This document shows, in pieces, positions 1-64,000 of a stretch of DNA of 64,000 nt; the stretch's first letter is position 1, and each line of letters opens with the position of its first letter. The translations under genes and the position numbers were made by a program. This stretch comes from Nocardioides sp. L-11A (GTDB taxonomy: Bacteria; Actinomycetota; Actinomycetes; Propionibacteriales; Nocardioidaceae). A model generated the notes under the pieces. That model saw only the letters and a list, made by a program, of their open reading frames with translations. It was not told where the DNA came from and ran no database searches. The DNA lies in contig CP124680.1 of assembly GCA_029961745.1 (NCBI GenBank), positions 248,001 to 312,000 of the forward strand, written 5' to 3'.

Positions 1-6
1 TCGCCG

Positions 7-1245
7 TCACCGTGGAGTCGTGACCGCCTCGCCGGGCGTCAGGACCGGCGTACGCCGGGCCAGCCCGCGCGCCGACGGGGCGGCGAGCGCGGCCAGCGAG
101 CTGAGCCCGATCACGGCGGCGACGACGAGCAGCCAGGTGTCGGTGCCGACCAGCGCGGCCACCGGACCGGTGAGCGCGAGGCCGATCGGACGGCAGGCGA
201 ACGAGCCGACCAGGTCGAAGGAGTAGACCCGCGCGAGCATGTCCTCGGCGATGTTCTCCTGGATCGCCAGGTCCCAGTTGACGCTGAACAGCTGCAGGCC
301 GACGCCGTGCACGAACGCTCCGGCCAGGACCAGGCGGAGATCGTCGGCCACGGCCATCGCGAGCGGGAACGCCGCGGTCAGCGACAGCAGCACCAGGCCC
401 CAGCGCAGCAGGTGGCGCGGGCGCCAGCGCAGCGCGACCAGGCCGCCCGCGACGAAGCCCACCATGAGCGCCGACAGCGCCCAGCCCCAGGCCTCCTCGC
501 CCCAGACATCGCCGACCACGATCGGCCCCAGCACGCCCTGGGCGCCGTTGTAGAACAGGTGGTAGAGCAGTGCCTGCCCGATCAGGAGCCACAGCCAGCT
601 GTGCCGGAACACCTCGCGCGCCCCGTCCGCGAGCTCGGCCAGGAGGCGCTCGCGCGACCCGTTCGTCGTCCCGGTCGCCCGGATCATCGCGAAGAGCACG
701 GCCGCGACGGCGTACGTCGCCGCGTCGGCCGCGATCGCCCACCCCGGCCCGGCGACGGCGACGATGATGCCGGCCAGGGCGAAGCCGACCGCGAAGGCGG
801 TCTGGCCGGCCAGGCTGCGCAGCACGACGGCGCGCGCGAGCTGGTCCTCGGCGACGGTCGAGCGGGTCATCGCGTTGGACGCGGGCTGCGCGATGGCGCC
901 GAGACAGCCGTTGACCACGCCGATGGCGGTGAGGAACCAGATCGAGCCGTGCCCGGTGACGAGCACCACCGCGACCGCCGCCTGGCTGACGGCGGTCGCC
1001 GCCGACGAGCCCTGCATGAGCAGCGGGCGGGGCAGTCGATCGCCGAGCACACCGCCGTACAGGATGGTGACGACCTCGGCCGCCGCGAACGCGGCGACGA
1101 CGAGGCCGAGCTGGGTGGCCGTGCCGCCGAGGTCGAGGACCGCGAAGGCCAGCGCCACCGGCGTCATCGCCGAGCCGAGTCCGCTCACCGCGACACCGCC
1201 CACGAGTAGGCGGAAGTCGCGCGAGCGAAGCGGAGACGGAGGCAC
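7..1245 (-). CDS. MFS transporter, EntS/MFS_3-like exporter
   Basis: This 412-residue integral membrane protein is built almost entirely of hydrophobic helices, about 12 by eye, which is full length for the major facilitator superfamily. The loop GGVLGDRLPRPLLM near residues 64-77 matches the conserved cytoplasmic loop 2-3 motif, and the opening SRDFRLLVGG resembles the enterobactin-exporter-like (EntS, MFS_3) branch. It probably exports a small hydrophobic compound with the proton gradient; the substrate is not predictable. The GTG start at 1245 has no Shine-Dalgarno but has TAATCT six bases upstream, so the mRNA is probably leaderless. A MarR-like inverted repeat overlaps that promoter and a marR gene lies nearby, which suggests ligand-induced derepression. 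The stop lies only 6 bases inside the window edge. Confidence 0.85.
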   Translation of the reverse strand: MPPSPLRSRDFRLLVGGVAVSGLGSAMTPVALAFAVLDLGGTATQLGLVVAAFAAAEVVTILYGGVLGDRLPRPLLMQGSSAATAVSQAAVAVVLVTGHGSIWFLTAIGVVNGCLGAIAQPASNAMTRSTVAEDQLARAVVLRSLAGQTAFAVGFALAGIIVAVAGPGWAIAADAATYAVAAVLFAMIRATGTTNGSRERLLAELADGAREVFRHSWLWLLIGQALLYHLFYNGAQGVLGPIVVGDVWGEEAWGWALSALMVGFVAGGLVALRWRPRHLLRWGLVLLSLTAAFPLAMAVADDLRLVLAGAFVHGVGLQLFSVNWDLAIQENIAEDMLARVYSFDLVGSFACRPIGLALTGPVAALVGTDTWLLVVAAVIGLSSLAALAAPSARGLARRTPVLTPGEAVTTPR

Positions 1246-1251
1246 CGAAGG

Positions 1252-1257
1252 AGATTA
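1252..1257 (-). promoter_or_regulatory. Candidate -10 box, leaderless promoter of the MFS gene
   Basis: On the minus strand TAATCT ends six bases before the GTG start, placing transcription initiation at or next to the start codon. No purine-rich ribosome site lies between. Confidence 0.4.
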
Positions 1258-1291
1258 CTTCGCTATCAAAGTATTCGGCAACGAAATACTT
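1256..1291. promoter_or_regulatory. Candidate MarR-type operator
   Basis: AAGTATT (1269-1275) and AATACTT (1285-1291) form a perfect 7-bp inverted repeat with a 9-base spacer. A further half-site TACTT sits at 1256-1260, facing AAGTA at 1269-1273. This A/T-rich patch stands out in GC-rich DNA and covers the -10/-35 region of the MFS gene. Assignment to the MarR protein at 1893 is inference from proximity. Confidence 0.4.
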
Positions 1292-1328
1292 GTTTCGGCG
1301 CGTCTCGACCGGGGGCAGGATCGGACCC

Positions 1329-1883
1329 ATGACCGCCTCCGGTGCTCCCTTCGCCCCGCCTCCGCCGCCCGGCCAGGGCCCGCCCGCTCCGTTCCCTCCG
1401 CCGGTGTCGCCGGCGCGGACGCTGGGCGACTCGATGGTGCTGCGGCACGTCGTCGGCGTGGTCGTCGCGCTCGTCCTCACCCCCATCGGCGTCCTGGTGT
1501 TCGACTACGGGGCCGGCACGTATGCGCAGAAGCGGGCGGTCACCCTCGACGGCTCCGGGGCGACCCGCGAGCTCGTGCTCATGTTCGTGGGGGCGCTGGT
1601 CCTGGCTGCGGTGGCAGCCTCCGCCCGGGTGTCCGGGCTGGGTCCGGTCGTCGCGGGGCTCCTGTGGGGCGGCCTCCCGTTCGTCTGGTTCCTGGTCGAC
1701 CTGCGGAGCTTCTTCGAGGTCACCCGGGACCTGCCGTCGAGCCACTACTGGTTCGCGGTCCCGACCTATCTGTTCCCCCTCGTCGGGGCGCTGCTCGTCG
1801 GCAGCGGGCTCGCCGGACGCTGGGGCAGCCGAGGGCGCGCCGCTCGACCTTCTCGAGGAGCTGACCCGGTCCACCCGCAGTAG
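1329..1883 (+). CDS. Small four-helix membrane protein, function unknown
   Basis: The product is 184 residues. Its N-terminal 30 residues are rich in proline, glycine and alanine, followed by four apparent membrane helices around residues 40-60, 75-97, 100-120 and 135-155. The ATG at 1329 was preferred to an in-frame ATG at 1290 because the upstream codons add an arginine-rich stretch unlike the rest. Proteins of this shape are common and uncharacterised in Actinobacteria; I recognise no catalytic motif. It is followed closely by the MarR gene on the same strand, whose -10 box overlaps this gene's TAG stop. Confidence 0.6.
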   Translation: MTASGAPFAPPPPPGQGPPAPFPPPVSPARTLGDSMVLRHVVGVVVALVLTPIGVLVFDYGAGTYAQKRAVTLDGSGATRELVLMFVGALVLAAVAASARVSGLGPVVAGLLWGGLPFVWFLVDLRSFFEVTRDLPSSHYWFAVPTYLFPLVGALLVGSGLAGRWGSRGRAARPSRGADPVHPQ

Positions 1884-1886
1884 CGT
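1881..1886 (+). promoter_or_regulatory. Candidate -10 box, leaderless promoter of marR-like gene
   Basis: TAGCGT lies exactly six bases before the ATG at 1893 and overlaps the TAG stop codon of the preceding gene. There is no Shine-Dalgarno before the ATG. Confidence 0.4.
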
Positions 1887-1892
1887 TCAGCC

Positions 1893-2399
1893 ATGGCCGA
1901 GGACTGGACGGACCGCCACGTCGCGCGGTGGAAGGATCATTGGCTCGACCTGGAGTTCGACGAGGTCGTGGAGGGCGTGTTCGTCCGGGTCAACCGGATC
2001 GACCGATACCTGCGCGCCGCCAAGCAGCGCGCCGTGGCGACGGTCGGCCTGACCGACTTCGAGTACAACACCCTGCACCTGCTGATGATCCGCGATACTC
2101 CCGGCTCCGCGTCCCCGACCGAGCTCGCCGCCGAGCTCGGCATGTCCGGGGCGGGGATGACCGGCCGGCTGGACGGGCTGGAGAAGGCCGGCTGGATCCG
2201 CCGGATCCCGTCGGTCGACGACCGGCGCCGGGTGATCGTCGAGGTGACCCGGTCCGGGATGGCCGCGTGGCGCCGGGCCATGGACATCCGCGGCGAGGCC
2301 GAGAACGACCTGGCCGACGCGCTCACCGAGCGCGAGCTGGCGACCCTCAACCGCCTGCTCAAGAAGGTCACCGTGCGCGCCGAGGAGCGGGAGGCCTGA
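1893..2399 (+). CDS. MarR family transcriptional regulator
   Basis: This 168-residue protein has the usual MarR length and layout: an N-terminal dimerisation helix, then a winged helix-turn-helix at about residues 60-125. The recognition region SPTELAAELGMSGAGMTGRL is followed by the wing IPSVDDRRRVIVEVT, where the DDRR motif is a MarR hallmark. It is a cytoplasmic DNA-binding protein that probably represses a transporter or detoxification gene and releases DNA on binding a small ligand. The divergent MFS gene about 650 bases away, with its inverted repeat, is the obvious candidate target. Its own mRNA appears leaderless. Confidence 0.88.
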   Translation: MAEDWTDRHVARWKDHWLDLEFDEVVEGVFVRVNRIDRYLRAAKQRAVATVGLTDFEYNTLHLLMIRDTPGSASPTELAAELGMSGAGMTGRLDGLEKAGWIRRIPSVDDRRRVIVEVTRSGMAAWRRAMDIRGEAENDLADALTERELATLNRLLKKVTVRAEEREA

Positions 2400-2420
2400 G
2401 CCCCGAGCCCGGGCGGGTTG

Positions 2421-2684
2421 CTACAGCTGCTCCTGCCCGAGGGTCAGGATCGCGAGCAGCCGGCGATCGAGGTGGAGCGACGCGGTGAGGCCGAGGGTGC
2501 CGAACACGTCGGCGCACAGAGCGGCGACGCTCTCCGGGCTCAGGTGCAGCTGGGCCGCGATGGCCTTGTCGGACTGGCCCAGTGCGACGAGCTCGAGGAC
2601 CCGGCGCTGCCGGTGGCTGAGCCGGTCGAGCCGGTCGGCGGCGACGGTGGTGAGCTCGATGGTGGACGTCCTTCGCGGGTGCAT
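2421..2684 (-). CDS. Stand-alone LuxR-type HTH protein
   Basis: The 87-residue product is essentially one GerE/LuxR DNA-binding domain. LSHRQRRVLELVALGQSDKA is followed by IAAQLHLSPESVAALCADVF, which has the spacing of the four-helix LuxR HTH with the xxReVLxLvaxG signature. No receiver or sensor domain precedes it, so it is either a small independent regulator or an adaptor. It starts 12 bases after the stop of the upstream gene (2697-3110) on the same strand, so the two are probably co-transcribed. The ATG at 2684 lacks a strong ribosome site, which fits translational coupling. The target is unknown; proximity to the sigma-factor module is suggestive only. Confidence 0.7.
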   Translation of the reverse strand: MHPRRTSTIELTTVAADRLDRLSHRQRRVLELVALGQSDKAIAAQLHLSPESVAALCADVFGTLGLTASLHLDRRLLAILTLGQEQL

Positions 2685-2696
2685 GACGGGTGACCA

Positions 2697-3110
2697 CTAG
2701 TCCAGGAGCGAGCCGCGGTGGACGCCGCGGTACCGGCGGCGCAGACGGATCCGCCCGGGTGGCCGGGGCCGGGGGAGCTGCGGGAGGAGTGTGGCGGGGC
2801 GCAGATCCGCCAGGTCGAGCAGGACGGGGGCGTCCGGGTCCCCGGCGTCGTACCGACGCAGGATCTCGCGGACCGCGAGCTCGGTACGGCGCACCCGGAC
2901 GTCGACCTCCCGGTCCTCGTCGAGCCCCGCGGCGGGCGATGCCGACGTCCACTGCCGCCCGTGGGTGCGGAGGGCCGCGACCAGTCCGGCCGGGCCGTCG
3001 AAGTGCGTGCGCCACTCCTCCCGCCAGGGCAGGGCGCCGCTCATGTCGACGGCGGCGACCGCCTCGACCACGCGGATGATGCGGCGGCGTTCGTGGATGC
3101 TCCAGGTCAT
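2697..3110 (-). CDS. Hypothetical protein upstream of the HTH gene
   Basis: This 137-residue soluble protein has no signal peptide, membrane segment or motif I recognise. It opens MTWSIHERRRIIRVVEAVAA, carries acidic and arginine-rich helical stretches in the middle, and ends in a very basic proline/arginine-rich tail (residues about 108-133), which could bind nucleic acid or a partner protein. It is transcribed divergently from the sigma-factor gene across a 170-base gap with an inverted repeat, and runs into the LuxR-type HTH gene. Codon use looks like that of its neighbours. Confidence 0.5.
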   Translation of the reverse strand: MTWSIHERRRIIRVVEAVAAVDMSGALPWREEWRTHFDGPAGLVAALRTHGRQWTSASPAAGLDEDREVDVRVRRTELAVREILRRYDAGDPDAPVLLDLADLRPATLLPQLPRPRPPGRIRLRRRYRGVHRGSLLD

Positions 3111-3182
3111 GGGGGAGTCCTTCCGAGGAGTCGTGCGGGCAGGCGGGAGCGGATAGGGGAAGGAGGCGCCCGGCCGCGCCGG

Positions 3183-3207
3183 TGATACACCCGAAGCCGA
3201 CGTATCA
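3183..3207. promoter_or_regulatory. Inverted repeat between divergent genes, candidate operator
   Basis: TGATAC (3183-3188) and GTATCA (3202-3207) are perfect inverted 6-mers with a 13-base spacer. They lie in the intergenic region shared by the hypothetical/HTH unit on the minus strand and the sigma factor on the plus strand. The binding protein is unknown; the LuxR-type HTH protein is one candidate. Confidence 0.3.
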
Positions 3208-3282
3208 GCGGTACTGGCTCGCGGGTCCGATGTGCGGGACGATGCATCCGCAAGCTCTCGCGTGACGCGAAGGGGGTCGGGT

Positions 3283-3855
3283 GTGGACGTGGACTCACCG
3301 CTGCCGGCGCTCGTCTCCGCGGCGCGGGAAGGAGATCAGCATGCATGGGATGCGATCGTCGAGCGGTTCCTCCCGCTGGTGGACGCGATCATCCGGGGCC
3401 ACCGCCTCGGCGAGGCCGACGGCGACGACGTCAGCCAGACCGTCTGGCTACGTCTCGTCGAGCACCTCGGTGACCTGCGCGAGCCGGCGGCGCTGCCCGG
3501 CTGGCTGCGGACGACGACCCGCAACGAGTGCCTGCGGCTGCTGGCGGCCCGGGGCCGGATCCGACCGGTCGACCCGCAGGACGCCACCGGCCTCGACGCC
3601 GTCGTCGACGACAGCGCCGGTGTGGGGCTGCTCGCCGCGGAGAGCCGACAGCTGCTCCGCGAGGCGCTCGCCGCGCTGCCCGAGGCACGCCGTGCGCTGC
3701 TCCTGCTGCTCCTCGCGGACCCGCCGGTCGGCTACCAGGAGATCAGCCGGCGCCTCGGCATCCCGGTCGGCAGCATCGGTCCGACCCGGGCGCGCGCGCT
3801 CGACCAGCTGCGCCGCACCCCTGCCCTGCGCCGACTGGTGGAGGTGACCCCGTGA
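3283..3855 (+). CDS. RNA polymerase sigma factor, sigma-70 family (ECF-like)
   Basis: The protein has about 190 residues with region 2 near residues 10-85 (helical HAWDAIVERFLPLVDAIIRG, then DDVSQTVWLRLVEHL and GWLRTTTRNECLR) and region 4 near 125-180 (LPEARRALLLL, then YQEISRRLGIPVGSIGPTRA). Regions 1 and 3 are missing, as in extracytoplasmic-function sigma factors. The GTG at 3283 is preferred over an ATG at 3232 because AGGGGG (3271-3276) is correctly placed and the family normally begins just before this point. It would redirect RNA polymerase to a small regulon. Its stop overlaps the start of the next gene (GTGA), as expected for a sigma factor and its regulatory partner. No zinc-binding anti-sigma factor is adjacent. 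Confidence 0.85.
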   Translation: MDVDSPLPALVSAAREGDQHAWDAIVERFLPLVDAIIRGHRLGEADGDDVSQTVWLRLVEHLGDLREPAALPGWLRTTTRNECLRLLAARGRIRPVDPQDATGLDAVVDDSAGVGLLAAESRQLLREALAALPEARRALLLLLLADPPVGYQEISRRLGIPVGSIGPTRARALDQLRRTPALRRLVEVTP

Positions 3856-4316
3856 ACGACCCCCGCGACGACGACCTCATGGCCCTGCTCGGCGACGCCG
3901 TGGCCGAGGAGGCGGCGGTCAGCGACCGCCGTCGTACGGCGGCGCGCGCCGCCTTCACCTGGCGATCGATCGACGCCGAGCTGGCCGAGCTGCTCCACGA
4001 CTCGGCGCTCGACGCCGGCGCCGCGGTCCGCTCGGACGGCGAGGACTCCCGGACCCTCTCCTTCGGGCACAGCGGGCTGACCCTCGAGCTCGAGCTCGAC
4101 GGCGAGGCACTCCTCGGCCAGGTGATCGCTCCCGGCGGCGCCGCGGACACGACCGTGCCCGCCTCGGTGCTGCTGGAGCGGCCCGACGCCGATGCGCGCT
4201 CGGCGGTCGCCGAAGCCTCGGGCTTCTTCCGGTTCGAGGGCGTGCGGCCGGGCACGGCTCGCTTCGTCGTCGAGCAGGGCGGGTGGTCGCTCACCACGCC
4301 CTGGGTGACCCTCTGA
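3852..4316 (+). CDS. Small sigma-factor-coupled protein, candidate regulator
   Basis: The GTG at 3852 overlaps the sigma-factor TGA, so the 154-residue product is translationally coupled to it. The N-terminal part (residues 1-55) is acidic then helical, with TWRSIDAELAELLHDSAL as a striking amphipathic stretch. The C-terminal part (about 70-154) alternates hydrophobic and charged residues and ends in a beta-rich segment (GFFRFEGVRPGTARFVVEQG) resembling transthyretin or carboxypeptidase-regulatory folds. There is no membrane segment and no HxxxCxxC zinc motif, so it is not a classical anti-sigma factor. Position suggests it modulates the sigma factor or couples it to the protease and CHAT neighbours; that is inference. 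Confidence 0.65.
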   Translation: MNDPRDDDLMALLGDAVAEEAAVSDRRRTAARAAFTWRSIDAELAELLHDSALDAGAAVRSDGEDSRTLSFGHSGLTLELELDGEALLGQVIAPGGAADTTVPASVLLERPDADARSAVAEASGFFRFEGVRPGTARFVVEQGGWSLTTPWVTL

Positions 4317-4417
4317 TCCTCGGCGGCGACGAGCACGGCGCCCGTTCTCAGTTCCGTCGGTGGAAGCGGACGTCGCTGTCGGGCGACCGCTCAGCCGGTC
4401 ACCGCCGGCGGCCCGGC

Positions 4418-5809
4418 TCAGGTCAGCGGGCCGACGATCCTGATCGCCCCACCACGCGGGTCGGTCGCGGCGGTCGCGCCCGCGAGGACGTCGTTCCACG
4501 CCTCGCGCGCGGACTGCCCGGTCGCGCGCATCCGCGCGGCGATGAGCCCGGTGACGATCGGCGTCGAGAACGACGTACCGCTCCACTGGGCGAGGCCGTC
4601 GAAGGTGCGGACCTCGCCGACGTGCGGCGGCTCGTGGCAGGTGTAGGTGCCCTTCGGGAAGGCGTTGACCAGGTCGCGCCCGCGGGCGTACACGTCGACC
4701 CATCGCCCGACGTTGGAGAAGTCGGAGACGCAGGCGTCGGGGTCGACCGAGCCGACCGAGACCACCCACGGGAAGGCGGCCGGCCAGAACGGCTGGTCGC
4801 TGGAGTCGTTGCCCGCCGCGGCGACGATCAGGACGTCCGTGCGCTCGGCGAGCTTGTTGGTCTCGCCGAGCAGTCGGAATCCGAGCAGCGCGAAGTCGCC
4901 GCGGGTGTGGGTGCCCGCCGAGATGCTGACGAGCTGCGGACGGTCGTCGTCATCGATCGCCTGCTGGAGCTGCTCGACGATGTCGGACTCGTAGACCGCG
5001 CCCCCGTGGACCAGCACCCCCTCCACCTCGACCCGGGTGTCGGGTGCCAGGCAGCTGATGACGCCGGCGACGAAGGTGCCGTGGCCGGCGTACGGGTGGA
5101 TGGCGTCGGGGTCGACCGTCTCGACGTCGCCGGGGTCGGCCACGACGTCGCCGGCCTCCAGCCAGGGGGTGGCGGTGCTGCCGACGGCGTCGGTCCACAG
5201 ACCGGTGTCGACGACCGCGACCCGGACCCGGTCGCGGTCCGCGAGCCTGCCCGGCGAGGGATGGGCCGCGGGCCAGGGCTTGGTGTGGCGATGAGGCGTC
5301 TCGGGCTCCGTGGCCGGGCACATGAAGCCGCGCGGCGTCACGTAGACGACGTGGTCAGGCGTGGCGGCACCCCGCTCGAGGACCTGGGAGCGCTCCAGCT
5401 CGTCGAGCGTCGCGAGGACGTCGTCCTGGCGGTCCACCCGGGAGGGCAGGCGCGCGAGCAGCAGGTCGGGGACCCGGGTCTCCCGGGCGTCCAGACTGCC
5501 CCGGAACCGCTTCCGGTTCTCGTCCGTTCCGAAGTACTCCTCCAGCCGGCCGAGGTCCTGGCGACGCACCAGGGCGTGCCCGGGCCGGTAGAGATAGTGG
5601 ACGTCGGCGTCGTCGCCGGTCGGCCGCGATCCCTTCGCCGGTGCGCCCGAGACGCCGGAGTCCTTCATCGCCTCGCGGATCACCCGCACCTGGGCGCGCA
5701 GCCGCTCGGCTCCGACGTCGCGTGGTGGGTGGGGCCGGGTGAGCCGCAGCCGCCGCAGCAGCTCGCGCAGCAGGTGGACCGGGAGGCTGGGTCGTACGGG
5801 ATCGCTCAT
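4418..5809 (-). CDS. S8 family (subtilisin-like) serine protease, apparently cytoplasmic
   Basis: The 463-residue protein carries a complete subtilase catalytic set: Asp201 in VAVVDTGLW, His243 in YAGHGTFVAG, the oxyanion Asn334 in VAAAGND and Ser413 in SGTSFSTPIVTG. The catalytic domain spans about residues 190-463. Residues 1-185 are a charged N-terminal region that is neither a signal peptide nor a normal secreted propeptide, so the enzyme probably acts inside the cell. The ATG at 5809 is preceded by AGGAG at suitable spacing. It is divergent from the TPR-CHAT gene (98-base gap) and convergent with the sigma-factor pair. Two protease-type proteins plus a sigma factor suggest a proteolytic signalling cascade; substrates are unknown. 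Confidence 0.9.
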   Translation of the reverse strand: MSDPVRPSLPVHLLRELLRRLRLTRPHPPRDVGAERLRAQVRVIREAMKDSGVSGAPAKGSRPTGDDADVHYLYRPGHALVRRQDLGRLEEYFGTDENRKRFRGSLDARETRVPDLLLARLPSRVDRQDDVLATLDELERSQVLERGAATPDHVVYVTPRGFMCPATEPETPHRHTKPWPAAHPSPGRLADRDRVRVAVVDTGLWTDAVGSTATPWLEAGDVVADPGDVETVDPDAIHPYAGHGTFVAGVISCLAPDTRVEVEGVLVHGGAVYESDIVEQLQQAIDDDDRPQLVSISAGTHTRGDFALLGFRLLGETNKLAERTDVLIVAAAGNDSSDQPFWPAAFPWVVSVGSVDPDACVSDFSNVGRWVDVYARGRDLVNAFPKGTYTCHEPPHVGEVRTFDGLAQWSGTSFSTPIVTGLIAARMRATGQSAREAWNDVLAGATAATDPRGGAIRIVGPLT

Positions 5810-5907
5810 GGCCGCTCCTGGGGCGAGGTGACGGACCGGGCCGGGGCCTGCCGTCGGCGCTAACGTAGTGCTGCCGCGCGGGTCCCGTAAAGGAGCACAG
5901 ACCGCCG

Positions 5908-8442
5908 ATGGAGGAACTGCTCGACCTCGCACTCGAGGATCCCGACCAGGGTCGAGCCCGGGCGGAGGCGCTGCTGCGCGGGCCGGCGGACGCCCTCGCC
6001 CGTTCCTACGCGCACCAATGCCTCGGCATCGTGCACCGCGACCGCGGCGATCACGACGCCGCCCTCCGGGAGCTGCGCGCGGCGCTGCGGGCCGCCCGGC
6101 AGGCGTCCGTGCCCGACCGGGAGCGGGACGTCCGCGCCACGCTGGGAGCGACCCTGGTGTTCGCGGGTCGGACCCGGGCCGGCCTCGCCGAGCTGGCCCG
6201 AGCGGCCGACGGTGCGACCGGTGCCCTGGCCGCGCGCATCGGCATGCGGCGGGCCGGGGCGCTGGTGCTGCTCGGCCGCGACGAGGAGGCGATGCCGGTC
6301 CTGCGGGCCGCGCGGGACGCGCTCGCCGCGACGGGCGACGAGGTCTGGGAGGCCCGTACCCGGATCTGGCTCGGCGACCTGGAGCTGCGCCGGGGCCGCC
6401 TCGACGCCGCCGAGGCCGAGGCGCGACGCGCGGAGCGACTCCTGGAGCGGGCCGGCGCGCAGCTCGAGCGGGTGACGGCGCTCGAGAACCGCGCCGACAT
6501 CGCGATCGCGCGGGGCGACGTGGCCGGCGGACTGCGGCGCTACGCCGAGGCGGCCGAGCGGTACCGGTCCCTGGGCCAGCCGGTCCGGTACGCCGGCACC
6601 GCGATGCACGCCCGCGCCCATCTCTCCGCCGGTCTCGCCCGTGAGGCGGTCGTCCTGATCGCGCGGTTCCTGGAGCGGGGCGGGATCCCCGCCGTCGACC
6701 AGGCCGAGCTCCACCTCCTGCACGCGACCGCCCTGCTGGCGATGGCGGAGGAGGGCCGGGCGCTGGAGGAGGCTCGGACGGCGCGGGCGATGTTCCGCCG
6801 CCAGCAGCGCGACTGGCACCGGCTGCGCGCCGAGCTCGTCGAGCTCCGGGCCCAGGACGCCGCCCGGGCGGGTCCGAGCCGGGGCCGGGCAGCCGCCCTG
6901 GCCGCGGCCCTGGACGCCGAGCGGGCCCACGAGGCGCCGGTCGCGCTGATCCTCGCCGGGCGCCTCGGTGACGGTGACCAGCGGTTGCGCGCCTGGACCC
7001 GCGCGGCGTCGTACCGGCACCACCCGAACGCCCTGGTCCGGGCGGGCGCCTGGCACGCGCAGGCGCTGGCGCGCGAGGAGACGGGGGGCCGCGGCGGCGT
7101 CCTCCGGGCGGCGGCCGCGGGGCTCGCCGCCGTCGACGAGCACCGTCGGCTGATCGGCTCCTCCGAGCTGCGGGCGCTGGCGACGGCCCACGGTCGCGAG
7201 CTGACCGCGGTCGCCCTGCGCCACGCGGCCTCGGACGCGCGGACCCTGCTGCGGTGGAGCGAGCGGACCCGGGCCACGGCGCTGGCGCAGCCCCCCGCGA
7301 CCTCGGACGCCGCCACGATCCCCGCCGCGCTGGCGGCGTTGCGCGCCAACGGGCGGCAGCTGGCCGAGGCACGACAGGAAGGCACGGCGACCGAGGACCT
7401 CGAGCGGGAGCGCCGCCGGCTGGAGCGGGCGGTGCGGGCGCAGAGCCACACGCTGTCGGCGACCACAGCCGCGCAGCAGCGGCCGGCGGGAGTCGAGGAG
7501 ATCCTGGCCGCGACCGACGACACCTGCCTCGTCGAGCTGGTCGAGGTCGACGGGAGCCTGCACGTCGTGGTCGCCCACGCCGGCACGGTACGGCGCCGGG
7601 TGGCCGGGTCGGCGGACGAGATCGCGACGCTGCTCGGTCCCGCGGGGATGCTGCTGCGCCGCGCGGCCCGCGGCCGGCCGGCCGACACGGCCGACCTGGG
7701 GCGGGCCCTCCAGGAGGCGGTGCTGGGCGAGGCGGTCCGGCTGCTGCCGGACGCCCCGGTGGTCCTGGCCCCGACGGCCCGCCTGCACGGCCTGGCCTGG
7801 TCGCTGCTCCCGACGCTGCGCGACCGGCCGTTCGCGGTGGTCCCCTCGGCAGGCCAATGGCTGCGTGCCCGCGCCACGGCGGCCCCCGACCCGGTCAGCA
7901 CCGTCCTCGTCGCGGGACCGGCGCTGGCCAGCGGCGGGGCCGAGGTGCCGGTCCTGGCGCGCCGTCATCCCGACGCGGTGTTGCTGGACGGGCCGCGGGC
8001 CACGCTCGACGCCGTCCTCGCCCACCTCGACGGGGCCGGACTGGTCCATCTGGCCGCGCACGGCCGGTTCCGCGCGGACAGTCCGCTGTTCTCGGCCCTC
8101 GACCTCGCCGACGGGCCGCTGACGGTCCACGACCTGGAGCGGATCCGGCGGGCGCCGTACCGGGTGGTGCTGTCGGCGTGCGAGTCGGGCGTGCTGGCGC
8201 CGGTGGGGGCCGAGGAGCTGCTCGGCCTGGCGGCGGCGCTGTTCTCGCTCGGGACCGCCGGGCTCGTGTGCAGCGTCGGCGAGGTCAACGACGCCGCCAC
8301 CGCCGACCTGATGGTCGACCTGCACGCCGCCCTCGCGGCCGGCGAGGACCCGGCCACCGCACTGCTCGGTGTCCGGCGCCGGGCGGGCGGCGACGCGGTG
8401 GCGGCCGGTACGGCGGCGGCCTTCCTCGCCCTGGGGGTGTGA
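5908..8442 (+). CDS. TPR-CHAT domain (caspase-like) protein
   Basis: The 844-residue protein has a long helical N-terminal region (about 1-500) of degenerate tetratricopeptide-like repeats rich in Ala, Arg, Leu and Glu, then a C-terminal CHAT domain (about 560-844). The caspase-type dyad is intact: His718 in VHLAAHGRF and Cys758 in VLSACESG. CHAT proteases are clan CD cysteine peptidases related to separase, caspase and the Csx29 subunit of type III-E CRISPR effectors. The TPR part normally senses or holds a partner and gates the protease. An AGGAG (5891-5895) lies 12 bases before the ATG and TAACGT at 5861-5866 could be its -10. No signal peptide is present. The adjacent subtilase, sigma factor and small protein are plausible partners or targets. 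Confidence 0.88.
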   Translation: MEELLDLALEDPDQGRARAEALLRGPADALARSYAHQCLGIVHRDRGDHDAALRELRAALRAARQASVPDRERDVRATLGATLVFAGRTRAGLAELARAADGATGALAARIGMRRAGALVLLGRDEEAMPVLRAARDALAATGDEVWEARTRIWLGDLELRRGRLDAAEAEARRAERLLERAGAQLERVTALENRADIAIARGDVAGGLRRYAEAAERYRSLGQPVRYAGTAMHARAHLSAGLAREAVVLIARFLERGGIPAVDQAELHLLHATALLAMAEEGRALEEARTARAMFRRQQRDWHRLRAELVELRAQDAARAGPSRGRAAALAAALDAERAHEAPVALILAGRLGDGDQRLRAWTRAASYRHHPNALVRAGAWHAQALAREETGGRGGVLRAAAAGLAAVDEHRRLIGSSELRALATAHGRELTAVALRHAASDARTLLRWSERTRATALAQPPATSDAATIPAALAALRANGRQLAEARQEGTATEDLERERRRLERAVRAQSHTLSATTAAQQRPAGVEEILAATDDTCLVELVEVDGSLHVVVAHAGTVRRRVAGSADEIATLLGPAGMLLRRAARGRPADTADLGRALQEAVLGEAVRLLPDAPVVLAPTARLHGLAWSLLPTLRDRPFAVVPSAGQWLRARATAAPDPVSTVLVAGPALASGGAEVPVLARRHPDAVLLDGPRATLDAVLAHLDGAGLVHLAAHGRFRADSPLFSALDLADGPLTVHDLERIRRAPYRVVLSACESGVLAPVGAEELLGLAAALFSLGTAGLVCSVGEVNDAATADLMVDLHAALAAGEDPATALLGVRRRAGGDAVAAGTAAAFLALGV

Positions 8443-8633
8443 CCCGGGACGGGGCGAAGAAGGTCGAGAACTACGTCGGCCTCGCCTCGGCGTACCGCGG
8501 GACGGGCGCCGCCGCGGTCGGCAACCTGGTCGCGGGCGTCCTCCCCGACGGCATGCTGCCGACCGGATGCCGCTCCTGCCTGCCGTTCTCCTCGTCGTCG
8601 GTGAGCTGGTTCCCGGGTTGCTCTGAACCCGCT

Positions 8634-8696
8634 CGGTTCACCTACCGAAATTGTCGGCGTGCCGGGGTGTGGACGACGAATCCGGTAGGTGAACCG
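8634..8696. repeat. Palindromic repeat family A, copy 1
   Basis: Arms at 8634-8656 and 8674-8696 start with CGGTTCACCTACCG and are inverted, with three mismatches in the inner part and a 17-base loop. It lies between the CHAT stop and the PhzE-like start. Related copies are at 13867-13931 and 56422-56480. The other 190 bases between the CHAT stop and this repeat show no gene. Confidence 0.8.
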
Positions 8697-8703
8697 CGGT
8701 CAC

Positions 8704-8709
8704 TAGGCT
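8704..8709 (+). promoter_or_regulatory. Candidate -10 box, leaderless promoter of the PhzE-like gene
   Basis: TAGGCT lies six bases before the ATG at 8716 and there is no ribosome binding site. The palindromic repeat copy 1 ends only 7 bases upstream and would cover the -35 region. Confidence 0.4.
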
Positions 8710-8715
8710 GCGGCC

Positions 8716-10632
8716 ATGACTGACACCAGCCTCACTGCCCGGGAAGCCATCACGGCCGTCCAGGGGCACGAGGCCTGGGCGATCATCCGGCGCTCCACCC
8801 GCGCGGGCGACCGCGACACCGTCGGCGTCCTCGGCGGCACCCGCAGCATCGTCGAGTCGATCATGGACATCCCTCTCGAGACGGGAGTCCCGGAGCCGGG
8901 ACACATCTGCGACCGGCTGGTCGCCGTACCGTTCCGTCAGGTGAGTGAGCGCGGCTTCGAGGCCCACGACGACGGCACCCCGCTCGTCGTCGTCGACGTG
9001 CAGGCCGAGCACGAGTTCTCCGTCGCCGACGTGGTCGACGCGATCGACCCGGTGCCGGTCGAGTTCACCGACCGCGGCGGCTTCGAGACCGGCGACGACG
9101 AGTACGCCGAGATCGTCGCCGCGATCATCGAGGGCGAGATCGGCCAGGGCGAGGGCGCCAACCTCGTCATCGGCCGCAACTACCGGGCGGTCGTCGCCGA
9201 CTTCGACGCGTCGGTCGCGCTCACCGTCTTCCGCCGGTTGCTGGAGCGCGAGCGGGGCGCGTACTGGACCTTCGTCTTCTTCACCGGCGACCGCTTCCTG
9301 ATCGGCGCCTCGCCCGAGCGCCACGTGTCGGTGCACGGCGGCGACGTGCGGATGAACCCGATCTCCGGCACCTTCCACCTGCGCCCGCCCGCCGGCGAGA
9401 CCCGCAGCACCGAGGAGCGGATGCGCGCCTTCCTCCAGGACGAGAAGGAGATCTACGAGCTCTTCATGGTCGTCGACGAGGAGCTCAAGATGATGTGCGA
9501 CATCTGCACCGAGGGCGGCCAGGTGCTCGGGCCCTTCCTCAAGCCGATGACCCACCTCATCCACACCGAGTACCTCCTCGCCGGCCGCACGACCCGCGAT
9601 GTGCGTGAGGTCCTGCGCGACACGATGTACGCCGCGACGGTGACCGGATCGCCCGTCGAGAACGCCTGCCGGCTGATCAAGCAGTACGAGCCCGAGGGCC
9701 GTGGCTACTACGCCTCCGCGCTCGCGATCTTCGGTCGCGACGACGCCGGCGAGCCGGTCCTCGACAGCCCGATCGTGCTGCGCACCGCCGACGTCTCGCC
9801 CGCCGGGGAGCTGAAGGTGACCGCTGGGGCCACGCTGGTGCGCGACTCCGACCCGGCCTACGAGGTCGCCGAGACGCACGCCAAGGCCGGCGGCATCCTC
9901 TCCGCCTTCGGCCTGGTGCCGCCCGCGCCGGTCGCCGACGTCCCCGTCGCCGACCTCGTCGCCGACGAGGAGGTGCTGATCGCGCTCAACGCGCGCAACA
10001 GCCGGCTCTCCGGCTTCTGGCTCGCCGACCAGGCCGGTACGCCGAGCGACCCGCGCCTCGCGGGGAAGTCCGCCGTCATCCTCGACGGCGAGGACGACTT
10101 CGTGAACATGCTGCGGCACATGCTCGCCCGGATGGGGATGAGCTCGTCGGTGGTGCGTCATGAGGACTACGCCGACGGCGTACTCGACGGCTTCGACCTG
10201 GTCATCGTCGGCCCCGGCCCCGGTGACCCGCGCGACGACACCGACCCCAAGATGGGCCGGCTCCGCGCCGCCGTGACCTGGCTGCTCGCCCACGAGAAGC
10301 CGTTCGTCGCCGTCTGCCTCGGCCACCAGGCGCTGTGCCACCAGCTCGGCGTCCCGGTCGCCTACAAGGACATCGTCTTCCAGGGCACCCAGGCCACCGT
10401 GCTGCTCGACGGGCGTCCGCAGCGGGTGGGCTTCTACAACACCTTCGTGGGTCGGGTCGCTCCCGGGCTCGCGCTGCCGGATGGGGTCCGGGTGGACGCC
10501 GACGCCGAGACCGGTGACGTCAACGCGCTCGCCGGCCCGCACTACCGCGGCGTCCAGTTCCATGCCGAGTCGATCCTCACCGAGCGCGGCTTCGACATCG
10601 TCCACGACCTGGTCGCCGGCGTCCTGCTCTGA
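8716..10632 (+). CDS. Anthranilate synthase family protein, TrpE-TrpG fusion (PhzE-like)
   Basis: The 638-residue protein fuses a chorismate-binding TrpE-like domain (about 1-430) to a class I glutamine amidotransferase domain (about 445-638). The amidotransferase triad is intact: Cys534 in AVCLGHQA, His616 and Glu618 in VQFHAES. The TrpE part contains MNPISGTF, then DEELKMMCDIC and ATVTGSPVENACR, which resemble phenazine-type PhzE (2-amino-2-deoxyisochorismate synthase) more than ordinary TrpE. It would transfer ammonia from glutamine to chorismate. No other phenazine gene and no trpD, trpC or trpB follows, so the product may be anthranilate or aminodeoxyisochorismate for another route. The start appears leaderless. 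Confidence 0.85.
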   Translation: MTDTSLTAREAITAVQGHEAWAIIRRSTRAGDRDTVGVLGGTRSIVESIMDIPLETGVPEPGHICDRLVAVPFRQVSERGFEAHDDGTPLVVVDVQAEHEFSVADVVDAIDPVPVEFTDRGGFETGDDEYAEIVAAIIEGEIGQGEGANLVIGRNYRAVVADFDASVALTVFRRLLERERGAYWTFVFFTGDRFLIGASPERHVSVHGGDVRMNPISGTFHLRPPAGETRSTEERMRAFLQDEKEIYELFMVVDEELKMMCDICTEGGQVLGPFLKPMTHLIHTEYLLAGRTTRDVREVLRDTMYAATVTGSPVENACRLIKQYEPEGRGYYASALAIFGRDDAGEPVLDSPIVLRTADVSPAGELKVTAGATLVRDSDPAYEVAETHAKAGGILSAFGLVPPAPVADVPVADLVADEEVLIALNARNSRLSGFWLADQAGTPSDPRLAGKSAVILDGEDDFVNMLRHMLARMGMSSSVVRHEDYADGVLDGFDLVIVGPGPGDPRDDTDPKMGRLRAAVTWLLAHEKPFVAVCLGHQALCHQLGVPVAYKDIVFQGTQATVLLDGRPQRVGFYNTFVGRVAPGLALPDGVRVDADAETGDVNALAGPHYRGVQFHAESILTERGFDIVHDLVAGVLL

Positions 10633-10740
10633 TCGCTCCGGGCACTTTCCACAGGCCGCGGATCGGTGGTGGCGCCGAGGCCGGGACGGCGTCAGGCTGG
10701 TGGCATGGCCACCCGGACCCTCGAGACGCCCGGCGCGCGG

Positions 10741-10746
10741 TATGAT
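10741..10746 (+). promoter_or_regulatory. Candidate -10 box, leaderless promoter of the VapBC-type operon
   Basis: TATGAT, one base from consensus, lies six bases before the antitoxin ATG at 10753 with no ribosome site between. No good -35 is visible 16-18 bases upstream. Confidence 0.45.
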
Positions 10747-10752
10747 GGCAGT

Positions 10753-11019
10753 ATGACCACGAAGATCGCCGTCAGCCTGCCCGACCATCTGGTCGAGCAT
10801 GCCCGTGCGGCGGTGGCCGAGGGGAAGGCCGCCTCGGTCTCGGCCTATGTCGCCCAGGCCCTGCAGGAGAAGGCGGACCGGGAGCCGATCGGCGACTTCT
10901 TCGAGATGTTCGACAAGAAATGGGGTTCGCCCACTGCGGAGCACGATGCCTGGGCGCGCGAGCAGCTCGACCGCGCCGACAGGGAGATGGCCGAGAAGAA
11001 GGCCAAGGGCCTCTTGTGA
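10753..11019 (+). CDS. Antitoxin, ribbon-helix-helix (VapB-like)
   Basis: The 88-residue protein begins MTTKIAVSLPDHLVEHARAA, the beta strand plus helix of a ribbon-helix-helix DNA-binding domain, and continues with an acidic C-terminal half typical of the toxin-wrapping tail. It should neutralise the PIN-domain RNase encoded directly downstream and autorepress the operon. The GTG of the toxin overlaps its TGA. The ATG at 10753 is chosen over upstream in-frame ATGs because the RHH strand begins here and a TATGAT box sits six bases before it. Confidence 0.85.
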   Translation: MTTKIAVSLPDHLVEHARAAVAEGKAASVSAYVAQALQEKADREPIGDFFEMFDKKWGSPTAEHDAWAREQLDRADREMAEKKAKGLL

Positions 11020-11399
11020 CCCGTGCGGGCCTGACTCTCGATGCCGGTGCTCTGATCGCGGTCGAGCGTGGCAACCTCTTCGTCCGACGCTTGATCGAGA
11101 ACGCGTTGAGGGAGGATCGGCCGATCCATGTCGTGCCCGGTGTGCTGGCGCAGGTCTGGCGCGGTGGACCACGTCAGGCCGAGCTTGCCGCGCTGCTGGG
11201 GTGCGACGGCGTCACCCTGGTCGGTCTGGATCCGGAGACGGCTAAGCTGCTCGGCCTGGTCGTCGGGGCGACCGGACACACGGATGTCACCGATGTCCAT
11301 GTGGCAGTCCACGCGCGGCAGCGCCAGCACGCCGTGATGACCTCCGATCCCGAGGACATTCGCGCCGTCGACCCTTCACTCTCCATCATCGCCGTCTGA
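11016..11399 (+). CDS. PIN domain toxin (VapC-like RNase)
   Basis: The 127-residue product has PIN-domain layout: the first metal-binding acidic residue in LTLDAGALIAVERG near the N terminus, a mid-protein helical region (VLAQVWRGGPRQAELAALLG), and C-terminal acidic residues in HTDVTDVHVAV and MTSDPEDI. PIN toxins are Mg-dependent RNases that cut tRNA or rRNA when free of antitoxin. The GTG start overlaps the antitoxin stop, and its own TGA overlaps the ATG of the next gene, so all three genes may be translated as a coupled unit. Length is normal for VapC. Confidence 0.85.
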   Translation: MTRAGLTLDAGALIAVERGNLFVRRLIENALREDRPIHVVPGVLAQVWRGGPRQAELAALLGCDGVTLVGLDPETAKLLGLVVGATGHTDVTDVHVAVHARQRQHAVMTSDPEDIRAVDPSLSIIAV

Positions 11400-11974
11400 T
11401 GCTCATGGCGGATCTGATCGCCCGGCCACCCGGCGAGTACCTCGACGCCGACGACATCGTCGAGTCGACCGCGCCGGAGGTGATGGCGCTGGCGGCGCGG
11501 CTGGGCGCCGGCCGCGGGGACGATCGGGCCTTCGCCCGCGCGGCGTTCGACTGGGTGCGCGACGAGATCGCCCACGCCGGCGACGCGGGGGATCCGCGGT
11601 TCGCGGTCTCGGCGACCGAGGTGCTCGCCGACGGCGTCGGCTGGTGCTACGCCAAGGCGCACCTGCTGACCGCGGTGCTGCGCGCGGGCGGCGTACCGAC
11701 GGGGCTGTGCTACCAGCGGTTGGCCGACGACGGGACCGACGGCGGGTACGTCGTGCACGGGCTGGTCGCCGTCCACCTCGACGGCGGCTGGCACCGGCAG
11801 GACCCGCGCGGCAACAAGCCGGGGGTCGCGGCGGAGTTCTCCCTCGGTGAGGAGCGGCTGGCCTGGCCGGTCGACCCGGCACTGGGGGAGGTCGACCACC
11901 GGGGGGTGCACGTCGCCCCCGCGCCCGGCGTGATCGCCGCGCTGCGGCGCGGCGAGCTGGCGACCGAGCTGTGA
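11399..11974 (+). CDS. Transglutaminase-like domain protein
   Basis: The 191-residue soluble protein matches the transglutaminase-like (cysteine peptidase) fold. The catalytic Cys lies in DGVGWCYAKAHLLTAVLRA, His in YVVHGLVAVHLDGGWHRQ, and Asp in the following RQDPRGNK. Stand-alone bacterial members of this family are usually peptidases or amide hydrolases of uncertain substrate. The ATG at 11399 overlaps the toxin stop (TGATG); a second ATG at 11405 is an alternative. The overlap couples it to the toxin-antitoxin pair, although this may be accidental packing. Confidence 0.75.
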   Translation: MLMADLIARPPGEYLDADDIVESTAPEVMALAARLGAGRGDDRAFARAAFDWVRDEIAHAGDAGDPRFAVSATEVLADGVGWCYAKAHLLTAVLRAGGVPTGLCYQRLADDGTDGGYVVHGLVAVHLDGGWHRQDPRGNKPGVAAEFSLGEERLAWPVDPALGEVDHRGVHVAPAPGVIAALRRGELATEL

Positions 11975-12008
11975 GCGCTCATCCCCACCTGATGCCCAGG
12001 ACGCCGCG

Positions 12009-12551
12009 GTGACCCCCGATGTCGTGGTCGTCGACCACCGCGACTCCTACACCTGGAACCTGGTCCACCTCGTCGCCGGCGTGACCGGCGTGCTGCCGAC
12101 CGTGGTCCAGTGGGACGACCCCGTCGAGCTGTCCGGGTTCTCCCACGTCGTGCTGTCACCGGGACCGGGCCATCCGGGCGAGTACGACTGGGACTTCGCC
12201 GGTGAGCGCCCGGTGCTCGGGGTCTGCCTCGGCATGCAGGGGATGGTGCTCGCCCACGGCGGCGAGGTCGGGCGGGTCGAGCCCGCGCACGGCGTGGTGG
12301 AGTCGGTGACCCACGACGGCCGCGGCGTGTTCGCCGGGGTGCCGTCGCCGCTCGACGCGGTGCGCTACCACTCGCTCGCTGCGACGCGGCTGCCCGACGA
12401 GCTCGAGGCGACCGCCTGGGCCGCCGACGGCACCGTCATGGGCGTGCGGCACCGGAGCCGGCCGATCGAGGGCGTGCAGTTCCATCCCGAGTCCGTCCTC
12501 TCGACGTACGGCGCGAGGCTGGTCGCGAACTTCCTCGCCGTGGGACGCTGA
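12009..12551 (+). CDS. pabA: Aminodeoxychorismate/anthranilate synthase glutamine amidotransferase subunit
   Basis: The 180-residue class I glutamine amidotransferase has the nucleophile Cys73 in GVCLGMQG, preceded by the oxyanion strand VVLSPGPGHPGEY, and the His/Glu pair in GVQFHPESVLSTYG. It supplies ammonia to the chorismate-binding subunit encoded 4 bases downstream, for p-aminobenzoate (folate) synthesis. It is shorter than many TrpG proteins but the domain is complete. The start is GTG at 12009. Assignment to PabA rather than TrpG rests on pairing with a PabB-like partner and absence of other trp genes. Confidence 0.85.
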   Translation: MTPDVVVVDHRDSYTWNLVHLVAGVTGVLPTVVQWDDPVELSGFSHVVLSPGPGHPGEYDWDFAGERPVLGVCLGMQGMVLAHGGEVGRVEPAHGVVESVTHDGRGVFAGVPSPLDAVRYHSLAATRLPDELEATAWAADGTVMGVRHRSRPIEGVQFHPESVLSTYGARLVANFLAVGR

Positions 12552-12555
12552 CCGG

Positions 12556-13854
12556 ATGGTCACCCAGGGCGACCCCGCCGAGGCGTTCGCGCGGATCCAG
12601 GCCCGTCATGCCCGCTGTGTGTGGCTCGACGGCGGCGGCGCCCGCGACTGGTCCCGGCGCCGCTCGATCCTCGGTTGGCTCGACGACGACGACGTCTCGC
12701 TCAGCTATGACGCCGCCCGGCGCGAGGTGACCCGGCATGCCGGCGGCCGCGCGGTCGTGGTCGGCGACGACCCCTTCGCCGTCCTGGAGGCGGAGCTGGC
12801 GGCCGGACGCCCCACCGACCAGTGGTTCGGCTACTTCGGGTACGCCGCGCGCCCCGACCTGCCCGCCGAGCCGGACCCGGACCTGCCCGACGCGGTGTGG
12901 CTGCGGCCCTCGCACCTCCGGGAGTACGACCACCCACTTGTCGAGCGTTCCCTGCACTTGTCGGGCGTTGCAACGCCCGACAAGCGTCGGAATCACCGGT
13001 CGACCGGCGATTCCGACAGCCTCCCCCCCGCCTACGCCGCCGCCTTCACCCGGGTCCAGGAGCACCTGCACGCCGGCAACTCCTATGAGGTCAACCTGAC
13101 CCACCGCGTCCGCGCGAGCAGCCCGCTCAGCCCCGCGGCGGCGTACCTCCGGCTCCGTGCGCTCAACCCCGCCCCGTACGCCGGCTTCCTCCAGCACGAT
13201 CTCAGCAACACCGTCGGGGCCCCTCCGAAGTCGACGGCCTGGCTGCTGAGCTCCTCGCCCGAGCGGTACGCGCTGATCGACGAGCACCGGACCCTGGAGA
13301 CCAAGCCGATCAAGGGCACCACGGCGCGCGGGGCCACCCCCGCCGAGGACGCGGAGGCGCGGGAGCGGCTGGCCAGCGACGCGAAGTACCGCGCCGAGAA
13401 CCTGATGATCGTCGACCTGCTCCGCAACGACCTCGCCACGGTCTGCGCCCCGGGCACCGTCGAGGTGCCCGCGCTGATGGAGGTCGAGTCCTACGCCTCC
13501 GTGCACCAGCTGGTCTCCACGGTCCGTGGCCGGCTCCGCGACGACGTCACGACCCTTGGCGCGCTCCGGGCGCTGTTCCCCGCCGGCTCGATGACGGGCG
13601 CGCCCAAGCTGCGCACGATGGAGATCATCGAGGAGGTCGAGGCGACCCCCCGCGGCGCGTACGCCGGTGCCTTCGGCTGGGTGTCCGGCGACGGCCGGGC
13701 GGACCTCGGCGTCGTCATCCGCTCGCTGCTGAGCGCCGGCGAGGGTTACATCCTCGGCACCGGCGGCGGCATCATCGTCGCCAGCGAGGTGGCCGAGGAG
13801 TGGGCCGAGACGGAGTGGAAGGCGGCTCGGCTGCTCCAGGCGATCAACCCCTGA
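12556..13854 (+). CDS. pabB: Aminodeoxychorismate synthase component I
   Basis: The 432-residue protein carries the chorismate-binding domain in its C-terminal two-thirds: HAGNSYEVNLTHRVR, then LETKPIKGTTARGATP, AENLMIVDLLRNDL, PAGSMTGAPKLRTMEII and a C-terminal GYILGTGGGI. It converts chorismate plus ammonia from PabA to 4-amino-4-deoxychorismate. Unusually, residues about 132-155 (SLHLSGVATPDKRRNHRSTG and onward) are encoded by a palindromic repeat also found between genes at 19601-19669. It is inserted in frame in the linker between the N-terminal region and the catalytic domain. The insertion spares every recognised motif, so the enzyme is probably active. No pabC follows. Confidence 0.88.
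   Translation: MVTQGDPAEAFARIQARHARCVWLDGGGARDWSRRRSILGWLDDDDVSLSYDAARREVTRHAGGRAVVVGDDPFAVLEAELAAGRPTDQWFGYFGYAARPDLPAEPDPDLPDAVWLRPSHLREYDHPLVERSLHLSGVATPDKRRNHRSTGDSDSLPPAYAAAFTRVQEHLHAGNSYEVNLTHRVRASSPLSPAAAYLRLRALNPAPYAGFLQHDLSNTVGAPPKSTAWLLSSSPERYALIDEHRTLETKPIKGTTARGATPAEDAEARERLASDAKYRAENLMIVDLLRNDLATVCAPGTVEVPALMEVESYASVHQLVSTVRGRLRDDVTTLGALRALFPAGSMTGAPKLRTMEIIEEVEATPRGAYAGAFGWVSGDGRADLGVVIRSLLSAGEGYILGTGGGIIVASEVAEEWAETEWKAARLLQAINP
12951..13017 (+). repeat. Palindromic repeat family B, copy 1, inside pabB
   Basis: Two adjacent hairpins form the unit. Hairpin I at 12957-12984 is a perfect 28-bp palindrome centred on TTGCAA. Hairpin II at 12986-13017 has 9-bp outer arms (GTCGGAATC/GATTCCGAC) around CCGGTCGACCGG. 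The second copy is at 19601-19669. The outer arm of hairpin II differs between copies (GTCGG versus TGCAGG), yet both sides changed together so pairing is kept. Confidence 0.85.
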
Positions 13855-13866
13855 TGCTCGCCCTGT

Positions 13867-13931
13867 GCGGTTCAACTACCGAATTTGTCGTGATCGGTCG
13901 CCGGGGACGACAGATTCGGTAGTTGAACCGC
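13867..13931. repeat. Palindromic repeat family A, copy 2
   Basis: Arms of 24 bases at 13867-13890 and 13908-13931 pair with one mismatch around a 17-base loop. The arm begins GCGGTTCAACTACCG, whereas copies 1 and 3 have GTTCACCTACCG; the change is mirrored in the opposite arm. It lies between the convergent pabB and DUF3558 lipoprotein genes and fills most of that 97-base gap, so it may act as a bidirectional terminator. Confidence 0.85.
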
Positions 13932-13951
13932 AGCCGGCAGACCCACCCCGG

Positions 13952-14509
13952 TCAGGAGGCGACGCCGGACTCCGCCGCGTGCCCGGAGAGCAGGGTGAGC
14001 GTCGTCTCGACGCCGCGTACGATCCGCCGGGCGTCGTACGGCGCCGGGTCGACCACGTCGACCTGCTGGATCAGGTTGCCGTTCTGCACGAAGCCGGTGA
14101 CGTAGAGCTGGTCCTCGGCGGCGTTGACCACGACCCGGGCGTCGTCGGCCCGGTCGATGGCCGGCGTGCGGACGTCGGCGTCGGGCTGCTGGCCCATCGT
14201 CGCCCAGGCCTCCTCCAGGGTGCCGGGGAAGAGCAGGTAGTTGGACGTCACGACCGGCTCGCCGCTCCCCTCCGCCGGCGCGAACCGGCACTCCGGCTTG
14301 GTGGGGGTCCCGCTGTGCTCGGTGGTCTCGCTGCCGAACTGCGCCTTCACGTACGCCGGGTCGAGCACGTCGCACGGGTTCCACAGGGCCGGCGTCTCGG
14401 TCGGCAGGTCGGGCTTCGCGCCGACCTCTTCCCCGCCGCACGCCGCCAACAGCAGCGCGAGGGCGGAGAGGAGAGCCGCGACGGGCGCGGTACGACGGAG
14501 GTCAGACAT
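13952..14509 (-). CDS. DUF3558-type lipoprotein
   Basis: The 185-residue product has a lipoprotein signal: a positively charged start, a hydrophobic stretch and the lipobox LLAAC with Cys24 followed by GGEE. After the signal, WNPCDVLDPAYVKAQFG is the conserved CDvL motif of actinobacterial DUF3558 lipoproteins. It is probably anchored on the outer face of the membrane; function unknown. Its ATG at 14509 overlaps the end of the histidine kinase gene by 8 bases, so it is the third gene of a response-regulator, kinase, lipoprotein operon and may be part of the same envelope-stress circuit. Confidence 0.8.
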   Translation of the reverse strand: MSDLRRTAPVAALLSALALLLAACGGEEVGAKPDLPTETPALWNPCDVLDPAYVKAQFGSETTEHSGTPTKPECRFAPAEGSGEPVVTSNYLLFPGTLEEAWATMGQQPDADVRTPAIDRADDARVVVNAAEDQLYVTGFVQNGNLIQQVDVVDPAPYDARRIVRGVETTLTLLSGHAAESGVAS

Positions 14510-15941
14510 GGGGGTTCTCCCGTCCGGGCAGCTTGAGTACGAGGCGGGCGCCGCCACTGGCGTTGGCCGTGGCCTGCACCGAGCCGGAGTGGCGCTGGGC
14601 GACCTGGCGCACGATCGCCAGGCCCAGGCCCGAGCCGGGCATCGTGCGGGCGTCCGGCGAACGCCAGAACCGGTCGAAGATCTGGGAGCGGTCGGCCTCG
14701 GCGATCCCCGGTCCCTGGTCGTCGACGGTCAGCACCCCGTCGCTGAGGCGGACGGTCACCTGGCCTCCTTCGGGGCTCCACTTGGCGGCGTTGTCGAGCA
14801 GGTTCGTCACCGCGCGCTCCAGCTCGGCGTCCTCGCCGATCACCCACCACGGCCGCGTGAACACCTCGAACTCGAGGCTGGGCGCGCGGCGGCGTACCCG
14901 CTGCACGGCGTGGTCGACGACGTCGGCGAGGTCCACCGGCTCGACCTGCACCGGGATCGGCTCGTCGCGGGCCAGCTCGGTCAGGTCGCCGATCAGGGTG
15001 GTGAGCTCCTCGATCTGCGCGCGGACGTCGTCGAGCAGCTCGTCGCGCGCATCGGGGGGCAGGCTGCCGAAGCCGTCCGGTCCGCGGGCGGTCATGGTCA
15101 GCAGGTCGATATTGGTGCGCAGCGCGGTCAGGGGGGTGCGCAGCTCGTGGCTCGCGTCGGCGACCAGCTGGCGCTGCCGGATCCGGCTCGCGTCGAGCGC
15201 GACGAGCAGGTGGTTGAAGGCCGTTGCCAGCCGCGCGACCTCGTCGTCGCCCTCGACCGGCAGGGGGGTGAAGTCCTCGGTCCGGGCGATCTCCTCGACC
15301 GACCCGCTCAGCCGGCGTACCGGTCGCAGGCCGTTGCTCGCGACCGCCCAGCCGGCCAGCCCGGCGGCGAGGACGCCGAAGACGCCGAAGGCCACGGTCA
15401 CCCAGCCGAGCCGGCGCAGGGTGCGATCCTGGTCCTCCAGCGGCTGGGCGATGACCAGCGCGACCCCGCTCTGCTGGGTGGGTACGGCGACCACGCGGTA
15501 GCGCTCGCCCGCGAGCACGATGGTCCGCAGGCTCTGCTCCTGCTTGCCCTGCGCCACCTCGAGCTCGGGCCGGCCCAGCTCCAGGGTCGGCCCGCGGTCG
15601 AGGATCCGCAGCGTGCCGCTGTTGTAGTCGAGGATCGCGATCCGCGCGTCGCCGGCGCCCAACGCCCACGAGGGGATGCCCTGGTAGCCGGCCTGCAGCA
15701 GGCTGTCGGACCGGGCCGCCTTGTCGGCGCGGTCGACCAGGCCGTTGTCGAGGGTGTCCTGCATCTGCACGCGCGCGGTGATGTAGGCGCCCACCGCGAC
15801 CAGCGCGACCGACATGCCCACCGCGATCGTGGTCAGCCAGATCACCCGGCTGGCCAGCGATCGGCGGTAGTGCCAGCGCCCGTCGGGCCCCTGGCCGACC
15901 CCGAGCCCCTGGCCGACCCCCAGGCCCCAGGGAACCGTCAC
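14502..15941 (-). CDS. Sensor histidine kinase, MprB-like
   Basis: The 479-residue kinase has a transmembrane helix at about residues 33-53, an extracytoplasmic sensor loop (about 55-178), a second helix (180-202), a HAMP linker (203-255), the dimerisation/phosphoacceptor box with His265 in DASHELRTPLTALR, and an ATPase domain with NLLDNAAKWS, DDQGPGI and GSGLGLAIV. It autophosphorylates and passes phosphate to the regulator encoded 12 bases upstream. The N terminus contains a short duplication (GLGVGQ twice) from a 15-base tandem repeat near 15892-15921. Organisation and sequence resemble MprB of mycobacteria, an envelope-stress sensor. The start is GTG at 15941. Confidence 0.9.
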   Translation of the reverse strand: MTVPWGLGVGQGLGVGQGPDGRWHYRRSLASRVIWLTTIAVGMSVALVAVGAYITARVQMQDTLDNGLVDRADKAARSDSLLQAGYQGIPSWALGAGDARIAILDYNSGTLRILDRGPTLELGRPELEVAQGKQEQSLRTIVLAGERYRVVAVPTQQSGVALVIAQPLEDQDRTLRRLGWVTVAFGVFGVLAAGLAGWAVASNGLRPVRRLSGSVEEIARTEDFTPLPVEGDDEVARLATAFNHLLVALDASRIRQRQLVADASHELRTPLTALRTNIDLLTMTARGPDGFGSLPPDARDELLDDVRAQIEELTTLIGDLTELARDEPIPVQVEPVDLADVVDHAVQRVRRRAPSLEFEVFTRPWWVIGEDAELERAVTNLLDNAAKWSPEGGQVTVRLSDGVLTVDDQGPGIAEADRSQIFDRFWRSPDARTMPGSGLGLAIVRQVAQRHSGSVQATANASGGARLVLKLPGRENPHV

Positions 15942-15953
15942 CCCAGGACCACC

Positions 15954-16667
15954 CTAGGAGTCCGTCGCGCGCAGGACGTACCCGATGCCGCGGACGGTGT
16001 GGATCAGCCGCTGCTCGCCCTCGGCCTCGGTCTTGCGGCGCAGGTAGCCGACGTACACCTCGAGGGAGTTGGCGGTGGTGGGGAAGTCGTAGCCCCAGAC
16101 CTCCTCGAGGATGAAGCTGCGGTCGAGCACCCGGCGCGGACGGCGCAGGAACATCTCCAGCAGGGTGAACTCGGTGCGGGTCAGCTCGATGGAGCGGCTG
16201 CCGCGGCGCACCTCGCGGGTGGTGACGTTCATGGTGAGGTCGGCGAAGGACAGGACCTCCTCCTCGGCGCCGTCCTCGATCGGCGCCACCCGGCGCAGCA
16301 GCGCCCGCAGCCGCGCGAGGAGCTCCTCCAGCGCGAACGGCTTCGTCAGGTAGTCGTCGGCCCCGGCGTCGAGGCCCTCGACCCGGTCACCGACGGCGTC
16401 GCGCGCGGTCAGCACCAGGATGGGTACGTCGTTGCCGGCCGCCCGCAGCGCCCGGGTGGCCTCCAGCCCGTCCAGCTTGGGCATCATCACGTCCATCACG
16501 ACGACGTCGGGTGCGACCGCGCCGATGCCGGCGAGCGCCTCCGCGCCGTCGCCGGCCAGATGCACGTCGTACCCGTTGAAGGCGAGGGAACGCCGCAGCG
16601 ACTCCCGCACGGCGCGGTCGTCGTCGACGACCAGGATGCGGTGCGGAGCAGTGGTACGGGCAGACAC
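15954..16667 (-). CDS. Response regulator, OmpR family, MprA-like
   Basis: The 237-residue regulator has a receiver domain (about 8-120) with the acidic pocket VVDDD, phosphoacceptor Asp59 in [10 protein letters not shown], the conserved Thr in LVLTARD and Lys in [12 protein letters not shown] winged-helix OmpR DNA-binding domain follows (about 140-237: [20 protein letters not shown], then VYVGYLRRK and VRGIGYVLR). It should be phosphorylated by the adjacent MprB-like kinase and control envelope or stress genes. The GTG at 16667 is chosen because it directly precedes the receiver fold and has a G-rich stretch upstream; an upstream ATG at 16715 would add 16 untypical residues. Confidence 0.9.
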
Positions 16668-16730
16668 GCCCCCATCATGGCCGATCGGCCTGAGCGATGG
16701 CTGAGAGGCGGGCACGAGGCCGCGGCCGGG

Positions 16731-17645
16731 CTACAGGTAGCGCTGCGCGACCCGAGCCGCGCGGGCGCCGTACTGGCCGCCGAAGAGGCAGGCGTGGACC
16801 AGCAGCGGGAACAGCTGGTGGTAGCCCAGCCGCTCCTCCCAGCCGTCGGCCAGCGGTGCCGCCTCGTGGTAGGCCGCCATCACCTGGGGCAGCTGGGGGA
16901 GACCGAACAGTGCCAGCATGGCGAGGTCCACCTCGCGGTGCCCGCCGTACGCCGCGGGGTCGATGACGACCACCCGGTCGCCGGCGGCCCACAGCACGTT
17001 GCCGTTCCACAGGTCGCCGTGCAGGCGGGCGGGCGGCTCGATCGGCACGATCGACGGGCCGCGTGCGGCGGCGGTCTCGATCGTGGCGGCGTCCTCGGCG
17101 CTGACGATGTCCTTGTCGCGCAGCACCTTGAGGTACGGCGCGATCCGGCGCTCGGCGTGGAACTCCGCCCAGGTCGGCAGCGGCCGGTTGGGCAGCGGCA
17201 GCCGCCCGATGTAGCCCTCCACACGGGGGGTTCCGCCCTTTGCGGACCCTCCGGTCTCGTTCCCTTCCCCGTCCAGCCCGAAGCTGGGCGCGCCGTACGC
17301 ATGGGTGGCGGCCAGGGCGCGGCCGAAGGCGCCGGCGGCCTCCGCGCTGGGCCGGGCGGTCTCGACCCAGTCGAGGATCAGGCAGTCGGTGTCGACGGCG
17401 AGCACCTCGGCCGCGGCCACGCCGCCGCTCGGCGTCGCCTCGGCCAGCCAGCGCAGGCCGGCCGCCTCACGCGCGAAGAACTGCGGCGGCGCGGGGCTGA
17501 GCGTCTTCAGGAAGGCCGTGCGCCCGCTGGACAGGCGCAGCTTGACCGCGGTCGCGATGTCGCCGCCCGCGACCGGGGCGGTGGCGACCACGGCGGAGCC
17601 GAGCAGCTGCTCGGCCCGTCCTGCGACGACCGGCTGCCGCGCCAT
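16731..17645 (-). CDS. Fructosamine kinase family protein
   Basis: The 304-residue protein belongs to the fructosamine-3-kinase/APH-like kinases. It has the nucleotide-binding N lobe (AFLKTLSP with the conserved Lys), the catalytic loop RLHGDLWNGNVLW and the metal-binding Asp in VVVIDPAAYGGHREVDLAML. Family members phosphorylate ketoamines formed by glycation of proteins or small amines so that they decompose, a protein-repair function. Length is standard. The ATG at 17645 has a GAGGGGGG stretch just upstream. It stands alone between the MprA gene and the holin-like gene on the same strand. Confidence 0.85.
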   Translation of the reverse strand: MARQPVVAGRAEQLLGSAVVATAPVAGGDIATAVKLRLSSGRTAFLKTLSPAPPQFFAREAAGLRWLAEATPSGGVAAAEVLAVDTDCLILDWVETARPSAEAAGAFGRALAATHAYGAPSFGLDGEGNETGGSAKGGTPRVEGYIGRLPLPNRPLPTWAEFHAERRIAPYLKVLRDKDIVSAEDAATIETAAARGPSIVPIEPPARLHGDLWNGNVLWAAGDRVVVIDPAAYGGHREVDLAMLALFGLPQLPQVMAAYHEAAPLADGWEERLGYHQLFPLLVHACLFGGQYGARAARVAQRYL

Positions 17646-17675
17646 CGGTTCCCCCCTCGTGCCCTGCGCTGCGGC

Positions 17676-18086
17676 TCAGGCCTGGCCCTTGAGGGCACGC
17701 GGGATCTCGCGTCCCTGCTCGATGGCGCGTTCGGGAGCCTTCACCTTCTTGAAGCTCCGGATCGCGAGGAACACCAGCAGTGCCGCGAGGAGGACGTAGA
17801 AGCCGAACACGATGAGGAACGCCCAGTGCAGGTCGAGGCCCGAGCCGTTCCAGTGGATGAGGTAGGCGATGGCGACCGAGAGCATGATGACGGCCAGCAC
17901 CAGCAGGAACAGGGCCGCCGCGATCAGGCCGGCTCCGACGCCGCCCGCGGTGACGCTGACCTTCAACTCGGACTTCGCGAGCTGGATCTCCTTGCGCATG
18001 ATCGTGGAGAGGTCGGTCTGGGCGTCCTTGATGAGACGCCCGATGGTCGGCTCTTCCCCAGTGCGGGTCCGCGGTTCGGTGGCCAT
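17676..18086 (-). CDS. Holin-X/DUF1469-like membrane protein
   Basis: The 136-residue protein begins with a charged helical segment (IGRLIKDAQTDLSTIMRKEI) followed by two membrane helices at about residues 47-72 and 86-109 and a basic tail. This matches the actinobacterial phage-holin-3/DUF1469 family of chromosomal small membrane proteins. Despite the family name there is no phage gene nearby, so a lytic role is unlikely; a membrane-organising role is more plausible but unproven. The ATG at 18086 has TAAGGT seven bases before it and no ribosome site. Confidence 0.75.
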   Translation of the reverse strand: MATEPRTRTGEEPTIGRLIKDAQTDLSTIMRKEIQLAKSELKVSVTAGGVGAGLIAAALFLLVLAVIMLSVAIAYLIHWNGSGLDLHWAFLIVFGFYVLLAALLVFLAIRSFKKVKAPERAIEQGREIPRALKGQA

Positions 18087-18093
18087 GCCGCCG

Positions 18094-18099
18094 ACCTTA
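18094..18099 (-). promoter_or_regulatory. Candidate -10 box of the holin-like gene
   Basis: TAAGGT on the minus strand ends seven bases before the ATG at 18086. The A/T-rich stretch CGATATCGATAAG lies just upstream of it. Confidence 0.35.
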
Positions 18100-18188
18100 C
18101 CGATATCGATAAGATCGGTGCAGGTGAGCCGGGAAGTCTGGTCGGCATGTGAACTCGCCGTACCCACCCGACGTCAGGAGCCCGTCCC

Positions 18189-19571
18189 GTGCCCGACCCC
18201 ACCCACGCCCCCGATGACCTGTGGCGCCGCGGTCCCGTGTGGACGGCGAGCCAGCGCCCGCTGGCCCGGTACGTCGCCCGCCCGCTGCGCGAGTTCCTCC
18301 ATGTCGAGGCGGCCGGATCGGTGCTGCTGCTGGCGGCGACGGTGATCGCGCTGCTCTGGGTCAACCTGCCGTTCGACGGCTGGGCCTCGGCGTACGACCA
18401 CTTCTGGCACACGCCCATCGCCCTCGAGATCGGGGACTGGCGGATCGAGGAGTCGCTCCAGCACTGGGTCAACGACGGGCTGATGACGATCTTCTTCTTC
18501 GTGGTCGGCCTCGAGATCAAGTACGAGCTGGTGCACGGCGACCTCCGCGACCCGCGCACCGCCGCGCTGCCGATCGTCGCCGCCGTCGGCGGCATGGTCG
18601 TGCCGGCACTGGTCTATGTCGCGATCGTCGGTGGCGGTGAGGGCTCGGGCGGCTGGGGGATCCCGATGGCGACCGACATCGCCTTCGCCGTCGGCGTGCT
18701 CGGCCTGCTCGGCTCGCGGATCCCGTCCGCCGCGCGGCTGTTCCTGCTGACGCTCGCGATCGTCGACGACATCGGCGCGATCCTGGTGATCGCGGTGTTC
18801 TACACCGCCGACCTCTCCCTCGGCTGGCTCGCCCTCGCCCTCGGCCTGCTGGCGGTCATGGCCGTGCTCCGGGCCGCGCGGGTGTGGTCGATCCCGGTGT
18901 ACGCCGTGCTCGGGGTGGCGGTGTGGTTCGCGCTGCTCCAGTCCGGGGTGCACGCCACCCTCGCCGGCGTCGCGATCGGCCTGCTCACACCCGCCGTCGC
19001 CCTGCTGCGTCCCTCGGTCGCCACGGAGTACGCCGTCGAGGGGTTGCGCGACAACGACCTCGACGCCGAGGAGCTGCACCGGCTGCGCTTCCTCATCGGC
19101 GAGTCCGTCCCCGTCGTCGAACGCCTGCAGACGCGCCTCCACCCCCTGTCGGCGTACGTCGTGCTGCCGGTCTTCGCGCTCGCCAACGCCGGCGTCGCCC
19201 TGGGCGACGGCGTGCTCGGCGAGGCCCTGCGCTCGCCGATCGCCCTCGGCATCGCGGCTGGCCTGGTCCTCGGCAAGCCGCTCGGCATCACGCTGGCCTG
19301 CTTCCTGGCGATCCGGCTCGGCGTCGGCCGGATGCCGGAGGGCACCTCGTGGCCGCAGATCGTCGGGGTCGGCGCCGTCGCCGGCATCGGCTTCACGGTC
19401 TCGCTGTTCATCGCCGGCCTGTCCTTCCCCGGCTCCGACCTGCTCACCGCCGAGGCGAAGGTCGGCATCCTGGTCGCGTCGGTGATCGCCGCCGCGGTCG
19501 GCGTGGCGCTCCTGCTGGTGGGTGCAGGGCGCCGGAGCGCCGGCGAGGAGCGCTCGAGCCAGGTCACTTGA
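18189..19571 (+). CDS. nhaA: Na+/H+ antiporter NhaA
   Basis: The 460-residue membrane protein has the NhaA core: VGLEIKYELVHGDL, the first ion-site region ATDIAFAVGVLGLLG and the paired aspartates in TLAIVDDIGAILVI, then the C-terminal GKPLGI and GIGFTVSLFIAGL segments. NhaA exchanges internal Na+ (or Li+) for external protons and controls pH and salt tolerance. The N-terminal 35 and last 30 residues are hydrophilic extensions often seen in actinobacterial members. The GTG at 18189 has an AGGAG about 7 bases upstream. It converges with the PPOX gene across a palindromic repeat. Confidence 0.93.
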   Translation: MPDPTHAPDDLWRRGPVWTASQRPLARYVARPLREFLHVEAAGSVLLLAATVIALLWVNLPFDGWASAYDHFWHTPIALEIGDWRIEESLQHWVNDGLMTIFFFVVGLEIKYELVHGDLRDPRTAALPIVAAVGGMVVPALVYVAIVGGGEGSGGWGIPMATDIAFAVGVLGLLGSRIPSAARLFLLTLAIVDDIGAILVIAVFYTADLSLGWLALALGLLAVMAVLRAARVWSIPVYAVLGVAVWFALLQSGVHATLAGVAIGLLTPAVALLRPSVATEYAVEGLRDNDLDAEELHRLRFLIGESVPVVERLQTRLHPLSAYVVLPVFALANAGVALGDGVLGEALRSPIALGIAAGLVLGKPLGITLACFLAIRLGVGRMPEGTSWPQIVGVGAVAGIGFTVSLFIAGLSFPGSDLLTAEAKVGILVASVIAAAVGVALLLVGAGRRSAGEERSSQVT

Positions 19572-19600
19572 GCCCCACCTGTCACTGCGGACGGGCAGTT

Positions 19601-19669
19601 CCTGCACTTGACGGGCATTGCAACGCCCGGCAAGTGCAGGAATCACCGGTCGACCGGCGATTCCTGCAC
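19601..19669 (+). repeat. Palindromic repeat family B, copy 2, intergenic
   Basis: Same two-hairpin unit and orientation as 12951-13017, here between the convergent nhaA and PPOX genes. Hairpin II is 19634-19669 with outer arms GTGCAGGAATC/GATTCCTGCAC. The central segment GTGCAGGAA can alternatively pair with TTCCTGCAC upstream (from 19599), so two mutually exclusive folds are possible. No T-run follows. Confidence 0.85.
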
Positions 19670-19678
19670 CCCGGGGAC

Positions 19679-20098
19679 TCAGCCCCCGGGCAGCACCTGG
19701 GCCGAGCCGAGGATCCGCTCCACACCGACCCGGATCGCCACCCGCTCCGGGTTCGGCGTCGGCGGCCGGTAGCGGGCGGCGTACAGCGCGCAGGCGCGGG
19801 CCACGGACTCCTCGTCCTCGCGCACCTCGCCGGTCCCGACCAGTGAGGCCCAGCGCCCCCGGTCGACCTGGGTGACGGTCAGGCGGGGGTCGCGCGCGAG
19901 GTTGCGCACCTTCTGCGAGCCGCGGCGGGTGATGATCCACGCGCAGCCGCCGTCGAGGTCGAGGGTGGCACCGACCGGGACGGCGTGGGGTGCGCCGTGC
20001 CGGTCGAGGGTGCTCAGCGTGCAGAGGTGGTACTCGGTCCAGAACGCGGCGAGCTCCGCGGGCAGTGCGGACCAGACGGGGGGCTTCAGTGCGGGCAC
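19679..20098 (-). CDS. PPOX-class flavin/F420-dependent oxidoreductase family protein
   Basis: The 139-residue protein has the small split-barrel fold of the pyridoxamine 5'-phosphate oxidase family: FWTEYHLCTLSTLDRHGAPHAVPVG, then WIITRRGSQKVRNLARDPRLTVT and RWASLVGTGEV. Actinobacterial proteins of this size usually bind F420 or FMN and reduce small substrates such as biliverdin; the cofactor cannot be chosen from sequence alone. The start is GTG at 20098 with TACTTT six bases upstream and no ribosome site, so the mRNA is probably leaderless. Confidence 0.8.
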   Translation of the reverse strand: MPALKPPVWSALPAELAAFWTEYHLCTLSTLDRHGAPHAVPVGATLDLDGGCAWIITRRGSQKVRNLARDPRLTVTQVDRGRWASLVGTGEVREDEESVARACALYAARYRPPTPNPERVAIRVGVERILGSAQVLPGG

Positions 20099-20104
20099 CG
20101 CGCC

Positions 20105-20110
20105 AAAGTA
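20105..20110 (-). promoter_or_regulatory. Candidate -10 box, leaderless promoter of the PPOX gene
   Basis: TACTTT on the minus strand ends six bases before the GTG start at 20098. The acs terminator hairpin begins 3 bases upstream of it and would occupy the -35 position. Confidence 0.4.
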
Positions 20111-20112
20111 CG

Positions 20113-20144
20113 CCGACCCGGCGCGTTCAAACGCGCCGGGTCGG
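20113..20144. terminator. Perfect 14-bp hairpin downstream of acs
   Basis: CCGACCCGGCGCGT (20113-20126) pairs perfectly with ACGCGCCGGGTCGG (20131-20144) around the loop TCAA. It lies 35 bases after the acs stop. No T-run follows, which is common for actinobacterial terminators. A third copy of GCGCCGGGTCGG lies at 20165-20176 beside the stop codon. Confidence 0.65.
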
Positions 20145-20179
20145 TGCCTCTCAGGCGTTCAGATGCGCCGGGTCGGTGA

Positions 20180-22213
<2,034 letters not shown>

Positions 22214-22311
22214 GGTGGTCTCCTGATCGATTCGGGTGCCTCAGGTCACATTAGGACCCACGGGAAGTGTGGTCACCAGGGGTGCAGAGGGCTGCCTGTG
22301 GAGAAGCCCGC

Positions 22312-22389
22312 CCCTTGTAACTACGTGTTATTGCTCCTACCCGGGCGTTGTTGCACCGGTTTTCGTGCCGTAACACGTAGTTACAAGGG
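22312..22389. repeat. 19-bp perfect inverted repeat with 40-base loop
   Basis: CCCTTGTAACTACGTGTTA (22312-22330) and its exact complement at 22371-22389 flank a 40-base loop. The arms are A/T-rich for this genome. A 9-base direct repeat GCCTGTGGA occurs on both sides (22294-22302 and 22392-22400). It lies between the symporter stop and the acs promoter region, so it could terminate the symporter transcript or be a small mobile palindrome. Confidence 0.75.
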
Positions 22390-22400
22390 CGGCCTGTGGA

Positions 22401-24005
22401 TCAGTGCTGGACGGCCTGCTCCGCACCCGCGCCGGTGAGGGCGCGGACCTCGAGCTCGGTGAACCGCTCCTGCGCGGCGGGCTCGTGGGAGGTGACGGTG
22501 CCGAGCCAGCCGAAGAAGAAGCCGAGCGGGATCGAGATGATGCCCGGGTTGCTCAACGGGAACCAGGACCAGTCGGCGCCGGTGACCAGCGCCGTCTCCG
22601 AGCCCGACACGACCGGCGAGAAGAACACCAGGCCGACCGACGACAGCAGGCCGCCGTAGATGCCCCAGGTGGCGCCGCGGGTGTTGAAGCGCTTCCAGAA
22701 CATGTTGTAGACGATCGCCGGCAGGTTGGCCGAGGCTGCGACGGCGAACGCGAGGGCGACGAGGAAGGCGATGTTCAGCTTCTGCGCCGGGATCGCCAGC
22801 GCGATCGAGATGACGCCGATGGCCGCCGCGGCGATCCGGGTCACCTTGATCTCGTCGTGCTCGCTGGCCTTGCCGCCCTTCACGACGCTGTTGTAGATGT
22901 CGTGCGCGACCGAGGTCGACGACGTCAGGGTCAGGCCCGCCACCACCGCCAGGATGGTCGCGAAGGCGACCGCCGCGATGAAGGCCAGCAGGATCGCGCC
23001 CCCGGTGGAGCCGGCGCCGCCGCCGACCTCCTCGGCGAGCAACGGCGAGGCCAGGTTGCCGCCGGACGCCGCCACGTCGGCGGCCTTGTCGCCCTTGAGC
23101 ATCGCGGCTGCACCGAAGCCGAGGACCAGCGTGAACAGGTAGAACACGCCGATCAGGCCGATCGCCCAGAGCACCGACTTGCGGGCGTCCCGCGCCGTCG
23201 GGACGGTGTAGAAGCGGATCAGGATGTGCGGTAGGCCGGCGGTGCCGAGCACCAGCGCGAGACCGAGGCTGAGGAAGTCGATCTTGCTGGTGGTGTCGAC
23301 GCCGTACTTCAGGCCCGGCTCGAGGAAGGCCTGGCCCTTGCCCGTGTTCGACGCGGCGGTGCCGAGCAGCTCGGACAGGTTGAAGTGGAAGTGCGCGAGC
23401 ACCAGGACCACGATCAGCGCCGAGCCCACCATCAGCAGGATCGCCTTGACGATCTGCACCCACGTGGTGCCCTTCATGCCGCCGATGGTGACGTAGAAGA
23501 TCATCAGGGCGCCGACGCCGACGATGGTGAGGTTCTTCAGCGCCTGGCTGTCGGCGCCGAGCAGCAGCGCGACGAGCGCCCCCGCGCCGACCATCTGGGC
23601 CAGCAGGTAGAAGATCGACACGACCACGGTCGAGGTGGCGGCGGCCATCCGGACCGGACGCTGCTTCATCCGGTACGCCAGCTGGTCGGCCATCGTGTAG
23701 CGGCCGGAGTTGCGCAGCATCTCCGCGACCAGCAGCAGGGCGACCAGCCACGCGACCAGGAAGCCGATCGAGTACAGGAAGCCGTCGTACCCGGACAGCG
23801 CGATCGCTCCCGAGATGCCGAGGAAGGAGGCGGCCGACATGTAGTCGCCGCCGATCGCGAAGCCGTTCTGGATGCCGGAGAAGCTGCGGCCGCCGGCGTA
23901 GAAGTCGGCCGCGCCGGACGTCTGGCGGCTGGCCCAGATCGTGATGCCGAGCGTCAGCGCGACGACGGCCAGGAACAGCAGGGTGGTGAGGAGCTGGTGG
24001 TCCAT
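22401..24005 (-). CDS. actP: Sodium:solute symporter, acetate permease (ActP)-like
   Basis: The 534-residue SSS-family transporter has about 13 hydrophobic helices. Diagnostic segments include the opening ITIWASRQTSGAADFYAGG, GDYMSAASFLGISGAIALSG and GYDGFLYSIGFLVAW, as in monocarboxylate/acetate permease ActP. It imports acetate or related short carboxylates with Na+. Its ATG at 24005 overlaps the DUF485 stop, and acs lies downstream, supporting acetate as substrate. A longer upstream reading frame to 24116 was rejected because it runs through DUF485 and adds an arginine/proline-rich segment. Confidence 0.9.
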   Translation of the reverse strand: MDHQLLTTLLFLAVVALTLGITIWASRQTSGAADFYAGGRSFSGIQNGFAIGGDYMSAASFLGISGAIALSGYDGFLYSIGFLVAWLVALLLVAEMLRNSGRYTMADQLAYRMKQRPVRMAAATSTVVVSIFYLLAQMVGAGALVALLLGADSQALKNLTIVGVGALMIFYVTIGGMKGTTWVQIVKAILLMVGSALIVVLVLAHFHFNLSELLGTAASNTGKGQAFLEPGLKYGVDTTSKIDFLSLGLALVLGTAGLPHILIRFYTVPTARDARKSVLWAIGLIGVFYLFTLVLGFGAAAMLKGDKAADVAASGGNLASPLLAEEVGGGAGSTGGAILLAFIAAVAFATILAVVAGLTLTSSTSVAHDIYNSVVKGGKASEHDEIKVTRIAAAAIGVISIALAIPAQKLNIAFLVALAFAVAASANLPAIVYNMFWKRFNTRGATWGIYGGLLSSVGLVFFSPVVSGSETALVTGADWSWFPLSNPGIISIPLGFFFGWLGTVTSHEPAAQERFTELEVRALTGAGAEQAVQH

Positions 24006-24391
24006 CAGTGATCGCCCCTTCCGCGGGAGGACTTGCCCTCGAGGGCGACGAAGCGCTCGTCCAGCTCCCGGGCCAACGGGTCGAGGCGGGCACTGGAGTA
24101 GCGGGCGTAGAGCCACGCGATGAGGAAGGTCGTCACGAACTGCAGCAGCCCGAAGACCAGGGCGACGTTGATATTCCCCACGACCTGCTTGCTCATCAGC
24201 TCGCCGGCCCAGTTGGAGAGCACGACGTAGAGCAGGTACCAGCTCAGGAAGGCGATCGTCGCCGGGAACACGAAGCCGCGGTAGCGCCGCTTGAGCTCGG
24301 CGAACTCCGGCGCGGCATGGAGCTCGTCGTACACGGGGTCATGACGCGCTGCGGAGTCATGAGGGTCATGGTGCGAGATGTCGGACGTCAC
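24005..24391 (-). CDS. DUF485 membrane protein, symporter partner
   Basis: The 128-residue protein has two membrane helices (about residues 40-60 and 75-95) preceded by APEFAELKRRYRGFVFPAT, the DUF485 signature (YjcH of E. coli). DUF485 genes are regularly found before actP and acs and probably assist the symporter. It has an unusual histidine/aspartate-rich N terminus (SDISHHDPHDSAARHDP). The GTG at 24391 is preceded by GAGGAGG. It overlaps actP by an ATGA-type junction, so the two are translationally coupled. Confidence 0.85.
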   Translation of the reverse strand: MTSDISHHDPHDSAARHDPVYDELHAAPEFAELKRRYRGFVFPATIAFLSWYLLYVVLSNWAGELMSKQVVGNINVALVFGLLQFVTTFLIAWLYARYSSARLDPLARELDERFVALEGKSSRGRGDH

Positions 24392-24879
24392 GACGAGCCT
24401 CCTCGGGATCGGTGCATGTGACCGGGGTCACGGACAGCTCGACGCTAGGAGCGCCGACGCCCGCGCCGGGAGGGGTGCGGTCCGGCTGCGCGCCGAGCGG
24501 GTCCGGGTTGTCGACCAGCGGTCGGTACGACGCGACGAACGGTCGGTCGCGACGACTCCGTGGCGGTTGTCGACCGGGATCCGATCAGCAGGGTTGATCG
24601 GATCCCGGTCAATCCTGGCCGGCCGCGACGCGCGGCATCTGAGACGGAGATGGCCGCCGCCGATCATGTGATGAGGATGGCTTCCTGATCTCGGACGAAG
24701 GTGACCCGTCGTGCCCCACCTCCTGCTGCACCATGTGTTTCGTCCCGCCCACGCCGACGACTACGCCGCCACCCTCGGCGTGGGCCTCGCCTGCCTGCCC
24801 CCGGCTGTCGTCGTCTGGTCTTCGAGCCCGACGCCCGCAACACCGCCTCCGTGGCGCGGCAGGAGAGCGCGGGGGCGGG
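24392..24879. other. 488-base region without a confident gene
   Basis: This stretch separates the DUF485 start from the end of the pentapeptide-repeat gene. It holds the DUF485 promoter region (about 24392-24450), a perfect 16-bp inverted repeat (24572-24610) and a short degenerate-looking plus-strand reading frame (24711-24898). I see no intact gene. Confidence 0.6.
24572..24610. repeat. Perfect 16-bp inverted repeat
   Basis: GACCGGGATCCGATCA (24572-24587) pairs exactly with 24595-24610 around a 7-base loop. It lies 270 bases beyond the pentapeptide gene stop, so it may be a late terminator for that gene or an operator. No T-run is present. Confidence 0.7.
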
Positions 24880-24898
24880 CTACGCGCGCCGGACGTGA
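24711..24898 (+). pseudogene. Possible frameshifted small gene remnant
   Basis: A GTG at 24711 with GAAGGTG just upstream opens VPHLLLHHVFRPAHADDYAA, which reads like protein up to CLPPAVVV. The frame then becomes proline/arginine-rich. Moving to another plus-strand frame gives VFEPDARNTASVARQES and GAGYARRT before a stop at 24896-24898, which again looks coding. One frameshift near 24815 would join them into a protein of about 62 residues. I recognise no family, and this may be chance. Confidence 0.2.
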
Positions 24899-25473
24899 TC
24901 GGTGACGCAGCCGGACAGGTCCTCCGGCTCGGTGCCGATGAAGACGCTGCCCGCCAGCGATCCGCTGAGCGCGCCGACGCCGTCGAAGACGCAGTGGTCG
25001 AAGACGCACCGCATCGTCCACTGGATCGAGCGGAGTGATGCACCCGTGAACACGCACCGCTCGAACCGCGCGCCGGACGCCACCGAGCCCGTCAGTGTGG
25101 CGCCGGTGAAGTCGCAGTCGGTGAAGACGCCGACCAGGCGGGCGCGGCTCAGCCTGGCCGCGACGAAGCTGCAGTCGGTGAAGCGCCTGGTCACGAACCT
25201 GCCGCGCAGGTCGATGCCGTCGAGCACGCACCCGGTCAGCTCCGACTCGTTCATGCTCGCGCCGTCCTCGAAGCGGACGCGGGAGAAGTCGGCGCCCGTC
25301 ACCTGCAGGTAGCGCACCGGCCGGCGCAGCGTCGCTCCACGGTAGTCGGCGAGCCCGTCGTCGGTGGTCCCGAAGGGGGACTCCGGCAGGCTCGACCCCG
25401 GGCGCCGTGCCGCCTCGACGAGGCCCCGCTCCAGCGCATCGAGCTGCTCGGGTCGCCAGCGCCTCGTCACCAC
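24880..25473 (-). CDS. Pentapeptide-repeat protein
   Basis: The 197-residue soluble protein has a short helical N-terminal part (1-45) and then about 25 pentapeptide-type units with the A(D/N)LxX rhythm, for example LTGCVLDGIDLRG, FTDCSFVAARLSRARL and FTDCDFTGATLTG. These form a right-handed quadrilateral beta helix. Some members mimic DNA and protect gyrase (MfpA/Qnr), but most have no known role, and this one is not close enough to assign. Two adjacent GTG codons (25473, 25470) can start it; TAGGCT lies six bases before the first. Confidence 0.8.
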   Translation of the reverse strand: MVTRRWRPEQLDALERGLVEAARRPGSSLPESPFGTTDDGLADYRGATLRRPVRYLQVTGADFSRVRFEDGASMNESELTGCVLDGIDLRGRFVTRRFTDCSFVAARLSRARLVGVFTDCDFTGATLTGSVASGARFERCVFTGASLRSIQWTMRCVFDHCVFDGVGALSGSLAGSVFIGTEPEDLSGCVTDHVRRA

Positions 25474-25479
25474 CCCGGG

Positions 25480-25485
25480 AGCCTA
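25480..25485 (-). promoter_or_regulatory. Candidate -10 box of the pentapeptide gene
   Basis: TAGGCT on the minus strand lies six bases before the GTG at 25473. The repeat element at 25487-25660 begins immediately upstream, so the -35 region is inside the repeat. Confidence 0.35.
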
Positions 25486-25486
25486 C

Positions 25487-25660
25487 TGAGAGACACCCCA
25501 AGGGCGCGTCTCTCAGATCCGCGCCTGCTGCGCGACGTTTCCGACTCGATCTGGCTGCGTTGGCGTCGCTCGAAGGGCGATCCGGCACGACGTCGCTCCG
25601 CCGCCTTGCCAGATCGGCCGGAAACGCCGCTCGCGACGGCGCCGATCTGAGAGACACCCC
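25487..25660. repeat. 174-bp imperfect palindromic element with TGAGAGACACCCC ends
   Basis: The 13-mer TGAGAGACACCCC occurs as a direct repeat at 25487-25499 and 25648-25660. Just inside, GTCTCTCAGATC (25508-25519) is the exact inverse of GATCTGAGAGAC (25644-25655). Further in, CGATCTGGC near 25547 faces GCCAGATCG near 25608, and TTTCCG faces CGGAAA, so most of the element folds on itself. It has no gene and resembles a MITE-like or large REP-like repeat between two divergent genes. Confidence 0.7.
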
Positions 25661-25732
25661 CTAGGCCGAACGGCCGAGGGAGCCGGCCGAGGCGTGGTCC
25701 AACGGCCGATGGGCGGACCCTGCCGTCGTTCC

Positions 25733-25738
25733 TAGCGT
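25733..25738 (+). promoter_or_regulatory. Candidate -10 box of the ABC exporter operon
   Basis: TAGCGT lies seven bases before the ATG at 25746. The intervening CGGGGGC could serve weakly as a ribosome site, so the leaderless assignment is tentative. Confidence 0.35.
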
Positions 25739-25745
25739 CGGGGGC

Positions 25746-26474
25746 ATGAGCTTCGAGAACGCCTCCGCCCCTCCGCGCACCGCCCTGTGGGCCCGCGGCG
25801 TCGTCCGGTCGTACGGCGAGCAGCAGGTGCTGCGCGGCGTCGACTTCACTGCCACGTCCGGTGAGTCCGTTGCGTTGACCGGGCCGTCCGGCTCGGGCAA
25901 GACCACGCTGCTGCACGTGCTCTCGGGCATCGCCGTGCCGGACGCCGGCGAGGTCGTCTTCGCTGCTGCCGGCCGCGCCCCGATCGCCGTGGACCGGGCC
26001 GGGTCGGAGGAGCGGGCGCGCCTGCGGCGCGGCACCTTCGGCATGGTCTTCCAGTCCGGCCAGCTGCTCGGCGAGCTCACCGCCGTCGAGAACGTCGCGT
26101 TGCCGCTGCTTCTCGACGGCCGCGACGCCCGCGAGGCACAGGCCGCCGCCGCGGCGATGTTCGGGCCGCTCGGCCTGGACGGACTCCAGCAGCGCCGCCC
26201 CGGCGAGCTCTCCGGCGGCCAGCAGCAGCGGGTCGCCATCGCCCGGGCGCTCGTCCCACGTCCGGCCGTGCTCTTCGCGGACGAGCCGACCGGCGCGCTC
26301 GACCGGCGGACCGGCGACCAGGTGATGCGGCTGCTGCTCGATGCCCAGCGGGCCACCGGCGTGACGCTGGTCGTGGTCACCCACGACCCGGAGATCGCCG
26401 CGCTGTGCGACCGCGTCGTGACCCTGCGCGACGGCCGGGTGCTGTCCGCCCCGCTGGCCGGAGCGGGCCGATGA
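25746..26474 (+). CDS. ABC transporter ATP-binding protein (LolD/MacB-like)
   Basis: The 242-residue ATPase has Walker A GPSGSGKTT (about residues 45-53), the Q-loop in GMVFQSGQLLGELTAVENVALPL, the signature LSGGQQQR, Walker B AVLFADEPTGALD and the switch His in VVTHDPEI. The MVFQ...LTAVENV wording and DEPTGALD are typical of the MacB/LolD/FtsE-type class that works with FtsX-like permeases. Its TGA overlaps the ATG of the permease gene. It energises export or mechanotransmission rather than import. The two-component system downstream may regulate or sense through it. Confidence 0.92.
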   Translation: MSFENASAPPRTALWARGVVRSYGEQQVLRGVDFTATSGESVALTGPSGSGKTTLLHVLSGIAVPDAGEVVFAAAGRAPIAVDRAGSEERARLRRGTFGMVFQSGQLLGELTAVENVALPLLLDGRDAREAQAAAAAMFGPLGLDGLQQRRPGELSGGQQQRVAIARALVPRPAVLFADEPTGALDRRTGDQVMRLLLDAQRATGVTLVVVTHDPEIAALCDRVVTLRDGRVLSAPLAGAGR

Positions 26475-28489
26475 GCCGGACGTCGCGGCCCGCGCTCGAC
26501 CTGAGCCGCCGGCTGCTGCTCGGCGGCGGCCGCCGGGACCGGCAGACCCTCGCCCTCTCCGTCGTCGCGGTCGCCCTCGCCCTCACCGTCGTCGCGCTGA
26601 CGCTCGGGGCGATCCAGGGCCTCTCGACCCGCGACCACCGCGCGGACTGGACCCGGCCCGCCCCCGCCGCCGCGGGCGACGCGACCGCACTGCAGTCCCT
26701 GAGCACGACGTACGTCGCCGGCCGGCCGGTCCAGGTGGTCCGGCTCGCCGCGCTGCCCGGCGCGTCCGCACCGCCGGTGCCGCCCGGCATGTCCGCCTTC
26801 CCGGCGCCCGGCGCCGCCACCTGGTCGCCCGCGCTCCGCGCCCTCCTCGCCGACCGCCCGGCCCAGGCCGCCGCCCTCGGCGGCGACGCGGGCGCGGCCA
26901 CCCTCGACGACGCCGCCGTGGCCGCCCCGGACCAGCTGGTCGCCGTCCTCGGCGTCCCGCTCGCCGAGCTGCGGCATGCCCCGTCCTGGCGGGACCCGGT
27001 CGCCGTCGACACGTTCGTCGCGCCGACCCCGATCGACGGGTTCGCGGGCCGGGCGTCGGCCGCCGACGGAGAGGGCGCGCAGTACGTCGCCCTCGGCTGG
27101 ATCGCGGCCGTCCTCCTCATCGTGCCCGTCCTCACGCTCGGCGGCGCGGCCGTCCGCCTCGGCGCCCGCCGTCGTACCGAGCGCTTCGCGGCCCTGCGGC
27201 TCGCCGGCGCCCCGGCCGGACTGCTGCGCCGCTGCCTCGCGCTGGAGGTCGGCCTCGTCGTGGTGGCCGGTGCCGCCGCGGCCTGGCTCGCCACCGTCGC
27301 GCTGACGCCCGCCGTGGCGCGGGTCCGGGTCGGCGGGGGCCGATTCCACACGGCCGACCTGCGTCTCGACGCGCTGGTCTGGCTCGGCCTGGCCGGAGCC
27401 GCGGCCCTGCTGCTGCTCGCCAGCGCGGCCCCGAGCCTGCGCTCGGCGTCGCGGAACCCGCTCGCCGTCGTGCACGCCCACACGCCGCGCAGCCCCGGCT
27501 GGTGGCGGGTCGCGCTCGCCGCCGCGGTCGTTGTGGTGTTCAGCCAGGTCGCGCGCAGCGACGGCGCCAGCCTGGTCCTGGTCATGATCGTCTTCGCCGG
27601 GCTGTTCGGGGTGCTCAACGTGATCGGGCCGCTCGTCGTGACCTTCCTCGGCCGGATCATGCTGTGGGCGTCCCGGCGCCGCGGGCCGGGGCTGCTACTG
27701 GCGGCGCGCCGGGTCCTCGACGACCCCCGTGCGGTCTGGCGGGTGGTGTCCGGCGTCGTGCTGGCCGCCTTCGTCGCCGGCTTCCTCGCGCTCTTCCAGG
27801 TCGCGAGCGCGGCCGACCTCAGCGCGGGCACGGCCCGGACCTACGAGGTGGTCGTGCCGGCCGACGGTGCTGATGCAGCGGCCGAGCGGGCCGAGGCCGC
27901 CCTGCGGGAAGCCGGCCTCGACCTGCCGGTCCGCCGCGGCGATCCCGAGGTCCTGTGGTCGCTGTCGATAGGCGACGCCGATGCGGCTGCCCTGAAGGTC
28001 CGGCTGCCGGTGGCGGAGGATGCCGCCGACCGGGCGCGCGGTGCCCTGCTCGCGGCCTTTCCGGGCGCGCCCGCCGGGAGTGGCGACGACGTCGCCGTCC
28101 GAGACGCCCAGTTCCCGAAGGACTTCGCGCTGGCCGCACTGGTCATCCTGCTCACCTCGTTCCTGGTCGCCGCCGCGTCGACGGCCATCACCGTCGCGGC
28201 CACCACGCTCGACCGGCGGGAGGTCTACCGCCGGCTCTGGCACGCCGGCGTCCCCGTCACCGTGCTCGACCGCGCGCGGACCCTGGAGAGCCTGGTCCCC
28301 GTCGTCGTGGGCACCGGACTCGCCATCGCCGCCGGCGTCTTCGCCGCCGCGCCGCTCACCCTCCAGGGCGGCGGGATCTCGGTCACCGGCGTCGGCCTGC
28401 TCGTCCTCACCGTCGGCATCGGCCTGGCCGGCGTACTCCTGGCCGTGCGCTCCAGCCGGCCCCTCCTCGTCGCCGTCGCCCGCTCCTAG
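26471..28489 (+). CDS. ABC transporter permease, FtsX-like
   Basis: The 672-residue permease has a first membrane helix near residues 30-50, a large external region (about 55-210) and further helix clusters with two FtsX-like blocks: the region around VLTLGGAAVRLGARRRTERFAAL (near residues 220-240) and the C-terminal block with FLVAAASTAITVAATTLDRREVYRRL. Such permeases pair with MacB-type ATPases to expel peptides, antibiotics or lipoproteins. Cargo cannot be inferred; linkage to a sensor kinase and response regulator resembles bacitracin-type (BceAB/BceRS) resistance modules, but the kinase type differs (NarL rather than OmpR partner). It starts at an ATGA overlap. Confidence 0.85.
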   Translation: MSRTSRPALDLSRRLLLGGGRRDRQTLALSVVAVALALTVVALTLGAIQGLSTRDHRADWTRPAPAAAGDATALQSLSTTYVAGRPVQVVRLAALPGASAPPVPPGMSAFPAPGAATWSPALRALLADRPAQAAALGGDAGAATLDDAAVAAPDQLVAVLGVPLAELRHAPSWRDPVAVDTFVAPTPIDGFAGRASAADGEGAQYVALGWIAAVLLIVPVLTLGGAAVRLGARRRTERFAALRLAGAPAGLLRRCLALEVGLVVVAGAAAAWLATVALTPAVARVRVGGGRFHTADLRLDALVWLGLAGAAALLLLASAAPSLRSASRNPLAVVHAHTPRSPGWWRVALAAAVVVVFSQVARSDGASLVLVMIVFAGLFGVLNVIGPLVVTFLGRIMLWASRRRGPGLLLAARRVLDDPRAVWRVVSGVVLAAFVAGFLALFQVASAADLSAGTARTYEVVVPADGADAAAERAEAALREAGLDLPVRRGDPEVLWSLSIGDADAAALKVRLPVAEDAADRARGALLAAFPGAPAGSGDDVAVRDAQFPKDFALAALVILLTSFLVAAASTAITVAATTLDRREVYRRLWHAGVPVTVLDRARTLESLVPVVVGTGLAIAAGVFAAAPLTLQGGGISVTGVGLLVLTVGIGLAGVLLAVRSSRPLLVAVARS

Positions 28490-28533
28490 GGCACCGCGCG
28501 TCCACTCACCCGAAAGAGAGAAGGAGATCCGAC

Positions 28534-29106
28534 ATGCGGATCCTGCCCGTCATCGCCAGCCTCGCCGTCCCGGTCGTCCTCGTCGGTGGCGTCGCCGTCG
28601 CCGAGGAGGCCAGCGCCCGCTCGCTGACCGCCGACCTCACCAGCCGCGTCGAGAGGGCGCTGCCCGACGCCGAGGTCACCCACGTCAACCTGCGCGGCCG
28701 CCCCTATGTGATCTCGCGCAACAACGACGAGGTGTCGACGGCGTACGTCGACATCGACACCCCCGAGCAGGGCGCCTCCGCCCAGCTACTGGTGCAGAAC
28801 CTCGACCTCACCGCCGACCGGGCCGGCCGGGTCCGGGTGTTCCTGACGCTGCCGTACCCGGGCGCGGGTACGCCGATCGAGAACGCCGACGGCTCCTACA
28901 GCTCGCGGGCGACGGTCGACGGCTCCGAGCTGGCGTTCCACGCGGGCCTCGCCGACGGCAGGGTCACCGTCACGACCGAGGGCGGAGCGGACCTCGGCTC
29001 GGTACGGGTCCCCGCACTCCCCGGCCAGCGGCTGGCCGGCGAGGCCACGGCGGTGCCGGACGGCGTGCTGGTCGAGCTGATCAGCACCGACGTCCGACTC
29101 GACTGA
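28534..29106 (+). CDS. Secreted or anchored protein, DUF2993/LmeA-like
   Basis: The 190-residue protein starts MRILPVIASLAVPVVLVGGV, an N-terminal signal or anchor helix, then a beta-rich mature part. The layout (helix SLTADLTSRVERALPDAEVT, then LRGRPYVISRNNDEVSTAYV and repeated beta strands) resembles the DUF2993/LmeA phospholipid-binding family in Actinobacteria, though the match is by shape and I am not certain. AGAAGGAGA lies at good spacing before the ATG at 28534. It is 44 bases after the ABC permease and probably co-transcribed. Confidence 0.55.
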   Translation: MRILPVIASLAVPVVLVGGVAVAEEASARSLTADLTSRVERALPDAEVTHVNLRGRPYVISRNNDEVSTAYVDIDTPEQGASAQLLVQNLDLTADRAGRVRVFLTLPYPGAGTPIENADGSYSSRATVDGSELAFHAGLADGRVTVTTEGGADLGSVRVPALPGQRLAGEATAVPDGVLVELISTDVRLD

Positions 29107-29171
29107 AGGGGCAACTCGACGGTGAGGAAGGGGCAACTCGACGGTGAGGAAGCGGCAACTCAACGATGGGG
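29106..29171 (+). repeat. Three tandem 22-bp repeats before the sensor kinase
   Basis: The unit AAGGGGCAACTCGACGGTGA plus GG is repeated perfectly at 29106-29127 and 29128-29149 and with four changes at 29150-29171. The first base overlaps the preceding gene's TGA stop. Twenty-two bases is two helical turns, so the units lie on the same DNA face, as in regulator-binding direct repeats. The kinase promoter follows 10 bases later. Confidence 0.8.
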
Positions 29172-29180
29172 GCGGCTCAG

Positions 29181-29186
29181 TAGGGT
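29181..29186 (+). promoter_or_regulatory. Candidate -10 box of the two-component operon
   Basis: TAGGGT lies seven bases before the ATG at 29194. The same bases could instead act as an AGGG ribosome site. The tandem 22-bp repeats cover the -35 region. Confidence 0.3.
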
Positions 29187-29193
29187 GACCGCC

Positions 29194-30291
29194 ATGACGA
29201 GGCTGCGCCGGCTGGTGGTCGTGCCGCTGCCGTTCGTCCTCCTGCTCGACCTCGTCTCCTGGACGAACCCGCTGGTGTTCCTCGCGATGGTGCTCGGCGT
29301 GGCCCTCCAGGTCGACGCCGAGCGCACCGTCCGAGCCTGGAGCCCGCGCGAGCCGGTCCGCGACCTCGCCCGCGGGAGGTACGCCGCCGGGCTGGTCGCT
29401 GCCGGCGGCATCGGTGCCGTGCTCGCGCTCGACGGGATCTGGTGCACGACGCTGGCCTGGGGCCTGATCGTGCAGACCGGCGTGGCAGCCGGGCTCCAGC
29501 GCGGTCCGGCGGACCGGCTGCTCGTGGCGCTGACCGCACTGCTGGCGGTCGTGCTGCCGATCGGACTGTGGAACGACGGCAGCGGGATCCTGATGATGTT
29601 CGCGACGGTGACTGCCTGCACGATCAGCGTCGCGATCGGGGTCCTGGCGCGCAGTCAGGAGGAGCGCGTCGCCGACGCCCGCGAGCTGATGCGCACCCAG
29701 GAGCGGGCCCGGATGGCGGCCGACCTGCACGATCTCGTCGCGCACGAGGTGACCGGCATCGTCGTGCTCGCCCAAGCGGCCGGCGCGGTCGCGCCCGACC
29801 CCGGCTCCGCCGATGCCTTCGCCCGGATCGAGCGGTCCGCCCACGAGGCGCTCGGCGAGATCCGGGCGCTGGTGGCGCAGTCGGCCGACACCCCCGCCGC
29901 GGCGCCGGGGGCCGGCCTGGCGGCCCTGCGCGACGTCACCGACCGGTTCGCCGCGACCACCCCGGCCCGGGTCGAGGTGGACCTGCCCGCCGAGGAGGTG
30001 TCCGGCGCCGTCGGCACCGTCCTGCTGCGCGGCCTCACCGAGAGCCTGACCAACGTCCACCGGCACGCCCGGCCCACCCGGGTCCGGGTCCGGCTGGACC
30101 GGGTCGGGGGCGAGCACCGCCTGCGCGTCGACAACGACGGGGTCGCGTCGGGCGGCGTCGGCCCCGGCAACGGCTCCGGGCTGGCCCGGGTCCGGCACCG
30201 CGCCGAGCTGCTCGGCGGCTCGTTGCGTGCCGGGCCCGCTCCGGACGGCTGCTGGGAGACGGAGCTGCGCCTGCCCGTGGAGGGACCATGA
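29194..30291 (+). CDS. Sensor histidine kinase, NarL-type (HisKA_3)
   Basis: The 365-residue kinase has about five N-terminal membrane helices (residues 8-150) with little external loop, then the HisKA_3 phosphoacceptor in RARMAADLHDLVAHEVTGIVV and a reduced HATPase domain: ESLTNVHRHARPTRVRVRL, RVDNDGV and GSGLARVRHRAELLGGSL. This is the DesK/LiaS-like class of intramembrane-sensing kinases that partner NarL regulators and often guard ABC exporters against cell-envelope stress. Its stop overlaps the response-regulator start (ATGA). The nearby ABC exporter is the likely target or co-sensor. Confidence 0.9.
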   Translation: MTRLRRLVVVPLPFVLLLDLVSWTNPLVFLAMVLGVALQVDAERTVRAWSPREPVRDLARGRYAAGLVAAGGIGAVLALDGIWCTTLAWGLIVQTGVAAGLQRGPADRLLVALTALLAVVLPIGLWNDGSGILMMFATVTACTISVAIGVLARSQEERVADARELMRTQERARMAADLHDLVAHEVTGIVVLAQAAGAVAPDPGSADAFARIERSAHEALGEIRALVAQSADTPAAAPGAGLAALRDVTDRFAATTPARVEVDLPAEEVSGAVGTVLLRGLTESLTNVHRHARPTRVRVRLDRVGGEHRLRVDNDGVASGGVGPGNGSGLARVRHRAELLGGSLRAGPAPDGCWETELRLPVEGP

Positions 30292-30932
30292 CGATCACCG
30301 TGGTGCTGGCCGACGACCAGGAGATGGTCCGCACCGGCTTCGCGATGATCCTCGGCGCCCAGGACGACATCGAGGTGGTCGCCGAGTGCGGCGACGGCGT
30401 CACCGCGGTCGAGGCGATCCGGCGCCTGCGGCCCGACGTCGCGCTGCTCGACATCCGGATGCCGCGGCTCACCGGGCTCGACGTCGCCGCGCAGGTCGGC
30501 ACGCTGACCAATGTGGTCGTCGTGACGACCTTCGGCCACGACGAGTACGTCGACCAGGCCCTCGCCGCCGGTGCCTACGGCTTCCTGCTCAAGGACGCCG
30601 GCCCCGCCCTGCTCGTCGCGGCCGTCCGTGCCGCTGCCGCCGGCGACGCGCTGATCAGCCCGGAGCTGACCGTGCCGCTGCTGGAGCGCACCCGCGGCCG
30701 CTCCCGACGTACCGGACGGGCACTGCCGGAGCTGAGCGCCCGCGAGCTGGATGTCGTCCGGCTGGTCGCGCGCGGGCGGACGAATGCCGAGATCTGTGCC
30801 GAGCTGCACATCGCGCTCGGCACGGTCAAGGCGCACCTGACGAGCATCCAGCAGCGCCTCGACGCCCGCAACCGGGTCGAGGTCGCCGCCCGGGCCTGGG
30901 AGTCGGGGTTGATGGACGACGAGCCGGCCTGA
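30288..30932 (+). CDS. Response regulator, NarL/LuxR family
   Basis: The 214-residue regulator has a receiver domain (1-120) with LADDQEMVRTG, phosphoacceptor Asp in VALLDIRMPRLTGLD, Thr in VVVTTFG and Lys in GFLLKDAG. A GerE HTH follows (about 145-205: LPELSARELDVVRLVARGRT, NAEICAELHIALGTVKAHLT). It is coupled to the kinase by ATGA and should bind near its own operon or the ABC exporter operon; the tandem 22-bp repeats upstream of the kinase are a candidate site. It converges with the CocE gene, 15 bases apart. Confidence 0.92.
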   Translation: MTITVVLADDQEMVRTGFAMILGAQDDIEVVAECGDGVTAVEAIRRLRPDVALLDIRMPRLTGLDVAAQVGTLTNVVVVTTFGHDEYVDQALAAGAYGFLLKDAGPALLVAAVRAAAAGDALISPELTVPLLERTRGRSRRTGRALPELSARELDVVRLVARGRTNAEICAELHIALGTVKAHLTSIQQRLDARNRVEVAARAWESGLMDDEPA

Positions 30933-30947
30933 CGTCGCCCGACGGGC

Positions 30948-32624
30948 TCAGCCGTCGGTGCGCGGCACCGCCGTCAGCACCAGTGCGGACGGGTGCGCCG
31001 CGTCGTGGTGGATGTGCTGGCGCGCCGTCACCATCCGCGCGTCCCGGCCGAAGGGCGCACCCGTGTTGGGGTTGCGGTCGAAGGTCGGGAAGTTGCTGCT
31101 GGAGATCTCCAGCCGGACCCGGTGTCCCGGCCCGAAGACGATGGCCGTCGCGGCCAGGTCGATGTCGAGGCGCACCGTCTCGCCCGGGGTCAGCAGCACC
31201 TCCCGGTCGAAGCCCTCGCGGAGGCGGGCCCGGATGATCCCCTCGCAGACGTTGATCGCGGTGCCATCGGGGTGCACGTCGACCAGCTTCGCGGTGAAGT
31301 CGGTGTCCGGCGCGGTGGAGGAGGCATAGAGCTCGACGCGCACGGGGCCGGCCAGCTCGAGCGGGTGGTCGAGCGGGTCGGTCGCGTAGCCGAGCACGTC
31401 GGGCCGTCCGGCGAGCGCGCGCTGGTCCCGCGGACCGATGGGGGAGGGCGGATAGCAGCAGCTGCGCCCGCCGATGCTCGGCACCGGGTCGGAGGGGTCG
31501 TAGACGTAGCTGTCGGCGCCGGTCGGGGCGCCGCCCTCGACGAGGCGACCGCCCCCGTCGAGCAGGAGGCGCAGCTCCGTCGTACCGGGCGGCGGCCAGG
31601 TCGGGGCCTCCTGCCAGGTGAGATCGCCCATCCGGAAGTAGCGCACCGGCGCGGGCTCGGTCGCGGGCCGGTGTCCCTTGAGCCACCGGTCCATCCACGC
31701 CACGACGGCCCCGGGGAAGGAGAACATCGCGGAGGGACCGAAGTCGACCTCGCCGGGCTCCTTGCCCCAGGTGTTGTGGTCCCAGGGGCCGACGACGAGT
31801 CGCTTGCGCCCGTCGGGCAGGGCGCCGAACGCCTCGATGCCCGCGTTCACGAAGACGTCGTACCAGCCCGCGACGTTGAGGACCGGGATGTCGATGTCGG
31901 CGTGCACGCCTCGCAGCGAGATCCGCTCCCAGTACTCGTCGCGGGTGGGGTGGTCGATCCAGTCGAAGAAGTAGCCCGCGACCTCGGGCCGGTCGGGCAG
32001 CAGCGGCGGGAGCTCGTCGAGCGGGAGGTAGCGCCACCACCGGTCGATCAGGTCGTCGTACGCCGCGGTCATCCCGGCCTGCAGCGCGGCGCCGTCGGGG
32101 AGTCGGGCACTCGCCGAGCTCGCGACATTGCGCAGCAGCCAGGTGGTGTTCATGGCGAGGGCGAAGGCGCCGCCGGGGTAGACCCAGTCGGTGTAGTAGT
32201 CCACCGGCGTCACGCCGCAGGCGAGCGCGGCGAGCGCGGGGGGCCGCAGTCGCGCGGCCTGCCAGGCGCAGCTGGCCTGGTAGGACGTGCCGATCATGCC
32301 CACCCGGCCGGTGGTGCCGGGGAGCGCCGCGGCCCAGGCGACGGTGTCGAAACCGTCGGCGGCCTCGTTCTCGAAGGGCTGCCACACGCCGTCCGACGCG
32401 AACTGACCGCGCACGTCCTGGAAGATCGCGGTGTAGCCGGCCCGGGCGTAGTGGACGCCGAGCTCGGTGAACACCGACTTGTCGTAGGGCGTGCGCTGCA
32501 GCAGGACGGGCGCGTCCTCGCCGCCCGTGGCGCGGTAGACGTCGGCGCGCAGCACCACGCCGTCGCGCACGGCGACCTCGTGGTCGCGTTCGACGGCGAC
32601 GTCGCCGGTGATCTCGGTCCTCAC
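30948..32624 (-). CDS. CocE/NonD family hydrolase (S15 X-Pro dipeptidyl-peptidase-like)
   Basis: The 558-residue protein has an alpha/beta-hydrolase domain (about 20-300) with Ser114 in GMIGTSYQASCAW, Asp256 in VAGWYDVF and His283 in GPWDHNTWG, then a C-terminal beta-sandwich ending around ISSSNFPTFDRNPNTG. The family includes cocaine esterase, acyl-amino-acid ester hydrolases and Xaa-Pro dipeptidyl-peptidases. The GTG at 32624 has GAGGAGG upstream; a longer frame to 32813 runs through the promoter. It is divergent from the ABC importer and has its own LacI-type operator about 110 bases upstream. It probably makes the first cut in the island's substrate; no signal peptide is seen. Confidence 0.88.
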   Translation of the reverse strand: MRTEITGDVAVERDHEVAVRDGVVLRADVYRATGGEDAPVLLQRTPYDKSVFTELGVHYARAGYTAIFQDVRGQFASDGVWQPFENEAADGFDTVAWAAALPGTTGRVGMIGTSYQASCAWQAARLRPPALAALACGVTPVDYYTDWVYPGGAFALAMNTTWLLRNVASSASARLPDGAALQAGMTAAYDDLIDRWWRYLPLDELPPLLPDRPEVAGYFFDWIDHPTRDEYWERISLRGVHADIDIPVLNVAGWYDVFVNAGIEAFGALPDGRKRLVVGPWDHNTWGKEPGEVDFGPSAMFSFPGAVVAWMDRWLKGHRPATEPAPVRYFRMGDLTWQEAPTWPPPGTTELRLLLDGGGRLVEGGAPTGADSYVYDPSDPVPSIGGRSCCYPPSPIGPRDQRALAGRPDVLGYATDPLDHPLELAGPVRVELYASSTAPDTDFTAKLVDVHPDGTAINVCEGIIRARLREGFDREVLLTPGETVRLDIDLAATAIVFGPGHRVRLEISSSNFPTFDRNPNTGAPFGRDARMVTARQHIHHDAAHPSALVLTAVPRTDG

Positions 32625-32731
32625 AGGATGCCCTCCTCGGGATGTCGCGGCCCCGATCCGGCCGGACGGGGTCGGGCGGCGGGGGTGTGCGCCGCCTTGG
32701 GGCGCCATGCTGGCAGGCCGCTCGGCGTCGT

Positions 32732-32743
32732 GCAACCGTTTGT
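32732..32743. promoter_or_regulatory. LacI-type operator, CocE side
   Basis: GCAACCGTTTGT is an imperfect palindrome of the GCAAnCGnTTGC type seen seven times in this island. It lies 108 bases upstream of the CocE GTG and 78 bases (centre to centre) from the operator of the importer operon. Confidence 0.55.
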
Positions 32744-32776
32744 CATTCGAGCCCGCCACGCCGCTCAGATTGGGTC

Positions 32777-32822
32777 TTGACGCCGCGTACATTGAGATCC
32801 AGAATGACTGCAATCGGTTGCG
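32777..32822 (+). promoter_or_regulatory. Promoter and LacI-type operator of the importer operon
   Basis: TTGACG (32777-32782), 17 bases, then CAGAAT (32800-32805) form a sigma-70-like promoter. GCAATCGGTTGC (32810-32821) lies just downstream, over the expected transcription start, an ideal site for repression. The same arrangement occurs before the RidA gene. Confidence 0.7.
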
Positions 32823-32867
32823 GCATCTTGGGTGGGAGGCCGCGCCACGTCACCGAAGGGACCAAAG

Positions 32868-34502
32868 ATGAACAGACCGCGTCTGGTAGCGGCCGTCGTT
32901 GCCTTCCTGGGCATGTCCGTCGTCACCGCGTGCAGCGCCGACACCACCGACGGCACGGGTGGCGGAGGCTCGGGGGGCCAGGTGACCCTGGCGGCCGTGC
33001 AGGCATGGGCGGGCTTCAACCCCTACGTCCCCGACCAGGGCACCTCGATCGGGATCAACATCGCCAACGCGATCTATCCCTCGACCTTCCACGTCGAGGC
33101 TGACCAGACCGTCGTGCTCAACGACGACCTGCTGGAGAGCGCCGAGATCGTCTCCACGGACCCCCAGGTCGTCGAGTACCGGATCCAGGACGACGCGGTG
33201 TGGTCCGACGGAACCGCGATCTCCGCCGACGACTTCGTCTATCTCTGGAAGCACCTCAACGGCAGCGACAAGGACCTCCAGGTCACGAGCGCGATCGGGT
33301 ACAAGCAGATCGCCGCGGTGAGCTCCGACGGGGACCCGAAGGCGGTCAAGGTCGAGTTCAGTTCGCCGTTCGCGGACTGGAAGTCCCTCTTCTCGCCGCT
33401 GCTGCCGGCCCACCACATGGCGTCGCTCGGCGAGGACGCGGCGGCCTGGAACACCGGTCTGGTCGAGGAGTCGCCGGTGAGCGGCGGCCCCTATGCCATC
33501 GCGGAGAACCGGACCGGAGAGTTCCTCCAGCTCGCGCCCAACCCCCAGTGGTACGGCGACGCGCCCACCATCGACGACGTGACCCTCCGCTTCTTCGGCG
33601 ACGACCAGTCCGTGCTCCAGGCGCTGGCCAGCGGGGAGGTGGACTTCGCCCTCGACCTGAAGGCCACGCGCGCGCTGATCAGCCAGGCCGACGGGATGAG
33701 CGGACTCGTCACCAAGGTGGTGCCCACGACCAATCAGCAGTTCCTCAACACCCAGTTCGCGAGCCCCACCGTCGGCGACCTCGCCGTGCGGCGGGCGATC
33801 GCGACGGCCCTGGTGCCCGAGAAGATCGCCGAGACGGCCTTCGGCGGCGACGTGGCCGAACTGCTCACGACCCACCACATCCTGGCTCCGGCCTCGCCCT
33901 GGTACGCGGAGAACCGACCGGAGGGCTTCGGCACCGGCGATGTCGACGCGGCCCGGCAGATCCTCACCGACGCGGGCTACACCCCCGGTGCGGACGGGGT
34001 CTTCGCGAAGGACGGCACCCGGCTCGAGCTCAACTACCTGGTCCGTGCCGAGGACGACCTCGCGCGTCAGGTCGGCGTCATCGCCCAGGACGAGCTCAAG
34101 AAGATCGGCATCGCGATCAAGCTCAACACCGTCAACAGCGCGGACTGGTTCCCCACCCTGGGCAAGGCGGACTACGACATCGGGCTCGGCAACTACCCGG
34201 CGTCGGCCTTCCCCGTCTCCTGGTACGGCGGTCTCTACCCGTGCGATGCCGGCTACAACTTCGCCCGCTACTGCAACAAGGACTTCGACGCGATCTACTA
34301 CAGCGCCTACGGAGAGCTGGACGACGACAAGCGCGCGGACCTGGTCCACCAGGCCGACGACATGCTGTGGGAGGACGTGGCGAACATCCCCCTCTTCGAG
34401 GTGCCGCAGCTCGTCGTCCACGCATCCGACCTCGACGGCGTCGACGTCTACCTGCCCAAGGAGTACCAGCTGCTCGCCGCGAGCACCTGGCGCCGCGGCT
34501 AG
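32868..34502 (+). CDS. ABC transporter substrate-binding lipoprotein, family 5
   Basis: The 544-residue protein has a lipoprotein signal with Cys22 in SVVTACSAD, then an extracellular peptide/nickel-type (SBP_bac_5) domain: YRIQDDAVWSDGTAISADDFVYL, ASGEVDFALDL, FNTQ-type LNTQFASPTVGDLAVRRAIA and a C-terminal YDIGLGNYPASAFPV region. It captures an oligopeptide or similar solute outside the membrane and delivers it to the permeases downstream. AAGGG precedes the ATG at 32868. Ligand cannot be read from sequence; the catabolic neighbours suggest a peptide- or amide-like compound. First gene of the operon, under the operator at 32810. Confidence 0.92.
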   Translation: MNRPRLVAAVVAFLGMSVVTACSADTTDGTGGGGSGGQVTLAAVQAWAGFNPYVPDQGTSIGINIANAIYPSTFHVEADQTVVLNDDLLESAEIVSTDPQVVEYRIQDDAVWSDGTAISADDFVYLWKHLNGSDKDLQVTSAIGYKQIAAVSSDGDPKAVKVEFSSPFADWKSLFSPLLPAHHMASLGEDAAAWNTGLVEESPVSGGPYAIAENRTGEFLQLAPNPQWYGDAPTIDDVTLRFFGDDQSVLQALASGEVDFALDLKATRALISQADGMSGLVTKVVPTTNQQFLNTQFASPTVGDLAVRRAIATALVPEKIAETAFGGDVAELLTTHHILAPASPWYAENRPEGFGTGDVDAARQILTDAGYTPGADGVFAKDGTRLELNYLVRAEDDLARQVGVIAQDELKKIGIAIKLNTVNSADWFPTLGKADYDIGLGNYPASAFPVSWYGGLYPCDAGYNFARYCNKDFDAIYYSAYGELDDDKRADLVHQADDMLWEDVANIPLFEVPQLVVHASDLDGVDVYLPKEYQLLAASTWRRG

Positions 34503-34522
34503 CGGGGACGCCGGACGCTGAC

Positions 34523-34560
34523 GGGCGCCCGACCGCGCCGCGCGGCACGGTCGGGCACCC
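34523..34560 (+). terminator. Hairpin between binding protein and permease genes
   Basis: GGGCGCCCGACCG (34523-34535) pairs with CGGTCGGGCACCC (34548-34560) with one mismatch. There is no T-run. Such hairpins after the binding-protein gene usually protect its mRNA or attenuate the downstream transporter genes so that binding protein is made in excess. Confidence 0.5.
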
Positions 34561-34592
34561 GGGGAGAAGATCGGAGGAAGGGAGATGAAGGC

Positions 34593-35492
34593 ATGGCTGA
34601 TCTGACGGTGCCCAGCGCATCGGTCGCCCCGCCGGCGCCGGGCGGGCGTCGCGGGGTGGTCGCCCGCAGGTTCGTAGCCCACCGGGTCGCGCTGACCTCG
34701 CTGGTGCTGCTGGTGCTTCTCGTGGCCGCGGTCGTCGTCGGTCCGATGCTGTGGCGCTACGACCACACGGTGATCACGCCGGACACGCTGGCTCCGCCGA
34801 GCTCCCGCCATCCGTTCGGGACCGATCCGGTCGGGCACGACATGCTGGCCCTCGTGATGCGGGGCGCCCAACGCTCCCTGGCCGTCGCCATCATCGTCGC
34901 CGTCCTGTCGACCCTGCTCGGGACGCTGGTCGGCATGGTCGCCGGCTACTTCGGCGGCCTCGTCGACAACATCTTGATGCGGGGCGTCGACCTGGTGCTG
35001 ATGATGCCGCTGCTGGCGGTCCTCGGCCTGGTGGCGGTCCGGGTCGGCGGCACCGACAGCGGCTGGCTGATCGTCGCCGTGGCGATCTCCCTGCTCTACT
35101 GGACGCCCACGGCGCGGGTCATCCGCACCCAGGTGCAGACACTGCGCCACTCCGACTTCGTCGAGTCGGCCCGTCTGGTCGGCGCCAGCACGCCTCGGAT
35201 CCTCGGGCGGCACCTGCTGCCCCATCTGGTCGGCCCGATCGCGGTCGTCACGACGACGTACGTCGCCGCCGCGATCGCGCTGGAGTCGACGCTGTCCTTC
35301 CTCGGTCTCGGTGTGCAGCCGCCCGACACCTCCCTCGGGCTGCTCGTCGGCGACGGCGTGGGGTTCGCGTCGACCGCCTGGTGGCTGTTCTACCTGCCCG
35401 GCGCGTTCATCGTCGTGATCGTCCTGCTGATCCACCTGATCGGTGACGGACTGCAGGCGGCCTTCAACCGCAGCTCGAAGGCGGCGCACTGA
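34593..35492 (+). CDS. ABC transporter permease, DppC-like
   Basis: The 299-residue inner-membrane protein has six helices. A first helix near 32-52 precedes the peptide-permease hallmark HPFGTDPVGHDMLALVMRGA, and the EAA-like loop is HSDFVESARLVGASTPRIL. The conserved ALESTLSFLGLGVQPPDTSLG near residue 230 is typical of DppC/OppC. With the DppB-like gene that follows by a TGATG overlap, it forms the transport channel. Gene order is SBP, C, B, DF, so the C and B genes are reversed relative to the classic dpp order. Confidence 0.92.
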   Translation: MADLTVPSASVAPPAPGGRRGVVARRFVAHRVALTSLVLLVLLVAAVVVGPMLWRYDHTVITPDTLAPPSSRHPFGTDPVGHDMLALVMRGAQRSLAVAIIVAVLSTLLGTLVGMVAGYFGGLVDNILMRGVDLVLMMPLLAVLGLVAVRVGGTDSGWLIVAVAISLLYWTPTARVIRTQVQTLRHSDFVESARLVGASTPRILGRHLLPHLVGPIAVVTTTYVAAAIALESTLSFLGLGVQPPDTSLGLLVGDGVGFASTAWWLFYLPGAFIVVIVLLIHLIGDGLQAAFNRSSKAAH

Positions 35493-36466
35493 TGGGACGG
35501 ATGGTCCTCAACCGGGTGCTGGTCGCGATCCCGCTGATCCTCGCCTCGACACTGCTGATCTTCCTCGCGGTCTCCGTGGCCGGAGACCCGCTGGACCGCT
35601 ACCGCCAGCCGAACGTCCCGCAGTCGACCCTCGACGCCAAGGCGCGCGAGCTGGGGCTGGACGAGCCCCTCCTCGAGCGCTACTGGCACTGGATCACCGG
35701 TGCCCTGCAGGGCGACTTCGGGCTCAACGCGCGCGGCGTCCCGGTCGGGGAGGAGCTCCTCCACCGCAGTCTGGTGTCCTTCCGGCTGGTGGCCATCGCG
35801 ATCCTGATCGCGATCGTCGTCGCCGTGCTGGTCGGCTTCTTCAGCGCGGTCCACCGGGGCCGCCCGCTCGACCGCGTGCTGACCATGGTGACCGTGCTGC
35901 TGCTGACCGCGCCGGAGTTCTGGATCGCGGTCGTATCTAAGCAGGCCGCGATCAAGGTCAACGAGGCGGCCGGATCGACCGTCATCGCGACGATCGGCGA
36001 CTCGACGCCGGGGGTCGCCGGCATGGCGTGGTCGACCCGGATGAGCGACTACGCCGCACACCTGGTCCTGCCGACGATCGTCCTGGTGCTCGCCGTCTTC
36101 CCGGTGTGGGCGCTCTACCAGCGCTCCGCGATGCTCGAGGTCATCGACTCCGACTACATCACGATGGCGCGGGCGAAGGGCCTGCCGCGCACCCGCGTGA
36201 TGTTCAGGCACGGCCTGCGCAACGCGCTGATGCCGCTGATCACGATGATCGCGCTCCGCCTCCCGTGGGTCATCGGAGGTCTCGTCGTCGTCGAGTCGGT
36301 CTTCGGCTGGCGTGGTCTCGGCACCCTGCTGGTGGAGGGCGTCCAGAAGCAGGACACCAACACCGTGCTCGCCTTCCTCCTCCTCTCCGCCGTGCTGATC
36401 ACCCTCCTCAACCTGGCGGCCGACATCGTCCACCGGATCCTCGACCCCAGGATGACCCATGACTGA
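35492..36466 (+). CDS. ABC transporter permease, DppB-like
   Basis: The 324-residue permease has six membrane helices. DppB-type features are the N-terminal LIFLAVSVAGDPLDRYRQ, LGLDEPLLERYWHWITGALQ and DFGLNARGVPVGEELLHRS, and the cytoplasmic loop YITMARAKGLPRTRVMFRHG followed by ESVFGWRGLGTLLVEGVQ. It begins within the stop of the DppC-like gene and its end overlaps the ATPase start by 8 bases, so the whole importer is translationally coupled. Confidence 0.92.
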   Translation: MGRMVLNRVLVAIPLILASTLLIFLAVSVAGDPLDRYRQPNVPQSTLDAKARELGLDEPLLERYWHWITGALQGDFGLNARGVPVGEELLHRSLVSFRLVAIAILIAIVVAVLVGFFSAVHRGRPLDRVLTMVTVLLLTAPEFWIAVVSKQAAIKVNEAAGSTVIATIGDSTPGVAGMAWSTRMSDYAAHLVLPTIVLVLAVFPVWALYQRSAMLEVIDSDYITMARAKGLPRTRVMFRHGLRNALMPLITMIALRLPWVIGGLVVVESVFGWRGLGTLLVEGVQKQDTNTVLAFLLLSAVLITLLNLAADIVHRILDPRMTHD

Positions 36467-38633
36467 CCTTCCACGGCCGGCTCCGGCCGGCGCCGCCCCG
36501 CTGCTGACGGTCCGGGGCCTCGGTGTGTCCTTCGGCTCCACCGGCCGGCGGGTCACGGCGGTGCACGACCTCGACTTCGAGGTCGGCCGCGGCGAGACCG
36601 TGGCGATCGTGGGCGAGTCCGGCTCGGGGAAGTCCACCTCGGGTCTGGCGCTCCTGGGCCTGCTGCCGGGCCATGCAGCGGTCGAGGGGTCCGCCGTCTT
36701 CGACGGCGAGGAGCTGCTCGGCCGCTCCGACCGCGCGATGCAGAAGATCCGCGGTGGCCGGATCGCCTACGTCCCGCAGAACCCGTTCGGCTCGCTGGAC
36801 CCGGTCTACACCGTCGGCCACCAGATCGTGGAGGCGATCCGCGCGCACCGGCCCGATGTGGCGAAGCCGGCGGCCCGCGAGGAGGCGCTGACCCTGATCG
36901 AGGCGGTCGGCATCGACAACCCCGCAGGCCGCTTCGAGGCGTATCCCCACCAGCTCTCCGGCGGCATGCGCCAGCGGGTCGTCATCGCGATGGCACTCGC
37001 CAACCGTCCCTCGCTCATCATCGCGGACGAGCCGACCAGCGCGCTGGACGTCACGGTCCAGGAACAGGTCCTCGACACCCTCGAACGGGCGCGCGAGCTC
37101 TCCGGCGCGAGCCTGATCCTGATCACCCACGACATGGGCGTCGTCGCACGCTGTGCGGACCGTGTGCTCGTGATGTACGCCGGTCGCTGTGTCGAGACCG
37201 GGACGACGGACGACGTCTTCGGGCGCCCGCGGATGCCGTACACCCTCGGACTCCTCGGCGGGATCCCTCGGCTGGACCTGGCGGCGGACGCCCCGCTCAT
37301 CCGGATGCGACCGGCCACGATCCGCGCGGTGGCCGACGGGTGCGCCTTCGCGGAGCGGTGCCCGGCCTCGCGGGACGCCTGTCGCACCGCCGTCCCGGAG
37401 CTCCTCGAGGTCCAGGACGGTCACGCTGCCGCGTGCATCCGGCTGGACGACCTGGCCGGCCAGGACGCGGCCGCGCTGTTCGAGAGCACGGCGAGCCCGG
37501 CGCCGGCGACGCAGCCCGATCCCGAGCGGGAGCCGGTGCTGGCGGTCGACCACCTCGTCAAGCACTTCCGCACCCGTCGCGGGAAGCTGATCCACGCCGT
37601 CTGCGACGTCAGCCTGGACGTCCGGCCCGGGGAGACCCTGGCGATCGTCGGCGAGTCCGGAAGCGGCAAGACCACCCTGATGCGGGCGCTGGTACGCGCC
37701 GAGCGACCCACGTCGGGATCGGTGTCCGTCGACGGGACGGAGATCACGCACCTGTCCGTGCGCCGGATGCGCGAGCACCGTCGCCGCCTGCAGATGGTGC
37801 TCCAGGACTCGACGGCGTCGCTGAACCCGAAGCTGACCGTCGGCGCGCTGATCGCGGAGCCGCTCGAGATCCACGGCCGTCGCTCGCCGGGCCGGGTGGC
37901 CGAGCTGCTCACGATGGTGGGCCTGCCGGAGACGGTCGCCGACCGGTTCCCGGGCGAGCTGTCCGGCGGCCAGCGGCAACGGGTGGCCATCGCGCGCGGG
38001 CTCGCGGTCGAGCCGGACGTCCTGGTGCTCGACGAGCCCGTCTCCGCCCTCGACGTCTCGGTGCAGGCGGACGTCCTCGCACTGCTCCGTGACCTGCAGC
38101 GTCGGCTCGGTGTGGCCTACGTCTTCGTGACCCACGACCTCGGGGTCGTGCGACACATCGCCGACCGCGTCGCGGTGATGTACCTGGGCCGGATCGTGGA
38201 GACGGGGCGCGTCGAGGACGTCCTGTCGACACCCCGGCATCCCTACACCCGGGCCCTGGTCGCCGCGGTCCCACTGCCCGATCCCGTGGCGGAGCGGACT
38301 CGCACCAGGATCCGCCTGGTCGGCGAGGTCCCGTCTGCGCAGGAGCCGCCGAGCGGATGCCGCTTCCGGACCCGCTGCCCGGTCTTCGAGGGCCTCGACG
38401 CTGCGGATCGGGCGGTCTGCGTCGAGGTCCGGCCGCGCGCCCACGAGGGCCGGACCGCGGCGGCCTGCCATCACCTCGACGACCTGTCCGCCGACGAGCG
38501 GGCGGGGGCACAGGCCCGGGCCCGTGGTGCGGGAGCGCCGGAGCGCCAGGAGCAGCGGCGGCTGACCCGCGAGGAGACACCCGCCGCCGCCCACCGACGA
38601 CCGATCGAGCAGAGGGAGGAATCGCCATCGTGA
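36459..38633 (+). CDS. Fused dual ABC ATPase of the peptide-type importer (DppD-DppF fusion)
   Basis: The 724-residue cytoplasmic protein contains two complete ABC ATPases. The first half has Walker A GESGSGKST, signature LSGGMRQR, Walker B LIIADEPTSALD and an oligopeptide C-terminal motif CAFAERCPASRDAC. The second half has GESGSGKTT, LSGGQRQR, LVLDEPVSALD and CRFRTRCPVFEGLD. The Cys motifs resemble the iron-sulfur-type tail of Dpp/Opp ATPases. Fusion of the D and F ATPases is common in Actinobacteria. The C-terminal 40 residues are charged and arginine/glutamate-rich. Its stop overlaps the start of the first amidohydrolase. Confidence 0.93.
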   Translation: MTDLPRPAPAGAAPLLTVRGLGVSFGSTGRRVTAVHDLDFEVGRGETVAIVGESGSGKSTSGLALLGLLPGHAAVEGSAVFDGEELLGRSDRAMQKIRGGRIAYVPQNPFGSLDPVYTVGHQIVEAIRAHRPDVAKPAAREEALTLIEAVGIDNPAGRFEAYPHQLSGGMRQRVVIAMALANRPSLIIADEPTSALDVTVQEQVLDTLERARELSGASLILITHDMGVVARCADRVLVMYAGRCVETGTTDDVFGRPRMPYTLGLLGGIPRLDLAADAPLIRMRPATIRAVADGCAFAERCPASRDACRTAVPELLEVQDGHAAACIRLDDLAGQDAAALFESTASPAPATQPDPEREPVLAVDHLVKHFRTRRGKLIHAVCDVSLDVRPGETLAIVGESGSGKTTLMRALVRAERPTSGSVSVDGTEITHLSVRRMREHRRRLQMVLQDSTASLNPKLTVGALIAEPLEIHGRRSPGRVAELLTMVGLPETVADRFPGELSGGQRQRVAIARGLAVEPDVLVLDEPVSALDVSVQADVLALLRDLQRRLGVAYVFVTHDLGVVRHIADRVAVMYLGRIVETGRVEDVLSTPRHPYTRALVAAVPLPDPVAERTRTRIRLVGEVPSAQEPPSGCRFRTRCPVFEGLDAADRAVCVEVRPRAHEGRTAAACHHLDDLSADERAGAQARARGAGAPERQEQRRLTREETPAAAHRRPIEQREESPS

Positions 38634-39850
38634 GGAAGGTCTTGGCCCACGCCCACGTTCTCGACGGGACCGGAGGCCCGCCGCGGGTGACGGATGTGGC
38701 CGTCGAGGACGGCCGGATCGTCGCGGTGGGCGACGGCCTGGTCGGCGACGTCGTGGTCGATCTCGCCGGGCGGACGCTGCTCCCCGGGCTGATCAACACC
38801 CACGTCCACGTCGTCGGGACCAGTCCGATCCTGGAGGACCGCCTGCGCGCGCCCTTCTCCGCCCAGTTCTTCGCGGCGATCCCGCTGATGGCGGACCTGC
38901 TGCGGTGCGGTTTCACGACCGTGCGGGATCTCGCCGGGGCCGACCTCGGCGTCAAGCGCGCCGTCGAGCGTGGGCTGCTGCCGGGGCCGCGTCTGGAGAT
39001 CGCGGTCCAGTGCCTCTCGCCCACCGGGGGCCACATCGACGCCTGGCTGCCCAGCGGGGTGGACGCCTTCGAGTACTACATCGCGCATCCGGGACGGCCC
39101 CACGGCGTCGTCGACGGCCCCGACGAGATCCGTCTCGCGGTGCGCGAGCTGACCCGCGCGGGGGCCGACGTCATCAAGATCTGCACCACCAACGGCGGTC
39201 TCTACCCTCGCAAGGACTACCTGCCGGCGCACTTCCGCGACGACGAGCTGGCGGCGGTCATCGAGGAGGCGCGCAACGCGGGACGTCCCGTCGCGTCGCA
39301 CGCGCACGGCGTCGAGGGCGTGAAGAACGCTGTCCGGGCCGGCGTCGACTCGATCGAGCACGGCACCTACCTGGACGACGAGGCCGTGGACATGATGGCC
39401 GAGCGCGGCACCTACCTGGTCCCGACGCTGTCGCGATCCTTCGGCCCGCTGGACAATGCGGCGGCCGGGGCCCGGATCGGCGCGGAGCGGCTGGCCCACG
39501 CCCGCCGGATCGCCGACGCGAACCTGGAGTCCTTCCAGCGCGCGGTCGGTGCCGGCGTGCCGATCGCGATGGGGACCGACATGCACGGCGGTGAGCTCCT
39601 CGACGAGCTCCACTACATGCAGGTCGGCGGTCTCACCACCGAGCAGGTCGTGGCGGCCTCGACGTCCGTCGCGGCCGAGCTCCTCGGCATCGCCGACGAC
39701 GTCGGGGCGATCCGGCCCGGCCTGCGGGCCGACCTCGTCGTCGTGGCCGGGGACCTGCTGCCGTTCAAGGGGCTGCGCGAGCGGATCGCCACCGTCTATC
39801 AGGACGGCGTCGTCGTCAGTGGCAGCGAACCGGAGGGAAGGGAACGATGA
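38630..39850 (+). CDS. Amidohydrolase, imidazolonepropionase/prolidase-like, copy 1
   Basis: The 406-residue enzyme has the metal-dependent amidohydrolase barrel: the metal pair in LINTHVHVVG, the carboxylated Lys region in GADVIKICTTNGG, His in VASHAHGVEG, His in DSIEHGTYL and Asp in AMGTDMHGG. The segment SPTGGHIDAW resembles Xaa-Pro and Xaa-Arg/Lys dipeptidases of this superfamily (Sgx9260-type). It has no signal peptide and probably hydrolyses imported dipeptides or cyclic amides. It starts at a GTGA overlap with the ATPase gene and is followed at an ATGA overlap by a close paralogue. Confidence 0.85.
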   Translation: MRKVLAHAHVLDGTGGPPRVTDVAVEDGRIVAVGDGLVGDVVVDLAGRTLLPGLINTHVHVVGTSPILEDRLRAPFSAQFFAAIPLMADLLRCGFTTVRDLAGADLGVKRAVERGLLPGPRLEIAVQCLSPTGGHIDAWLPSGVDAFEYYIAHPGRPHGVVDGPDEIRLAVRELTRAGADVIKICTTNGGLYPRKDYLPAHFRDDELAAVIEEARNAGRPVASHAHGVEGVKNAVRAGVDSIEHGTYLDDEAVDMMAERGTYLVPTLSRSFGPLDNAAAGARIGAERLAHARRIADANLESFQRAVGAGVPIAMGTDMHGGELLDELHYMQVGGLTTEQVVAASTSVAAELLGIADDVGAIRPGLRADLVVVAGDLLPFKGLRERIATVYQDGVVVSGSEPEGRER

Positions 39851-41118
39851 CCAACCTGAACAGGCTCGTCCTCCGCGGCGGCGCGGTTTTCGACGGCACC
39901 GGCAGCGAGCCGTACGCCGCCGACGTCGTAGTCGAGGGCCGGCAGATCGTGGCGATCGGGCAGGGGATCGAGGTGGGCCCGGCCGACGCCGTCGTGGACG
40001 TCGCCGGCTGCACGGTCCTGCCGGGCATGTTCGACTGTCACGTCCACGTGCTCGGCATCGAGCCACGCCTGCTCGACCGGCTCAACGAGCCGTTCAGCTA
40101 CCAGTTCTACAACGCCGCGGCCAACCTGCGGCGACTGGTGGAGTGCGGGATCACCAGCGCCCGTGACTGTGCCGGCGCCGACCTCGGGGTGAAGCAGGCG
40201 ATCGAGTCCGGCGTGATCGCCGGACCCCGGCTGCAGATCTCGATCACGGCGCTCTCCCAGACCGGGGGACACATGGACGGTATGACCCCCAGCTCGAACT
40301 GGGTCGTGCCCTACTACGTGCCCCACCCCGGCCGACCCGACTCCATCGCCGACGGGGTGACCAATGTGCGCAAGGTGGTCCGGCAGTCCCTGCGGGCCGG
40401 TGCGGACTTCGTCAAGGTCCTGGCCACGCACTCCGGCTCGGCGCGCTCGGAGAAGACCCGGTTCAACCTCGCCGAACTGGCGGCGATCGGCGAGGAGGCC
40501 GCGGCACAGGGCGTCGCGGTGGCCACCCACGCCTACGGCTCCGGCCCGGTCAAGGACGCGCTGCGGACCGGCTCCCGCTCGATCGAGCACGTCGCCGACC
40601 TCGACGACGAGGCGATCGAGCTCTTCCTGGAGACCGGCGCCTGGCTCGTGCCGACCCTCAGTCTCTACCGTCCGCACCTCGACGGCGACGGGCCGGCCGA
40701 GCAGCGGGACCGGATCGGGCACCAGAGCGACAGTCGGGTCGATCCGCGGGCGAAGGCGGAGCTCGCGTTCGCCTCCTTCCGGCGGGCCCACGAGGCCGGC
40801 GTGCGCATCGCGATGGGGACCGACTTCGGCAACCGCTGCGGGGACAACCTGGCGGAGCTCTCCGCCATGGAGCTGGGCGGCATGACGCCGACCCAGGCAC
40901 TCCTCGCCGCCACGTCCTCGGCCGCCGGCCTCCTGGGCGTCGCCGACGAGCGAGGCACGCTGGAGGTCGGGAAGGCCGCGGACCTGGTCGTCGTGTCCGG
41001 GGGCGTGTCCGCGCTGGGCACACTGCGCGAGCGGATCCGCCGCGTGTACCAGGACGGGACGCTCACCTTCGAGAGCACCGGCGCAGCCTCCGCCGCGGAG
41101 CCCGCCGGCCGTCGGTGA
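39847..41118 (+). CDS. Amidohydrolase, imidazolonepropionase/prolidase-like, copy 2
   Basis: The 423-residue enzyme has the same ligands as its neighbour: MFDCHVHVLG, GADFVKVLATHSG, VATHAYGSGP, RSIEHVADL and AMGTDFGNR. The two proteins align along their length and share SQTGGHMDG versus SPTGGHIDAW, so they arose by tandem duplication and then diverged. Two related dipeptidases with different specificity, or a heteromeric enzyme, would both fit. It is the last gene of the importer operon and is followed by two LacI-type operators. Confidence 0.85.
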   Translation: MTNLNRLVLRGGAVFDGTGSEPYAADVVVEGRQIVAIGQGIEVGPADAVVDVAGCTVLPGMFDCHVHVLGIEPRLLDRLNEPFSYQFYNAAANLRRLVECGITSARDCAGADLGVKQAIESGVIAGPRLQISITALSQTGGHMDGMTPSSNWVVPYYVPHPGRPDSIADGVTNVRKVVRQSLRAGADFVKVLATHSGSARSEKTRFNLAELAAIGEEAAAQGVAVATHAYGSGPVKDALRTGSRSIEHVADLDDEAIELFLETGAWLVPTLSLYRPHLDGDGPAEQRDRIGHQSDSRVDPRAKAELAFASFRRAHEAGVRIAMGTDFGNRCGDNLAELSAMELGGMTPTQALLAATSSAAGLLGVADERGTLEVGKAADLVVVSGGVSALGTLRERIRRVYQDGTLTFESTGAASAAEPAGRR

Positions 41119-41134
41119 GCCGGCGGAATCGAGA

Positions 41135-41150
41135 CTACAAACGATTGTAG
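41135..41150. promoter_or_regulatory. LacI-type operator between importer and RidA operons
   Basis: CTACAAACGATTGTAG is a near-perfect palindrome, with core ACAAACGATTGT at 41137-41148. It lies 17 bases after the amidohydrolase stop, upstream of the RidA promoter, 69 bases centre to centre from the next operator. Confidence 0.65.
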
Positions 41151-41169
41151 TACCGGGGCCGCCAACTGC

Positions 41170-41220
41170 TTGACGACACCTTCCCTGCCCTCTAGATTGA
41201 GTGCTGCAAAGGTTTGCAGC
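41170..41220 (+). promoter_or_regulatory. Promoter and LacI-type operator of the RidA operon
   Basis: TTGACG (41170-41175), 17 bases, TAGATT (41193-41198) is a convincing sigma-70 promoter. Palindrome GCTGCAAAGGTTTGCAGC (41203-41220) covers the expected start site. AAGGAG at 41229-41234 is the ribosome site of the RidA gene. Confidence 0.75.
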
Positions 41221-41240
41221 CATCGACCAAGGAGACCTTG

Positions 41241-41639
41241 ATGCACCAGCGGATCCAGCCCGGCGACGTCTTCGAGCCGGTCGCGGGGCTCTATGCCCAG
41301 GTGATCGCGGTGGCCGAGGGCCAGCGCTTTGAGATCGCCGGGACGCTGCCGTACCACTCCGACGGCGGCCTGGACGAGGACCTGGCCACCCAGGCCGAGG
41401 TGGTGATGCTCAACCTGGGCCGCTCGCTGGCGGCGGCCGGGCTCGAGCGCAGCGACGTGGTGCGGATCCAGGTGTACACGACCCGGATGGACGAGTTCCT
41501 GCGCACTGCCCTCGACACCGTCTTCGGCTGGTTCGGCGACGCCCGGCCCACGTCGACGCTGGTCGAGGTCGGCCGGCTGGCCAATCCCCGGGTCCTGGTC
41601 GAGATCGACGCGAGCGCCGTGCGGGCGGCCCGGCCGTGA
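41241..41639 (+). CDS. RidA/YjgF family protein
   Basis: The 132-residue protein has the RidA trimeric fold: AEGQRFEIAGTLPYH near the N terminus, LNLGRSLAAAGLERSDVVRI in the middle and the conserved tail RPTSTLVEVGRLANPRVLVEI. RidA members hydrolyse reactive enamine/imine intermediates to keto acids and ammonia, and related catabolic members deaminate aminomuconate. The conserved Arg-Asn-type site in canonical RidA is replaced locally by GRLANPRVLVEID, so catalytic competence is likely but not certain. It opens the second operon and overlaps the next amidohydrolase by GTGA. Confidence 0.85.
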   Translation: MHQRIQPGDVFEPVAGLYAQVIAVAEGQRFEIAGTLPYHSDGGLDEDLATQAEVVMLNLGRSLAAAGLERSDVVRIQVYTTRMDEFLRTALDTVFGWFGDARPTSTLVEVGRLANPRVLVEIDASAVRAARP

Positions 41640-42970
41640 CCGTGTCCTCCGAGCCCCCGGCGACCGTCGTCGCCGGCGGCCTCGTCTACCTCGACGGCGA
41701 CCCGGTCGCGCAGCAGCGCGACCTGCGTCTCGCGGGCGGGGTCGTGGCCGAGGTCGGCGAGCCGGGAGTGCGCCTGGCCGCCGACGGCGCCGCCCTGCTC
41801 GACGCCGGCGGCAAGCTGGTCGTCCCGGGGCTCGTGGACACCCACCTGCACCTGTGGCAGACGCCGCTGCGGGGGATGACCGCCGACCTGTGGGCCCGGG
41901 AGTACTTCCACACGGTCCACCCGATGTCGCAGTACTACACGCCGGAGGACATGTACTGGGCGACGTACGCCGGCGGGCTGGAGCTGCTCGCCCACGGCGT
42001 GACCCAGGTCTTCGACTACTGCCACAGCGTCAACTCCCCCGAGCACGCCGACGCCTCCCTGCGGGGGCTGCGCGACGCGGGGATCCGGGCGACCTACGGG
42101 TTCGGGCTGTTCGAGCGCGAGAGCGCGACGTACGCCGACCGGGCCCACCGGCTCGACGACCTGGCCCGGGTGACCGAGGCGGTGGCCGGCGAGCCGCTGG
42201 TCGACATCGCACTCGCCCTCGACCACGCCTACGACGACCAGGCGGTCGGGCTGGCGCGCGAGCTCGGGCTCGGCATCTCGGTGCACGGCAACCCGGTCGG
42301 CCTCGCCGACCAGTTCGCCGCGGCCGGTGCGCTCGCGCCCGACGTGCTGTGGGTCCACGGCAACTACGCCTCCGAGCGTGAGCTCGACGCCCTGGCGGCG
42401 TCCGGCGCCTCGCTCTCGCTCACCCCCGACATCGAGATGGGCATGGGCAAGCCGACCGCGATCTTCGACCGCGCCGTGCGGCGGGGCATCCCGATCGCCC
42501 TCGGCGTCGACGTCGTCAGCTACGCCTGCGCCGACCTGCTCACCCAGATGCGACTGGCCTACGCGCTGCACCGGGTGATCGACGGCGAGAAGGAGCGCGC
42601 CCGCGGGCACGTGCCGCCCCACCGGGACACCGACGTGCCGCTCGTCTCGACCCGCGACGTCGTCCGGTGGGCCACGACCAACGGGCGGCGCGCGCTGGGC
42701 GACCGCGACCACCAGGGCATCCGGGCCGGCGCGCCGGCCGACCTGCTGCTGGTCGAGACCGAGCCGTGGGGCCTGTCCCTCGGCGACCCGGCCGGCCACC
42801 TGGTCCTGCAGACCACCTCGCGCGACGTCGACACCGTCCTGGTCGCCGGTGAGGTCCGGGTCCGCGGCGGACGGTTGGTCGGCATCGACGGCCCCGAGAT
42901 CTCCGCGCGGCTCGCCGAGTCGCGTGACCGCCTGCTCGCCACGCGCGACCTCGCCCTGTCCACCCACTGA
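41636..42970 (+). CDS. Amidohydrolase/deaminase, 8-oxoguanine deaminase or AtzA/TrzN-like
   Basis: The 444-residue enzyme belongs to the cytosine-deaminase/chlorohydrolase branch of amidohydrolases: LVDTHLHLWQTPLRGM (metal His pair), LGISVHGNPVG, LWVHGNYAS and the metal Asp in IALGVDVVSY, followed by a composite C-terminal beta domain. Relatives deaminate or dechlorinate N-heterocycles (guanine, 8-oxoguanine, s-triazines). With RidA next to it, an enamine- or amidine-containing intermediate is plausible. It starts at 41636 (GTG) within the RidA stop. Specific substrate unknown. Confidence 0.8.
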   Translation: MTVSSEPPATVVAGGLVYLDGDPVAQQRDLRLAGGVVAEVGEPGVRLAADGAALLDAGGKLVVPGLVDTHLHLWQTPLRGMTADLWAREYFHTVHPMSQYYTPEDMYWATYAGGLELLAHGVTQVFDYCHSVNSPEHADASLRGLRDAGIRATYGFGLFERESATYADRAHRLDDLARVTEAVAGEPLVDIALALDHAYDDQAVGLARELGLGISVHGNPVGLADQFAAAGALAPDVLWVHGNYASERELDALAASGASLSLTPDIEMGMGKPTAIFDRAVRRGIPIALGVDVVSYACADLLTQMRLAYALHRVIDGEKERARGHVPPHRDTDVPLVSTRDVVRWATTNGRRALGDRDHQGIRAGAPADLLLVETEPWGLSLGDPAGHLVLQTTSRDVDTVLVAGEVRVRGGRLVGIDGPEISARLAESRDRLLATRDLALSTH

Positions 42971-43005
42971 TCCCGCCCGATCCATCACTCCAGGAGGCCA
43001 CCCCC

Positions 43006-43953
43006 GTGCGCATCGACGTCCACGCCCACTACTTCCCGACCGAGTACCTCGACAAGCTCGACGAGTTCGGGAGCGACTTCACGGCTGTCGCTCGCGGCCT
43101 GCGTGCGGGCGACGACCCGGGCGACATCGACGACCGGCTGCGGATGATGGACGCCGCGGGCGTCGACATGCAGGTGCTCTCGACGACGCCGCAGCTGCCG
43201 ACCTTCGACGACGCCGACCGCGCCGTCGAGGCGGCCCGCCTGGCCAACGACCTGTACGCCGACCTGGTGCGCCGCCACCCCGACCGGTTCGCCGGCTTCG
43301 CCACCACGCCGCTCCCGCACGGCGAGGCCGCCGCCGCCGAGGTGGCGCGGGCGATGGACGAGCTGGGCATGATCGGTGCCTCGATCGGCACGGCCGTGCT
43401 GGACCGGACGCTCGCCGACCCGGAGTTCGAGCCGCTGTGGGCCGAGTTGAACCGGCGCAAGGCGCCGCTCTTCATCCACGCCTCGGGGCGCGACGCCGAC
43501 TCCCCGCTGATCTCCGAGCACGGCCTGACCTGGATCGTCGGCGCGCCCTTCGAGGACGCGATCGGCGTGCTGCACTTCGTGCGCGCCGGGATCACCGCCC
43601 GCTACCCCGACATCAAGGTGATCGTGGCCCACCTGGGTGGCCCGATCCCGTTCCTCGCCCAGCGCATCGACGACAACTACGCGCACTGGGGACAGGGTTT
43701 CCCCGAGCTGCCCAGCGACATCTGGAAGAAGATGTGGTGGGACACGGCGAACTTCCACGCCCCCTCGCTGCGCTGCTCGATCGACACCTTCGGCGCCGAC
43801 CGGATCGTGCTGGGCAGCGACTTCCCGTACTTCCAGGACGACCTCTACACGCGCGCGGTCTCCTACGTCGAGAAGTCCGATCTCGCCGACGACACCGTGC
43901 ACGGGATCCTCGACGGCAATGCCGTCGACCTCCTGGGGCTCGGCGACAGCTGA
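43006..43953 (+). CDS. Amidohydrolase family 2 (ACMSD-like decarboxylase or hydrolase)
   Basis: The 315-residue protein has the ACMSD-type barrel: MRIDVHAHYFP metal motif at the very start, LFIHASGRD, VIVAHLGGPIPFLAQRID and the metal Asp in VLGSDFPYFQDD. Family members decarboxylate aminocarboxymuconate semialdehyde or aromatic acids, or hydrolyse lactones and amides. AGGAGG at 42992-42997 precedes the GTG at 43006. A perfect hairpin followed by four Ts ends the operon 10 bases after its stop. Confidence 0.87.
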   Translation: MRIDVHAHYFPTEYLDKLDEFGSDFTAVARGLRAGDDPGDIDDRLRMMDAAGVDMQVLSTTPQLPTFDDADRAVEAARLANDLYADLVRRHPDRFAGFATTPLPHGEAAAAEVARAMDELGMIGASIGTAVLDRTLADPEFEPLWAELNRRKAPLFIHASGRDADSPLISEHGLTWIVGAPFEDAIGVLHFVRAGITARYPDIKVIVAHLGGPIPFLAQRIDDNYAHWGQGFPELPSDIWKKMWWDTANFHAPSLRCSIDTFGADRIVLGSDFPYFQDDLYTRAVSYVEKSDLADDTVHGILDGNAVDLLGLGDS

Positions 43954-43962
43954 CCCGCCCCA

Positions 43963-43996
43963 CCCCGGACCGGCCCGCTCCGGTCCGGGGGATTTT
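43963..43996 (+). terminator. Rho-independent terminator of the RidA operon
   Basis: CCCCGGACCGG (43963-43973) pairs perfectly with CCGGTCCGGGG (43980-43990) around a 6-base loop, followed by GATTTTC. It is the clearest intrinsic terminator in the window and separates two transcription units. Confidence 0.85.
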
Positions 43997-44008
43997 CAGA
44001 CCTCGATA

Positions 44009-44020
44009 GCAAACGATTGC
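44009..44020. promoter_or_regulatory. LacI-type operator before the dehydrogenase operon
   Basis: GCAAACGATTGC lies between the terminator at 43963-43996 and the ATG at 44035, and the surrounding ATAGCAAACGATTGCGAAGG includes a GAAGGA ribosome site just downstream. A clear -35/-10 pair is not visible. Confidence 0.65.
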
Positions 44021-44034
44021 GAAGGACTTCGACG

Positions 44035-44976
44035 ATGACGGACACGGCCTTGAACGTTGGTTGGATCGGCTGCGGCCGGATGGGTGCGGCGATGGCGGGA
44101 CGCCTGTTGGAGGCGGGCGTCTCCGTCACGGCCTGGAACCGGACCCGCGCCAAGGCGGAGGCGCTGGTGCCCCGGGGTGCCCTGGTCGCCGACGCGGTCG
44201 CCGACCTGCGTGACCGCGACGTCGTCTTCACCATGGTCTCGACGCCGGCCGACCTCAAGGAGGTGCTGCTCGGCGCCGAGGGCCTGCTCGCGACCGAGGG
44301 GGCCCTCCCGCAGGTGGTCGTCGACTGCTCGACGGTCTCGATCGAGGCGTCGGCCGAGGTGCGTGCGGCCTGCGAGAAGCTGGGCGTGGAGTTCCTCGCC
44401 TCGCCGGTCAGCGGCAACGGGCGGGTCGCCGAGACGGGCGGTCTGTCGCTGGTCGCGTCCGGCCCTCGGGCGACCTACGACCGGGTGGAGTCGCTGCTGG
44501 TCGCGATCGGCAAGAGCGCGACCTACGCCGGCGAGGGCGAGGGTGCCCGCCTGGTGAAGATCGCGCACAACCTCTTCCTCGGCGTCGTCACCCAGTCGCT
44601 CGCCGAGATCACCGTGCTGGCCGAGAAGGGCGGCGTCTCCCGGGCCGCCTTCCTCGACTTCCTCAACCAGAGCGTGATGGGCTCGGTCTTCACCCGGTAC
44701 AAGACGCCGGCCTTCGTGAACCTCGACTACACCCCGACGTTCACCCCGATCCTGCTCCGCAAGGACTTCGACCTCGGGCTGGCGGCGGCGCGCGCGCTCG
44801 ACGTACCGATGCCGCTCGCCGCGCAGACCGCCCAGTTGGTCCAGGCCTCCGTGGGCTCGGGCCGGATCGAGGAGGACTTCGCCATCCTGCTCGACCTGCA
44901 GGCCGCGGCCTCGGGCATCGCTCTGGAGTCGGAGGCCGCCGACATCACCGACGGTCTCGGCACCGGCGCGGAGTGA
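44035..44976 (+). CDS. NAD(P)-dependent beta-hydroxyacid dehydrogenase (3-hydroxyisobutyrate dehydrogenase-like)
   Basis: The 313-residue protein has an N-terminal Rossmann fold (GWIGCGRMGAAMAGRLLEAG, WNRTRAK), the substrate motif SPVSGNGRVAETGGLSLVAS and the catalytic Lys region ARLVKIAHNLFLGVVTQSLAE, then an all-helical C-terminal domain. It oxidises a beta-hydroxyacid to the semialdehyde or reduces the reverse. An aldehyde dehydrogenase two genes downstream could take the semialdehyde onward. The ATG at 44035 follows GAAGGA; an in-frame ATG at 44017 lies inside the operator and is rejected. Confidence 0.88.
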   Translation: MTDTALNVGWIGCGRMGAAMAGRLLEAGVSVTAWNRTRAKAEALVPRGALVADAVADLRDRDVVFTMVSTPADLKEVLLGAEGLLATEGALPQVVVDCSTVSIEASAEVRAACEKLGVEFLASPVSGNGRVAETGGLSLVASGPRATYDRVESLLVAIGKSATYAGEGEGARLVKIAHNLFLGVVTQSLAEITVLAEKGGVSRAAFLDFLNQSVMGSVFTRYKTPAFVNLDYTPTFTPILLRKDFDLGLAAARALDVPMPLAAQTAQLVQASVGSGRIEEDFAILLDLQAAASGIALESEAADITDGLGTGAE

Positions 44977-44980
44977 CCCC

Positions 44981-46240
44981 GTGACGTCGCCGGCCACGAC
45001 GAGTGGCGCCCCGCTGCACGCCCCCGGGCACCGCGCGGTCGACTTCGAGACCCGGGTCGACTTCGACCGGCTCCGGGCGTACCGGCTCGACCGCGCCCGC
45101 GCGGCGCTGGAGTCCAGCGACTGCGGTGCCTTCCTGCTGTTCGACGCCTACAACATCCGCTACACCACGCAGACCTGGATCGGCGGCGCGCTGCCGGACA
45201 AGATGACCCGGTACGCCCTGCTGACCCGGGGCGGCGAGCCGATGCTGTGGGACTTCGGGTCCGCGGCCCGGCACCACCAGCTGTTCGCGCCGTGGCTGCG
45301 TCCCGAGGACTGCCACGCCGGCATGCTCGGCATGCGTGGCGCGATCGCGCCCTCCGCCGGCCTGATGGTCGACGCCGTCCGGCAGATCAGGGGCCTGCTG
45401 GAGGACGCCGGCCTGGCCGGTGCCCCGGTCGGCGTCGACCTCGTCGAGCCGCCCTTCCTCTTCGAGATGCAGCGCCAGGGGCTGGAGGTCGTCGACGCCC
45501 AGCAGCTCATGCTCGACGCACGCCAGATCAAGTCGCCCGACGAGATCATGCTGCTCACCCAGGCCGCGGCCATGGTCGACGGCGTCTACCAGGACATCGT
45601 CGACGTGCTGCGCCCCGGCATCCGCGAGAACGACATCGTCGCCCTCGCCAACAAACGGCTCTACGAGATGGGCTCCGAGCAGGTCGAGGCGATCAACGCG
45701 GTCTCGGGGGAGCGGTGCAACCCGCACCCCCACAACTTCACCGACCGGATCATCCGGCCGGGCGACCAGGCGTTCTTCGACATCATCCACTCCTTCAACG
45801 GCTACCGGACCTGCTACTACCGCACCTTCAGCGTCGGCAGCGCCACCGCGAGCCAGCGCAGTGCCTACACCCGCGCCCGGGAGTGGATGGACGCCTCCAT
45901 CGAGAAGATCCGCCCCGGTGTCGGGACCGACGAGGTGGCTCTGGTCTGGCCGGCCGCGACCGAGTTCGGCTTCGCCGACGAGATGGCGGCCTTCGGCCTG
46001 CAGTTCGGTCACGGGCTCGGCCTGGGCCTGCACGAGCGGCCGATCATCTCCCGGCTCAACAGTCTGCGCGAGCCGGTCGAGCTGCGGCCCGGGATGGTGT
46101 TCGCCCTCGAGACCTACTGCCCCGGTGAGGACGGCGTCTCGGCCGCCCGCATCGAGGAGGAGGTCGTCGTGACGGAGGACGGCTGCCGGCTGCTGACGCT
46201 CTTCCCGGCCCAGGACCTCTTCGTCGCCAACCCGTACTGA
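44981..46240 (+). CDS. M24 (creatinase/Xaa-Pro peptidase) family protein with one altered metal ligand
   Basis: The 419-residue protein has the creatinase N domain (about 20-170) and pita-bread C domain (about 180-400). Four of the five M24 metal ligands are recognisable: Asp267 in FFDIIHS, His in GHGLGLGLHE, Glu in FALETYCPG and Glu in RIEEEVVV. The second Asp, expected 11 residues after the first, is Cys278 (GYRTCYYRTF). So it may bind metal differently or, like creatinase, work without metal as a C-N hydrolase. Its GTG start lies 4 bases after the dehydrogenase stop. Substrate unknown; an amidino or X-Pro compound would fit the family. Confidence 0.85.
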   Translation: MTSPATTSGAPLHAPGHRAVDFETRVDFDRLRAYRLDRARAALESSDCGAFLLFDAYNIRYTTQTWIGGALPDKMTRYALLTRGGEPMLWDFGSAARHHQLFAPWLRPEDCHAGMLGMRGAIAPSAGLMVDAVRQIRGLLEDAGLAGAPVGVDLVEPPFLFEMQRQGLEVVDAQQLMLDARQIKSPDEIMLLTQAAAMVDGVYQDIVDVLRPGIRENDIVALANKRLYEMGSEQVEAINAVSGERCNPHPHNFTDRIIRPGDQAFFDIIHSFNGYRTCYYRTFSVGSATASQRSAYTRAREWMDASIEKIRPGVGTDEVALVWPAATEFGFADEMAAFGLQFGHGLGLGLHERPIISRLNSLREPVELRPGMVFALETYCPGEDGVSAARIEEEVVVTEDGCRLLTLFPAQDLFVANPY

Positions 46241-46263
46241 TCCCCTCACCCCAGGAGCTCCGC

Positions 46264-47697
46264 GTGACACCGCCCACCGACCTCTTCATCGACGGCACCT
46301 TCCGGCCGGCCGCGAGCGGCCGCCGGTTCGACGTCCTCGACCCGGCCACGGTCGCGCCGATCGCCTCGGTGGCCGACGGGTCGGTCGATGACGCGATGCT
46401 GGCCGTCGCCGCCGCTGACGCGGCCGCCGCCGGTTGGGCGGCGACCCCGCCCCGTGAGCGCAGCCGGATCCTGCTGCGGGCCTTCGACCTGATGACCGAG
46501 CGCGGGGAGGAGCTGGCCCGGCTGATCTCCCAGGAGAACGGCAAGGCGATGCCGGACGCCCGGGGCGAGGTGGCCTACGCCGCCGAGTTCTTCCGTTGGT
46601 ACGGCGAGGAGGCGGTCCGCGGCCTCGGCACCGTCGGCACCGCCCCGGCCGGTGCCAACAAGATCCTGGTGCTGCACCAGCCGGTCGGCGTGTGCGTGCT
46701 GGTCACCCCGTGGAACTTCCCGGCGGCGATGGCCACCCGCAAGATCGGACCGGCGCTCGCGGCGGGGTGCACGGTCGTCCTCAAGCCCGCCAGCGACACC
46801 CCGCTGACCGCGCTGGCCATGGCGGAGATCCTGGCCGAGGCCGGCGTACCGAACGGCGTGGTCAACGTCGTCACCTCCCGTCGCTCGGGCGCGGTCGTCT
46901 CTGCGATGCTGCACGACCCGCGGGTGCGCAAGGTGTCGTTCACCGGGTCCACCGAGGTCGGCCGGCTGCTGCTCCACGAGGCGGCCGACTGCGTCGTCAA
47001 CACGTCCATGGAGCTCGGCGGCAACGCGCCCTTCCTGGTCTTCGCGGACGCCGACCTCGATGCGGCCGTCGACGGCGCCATGATCGCCAAGATGCGCAAC
47101 GCGGGCTCGGCGTGCACCGCGGCCAACCGTTTCTACGTCGAGGCCCCGGTCGCCGACGAGTTCGCGGCGCGACTCGCCGCGCGGATGGAGGCGCTCCGGC
47201 TGGGTCCGGGCACCGATGCCGCCTCCGAGGTGGGGCCGTTGGTCAACGAGGAGACCGTCGGCAAGGTCGACGAGCTGGTCCGGGGGACGGTCGCCGCCGG
47301 CGCCCGGGTCCTCACCGGCGGCCGGCGGCCGGACCGGGTGGGCTGCTATTACGAGCCCACGGTGCTGACCGACGTACCGGCCGACGCAGCCATCCTGCGG
47401 GAGGAGATCTTCGGCCCGGTCGCGCCCATCGTGACCTTCACCGAGGAGGACGAGGCGGTCGCGGCGGCCAACGACACCGAGTTCGGACTGGTCGCCTATG
47501 TCTTCACCGGCGATCTCGCCCGCGGCCTGCGGGTCAGCGAGGCGCTGGAGTCCGGGATGATCGGGCTCAACCGCGGGATCGTCAGCGACCCGGCCGCGCC
47601 CTTCGGCGGTGTCAAGCAGAGCGGCATCGGCCGCGAGGGCGGGCACGAGGGGATGCTCGACTACCTTGAGTCCAAGTACGTCGCGGTGCAGTGGTGA
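46264..47697 (+). CDS. Aldehyde dehydrogenase, succinate-semialdehyde dehydrogenase-like
   Basis: The 477-residue enzyme has all ALDH residues: Asn151 in TPWNFPAAM, Glu250 in MELGGNAPF, catalytic Cys284 in AGSACTAANRF and the C-terminal cofactor region EEIFGPVAPI and FGGVKQSGIGREGG. The wording is closest to NAD(P)-dependent succinate- or related semialdehyde dehydrogenases (GabD type). It would oxidise the aldehyde made by the preceding dehydrogenase to an acid. CAGGAG precedes the GTG at 46264. Its stop overlaps the VOC gene. Confidence 0.9.
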   Translation: MTPPTDLFIDGTFRPAASGRRFDVLDPATVAPIASVADGSVDDAMLAVAAADAAAAGWAATPPRERSRILLRAFDLMTERGEELARLISQENGKAMPDARGEVAYAAEFFRWYGEEAVRGLGTVGTAPAGANKILVLHQPVGVCVLVTPWNFPAAMATRKIGPALAAGCTVVLKPASDTPLTALAMAEILAEAGVPNGVVNVVTSRRSGAVVSAMLHDPRVRKVSFTGSTEVGRLLLHEAADCVVNTSMELGGNAPFLVFADADLDAAVDGAMIAKMRNAGSACTAANRFYVEAPVADEFAARLAARMEALRLGPGTDAASEVGPLVNEETVGKVDELVRGTVAAGARVLTGGRRPDRVGCYYEPTVLTDVPADAAILREEIFGPVAPIVTFTEEDEAVAAANDTEFGLVAYVFTGDLARGLRVSEALESGMIGLNRGIVSDPAAPFGGVKQSGIGREGGHEGMLDYLESKYVAVQW

Positions 47698-48200
47698 GCG
47701 GGCTGCCCGGTCTGCCCGGTCTGCGGGGCGTGGACCATGTCGGGCTCACGGTGCCCGACCTGGACGCCGCGTGCCGCTGGCTGGTCGACGTCCTCGGCTG
47801 CGAGTACCTCTACACCCTCGGGCCCTACCGCGACGACGACGGCAGCTGGATGAGCGACCGGCTCGGCGTCCACCCGCGCGCGGTGATGGAGCAGCTGCGG
47901 CTGCTGCGCTGCGGCAATGTGACCTTCGAGGTCTTCCAGTACGCCGCCCCCGACCAGCGTCGGGCGATGCCGCGCAACAGCGACCTCGGCGGCCATCACG
48001 TGGCGCTCTACGTCGAGGACCTGGACCTGGCGCTGGCGCACCTGCGGGCGCACGGGGTCGAGGTGATGGGCGAGCCGACGGCGAGCACGGGGCCCAGCGA
48101 GGGCCAGCGGTGGGTCTACTTCCGCACCCCCTGGGGGTTGCAGATGGAGCTCGTCTCCTATCCCGGCGGCAAGGCCTTCGACCGGGAGGCGCGGTCATGA
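47694..48200 (+). CDS. VOC (glyoxalase/extradiol dioxygenase fold) metalloprotein
   Basis: The 168-residue protein has two beta-alpha-beta modules with metal-type residues at the expected places: His in RGVDHVGLTVPDLDAA, His in GGHHVALYVEDLDLA and Glu in WGLQMELVSYPGG. The vicinal-oxygen-chelate fold covers glyoxalases, epimerases, small extradiol dioxygenases and resistance proteins, so the reaction is undetermined. Two overlapping GTG starts exist at 47691 and 47694; the latter gives the usual GTGA junction with the aldehyde dehydrogenase. The end overlaps the E1 gene by ATGA. Confidence 0.8.
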   Translation: MSGLPGLPGLRGVDHVGLTVPDLDAACRWLVDVLGCEYLYTLGPYRDDDGSWMSDRLGVHPRAVMEQLRLLRCGNVTFEVFQYAAPDQRRAMPRNSDLGGHHVALYVEDLDLALAHLRAHGVEVMGEPTASTGPSEGQRWVYFRTPWGLQMELVSYPGGKAFDREARS

Positions 48201-50398
48201 GCACGCGGACCGACCTCCAGCCCGCCGCGCCCTGGGTGCAGGTGGCGACGACCGAGGCCGACTGGGACGCGGCCGACCCGGTGCTGCTGCGCCGGATGCT
48301 CGACCAGATGGTGCTGATCCGGGTCTTCGAGGAGTACGTCCTCGACCTCGCCGCGGCCGGTCTCGTCCACGGGCCCGCGCACTCCAGCATCGGCCAGGAG
48401 GCGGGCGCCGTGGGCAGCGCGTTGGCGCTGCGCAGCAGCGACACGGTCAACGGCTCGCACCGCGGTCACCACCAGTTCCTCGCGAAGGCGATCAACCACG
48501 TCGACCCCGACCTCGACCTGCGTGCGCCGGTGGGCGACGAGCTGCGCGACGTCCTGCTCCGCACGCTCGCCGAGATCTGCGGCCTGGCCCGCGGCTTCAG
48601 CGGCGGTCGGGGCGGCTCGATGCACCTCCAGTGGCTGCCCGCCGGCGCCACCGGCACGAACGCGATCGTGGGCGGCGGCGTACCGGTCGCCGCGGGCTAC
48701 GCCTGGGCGCACCGGGCCGCGGCCACCGACGACGTCTCGGTCACCTACTTCGGCGACGGCGCGGTCAACATCGGCTCGACCCTGGAGACGATGAACCTGG
48801 CCGGAGCCTGGCGGCTGCCGTTGTGCTTCTTCATCGAGAACAACCAGTACGCCGTGTCCACCCACGTCAGCGAGGCCACCGCCGAGCCGCGGCTCTCGGC
48901 GCGCGGTCCGGCGTTCAACCTCGCCAGCTGGAAGGTCGACGGCATGGACCCGCTCGCGGTCTACCTGACGACCCAGGACGCCGTCGCCCACATGCGCGCG
49001 GGCGCCGGTGCGACGGTCGTGGAGGCCGACGTCTACCGCTACTTCCACCAGAACGGCGGCTTCCCCGGCAGCGCCTTCGGCTACCGGAGCAAGGAGGAGG
49101 AGGCGAGCTGGCGGGCCCGCGACCCGATCGCGCAGGTCGCGGGGCACCTGGTCCGCCGGGGCGTCCTGACCCCCGAGCAGGTGGAGGCCGGTACGGCGGC
49201 CGCGCAGGCGCTGGTCGCCGAGCTCGGCGACGTGCTGGTCGAGCCGGTGCCGGACGGCAAGCCCGGGCAGCGCCGGATCCGGCCGGCGGAGTGGCCCGAC
49301 CCGGCGTTCGCCGACGTGGGCGTCCGCGGCGACCTCACGGAGTTCGACGACGCGCGCTTCGAGGAGGTCGACACCTTCACCGGCGCCCTGGAGGAGCGGA
49401 AGTTCATCAGCGCGGTGGCGCAGGTGATGCACCGCCGAATGGAGACCGACGCGGGCGTCGTCGTCCTGGGCGAGGACGTGCACCGGCTCAACGGCGGCAC
49501 GAACGGCGCGACCCGCGGGCTGCGGGAGGACTTCGCCGACCGGGTGCTCGGCACCCCGATCAGCGAGAACGCCTTCGCGGGCCTCGGCGGCGGCATCGCG
49601 CTCGACGGCAGGTTCACCCCCGTCGTCGAGTTCATGTACGCCGACTTCATGTGGGTCGCGGCCGACCAGCTCTTCAACCAGATCGGCAAGGCGCGCCACA
49701 TGTTCGGCGGGCGCTCGCCGGTGCCCTTCGTGCTGCGGAGCAAGATCGCCATGGGCACCGGCTACGGCTCGCAGCACTCGATGGACCCGGCCGGCGTCTT
49801 CGTGACCAACCCCGGCTGGCGGGTCGTGGCGCCGTCCACCCCCTTCGACTACGTCGGGCTGATGAACGCCGCGCTGCGCTGCCAGGACCCGGTCGTCGTC
49901 CTCGAGCACGTCGACCTCTACGGCAGCTCCGGGCCGGCACCCGTCGACGACTACGACTACTGCCTGCCGGTCGGCAAGGCGGCGGTGCGCCGCCGTGGCG
50001 AGAAGCTGACCATCCTCACCTACCTGCAGATGACCGGCTTCGTCCTGGAGGCCGTCGCGCAGACCGGCGTCGATGCGGAGGTGATCGACCTGCGCTGGCT
50101 CGACCGCGCCAGCCTCGACTGGGAGACCATCGGGCGCAGCATCGAGAAGACCAACAACGTGCTCATCGCCGAGCAGGGCGCCCGCGGGACGTCGTACGGC
50201 GGGTGGCTGGCCGACGAGATCCAGCGCCGCTTCTTCGACCATCTCGACGCGCCCGTCGAGCGGGTGACCGGCCGCGAGGCCTCGCCCAGCATCAGCAAGG
50301 TCCTCGAACGGGCAGCGATCGCGCAGGCGGCCGAGGTCGTGGCCGCGCTCGACGCGCTCGGTTTCACGTCCGGTCCCGGGGTGGCGAGCGATGGCTGA
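48197..50398 (+). CDS. 2-oxoacid dehydrogenase E1 component, fused alpha-beta subunits
   Basis: The 733-residue protein joins an E1 alpha half (about 20-370) and an E1 beta half (about 395-733). The alpha half has the thiamine diphosphate motif FGDGAVNIGSTLETMNLAG with FIENNQYAVST. The beta half has VVVLGEDVHRL, TPISENAFAGLGGGIALDG, EFMYADFMWVAADQLFNQIG and RSKIAMGTGYGSQHS. It decarboxylates a 2-oxoacid (branched-chain or acetoin-like) and transfers the acyl group to the lipoyl E2 encoded downstream with an 8-base overlap. Fused E1 is known but less usual than separate subunits. No E3 gene lies in the island, so it must borrow one. Confidence 0.9.
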   Translation: MSTRTDLQPAAPWVQVATTEADWDAADPVLLRRMLDQMVLIRVFEEYVLDLAAAGLVHGPAHSSIGQEAGAVGSALALRSSDTVNGSHRGHHQFLAKAINHVDPDLDLRAPVGDELRDVLLRTLAEICGLARGFSGGRGGSMHLQWLPAGATGTNAIVGGGVPVAAGYAWAHRAAATDDVSVTYFGDGAVNIGSTLETMNLAGAWRLPLCFFIENNQYAVSTHVSEATAEPRLSARGPAFNLASWKVDGMDPLAVYLTTQDAVAHMRAGAGATVVEADVYRYFHQNGGFPGSAFGYRSKEEEASWRARDPIAQVAGHLVRRGVLTPEQVEAGTAAAQALVAELGDVLVEPVPDGKPGQRRIRPAEWPDPAFADVGVRGDLTEFDDARFEEVDTFTGALEERKFISAVAQVMHRRMETDAGVVVLGEDVHRLNGGTNGATRGLREDFADRVLGTPISENAFAGLGGGIALDGRFTPVVEFMYADFMWVAADQLFNQIGKARHMFGGRSPVPFVLRSKIAMGTGYGSQHSMDPAGVFVTNPGWRVVAPSTPFDYVGLMNAALRCQDPVVVLEHVDLYGSSGPAPVDDYDYCLPVGKAAVRRRGEKLTILTYLQMTGFVLEAVAQTGVDAEVIDLRWLDRASLDWETIGRSIEKTNNVLIAEQGARGTSYGGWLADEIQRRFFDHLDAPVERVTGREASPSISKVLERAAIAQAAEVVAALDALGFTSGPGVASDG

Positions 50399-51593
50399 GC
50401 TGCTGCGGATGCCGGAGGTCCTCGCGAACTCCACCGAGGCGGTCCTGGCCGGCTGGCTGGTCGAGCCCGGCGTCGCGTTCGTCGCCGGGGACCCGATCGC
50501 CACCGTCGAGACGGAGAAGGCGATCGTCGACGTGGAGGCCGACCGCGACGGCTGCCTGCTCGACCTGCTCGTCGCGCCCGGCACGAGTGTCCGGGTCGGT
50601 ACGCCGATCGCGGTGGTCGGCGTACCCGGCGAGAGCCTGCCCGACCCGACCACGCTCGGGCTCACGCCCGAGCAGTCGGCGCCCGAGCAGCCGGCGCCCG
50701 AGCAGTCGGTGCGCGAGCCGGTGCCCGAGGGACGGCGGGTGTTCGCCAGTCCGCTGGCGCGGCGGCTGGCGGCCGAGCACGGACTGCGGCTCGAGGAGCT
50801 CTCCGGCTCGGGTCCGCGTGGCCGGATCCGTCGACGCGACGTCGACGCCGCCCTGGCCCGCGGTCGCTCCGAGCCGGCCGAGCCCGCGGCACCGTCTCGG
50901 CCGACGGACCCGGCCGCGTACCACGACGAGCCGCACACCCCGCTGCGTCGGGCGATCAGCCGTCGATTGAGCGCGAGCAAGCAGGAGGTGCCGCACTTCT
51001 ACCTGCGCGCCTCGTGCCGGGTGGCCCGGCTGACGGCGCTGCGCGCCGACCTCAACCGGTACGCCGAGCCCCGGGTCTCGCTCAACGACCTCCTCGTCAA
51101 GGCCGTCGCTCGCACCCACACCCTGGTCCCCGACCTCAACGTGATGTGGACCGAGGAGGCGCTGCGCCGCTTCGCCTCGGTCGACGTCGCCGTCGCGATC
51201 GCCTCCGGCCGGGGGCTGGTGACGCCGGTCCTGCGCGGCGTCGAGGCCCGGTCGGTCGCGGAGATCGGGGCGCTGGTGCGCGACCTGCGCGAGCGGGCCG
51301 ACGCGGGCACCCTGCGCCAGCACGAGCTCGAGGGCGGATCGGTGAGCGTGTCCAACCTCGGTGGCTACGGCACCGAGGAGTTCGCCGCCATCATCAACCC
51401 GCCCCAGGCCGCGATCCTCGCGATCGGCGCCGTCCGCGACGAGGTGATCGCCGAGGACGGCGCGCCGCAGGTCGCGCCGGTGCTGCGGGTGACCCTCTCC
51501 GTCGATCACCGCGCGGCCGACGGCGCCGCGGCCGCACGCTGGCTCGCGGCCTTCGTCGCGGTGGTCGAAGACCCGATCCAGCTCCTCACCTGA
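50391..51593 (+). CDS. 2-oxoacid dehydrogenase E2 component (dihydrolipoamide acyltransferase)
   Basis: The 400-residue protein has one N-terminal lipoyl domain (lipoylated Lys43 in VETEKAIVDVEA), a linker with three near-identical units (EQSAPEQPAPEQS) encoded by a short tandem repeat near 50667-50712, a peripheral-subunit-binding domain (RVFASPLARRLAAEHGLRLE, about 116-155) and the catalytic domain (about 180-400) with LSVDHRAADGAAAARW carrying the active His and Asp. It transfers the acyl group to CoA. A single lipoyl domain is common in branched-chain or acetoin-type complexes. It ends the main catabolic operon. Confidence 0.9.
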   Translation: MAELLRMPEVLANSTEAVLAGWLVEPGVAFVAGDPIATVETEKAIVDVEADRDGCLLDLLVAPGTSVRVGTPIAVVGVPGESLPDPTTLGLTPEQSAPEQPAPEQSVREPVPEGRRVFASPLARRLAAEHGLRLEELSGSGPRGRIRRRDVDAALARGRSEPAEPAAPSRPTDPAAYHDEPHTPLRRAISRRLSASKQEVPHFYLRASCRVARLTALRADLNRYAEPRVSLNDLLVKAVARTHTLVPDLNVMWTEEALRRFASVDVAVAIASGRGLVTPVLRGVEARSVAEIGALVRDLRERADAGTLRQHELEGGSVSVSNLGGYGTEEFAAIINPPQAAILAIGAVRDEVIAEDGAPQVAPVLRVTLSVDHRAADGAAAARWLAAFVAVVEDPIQLLT

Positions 51594-51665
51594 GGCCCGG
51601 CCGCGCCCGCCGCGGCCACCAGCAAGAATCGATCGACGCAGGACAACGAGAACCAGGAGACACCC

Positions 51666-52163
51666 ATGGTCGACACCGCCGCCTTCGAGGCGCTCATCCG
51701 CCGCGTGGACACCCTCGAGGCCGAGGCCAGCATCGTCAAGGTGCTCTTCCGGCTCGGGATGACGCTCGACTACGGCGAGCACGACGCCTGGCTCGACTGC
51801 TTCGTGCCGGACGCCAGCTTCCAGATGGTCGAGGTCAGCGAGACCGACCGCGTGGTCCGGGTCCAGCACACCAGCAGGGACGCGCTGGCCGCCTTCATCC
51901 CGGGGCACTCGCACGCCCCGGAGCACTTCCACAAGCACCTCGTCGGCGACCCGGTGGTGGAGGTGGACGGCGACACGGCCACCAGCACGTCGTACCTGAC
52001 CCGGATCGACAAGGGTGCGGACGGCCCGTTCCTGTGGTCCTTCGGGCGCTACCTCGACACCTTCCAGCGGTGCGACGACGGCCGCTGGCGGGTCCGCAGC
52101 CGGATCATCGAGGTCGAGTCCCGGGCCGCGCCGGTCAAGGCGTCCGACATCGGTTCCAAGTAG
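51666..52163 (+). CDS. SnoaL-like/nuclear transport factor 2-like protein
   Basis: The 165-residue protein has the cone-shaped SnoaL/NTF2 fold signature: an N-terminal helix pair (FEALIRRVDTLEAEASIVKV), LDYGEHDAWLDCFVPDASFQ, then strands including TSYLTRIDKG and RWRVRSRIIEVESR. Members are dehydratases, isomerases, or ring-hydroxylating dioxygenase beta-type subunits; this one has no obvious catalytic assignment. AGGAGA precedes the ATG. It lies 72 bases after E2 and 55 before lacI on the same strand, so it may belong to the catabolic operon. Confidence 0.75.
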   Translation: MVDTAAFEALIRRVDTLEAEASIVKVLFRLGMTLDYGEHDAWLDCFVPDASFQMVEVSETDRVVRVQHTSRDALAAFIPGHSHAPEHFHKHLVGDPVVEVDGDTATSTSYLTRIDKGADGPFLWSFGRYLDTFQRCDDGRWRVRSRIIEVESRAAPVKASDIGSK

Positions 52164-52176
52164 ACTCCGCCGTGGG

Positions 52177-52192
52177 CCGCAACCGGTTGCGG
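52177..52192. promoter_or_regulatory. LacI-type operator before the regulator gene (autoregulation)
   Basis: CCGCAACCGGTTGCGG is a perfect 16-bp palindrome 26 bases before the lacI-like ATG. It is the best-formed of the seven sites, as expected for an autoregulated repressor. GGAGGAGAG follows as ribosome site. Confidence 0.75.
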
Positions 52193-52218
52193 TGGGGCAA
52201 CGACCGGAGGAGAGTGCC

Positions 52219-53238
52219 ATGTCAGCCACGCTGCGTGACGTAGCGGCCGCTGCCGGGGTCCATGCGGCGACCGCGTCGCGGGCGCTCAACCCGGAGACGC
52301 TCGGCATGGTCAACCCGGCCACCGCCAAACGGGTCCGGGAGGCGGCCGAGCGACTCGGCTACGTGCCGAACCCGATCGCGCGCAGCCTGAAGACCAACCG
52401 CACGCTCTCGCTCGGCGCCGTCGTCCCCGACATCACCAACCCCCTCTTCGCGCCGATCATCCGGGGCATCGAGGACGTCGCGGTCGCGGCCGGCTACAAC
52501 GTGCTGATCGCCAACACCGACAACGAGCCCGACCGCGAGCGCGACCAGGTCGCGAGCCTGCGCGCCCGGCAGGTCGACGGCCTGATCCTGGCCACCGCAC
52601 GGATCGAGGACCCGGTCATCTCCACCCTGATCGCCGACAAGGTGCCGATCGTGCTCGTCAACCGGGTCGAGCCCGACCTGCCGATCTTCAGTGTCGCCGG
52701 CGACGACGCGTCCGGCATCCGGCAGGCGTTGCGGCACCTGCACGAGCTGGGGCATCGCCGGATCGCCCACATCGCCGGCCCGAGCAGCACCTCGACCGGC
52801 GTGGTCCGCCGGCGTACCTTCCAGCTCGAGATCGGCGAGCTCGGCCTGGCCGCGGAGGACTGCCCGATCGTCGAGGCGGCCAGCTATCAGATCGAGGACG
52901 GCGCGGGCTGCCTGCGCACCGTCCTCGACGAGCACCCCGGTGTCACCGCCGTCCTCGCGGCCAACGACCTCCTCGCGATCGGCTGCTACGAGGTGCTCGC
53001 GGAGCGCGGGCTCTCCTGTCCGGCGGACCTCAGCGTGGTCGGCTTCAACGACATCCCCTTCGTCGACAAGGTGTGGCCGCCGCTGACCACCGTCCACGTC
53101 CGGCACTACGACTTCGGTGCCGAGGCGGCGCGGCTGGTCCTCGAGCAGCTGCGCGACCCCGCGATCTCGCCGAAGTCGGTGCTGCTCTCGGTGTCCCTCG
53201 TGGTCCGCGGCTCGACCGCCGCCCCTCCTGATCGTTGA
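52219..53238 (+). CDS. LacI family transcriptional regulator
   Basis: The 339-residue repressor has an N-terminal LacI HTH (TLRDVAAAAGVHAATASRAL, residues 4-23), the hinge helix (YVPNPIARSLKT) and a periplasmic-binding-like effector domain with PDITNPLFAPIIRGIEDVA, ANDLLAIGCYEVLAERG and VVGFNDIPF. It should bind the GCAAnCGnTTGC-type palindromes found upstream of its own gene and of each unit in the 31-54 kb island, and be released by an intermediate of the pathway. The ATG at 52219 has GGAGGAGAG upstream; longer frames start inside the preceding gene. Confidence 0.93.
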   Translation: MSATLRDVAAAAGVHAATASRALNPETLGMVNPATAKRVREAAERLGYVPNPIARSLKTNRTLSLGAVVPDITNPLFAPIIRGIEDVAVAAGYNVLIANTDNEPDRERDQVASLRARQVDGLILATARIEDPVISTLIADKVPIVLVNRVEPDLPIFSVAGDDASGIRQALRHLHELGHRRIAHIAGPSSTSTGVVRRRTFQLEIGELGLAAEDCPIVEAASYQIEDGAGCLRTVLDEHPGVTAVLAANDLLAIGCYEVLAERGLSCPADLSVVGFNDIPFVDKVWPPLTTVHVRHYDFGAEAARLVLEQLRDPAISPKSVLLSVSLVVRGSTAAPPDR

Positions 53239-53269
53239 GTCGTCGCACCCGGCCCGTCGAGTGGTCGCT

Positions 53270-54673
53270 TCAACGGGTCGGATGCGACAGCTCGGCGGGA
53301 GATGGGCCGGCCGGTCCGGCGGGGAGCGGTGACCAGCGCAGGCCCGGGGCGAAGGTGTCGTCGGGGTCGTACGTCGTGCGGATGATGCTCAGCCGGCGCA
53401 GCTCTGCCGGCGACCAGGCGGCCCGGATCCGGTCGGCGCCGCGATCGATCCCCGCGAAGGCGGGCAGCGTCGCGCCGGCGCCGTAGACCGCCATCGTGTC
53501 CACAAGCCGGTCGAGTGCGGCGTCGACGCCGAGGCGGTCCCGCTCGGCGGGATCGGGGGCTGCGGCGCCCAGGGCGAACAGGTTGAAGCGCGCCGCGCGG
53601 CCGGGCGCGGCGTTCGCCACTGCAGGCGGTGCCGACATCGCGCCGCCCATCAGCCGCAGCTCGCTGACGATCAGCGACGAGCCGGCCGCCTCGGCCGCGT
53701 CGAGGAAGGTGGCGATGCCGGCGTGGTCGAGGTCGTCGAGGAGGAGGGAGTCCTGCTGGCTGGGCTTGCGGTCGTCGGGCTCGTTGTGGATCCGGCCCGT
53801 GTCGGTGCAGGCCATCGGGCCGATCCCGCCGAGCACCGGGGCCGCGAAGCCGGCCACCACGACGGCGTCCGGTCCGGGTGGGCCCACCTCGGCATAGCGC
53901 AGGTGCAGCACCCGCCGGCCGGCGATCGCCGGTGGGAGGCCGGGCCGGTCGGGGACGTTGAGGACGGCGACCGAGGTGGAGACGCTCCCTGGCGCGGTCC
54001 GGGCCCAGTCCAGCCACTGCGCGAGGACGCTCGGCGCGTCGTCGATCGCGTAGTAGTAGGACCCCGCGTGCAGCGCGGGCACCGGGGCGAGGTCGAAGGT
54101 CAGCTCGGTGACCAGCCCCAGCCCGCCACCGCCGCGCAGGGCCCAGAACAGGTCGGGCTCGGACTCCGCGTCGACCCGGTGCAGGACGCCGTCGCCGGTG
54201 ACCACGGTGAGAGCGCGGACCCGATCGGCCGCGAACCCGAGGGTGCGCGAGAGGAGCCCCAGCCCGCCGTTGACGGTGTAGCCCACGACGCCCACCTGGC
54301 CGGTGGACCCGGCGGCGCCGGTGAGGCCGTGCTCGCCGGCCGCCGCCTGGAGGTCGGCCCAGCGCACCCCGGCGCCGACCGTCGCGGTCCGCCGCTCGGG
54401 GTCGACCGCGATCCGGTCGAGCCGACGGGTGCTGATCAGCGCGCCGCCGTCGACCATCCGGGCGCCGTGCCCCGTGGCCTGGAAGCCCACGCGCAGGCCG
54501 TCCTCCCGGGCCCGGGCGACGGCGGCGACCACCTCGGCGTCCGTGGTCGGCGCGATCACCCGCGCGGGCCGGTGCACGGTCAGCGTGTTGAAGCAGGACA
54601 GCGCCTCGGCGTACTCGGGTGTGCCCGCGGGGACGGTGCGGTCCGCGGTGCCGGGGTCCGGGGTCGAAGGCAT
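53270..54673 (-). CDS. FAD-linked oxidoreductase, berberine-bridge-enzyme type
   Basis: The 467-residue enzyme has the VAO/PCMH FAD domain (about 35-200) with His69 in FQATGHGARMVDGG, the usual site of covalent FAD attachment. The second attachment Cys of BBE enzymes is replaced in AGSTGQVGVVGYTVNGGLGL, so flavin linkage is probably through His only. The C-terminal BBE-like segment includes TTYDPDDTFAPGLRW. Such enzymes oxidise sugars, alcohols or amines with O2 or other acceptors. It is convergent with lacI and has its own LacI-type operator 17 bases upstream of the ATG, tying it to the island. Confidence 0.87.
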   Translation of the reverse strand: MPSTPDPGTADRTVPAGTPEYAEALSCFNTLTVHRPARVIAPTTDAEVVAAVARAREDGLRVGFQATGHGARMVDGGALISTRRLDRIAVDPERRTATVGAGVRWADLQAAAGEHGLTGAAGSTGQVGVVGYTVNGGLGLLSRTLGFAADRVRALTVVTGDGVLHRVDAESEPDLFWALRGGGGLGLVTELTFDLAPVPALHAGSYYYAIDDAPSVLAQWLDWARTAPGSVSTSVAVLNVPDRPGLPPAIAGRRVLHLRYAEVGPPGPDAVVVAGFAAPVLGGIGPMACTDTGRIHNEPDDRKPSQQDSLLLDDLDHAGIATFLDAAEAAGSSLIVSELRLMGGAMSAPPAVANAAPGRAARFNLFALGAAAPDPAERDRLGVDAALDRLVDTMAVYGAGATLPAFAGIDRGADRIRAAWSPAELRRLSIIRTTYDPDDTFAPGLRWSPLPAGPAGPSPAELSHPTR

Positions 54674-54689
54674 GGTCGGCTCCTGCCGT

Positions 54690-54701
54690 GCAATCGTTTG
54701 T
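54690..54701. promoter_or_regulatory. LacI-type operator before the FAD oxidoreductase
   Basis: GCAATCGTTTGT matches the island's operator pattern and lies 17-28 bases upstream of the minus-strand ATG at 54673, with AGGAGCC between as the ribosome site. Confidence 0.6.
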
Positions 54702-54775
54702 GAGTGGCGCCACCGTACCGCAGCCCCGGCCCCGCGGACTGGTCGTCGACCCTGCTTCAGGACGCGCGAACTCCC

Positions 54776-54833
54776 GGTGAGCCCGTGAGCAGGAGTTGAC
54801 CTGACGAGATCTCGCGGCGCCGCGGCCGGAAAC
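54776..54833 (+). promoter_or_regulatory. Shared nitrate-gene upstream signature, narK copy
   Basis: GGTGAG, three to four bases, GTGAG, then GTTGAC (ending 54800) and GGAAAC 27 bases later. The same order and spacing occurs before nasA (57963-58020) and nirB (63825-63883). This suggests one activator or a special promoter for nitrate assimilation. Confidence 0.6.
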
Positions 54834-54889
54834 GACGCCCGGCCAGGCTGAGGCGCGACCACCCGACCCGAGCCCGCCAGGAGCGCCCG

Positions 54890-56407
54890 ATGACCCTGAC
54901 CAGCCCGAGCGGCGCGCCGCCGCTCGCCCCCGCACCGGACCGGCGCCGTCGGGGCCGGTGGATCGCGGACTGGCGCCCCGAGGACCCGGACTTCTGGGAG
55001 AGCACCGGCGCGCCGATCGCCCGGCGCAACCTGGTCTGGTCGATCTTCGCCGAGCACCTCGGCTTCTCCGTGTGGCTGATCTGGAGCGTCAGCTCGGCCT
55101 TCCTCGTCGCCCAGGGCTTCGCGTTCTCGCCCCAGCAGCTCTTCCTCCTCGTCGCGATCCCCAACCTGGTGGGCGCGCTGATCCGGGTGCCCTACACCCT
55201 GGCCGTGGGCCGCTTCGGCGGCCGCAACTGGACGATGGTCAGCGCGGGGCTGCTGCTCGTGCCGACCCTCGGCTTCGCGTACGCCGTCACCCGGCCCGAC
55301 ACGCCGTACTGGCTGTTCTGCGTGATCGCGGCGACCGCCGGCTTCGGCGGCGGCAACTTCGCCAGCTCGATGGCGAACATCAACTTCTTCTACCCCGCCC
55401 GGCTCAAGGGCGCCGCGCTCGGCCTCAACGCCGCGGGCGGCAACCTCGGCGTCGCGCTCATCCAGCTGTGCCTGCCGGTACTCGTCGGCGGCGCCGGCCT
55501 CTTCGGGCTGGTCCGGGCCAGCGAGGGCGGGGTCCACCTGGAGCGCGCGGCGTGGGTGTACGCCGGATTCGCTGTCGTGGCCGTCCTGGCCGCCCTGTTC
55601 CGGATGGACAACCTCGCCGACGCCCGCGCCGACACCCGCCAGCAGCTGAGCGTGCTGCGGCACCGCCACACCTGGGTGCTGGCGCTCCTCTACATCGGGA
55701 CGTTCGGGTCGTTCATCGGCTACTCCGCCGCCCTGCCACTGCTGATCAAGCTCAACTTCTGGCACCAGGCCGGGCCGGGCGTCCCCGGCGCCCCGGGGAT
55801 CGGCATCGAGTTCGCCTCCTACGCCTTCCTCGGCGCGCTGGTCGGCTCGGTCACCCGCCCGCTCGGCGGCCACCTCGCCGACCGGTACGGCGGCGCCCGG
55901 GTCACGCTCCTCGCCTTCGCCGGGCTGGTGCTCGGCACGCTCGGCATCCTGGGCACGCTGTCCCTGCTGACCCCGATCCCGACCACCGGGGTCGCGGCGC
56001 AGGCCGCCGCCGTCGATGCCAACGCGGCGGTGTTCCCGCTCTTCCTCGGCGTCTTCCTGCTGGTGTTCGCCTGCACGGGCATCGGCAACGGATCGACGTA
56101 CAAGATGATCCCGGCCCTCCACCGCGCCGACGCGGTGCTCGCGACGGCCGCGGGCACGCCCGAGCGCGAGCTCGCACTGCTCGGCGGCACGCGGCGGTCG
56201 TCGGCGGCGGTCGGCATCATCGGCGCCGTCGGCGCGCTCGGCGGCTTCCTCATCCCGATCACGTTCAACAGCCCGTGGGTCAGCGAGCCGCTGGCCGCCA
56301 CCCGCAGCGCGTTCGCGGTCTTCGCCGCGTGCTACGTCCTCTGCCTCGTCGTCACCTGGGCGGTCTACTGCCGGCGCGGGCAGCGGTACGCCGAGGCCGG
56401 GATCTGA
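54890..56407 (+). CDS. narK: Nitrate/nitrite transporter, NarK-type MFS
   Basis: The 505-residue MFS protein has 12 membrane helices and the nitrate signature glycine-rich segments AATAGFGGGNFASSMANINFFYP and LNAAGGNLGVALIQL in the two halves (the first has the GGGNFASSM core of NarK/NasA). The N-terminal WIADWRPEDPDFWE is typical of actinobacterial NarK. It brings in nitrate or expels nitrite. The ATG at 54890 has CAGGAG upstream. Genes for nitrate reductase, nirB and glutamate dehydrogenase follow in the same region, so assimilation is the likely role. Confidence 0.92.
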   Translation: MTLTSPSGAPPLAPAPDRRRRGRWIADWRPEDPDFWESTGAPIARRNLVWSIFAEHLGFSVWLIWSVSSAFLVAQGFAFSPQQLFLLVAIPNLVGALIRVPYTLAVGRFGGRNWTMVSAGLLLVPTLGFAYAVTRPDTPYWLFCVIAATAGFGGGNFASSMANINFFYPARLKGAALGLNAAGGNLGVALIQLCLPVLVGGAGLFGLVRASEGGVHLERAAWVYAGFAVVAVLAALFRMDNLADARADTRQQLSVLRHRHTWVLALLYIGTFGSFIGYSAALPLLIKLNFWHQAGPGVPGAPGIGIEFASYAFLGALVGSVTRPLGGHLADRYGGARVTLLAFAGLVLGTLGILGTLSLLTPIPTTGVAAQAAAVDANAAVFPLFLGVFLLVFACTGIGNGSTYKMIPALHRADAVLATAAGTPERELALLGGTRRSSAAVGIIGAVGALGGFLIPITFNSPWVSEPLAATRSAFAVFAACYVLCLVVTWAVYCRRGQRYAEAGI

Positions 56408-56421
56408 CGCGGGGGTGTGCT

Positions 56422-56480
56422 GTTCACCTACCGAAATTGTCGCTGGAACGCCCCGAGCACGACAAATTCGGTAGGTGAAC
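56422..56480. repeat. Palindromic repeat family A, copy 3
   Basis: Arms 56422-56442 and 56460-56480 (GTTCACCTACCGAAATTGTC plus G) pair with one mismatch around a 17-base loop. It fills the gap between the convergent narK and gdhA genes, 15 bases after one stop and 9 bases before the other. Confidence 0.85.
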
Positions 56481-56489
56481 CGTCCGGAC

Positions 56490-57863
<1,374 letters not shown>

Positions 57864-57962
57864 TCAGACGCACGAGGACGCCGCCCACAACGCTGTGGTG
57901 GTGTCTCTCGGAAGTTCCTAGCGTCTCATCTCCGTGACCATCCTGTGGACGGCGGGTCCTCC

Positions 57963-58020
57963 GGTGAGACTGTGAGGACTCGTTGACAGGGAGTGGCACC
58001 GGCGCTCCCCGGCGTGAAAT
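57963..58020 (+). promoter_or_regulatory. Shared nitrate-gene upstream signature, nasA copy
   Basis: GGTGAG (57963-57968), GTGAGGA (57972-57978), GTTGAC (57982-57987) and GAAAT (58016-58020), with 28 bases between GTTGAC and GAAA exactly as upstream of narK. Confidence 0.6.
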
Positions 58021-58042
58021 GCGGATGTCGTCGAATCGGTTC

Positions 58043-60136
<2,094 letters not shown>

Positions 60137-60146
60137 GCCGTCCGGC

Positions 60147-61475
60147 TCACACCGTGCGCACGCAGGTGCACTGCGCGGCGGCGAGCGTGCCCTGCGCCGC
60201 CTCGGCCTCCGCCCACGCCCGCCCGGCGCCGACCAGGGCCGGCTCCCGCGGCGCCGACTCGACCGGCACCCCCTCGCGTACGAAGACCGGGCGGGTCCAC
60301 AGCAGCCGCGCGGCGACCGCGCCGGCGGCCGCGAGGACCAGCAGGATCGACCAGGCGGTGGTCAGGCCCACGCCGGTGCCGACCCAGCCGGCCACCGGAT
60401 AGGTGACCAGCCAGGCCAGGTGCGAGAGCGAGAACTGGGCGGCGAACAGCTTCGGCAGCGCGTCGGGGGTGGCCGAGCGGCGCAGCACCCGGCCGGTCGG
60501 GGTGACGATCAGGGCCATGCCGCCGCCGACCGCGATCCAGATCGCGCCGGTGACCGCCCACGCGGTCGTCCCGCTGGCCGTCATCGCCAGGGCCGCCGTG
60601 ACCGCGGCGACCAGGACGGTCGCGCCGGTCATCATGACGGTGCGGTCCGCGACCCGGTCGAGGACCCGCGGCAGGGCCACGGCGACGAGGAGGGTGCCGC
60701 CGCCCGAGGCGGCCAGCATCCAGGCCACGTCGGCCTGGTCGCCGCCGAGGACGTCGCGCACGTAGTTGACGGTGTTGACCACCACGATCGCGCCGGCGGC
60801 GGCCACGACCAGGTTGAGCGCCATGATCCCGCGCAGCCGGGGCGTGCGGGCGAAGCTCTGGATCCCCGACGCGATCCGCTCCCAGGTCTTCGCGCCGGCT
60901 GTCGGGCGCGCGTTGGGGATCGCGGTCGACATGACCAGGACGGCCGAGACGGCGAAGCCGAGCGAGGTGCCGACGAAGAGCCGGTCGAACGACATGAAGG
61001 TCAGCGCCACGGCCGCGAGCACCGGGCTCAGCAGGCTCTCCATCGTGTAGGCGACCTGGGACGCCGAGAGCGCCCGCGTGTACTGGGCCTCCTCGGTGAC
61101 GATGTCGGGGATGACGGCCTGGAAGGTGGGGGTGAACGCCGCGGACGCCGATTGCAGGAGCGCGATCAGCACGTAGATGTGCCAGACCTCGCTGACGAAC
61201 GGCAGCGCCAGGACCACGCCGGCACGGACCACGTCGAGCAGGGCCAGGAAGAGCCGGCGGGGGAGCCGGTCGACGAACGCCGCCGCGAGCGGCGCGATGA
61301 CGACGTAGAGCACCATCTTGATGGTGAGGGCGGTCCCGAGGACCGCGCCGGCGTCCCGGCCGGCCAGGTCGTAGGCGAGGAGGCCGAGCGCGACGGTCGC
61401 CAGCCCGGTCCCGAAGAGCGCGATGATCTGAGCGGCGAACAGGCGGCGGAAGTCGCGGATCGCGAACAGGCTCAC
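60147..61475 (-). CDS. MFS transporter behind a CsoR-like operator
   Basis: The 442-residue protein has about 12 membrane helices and begins SLFAIRDFRRLFAAQIIALF, a typical MFS_1/MFS_3 start with the RDFRxL motif. The loop AAFVDRLPRRLFLALLDVVR is the conserved 2-3 loop. The last residues AAAQCTCVRTV carry a CxC pair, which could interact with metal. The GTG at 61475 has AAAGGAGA upstream, and a CsoR-type palindrome lies about 37 bases further up, so copper, nickel or persulfide may control it. The cargo could be a metal complex; this is inference. Confidence 0.83.
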   Translation of the reverse strand: MSLFAIRDFRRLFAAQIIALFGTGLATVALGLLAYDLAGRDAGAVLGTALTIKMVLYVVIAPLAAAFVDRLPRRLFLALLDVVRAGVVLALPFVSEVWHIYVLIALLQSASAAFTPTFQAVIPDIVTEEAQYTRALSASQVAYTMESLLSPVLAAVALTFMSFDRLFVGTSLGFAVSAVLVMSTAIPNARPTAGAKTWERIASGIQSFARTPRLRGIMALNLVVAAAGAIVVVNTVNYVRDVLGGDQADVAWMLAASGGGTLLVAVALPRVLDRVADRTVMMTGATVLVAAVTAALAMTASGTTAWAVTGAIWIAVGGGMALIVTPTGRVLRRSATPDALPKLFAAQFSLSHLAWLVTYPVAGWVGTGVGLTTAWSILLVLAAAGAVAARLLWTRPVFVREGVPVESAPREPALVGAGRAWAEAEAAQGTLAAAQCTCVRTV

Positions 61476-61511
61476 AGCGGTCTCCTTTCCAGCGGTGCGG
61501 AGTCTCGGACT

Positions 61512-61528
61512 ATACCCCCGTGGGGTAT
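61512..61528. promoter_or_regulatory. CsoR/RcnR-type operator
   Basis: ATACCCC-cgt-GGGGTAT is a perfect inverted repeat with the G/C-tract plus TA ends typical of CsoR, RcnR and CstR sites. It lies 37-53 bases upstream of the MFS start. No csoR gene is in the window. Confidence 0.65.
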
Positions 61529-61608
61529 TGATCCGCCGCAACGGCGCCCCGCCGTCGGCTATTCCTGGCCGCCGCCCGGTGTGACCGAAGCGACCTGGGC
61601 GGGTGGCG

Positions 61609-61664
61609 TCAGCGTCGCTGCCAGATGTGGAAGTCGTCGTACGCCGCCTGCTCGCGGTCGCGTC
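61609..61664 (-). pseudogene. Detached 3' end of the glycosyltransferase gene
   Basis: On the minus strand this piece reads RDREQAAYDDFHIWQRR and then TGA. The intact glycosyltransferase at 62253-63776 ends with the same YREQAAYDDFHIW but then RRIEDRRDASPGP. So the fragment is a second copy of the gene's 3' end with a different tail, lying on the far side of the toxin-antitoxin pair. No coding continuation exists beyond it. Confidence 0.65.
61620..61658 (+). repeat. 39-bp direct repeat, left copy
   Basis: The 39 bases starting GCCAGATGTGGAAGTCGTCG are identical to 62294-62332, in the same orientation. Together they bracket the toxin-antitoxin genes (674 bases from repeat start to repeat start). 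Confidence 0.9.
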
Positions 61665-61734
61665 GGAGGGTGACTCATCTCGCGAGCCGGTGCGTAGGGA
61701 TCCGGCGCCGCGAACGGATGCCTGCAAGCGATCG

Positions 61735-61977
61735 TCAGGGTTCGAGCAGGTCGAGGTAGGAGCGCCGGGCCTTCATGGCGTGGATCAGGAGCTCGCCGCC
61801 GCTGTCGAATCGCAGCACGACCAACTCGAGCAGCCGGCCGCTCCGATCGAATCCGAGCCGTAGTTGTCGAGACGGCATGTCCTCGTCCAGATCGCTGACG
61901 AAGACCGCGGACCGGGCGGCGTGGACGGCGTCGGCCGGATCGACGCCGTGCTTGAGTGCGGCGTCGTGAACCTTCAC
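61735..61977 (-). CDS. Putative toxin component of a toxin-antitoxin pair (BrnT/RelE-like size)
   Basis: The 80-residue protein has the pattern KHGVDPADAVHAARSAVFVSDL, a strand rich in charged residues (SRQLRLGFDRSGRLLELVVL) and the C-terminal IHAMKARRSYLDLLEP. This wording is typical of a small actinobacterial toxin family related to BrnT-type RNases, though I cannot confirm catalytic residues. Its ATG at 61977 overlaps the stop of the upstream antitoxin gene, so the order is antitoxin then toxin, as in most type II systems. Confidence 0.65.
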   Translation of the reverse strand: MKVHDAALKHGVDPADAVHAARSAVFVSDLDEDMPSRQLRLGFDRSGRLLELVVLRFDSGGELLIHAMKARRSYLDLLEP

Positions 61978-62222
61978 GCGACGTAGGCGCGGATCGCTGC
62001 TCGAATCGCCTCGGAGCGGCTGACGTGGTCCTTCTCTGCGCGCTCGGTGAGCGCCGACAGCAGTGTCTCGTCGATGCGGACCGGAACGACCTGCCCCGGT
62101 CCGTCACCGACGGGCCTGCGCCCGCGCTTGCGGAGCTGGTCGACGTCGTATCCGCGCTCGGCCTCGTCGGCCCACTTCTGGACGTCCTGGTCGGTCACCG
62201 GGACGCCGTTGATCTTGTCCAC
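61974..62222 (-). CDS. Ribbon-helix-helix (CopG-like) antitoxin
   Basis: The 82-residue protein ends in a CopG-type DNA-binding domain: QVVPVRIDETLLSALTERAE, KDHVSRSEAIRAAIRAYVA. The N-terminal half (DKINGVPVTDQDVQKWADEA, then a basic RKRGRRP patch) probably binds the toxin. It should repress its own promoter and neutralise the overlapping downstream toxin. The start is GTG at 62222 with a strong leaderless-type promoter upstream. Confidence 0.8.
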   Translation of the reverse strand: MDKINGVPVTDQDVQKWADEAERGYDVDQLRKRGRRPVGDGPGQVVPVRIDETLLSALTERAEKDHVSRSEAIRAAIRAYVA

Positions 62223-62228
62223 CAGATA

Positions 62229-62256
62229 ATCGTAATACGAAAATGGCTTGGATCAA
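62229..62256 (-). promoter_or_regulatory. Promoter of the second toxin-antitoxin operon
   Basis: On the minus strand TTGATC (62251-62256), 16 bases, TACGAT (62229-62234), then six bases to the GTG at 62222. The -35 overlaps the stop codon of the glycosyltransferase gene. The A/T-rich stretch is unlike its surroundings. Confidence 0.55.
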
Positions 62257-63776
62257 GGTCCCGGGGACGCGTCGCGACGATCCTCGATCCGGCGCCAGAT
62301 GTGGAAGTCGTCGTACGCCGCCTGCTCGCGGTAGTGCTCGACGAAATAGTCCTGCACCCCGCTCGCGTCGACGCCCCAGGTGGCGAGGCTGGCGCCGGAG
62401 ACCACCACCCAGCGCGGTGCGTCCGGACCGGTCAGGACGGCCCGCAGCTCGGTGAGCTCGGGGTCGAGGACGCGGACGGGAAGGCTCCACAGGTGCTCGT
62501 ACGGGCTGGACAGCCCGCTGCCCACGACGATGTCGGGGCGCCCGAAGGCGACCACCACGCCGTCGCCGGGGGCGGCGTGGTCGCGCAGGTAGTGCGCGAT
62601 CTTCGCGTCGAGCGCGATCGCCGGGTTCGCGGGGTTGATCAGCTGCTCGGTCCAGGCCGTGGCCGTGGCGATCAGGGCCAGGCCGAGGCAGGTGGACAGC
62701 ACCCGGCGGACCGCCGTCGTCGGGCGGACCAGGCAGGCGAGGACCACGATGCCCGGGACCAGCCCGGTCAGGTAGTGCAGCCAGTAGCTGCCGCCCGCCA
62801 CCACGCCGACCAGCTCCCACCCGGCCAGGGCGAGCCCCGCGAGCGCGAGCGGCGCGCCGCGGGGCCGGTCCCGGATCGCGTCGCGGGCGTTGAGGAGGGC
62901 CACCGTGCCCAGGGTGAGCGCCGCGCCGCTGGCGAGGAAGGCGAGGGTGAGCAGGAGCATCCGGTGCGAGGTGTTGGCACTCGCCGAGGTGTCGATCACC
63001 TCCCCGGCGCGGAGCCGGAAGACCACGACGGCCTGCCAGAGGTCGGCGGGAGAGGTGCCGCGCTCGGCCGCGGAGGCGAGAGCGGCGGCCAGGACGACGA
63101 CCGAGCCGGCCGCGAAGGAGCCCGCGGCCCGGCCCAGGCCGGCGACGCCACCCCGGCACAGGATCATCAGGACCGCCGCGAACACGAAGACGTCGATGAC
63201 GTTCTGCTTGACCAGCGCGGCGGCCATCGCCGCCGCGCCGGCCCCTGCGGCGAGCAGGACCGGTCGGCGACCGGCCGGCATCGACAGCGCCGCGACCAGC
63301 GCGACCACGCCGAGCAGCACGAACGGCGCCGCGAGCAGCTCGCCGTTGGTCTCCGGCATGCCGAGCAGCGGGCTGGACAGCAGCGCCGCGGCGAGGACGG
63401 GGACGGCGCGGGTCGTCCAGCGCGTGCCGGGGGCCGCCAGGTGAGCCGCGAGCAGCCCCGCGAGCAGGACGACAGCCGCGCTGGCCAGCCCGCCGAGCAC
63501 CATCACCGCCGGAGCGGACACGCCGTCGTCGCCGAGCCCGATCGGGCCGAGTCGGGCGGCGGCACGGAAGATCCAGATCAACAGGGGCGGCCGGTCCACC
63601 CAGTGGTCGCCGTACAGGGAGCTGCCGTGCTCCCACTGCTGCCCGAGGGCGAGGAACCCGGCCGCGTCGGAGGCCAACGGGGTGCGCAGGAACGGGAGCC
63701 ACGCGGCGAACGCCATCGCGCCCGCGAGGTAGGAGGCCCGGGACACGTGCACGTCACGGGGAGTGGGCCTCAGCAT
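62253..63776 (-). CDS. GT39-like membrane glycosyltransferase
   Basis: The 507-residue integral membrane protein has about 10-11 hydrophobic helices. The first external loop contains the acidic residue in PLASDAAGFLALGQQWEHG and then YGDHWVDRPPLLIWIFRAAA, a pattern of the PMT/GT39 and GT-C families that use lipid-linked sugars at the outer face of the membrane. It would glycosylate a wall polymer, lipid or protein. Residues about 482-495 are encoded by a 39-bp sequence repeated beyond the toxin-antitoxin pair, and the last dozen residues (RRIEDRRDASPGP) differ from the tail of that second copy. TAGCGT lies six bases before the ATG. Confidence 0.75.
   Translation of the reverse strand: MLRPTPRDVHVSRASYLAGAMAFAAWLPFLRTPLASDAAGFLALGQQWEHGSSLYGDHWVDRPPLLIWIFRAAARLGPIGLGDDGVSAPAVMVLGGLASAAVVLLAGLLAAHLAAPGTRWTTRAVPVLAAALLSSPLLGMPETNGELLAAPFVLLGVVALVAALSMPAGRRPVLLAAGAGAAAMAAALVKQNVIDVFVFAAVLMILCRGGVAGLGRAAGSFAAGSVVVLAAALASAAERGTSPADLWQAVVVFRLRAGEVIDTSASANTSHRMLLLTLAFLASGAALTLGTVALLNARDAIRDRPRGAPLALAGLALAGWELVGVVAGGSYWLHYLTGLVPGIVVLACLVRPTTAVRRVLSTCLGLALIATATAWTEQLINPANPAIALDAKIAHYLRDHAAPGDGVVVAFGRPDIVVGSGLSSPYEHLWSLPVRVLDPELTELRAVLTGPDAPRWVVVSGASLATWGVDASGVQDYFVEHYREQAAYDDFHIWRRIEDRRDASPGP
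62294..62332 (+). repeat. 39-bp direct repeat, right copy, inside the glycosyltransferase gene
   Basis: Identical to 61620-61658 and in the same orientation. It encodes REQAAYDDFHIW near the C terminus of the glycosyltransferase on the minus strand. Confidence 0.9.
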
Positions 63777-63782
63777 GGCTCG

Positions 63783-63788
63783 ACGCTA
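63783..63788 (-). promoter_or_regulatory. Candidate -10 box, leaderless promoter of the glycosyltransferase gene
   Basis: TAGCGT on the minus strand ends six bases before the ATG at 63776, with no ribosome site. Confidence 0.4.
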
Positions 63789-63824
63789 GCCGGGCTCCCT
63801 GACGGCTGCTCATGGCGGCGACCC

Positions 63825-63883
63825 GGTGAGGTCGTGAGGAGTCGTTGACATCGGGGTGCGGGCCCAGCGCCGCGGCGCGAAAC
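63825..63883 (+). promoter_or_regulatory. Shared nitrate-gene upstream signature, nirB copy
   Basis: GGTGAG (63825-63830), GTGAGGA (63834-63840), GTTGAC (63844-63849) and GAAAC (63879-63883), 29 bases after GTTGAC, one more than at narK and nasA. Confidence 0.6.
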
Positions 63884-63897
63884 CTCGGTGACCTTCG

Positions 63898-64000
63898 ATG
63901 GCTCCCATGATCGGCCCACCGCACACCGACCCACCGCGCCGGCGGCTCGTCGTCGTCGGCTCGGGCATGGCCGCGACCCGGCTGGTCGAGGAGCTGGTCG
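63898..64000 (+). CDS. nirB: Nitrite reductase large subunit NirB, N-terminal fragment (cut by window end)
   Basis: The reading frame opens at an ATG at 63898 (alternative 63907) and runs off the window. The visible residues RRRLVVVGSGMAATRLVEEL match the FAD-binding dinucleotide fold at the start of NirB. The shared upstream signature and location next to the other nitrate genes support assignment as the NADH-dependent assimilatory nitrite reductase. Only 34 residues are visible, so a related FAD-dependent reductase cannot be excluded. Confidence 0.75.
   Translation, partial: MAPMIGPPHTDPPRRRLVVVGSGMAATRLVEELV

Follow-up and report, generated by a model that had tools for sequence, protein, structure and literature searches.

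The closest described counterpart of the locus reported here is the type III-E CRISPR system, in which the TPR-CHAT protease Csx29 cuts Csx30, a two-domain protein with a flexible linker that binds and inhibits an ECF sigma factor (PMC10028731). That source places the Csx30 cut in a loop of the C-terminal domain rather than in the linker, and reports no single Csx30 residue as essential. In Myxococcus xanthus, the ECF sigma factor DdvS is controlled by the CHAT-domain protein DdvA, which is itself a transmembrane anti-sigma factor (PMC4374960). Proteolysis of a sigma inhibitor also frees an ECF sigma factor in the DegS/RseP-RseA-RpoE pathway (PMC8103513), there through membrane and periplasmic proteases and with proteins unrelated to those described below. 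Bacterial caspase-fold genes of the EACC2/caspase systems lie near ECF sigma genes as well, together with other partner domains; neither a small partner of the kind described here nor a subtilase was found in the available part of that account (PMC8195603).

The locus analysed here, from Nocardioides sp. L-11A, lies in a window of 64,000 nucleotides (the whole stretch of DNA that was analysed) and brings together an ECF-like sigma factor (SIG), a small anti-sigma-like partner (SML), an S8 subtilase (SUB) and a TPR-CHAT protease (CHAT; Table 1). We interpret these genes as a CRISPR-free, protease-gated switch in which CHAT would cut SML and free an autoregulating SIG, a reading to which we give about even odds (probability around 0.5). 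As in type III-E systems, a TPR-CHAT protease accompanies an ECF-like sigma factor and a putatively sigma-binding protein of two domains with a flexible linker, and the structures that the CHAT model matches best include those of Csx29. In contrast to type III-E systems, SML has 154 aa compared to at least 565 aa for Csx30 (PMC10028731), a conserved subtilase is added, and no CRISPR-like array appears among the 20 listed of 32 direct-repeat families at positions 1-14000. CHAT also scores far below the cut-off of the Csx29 NCBIfam model (16.3 vs. 300 bits). The four open reading frames named in the initial annotation (sigma factor, 154-aa protein, subtilase and TPR-CHAT protein) are real, with coordinates in agreement and Pfam domains above cut-off for SIG, SUB and CHAT, and the LuxR-type HTH gene and the 137-aa gene both diverge from SIG as described. 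The implied gene order on a single strand was wrong. SUB converges on the SIG/SML pair and diverges from CHAT, hence the four genes do not form one operon or a single transcript.

Table 1. Features of the locus, in positions of the window.
Feature	Position	Strand	Details
SIG, ECF-like sigma factor	3283..3855	+	190 aa, GTG start; confirmed ORF
SML, small anti-sigma-like partner	3852..4316	+	154 aa; 4-base overlap with SIG
SUB, S8 subtilase	4418..5809	-	463 aa; D201/H243/N334/S413, signal peptide not evident
CHAT, TPR-CHAT protease	5908..8442	+	844 aa; H718 and C758
137-aa protein, no assigned function	2697..3110	-	divergent from SIG
LuxR-type (GerE) HTH protein	2421..2684	-	87 aa; 12 bp downstream of the 137-aa gene
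Arg60 codon of SML	4029..4031	+	candidate protease cut site in disordered linker
Putative sigma-type promoter, CGTATCA-N17-GTCC	3201..3228	+	faces SIG-SML
Second putative promoter copy, TGTATCA-N17-CTCC	3162..3189	-	faces the divergent 137-aa and LuxR HTH genes

The association of the four genes recurs across actinobacteria. We used the best 80 loci of a scan with the sigma factor alone. SML was present in 77 of these, and the 53 loci with full 8-kb flanks contained TPR-CHAT in 45 and SUB in 39 cases, which supports the single module proposed initially. The absence of SUB in at least one locus (L174) is perhaps a gene-caller miss. The module is present in Streptomyces, Nocardioides, uncultured actinobacteria and, by inferred genus, Kribbella. 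The same members occur in nine arrangements among 95 compact loci across the phylum. In 137 of 142 cases, SIG is followed directly by SML, with an overlap of the two genes in 90. Final counts leave out L040, L128 and L160, whose identical SIG tails mark them as duplicates. An accidental grouping or merely inherited synteny would fit genomes with the parts at separate loci, such as G308, which holds SIG-SML in L111 and SUB-CHAT in L072. However, the repeated rearrangement of the same members and the frequency of CHAT in loci chosen by the sigma factor lead us to reject this explanation, which we consider extremely improbable. The four-gene grouping is not accidental.

SIG carries Sigma70 regions 2 and 4 only, the composition of an ECF sigma factor, with both models above cut-off (Sigma70_r2, 5.7e-10 and 39.3 bits; r4_2, 25.8 bits). 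The match to TIGR02937 (58 bits, cut-off 42.9) and a conserved GSIGP signature in region 4 accompany this assignment, and the original ECF-like call stands. An alternative GTG start at 3232 is possible, three bases past the putative promoter match. The structure model of SML starts with helices at residues 4-21 and 25-56, which a disordered linker (pLDDT below 50 in the stretch around Arg60) joins to an Ig-like sandwich at 67-154. Foldseek and VIA matches of the model concern mainly the sandwich (about residues 65-154) rather than the helices. Pfam gave sub-threshold matches only (CarboxypepD_reg, 8e-5; RsiG, 0.03), and solved relatives by sequence comprise three weak matches (best E 0.01), none named as an anti-sigma factor. 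Membership of SML in a known anti-sigma family was rejected, as RsiG scored 14.5 bits against a cut-off of 27 and NCBIfam gave no match.

Of 121 non-redundant SML proteins, all but one retain Arg60 (120/121), mostly as V-R-G/S/A within a linker pattern V/T/A-R-G/S/A. Conservation and modelled disorder suggest the residue as a candidate protease cut site. Arg60 is also retained in loci without an adjacent CHAT gene, and it may thus serve structure or sigma binding instead; genomes of this kind contain full-length CHAT relatives located elsewhere. By analogy, the Csx30 cut outside the linker would count against cleavage at the Arg60 linker.

CHAT matches the CHAT domain PF12770 (5.7e-26, 92 bits), with TPR matches below cut-off. 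The domain, the His/Cys dyad and the TPR region place the protein among TPR-CHAT proteases of the Csx29/separase fold class. The structure model (pLDDT 90) has its best matches in separase (E 5e-16) and Csx29 (1e-15), and the TPR superhelix resembles Rap, NprR and MalT. CHAT and separase share a helical solenoid followed by a C-terminal clan-CD protease, although separase is the eukaryotic cohesin protease and acts without a sigma factor. The dyad H718/C758, initially described as intact, is present in 115/115 full-length proteins. Such invariance argues for catalysis and against a CHAT that binds rather than cuts, as a soluble analogue of DdvA with SML as a co-regulator. DdvS-DdvA resembles the module in having an ECF sigma factor under a CHAT-domain protein, yet here a separate small protein is encoded beside SIG, and CHAT seems to be soluble, with no membrane segment evident in a hydropathy scan. 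Binding without cleavage appears quite improbable.

SUB belongs to the S8 peptidases (Peptidase_S8, 5.1e-23), and its homologues retain the catalytic D, H and N in 119/119 and the S in 118/119 cases, with one masked. The match to the T7SS mycosin model (92.6 bits) is below the cut-off of 278.75. No universal Arg was found in the N-terminal region of SUB homologues. A simple hydropathy scan gave no hydrophobic start for SIG, SML, SUB or CHAT, consistent with the cytoplasmic-type subtilase with intact D201/H243/N334/S413 suggested initially. SUB rather than CHAT might remove SML, with SUB recruited or gated by CHAT in the role of a TPR scaffold or receptor. The catalytic triad of SUB is conserved to the same degree as the dyad of CHAT, and a preference for Arg is known from some S8 enzymes. 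Of the 95 compact loci, 46 have SUB 5' of SIG in the same orientation and 81 have it next to CHAT. Yet SUB was called less often than CHAT in full-flank loci (39 vs. 45 of 53), and the Arg60 linker pattern suits Arg-specific clan-CD enzymes, which include separase, whose fold CHAT has. We thus regard SUB as an unlikely primary protease.

With CHAT as the preferred protease, the order of events that we infer begins with SIG bound to the N-terminal helices of SML. Once its long TPR solenoid senses a signal, the cytosolic CHAT would become active as a separase-like cysteine protease. Cleavage of SML after the linker Arg60 would then leave the helices that bind SIG and the Ig-like domain as separate fragments. 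Freed and no longer inhibited, SIG would bind GTATCA-N16/18-TC promoters, boost its own operon and activate a small set of nearby genes. In the present locus these would be the genes for the 137-aa protein and the LuxR HTH protein; in relatives they would include genes for LuxR regulators and surface proteins. The probable role of SUB is to degrade the SML fragment set free, or to work in a cascade with CHAT. The modelled SML layout, the near-invariant linker Arg and the separase/Csx29-like CHAT fold indirectly support a logic in which a protease frees the sigma factor. More tentatively, the locus might represent a phylum-wide, CRISPR-independent module in which a separase-like TPR-CHAT cuts a dedicated mini-inhibitor after one near-invariant Arg and frees an ECF sigma factor, with SUB as a second protease. 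Type III-E CRISPR could have brought a stand-alone sigma-release device of this kind under RNA control. If true, Craspase logic, with a caspase/separase relative cutting a sigma inhibitor, would be widespread without CRISPR, and a shared function would emerge for many genes whose present annotation goes no further than hypothetical, CHAT-domain or S8-peptidase protein. Arg60 of SML, the promoter-like motif and a pair of catalytic residues provide testable handles. No prior account of the module was recognised in a search of the open-access literature, and work on ECF reclassification may hold one.

ECF sigma factors recognize two-box promoters with about 16-17 bp spacing, often including that of their own operon. 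Upstream of many SIG operons lies an ECF-like two-box motif, GTATCA-N16/18-TC, which SIG would read. With operon heads set by SUB/CHAT adjacency, the motif preceded the SIG operon in 25/26 Streptomyces loci (reversed pattern in 0) and in 47/114 non-Streptomyces loci (reversed in 1), the other 67 lacking it. Unrelated genes used as a control had the motif in 4/752 and the reversed pattern in 3; the 4/752 stems from a round with a 60-bp gap rule, which missed Streptomyces SUB-SIG operons (46/115, 8/27). The only two GTATCA hexamers of the window lie back to back between SIG and the divergent genes. Among same-genus relatives (L032-L035), the motif also precedes the gene in the position of the 137-aa gene.

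Several of the 20 motif-bearing neighbour genes scanned appear to encode LuxR regulators or surface or wall proteins, and six had no match. A defence or cell-death response, as in the initial annotation, would have SIG drive toxic effectors that act against phage or kill the cell. A link between bacterial immunity and caspase-fold genes close to ECF sigma genes has been described (PMC8195603), and motif-bearing neighbours in L129 and L136 encode LysM domains, in one case together with a lytic transglycosylase domain; both would be in line with such a role. PADLOC, however, gave no match for SIG, SML or CHAT and only generic subtilase and IetS matches for SUB. The regulatory, surface or wall character of several motif-bearing genes and the absence of a CRISPR-like array among the listed repeat families also speak against a defence system, which seems rather improbable and leaves the earlier suggestion unsupported.

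The motif also occurs at what, judged from translations, appears to be an exopolysaccharide-type cluster in a group of presumed Kribbella. We found 26 such loci in 38 genomes, one too short to read, and the operon promoter region carries the motif in 25/25 readable loci. In both genomes inspected (G043, G078), the cluster contains a separate SIG gene and an SML-like gene, with no CHAT or SUB called near the pair in stretches of 13.5 and 19 kb. A SIG-SML pair need thus not depend on a linked CHAT. The operon was rejected as an output of the CHAT cassette given the cluster's own SIG and SML-like genes, and the motif there speaks for sigma-family specificity instead.

Genome-wide, motif sites sum to 104 vs. 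62 reversed in 20 cassette-bearing genomes and to 17 vs. 22 reversed in 20 others that lack matches to CHAT or SML. Most distant sites are thus probably due to chance; a large genome-wide regulon was rejected on these sums and is not claimed. The genome of the window itself contains six motif sites vs. two reversed. Two of the six are those of the window, and another lies 68 bp upstream of the gene for a 428-aa protein with a signal-peptide-like start, a putative link.

The four gene families found side by side in the window recur together in other genomes. Searches with the TPR-CHAT protein (a predicted protease), the S8 subtilase and the 154-aa putative anti-sigma-like partner across 147 same-order genomes converged repeatedly on the same neighbourhoods. 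In 40 loci taken on the basis of CHAT matches, which are part of all CHAT matches and are counted apart from the window, single window proteins as queries recovered the ECF-like sigma factor in 36, the subtilase in 38, CHAT in 39 and the small partner in 28. The count for the small partner is lower because its sequence diverges. In nine distant loci, the protein adjoining the sigma factor is a 148-172-aa homologue of the partner recognized by alignment. A simple gene caller overlooked CHAT in L040 and the subtilase in L044, both detected by separate searches for these proteins. As an independent test, named genomes were scanned with the sigma alignment alone, and the best 80 of 563 relatives were scored with profiles built from order-level loci. 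The co-occurrence across actinobacterial genomes that the initial annotation proposed to check is borne out among these best 80, with the small partner (E<=1e-4) in 77 and, among the 53 loci with full 8-kb flanks (52 distinct sigma proteins), CHAT in 45 and the subtilase in 39. Two of the 80 carry the other three families with a sigma gene overlooked by the gene caller. Hosts among the matches listed include Streptomyces, Lentzea, Amycolatopsis, Catellatospora, Streptosporangium, Kribbella, Phycicoccus, Solirubrobacter, Acidimicrobiia and Nitriliruptoraceae. In a phylum sample, 50 of 346 genomes, from 34 of 219 genera, encoded the small partner (E<=0.001).

Coordinates of the features discussed (window positions unless a locus is named)
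Feature	Position	Strand
LuxR-type HTH gene	2421-2684	-
137-aa protein gene	2697-3110	-
GTATCA	3188	-
GTATCA	3202	+
ECF-like sigma factor	3283-3855	+
Small partner	3852-4316	+
Subtilase	4418-5809	-
TPR-CHAT protein	5908-8442	+
Anthranilate-synthase-like fusion	8716-10632	
Small ORF	10747-11019	
Small ORF	10974-11399	
TrpG/PabA-like amidotransferase	12009-12551	
428-aa protein gene	L196:1501-2855	

The genome containing the window spans 5.68 Mb, and the closest named homologues come from Nocardioides. All four ORFs lie where the initial annotation placed them, with sigma factor and partner overlapping by 4 bases. The implied row of genes in one direction is interrupted by the inverted subtilase, and to the left of the sigma factor the 137-aa and LuxR-type genes are divergent. 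Conservation of gene order fared poorly, with nine arrangements in 95 compact four-gene loci. The membership of the set is conserved and its order is not. The partner lies immediately 3' of the sigma factor in 137 of 142 cases, 90 of them overlapping (three duplicate loci were removed). The set is divided in some genomes; G308, for example, has the sigma-partner pair in L111 and subtilase and CHAT in L072. Eight full-flank loci lack CHAT (L116, L119, L133, L146, L148, L164, L179 and L184), and all eight genomes encode a full-length CHAT relative elsewhere. Among three further genomes searched, G500 and G501 contain such a relative, and G499 has none. L110 (G243) contains a tandem pair of cassettes, the second consisting of partner, CHAT and subtilase with no sigma factor called beside the partner.

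The catalytic residues are intact as claimed in proteins picked by score and length. All 115 distinct full-length CHAT proteins carry the dyad (H718 and C758). Of 119 subtilases, every one keeps D, H and N, and 118 keep S; in the remaining one the sequence is masked. In many distant relatives of the subtilase, a unit of 6-7 residues is perfectly repeated in tandem ahead of the S8 domain (L062, L063, L064, L068, L070, L079, L098, L107 and L110); examples are PLTRGN, GHPITG, NPAYQG and PGGTPY, and the units mostly differ between genomes. The repeat test was passed by 22 of 121 subtilases, including the masked L191 sequence and other N-terminal low-complexity stretches in L046 and L169.

Upstream regions frequently contain GTATCA followed by TC after 16-18 bases, a geometry shared by ECF promoters. 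The motif matches 210 times in 2.34 Mb of loci versus 11 for the reversed pattern. Among Streptomyces loci, 25 of 26 have it ahead of the sigma operon (reversed 0), as do 47 of 114 others (reversed 1), omitting two contig-edge loci and 15 without a called sigma factor; among unrelated genes it precedes 4 of 752 (reversed 3). GTATCA occurs exactly twice in the 64-kb window, back to back, with one copy facing the sigma factor and the other the 137-aa gene, and the same-genus relatives L032-L035 share this pair. The motif is absent 5' of the sigma factor in the most divergent loci (L080-L085, L108 and L109), some of which have GTATCA 5' of the subtilase. On the CHAT strand GTATCA is almost absent (1/105).

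Seventy motif sites lie 5' of genes outside the four families, and 20 of these genes, hand-picked, were scanned against Pfam. LuxR-type HTH regulators were found in L152 (Streptomyces), L133 (Planotetraspora) and L168 (Thermomonospora). Surface or wall domains comprise SLT with LysM (L129), LysM (L136), PASTA (L052, L054), LGFP (L037) and Calx-beta (L104). Other matches are DUF6895 (L036), APH (L103) and prephenate dehydratase (L154), with trypsin slightly under the cut-off in L097 and CarboxypepD_reg under it in the 231-aa protein of L126. Six of the 20 had no Pfam match, including the window's 137-aa protein. All 25 readable loci of the Kribbella group have the motif ahead of an operon judged to be of exopolysaccharide type; its boxes are conserved and its spacer has diverged. 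This cluster has its own sigma factor and partner-like gene. In L284 and L285 (with L228 and L229) the sigma paralogue is convergent with a 118-124-aa partner-like gene, no CHAT or subtilase was called in the stretch read, and the two genes are a stand-alone pair. In the window's own genome, the motif lies 68 bp 5' of the gene for a 428-aa protein whose start resembles a signal peptide, a possible distant target.

The simplest reading of the cassette is that the small partner would inhibit the sigma factor until the TPR part of CHAT senses a signal. Activated CHAT would then cut the partner at R60, a conserved linker arginine, and the freed sigma factor would amplify its own operon. Craspase provides a precedent for CHAT cutting a sigma-binding protein: there, Csx29 cleaves Csx30, which binds the ECF factor CASP-sigma through its N-terminal domain (PMC10028731). 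The Csx30 cut site is a loop of the C-terminal domain (same paper), whereas the proposed site in the partner is R60. The subtilase may finish off the partner, much as RseA is removed in several steps (PMC8103513). No description of the module was found in the one open-access library searched, with the ECF reclassification groups outside this comparison, and we class it as a proposed new form of sigma control gated by a protease.

Beyond CHAT, two small ORFs overlap in the window and, judged from their translations, resemble an antitoxin and PIN-type toxin pair; an NCBIfam search of both gave no toxin assignment. The anthranilate-synthase-like fusion joins component I and a glutamine amidotransferase and falls below any NCBIfam family cut-off. 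The separate amidotransferase after it reaches the TIGR00566 cut-off.
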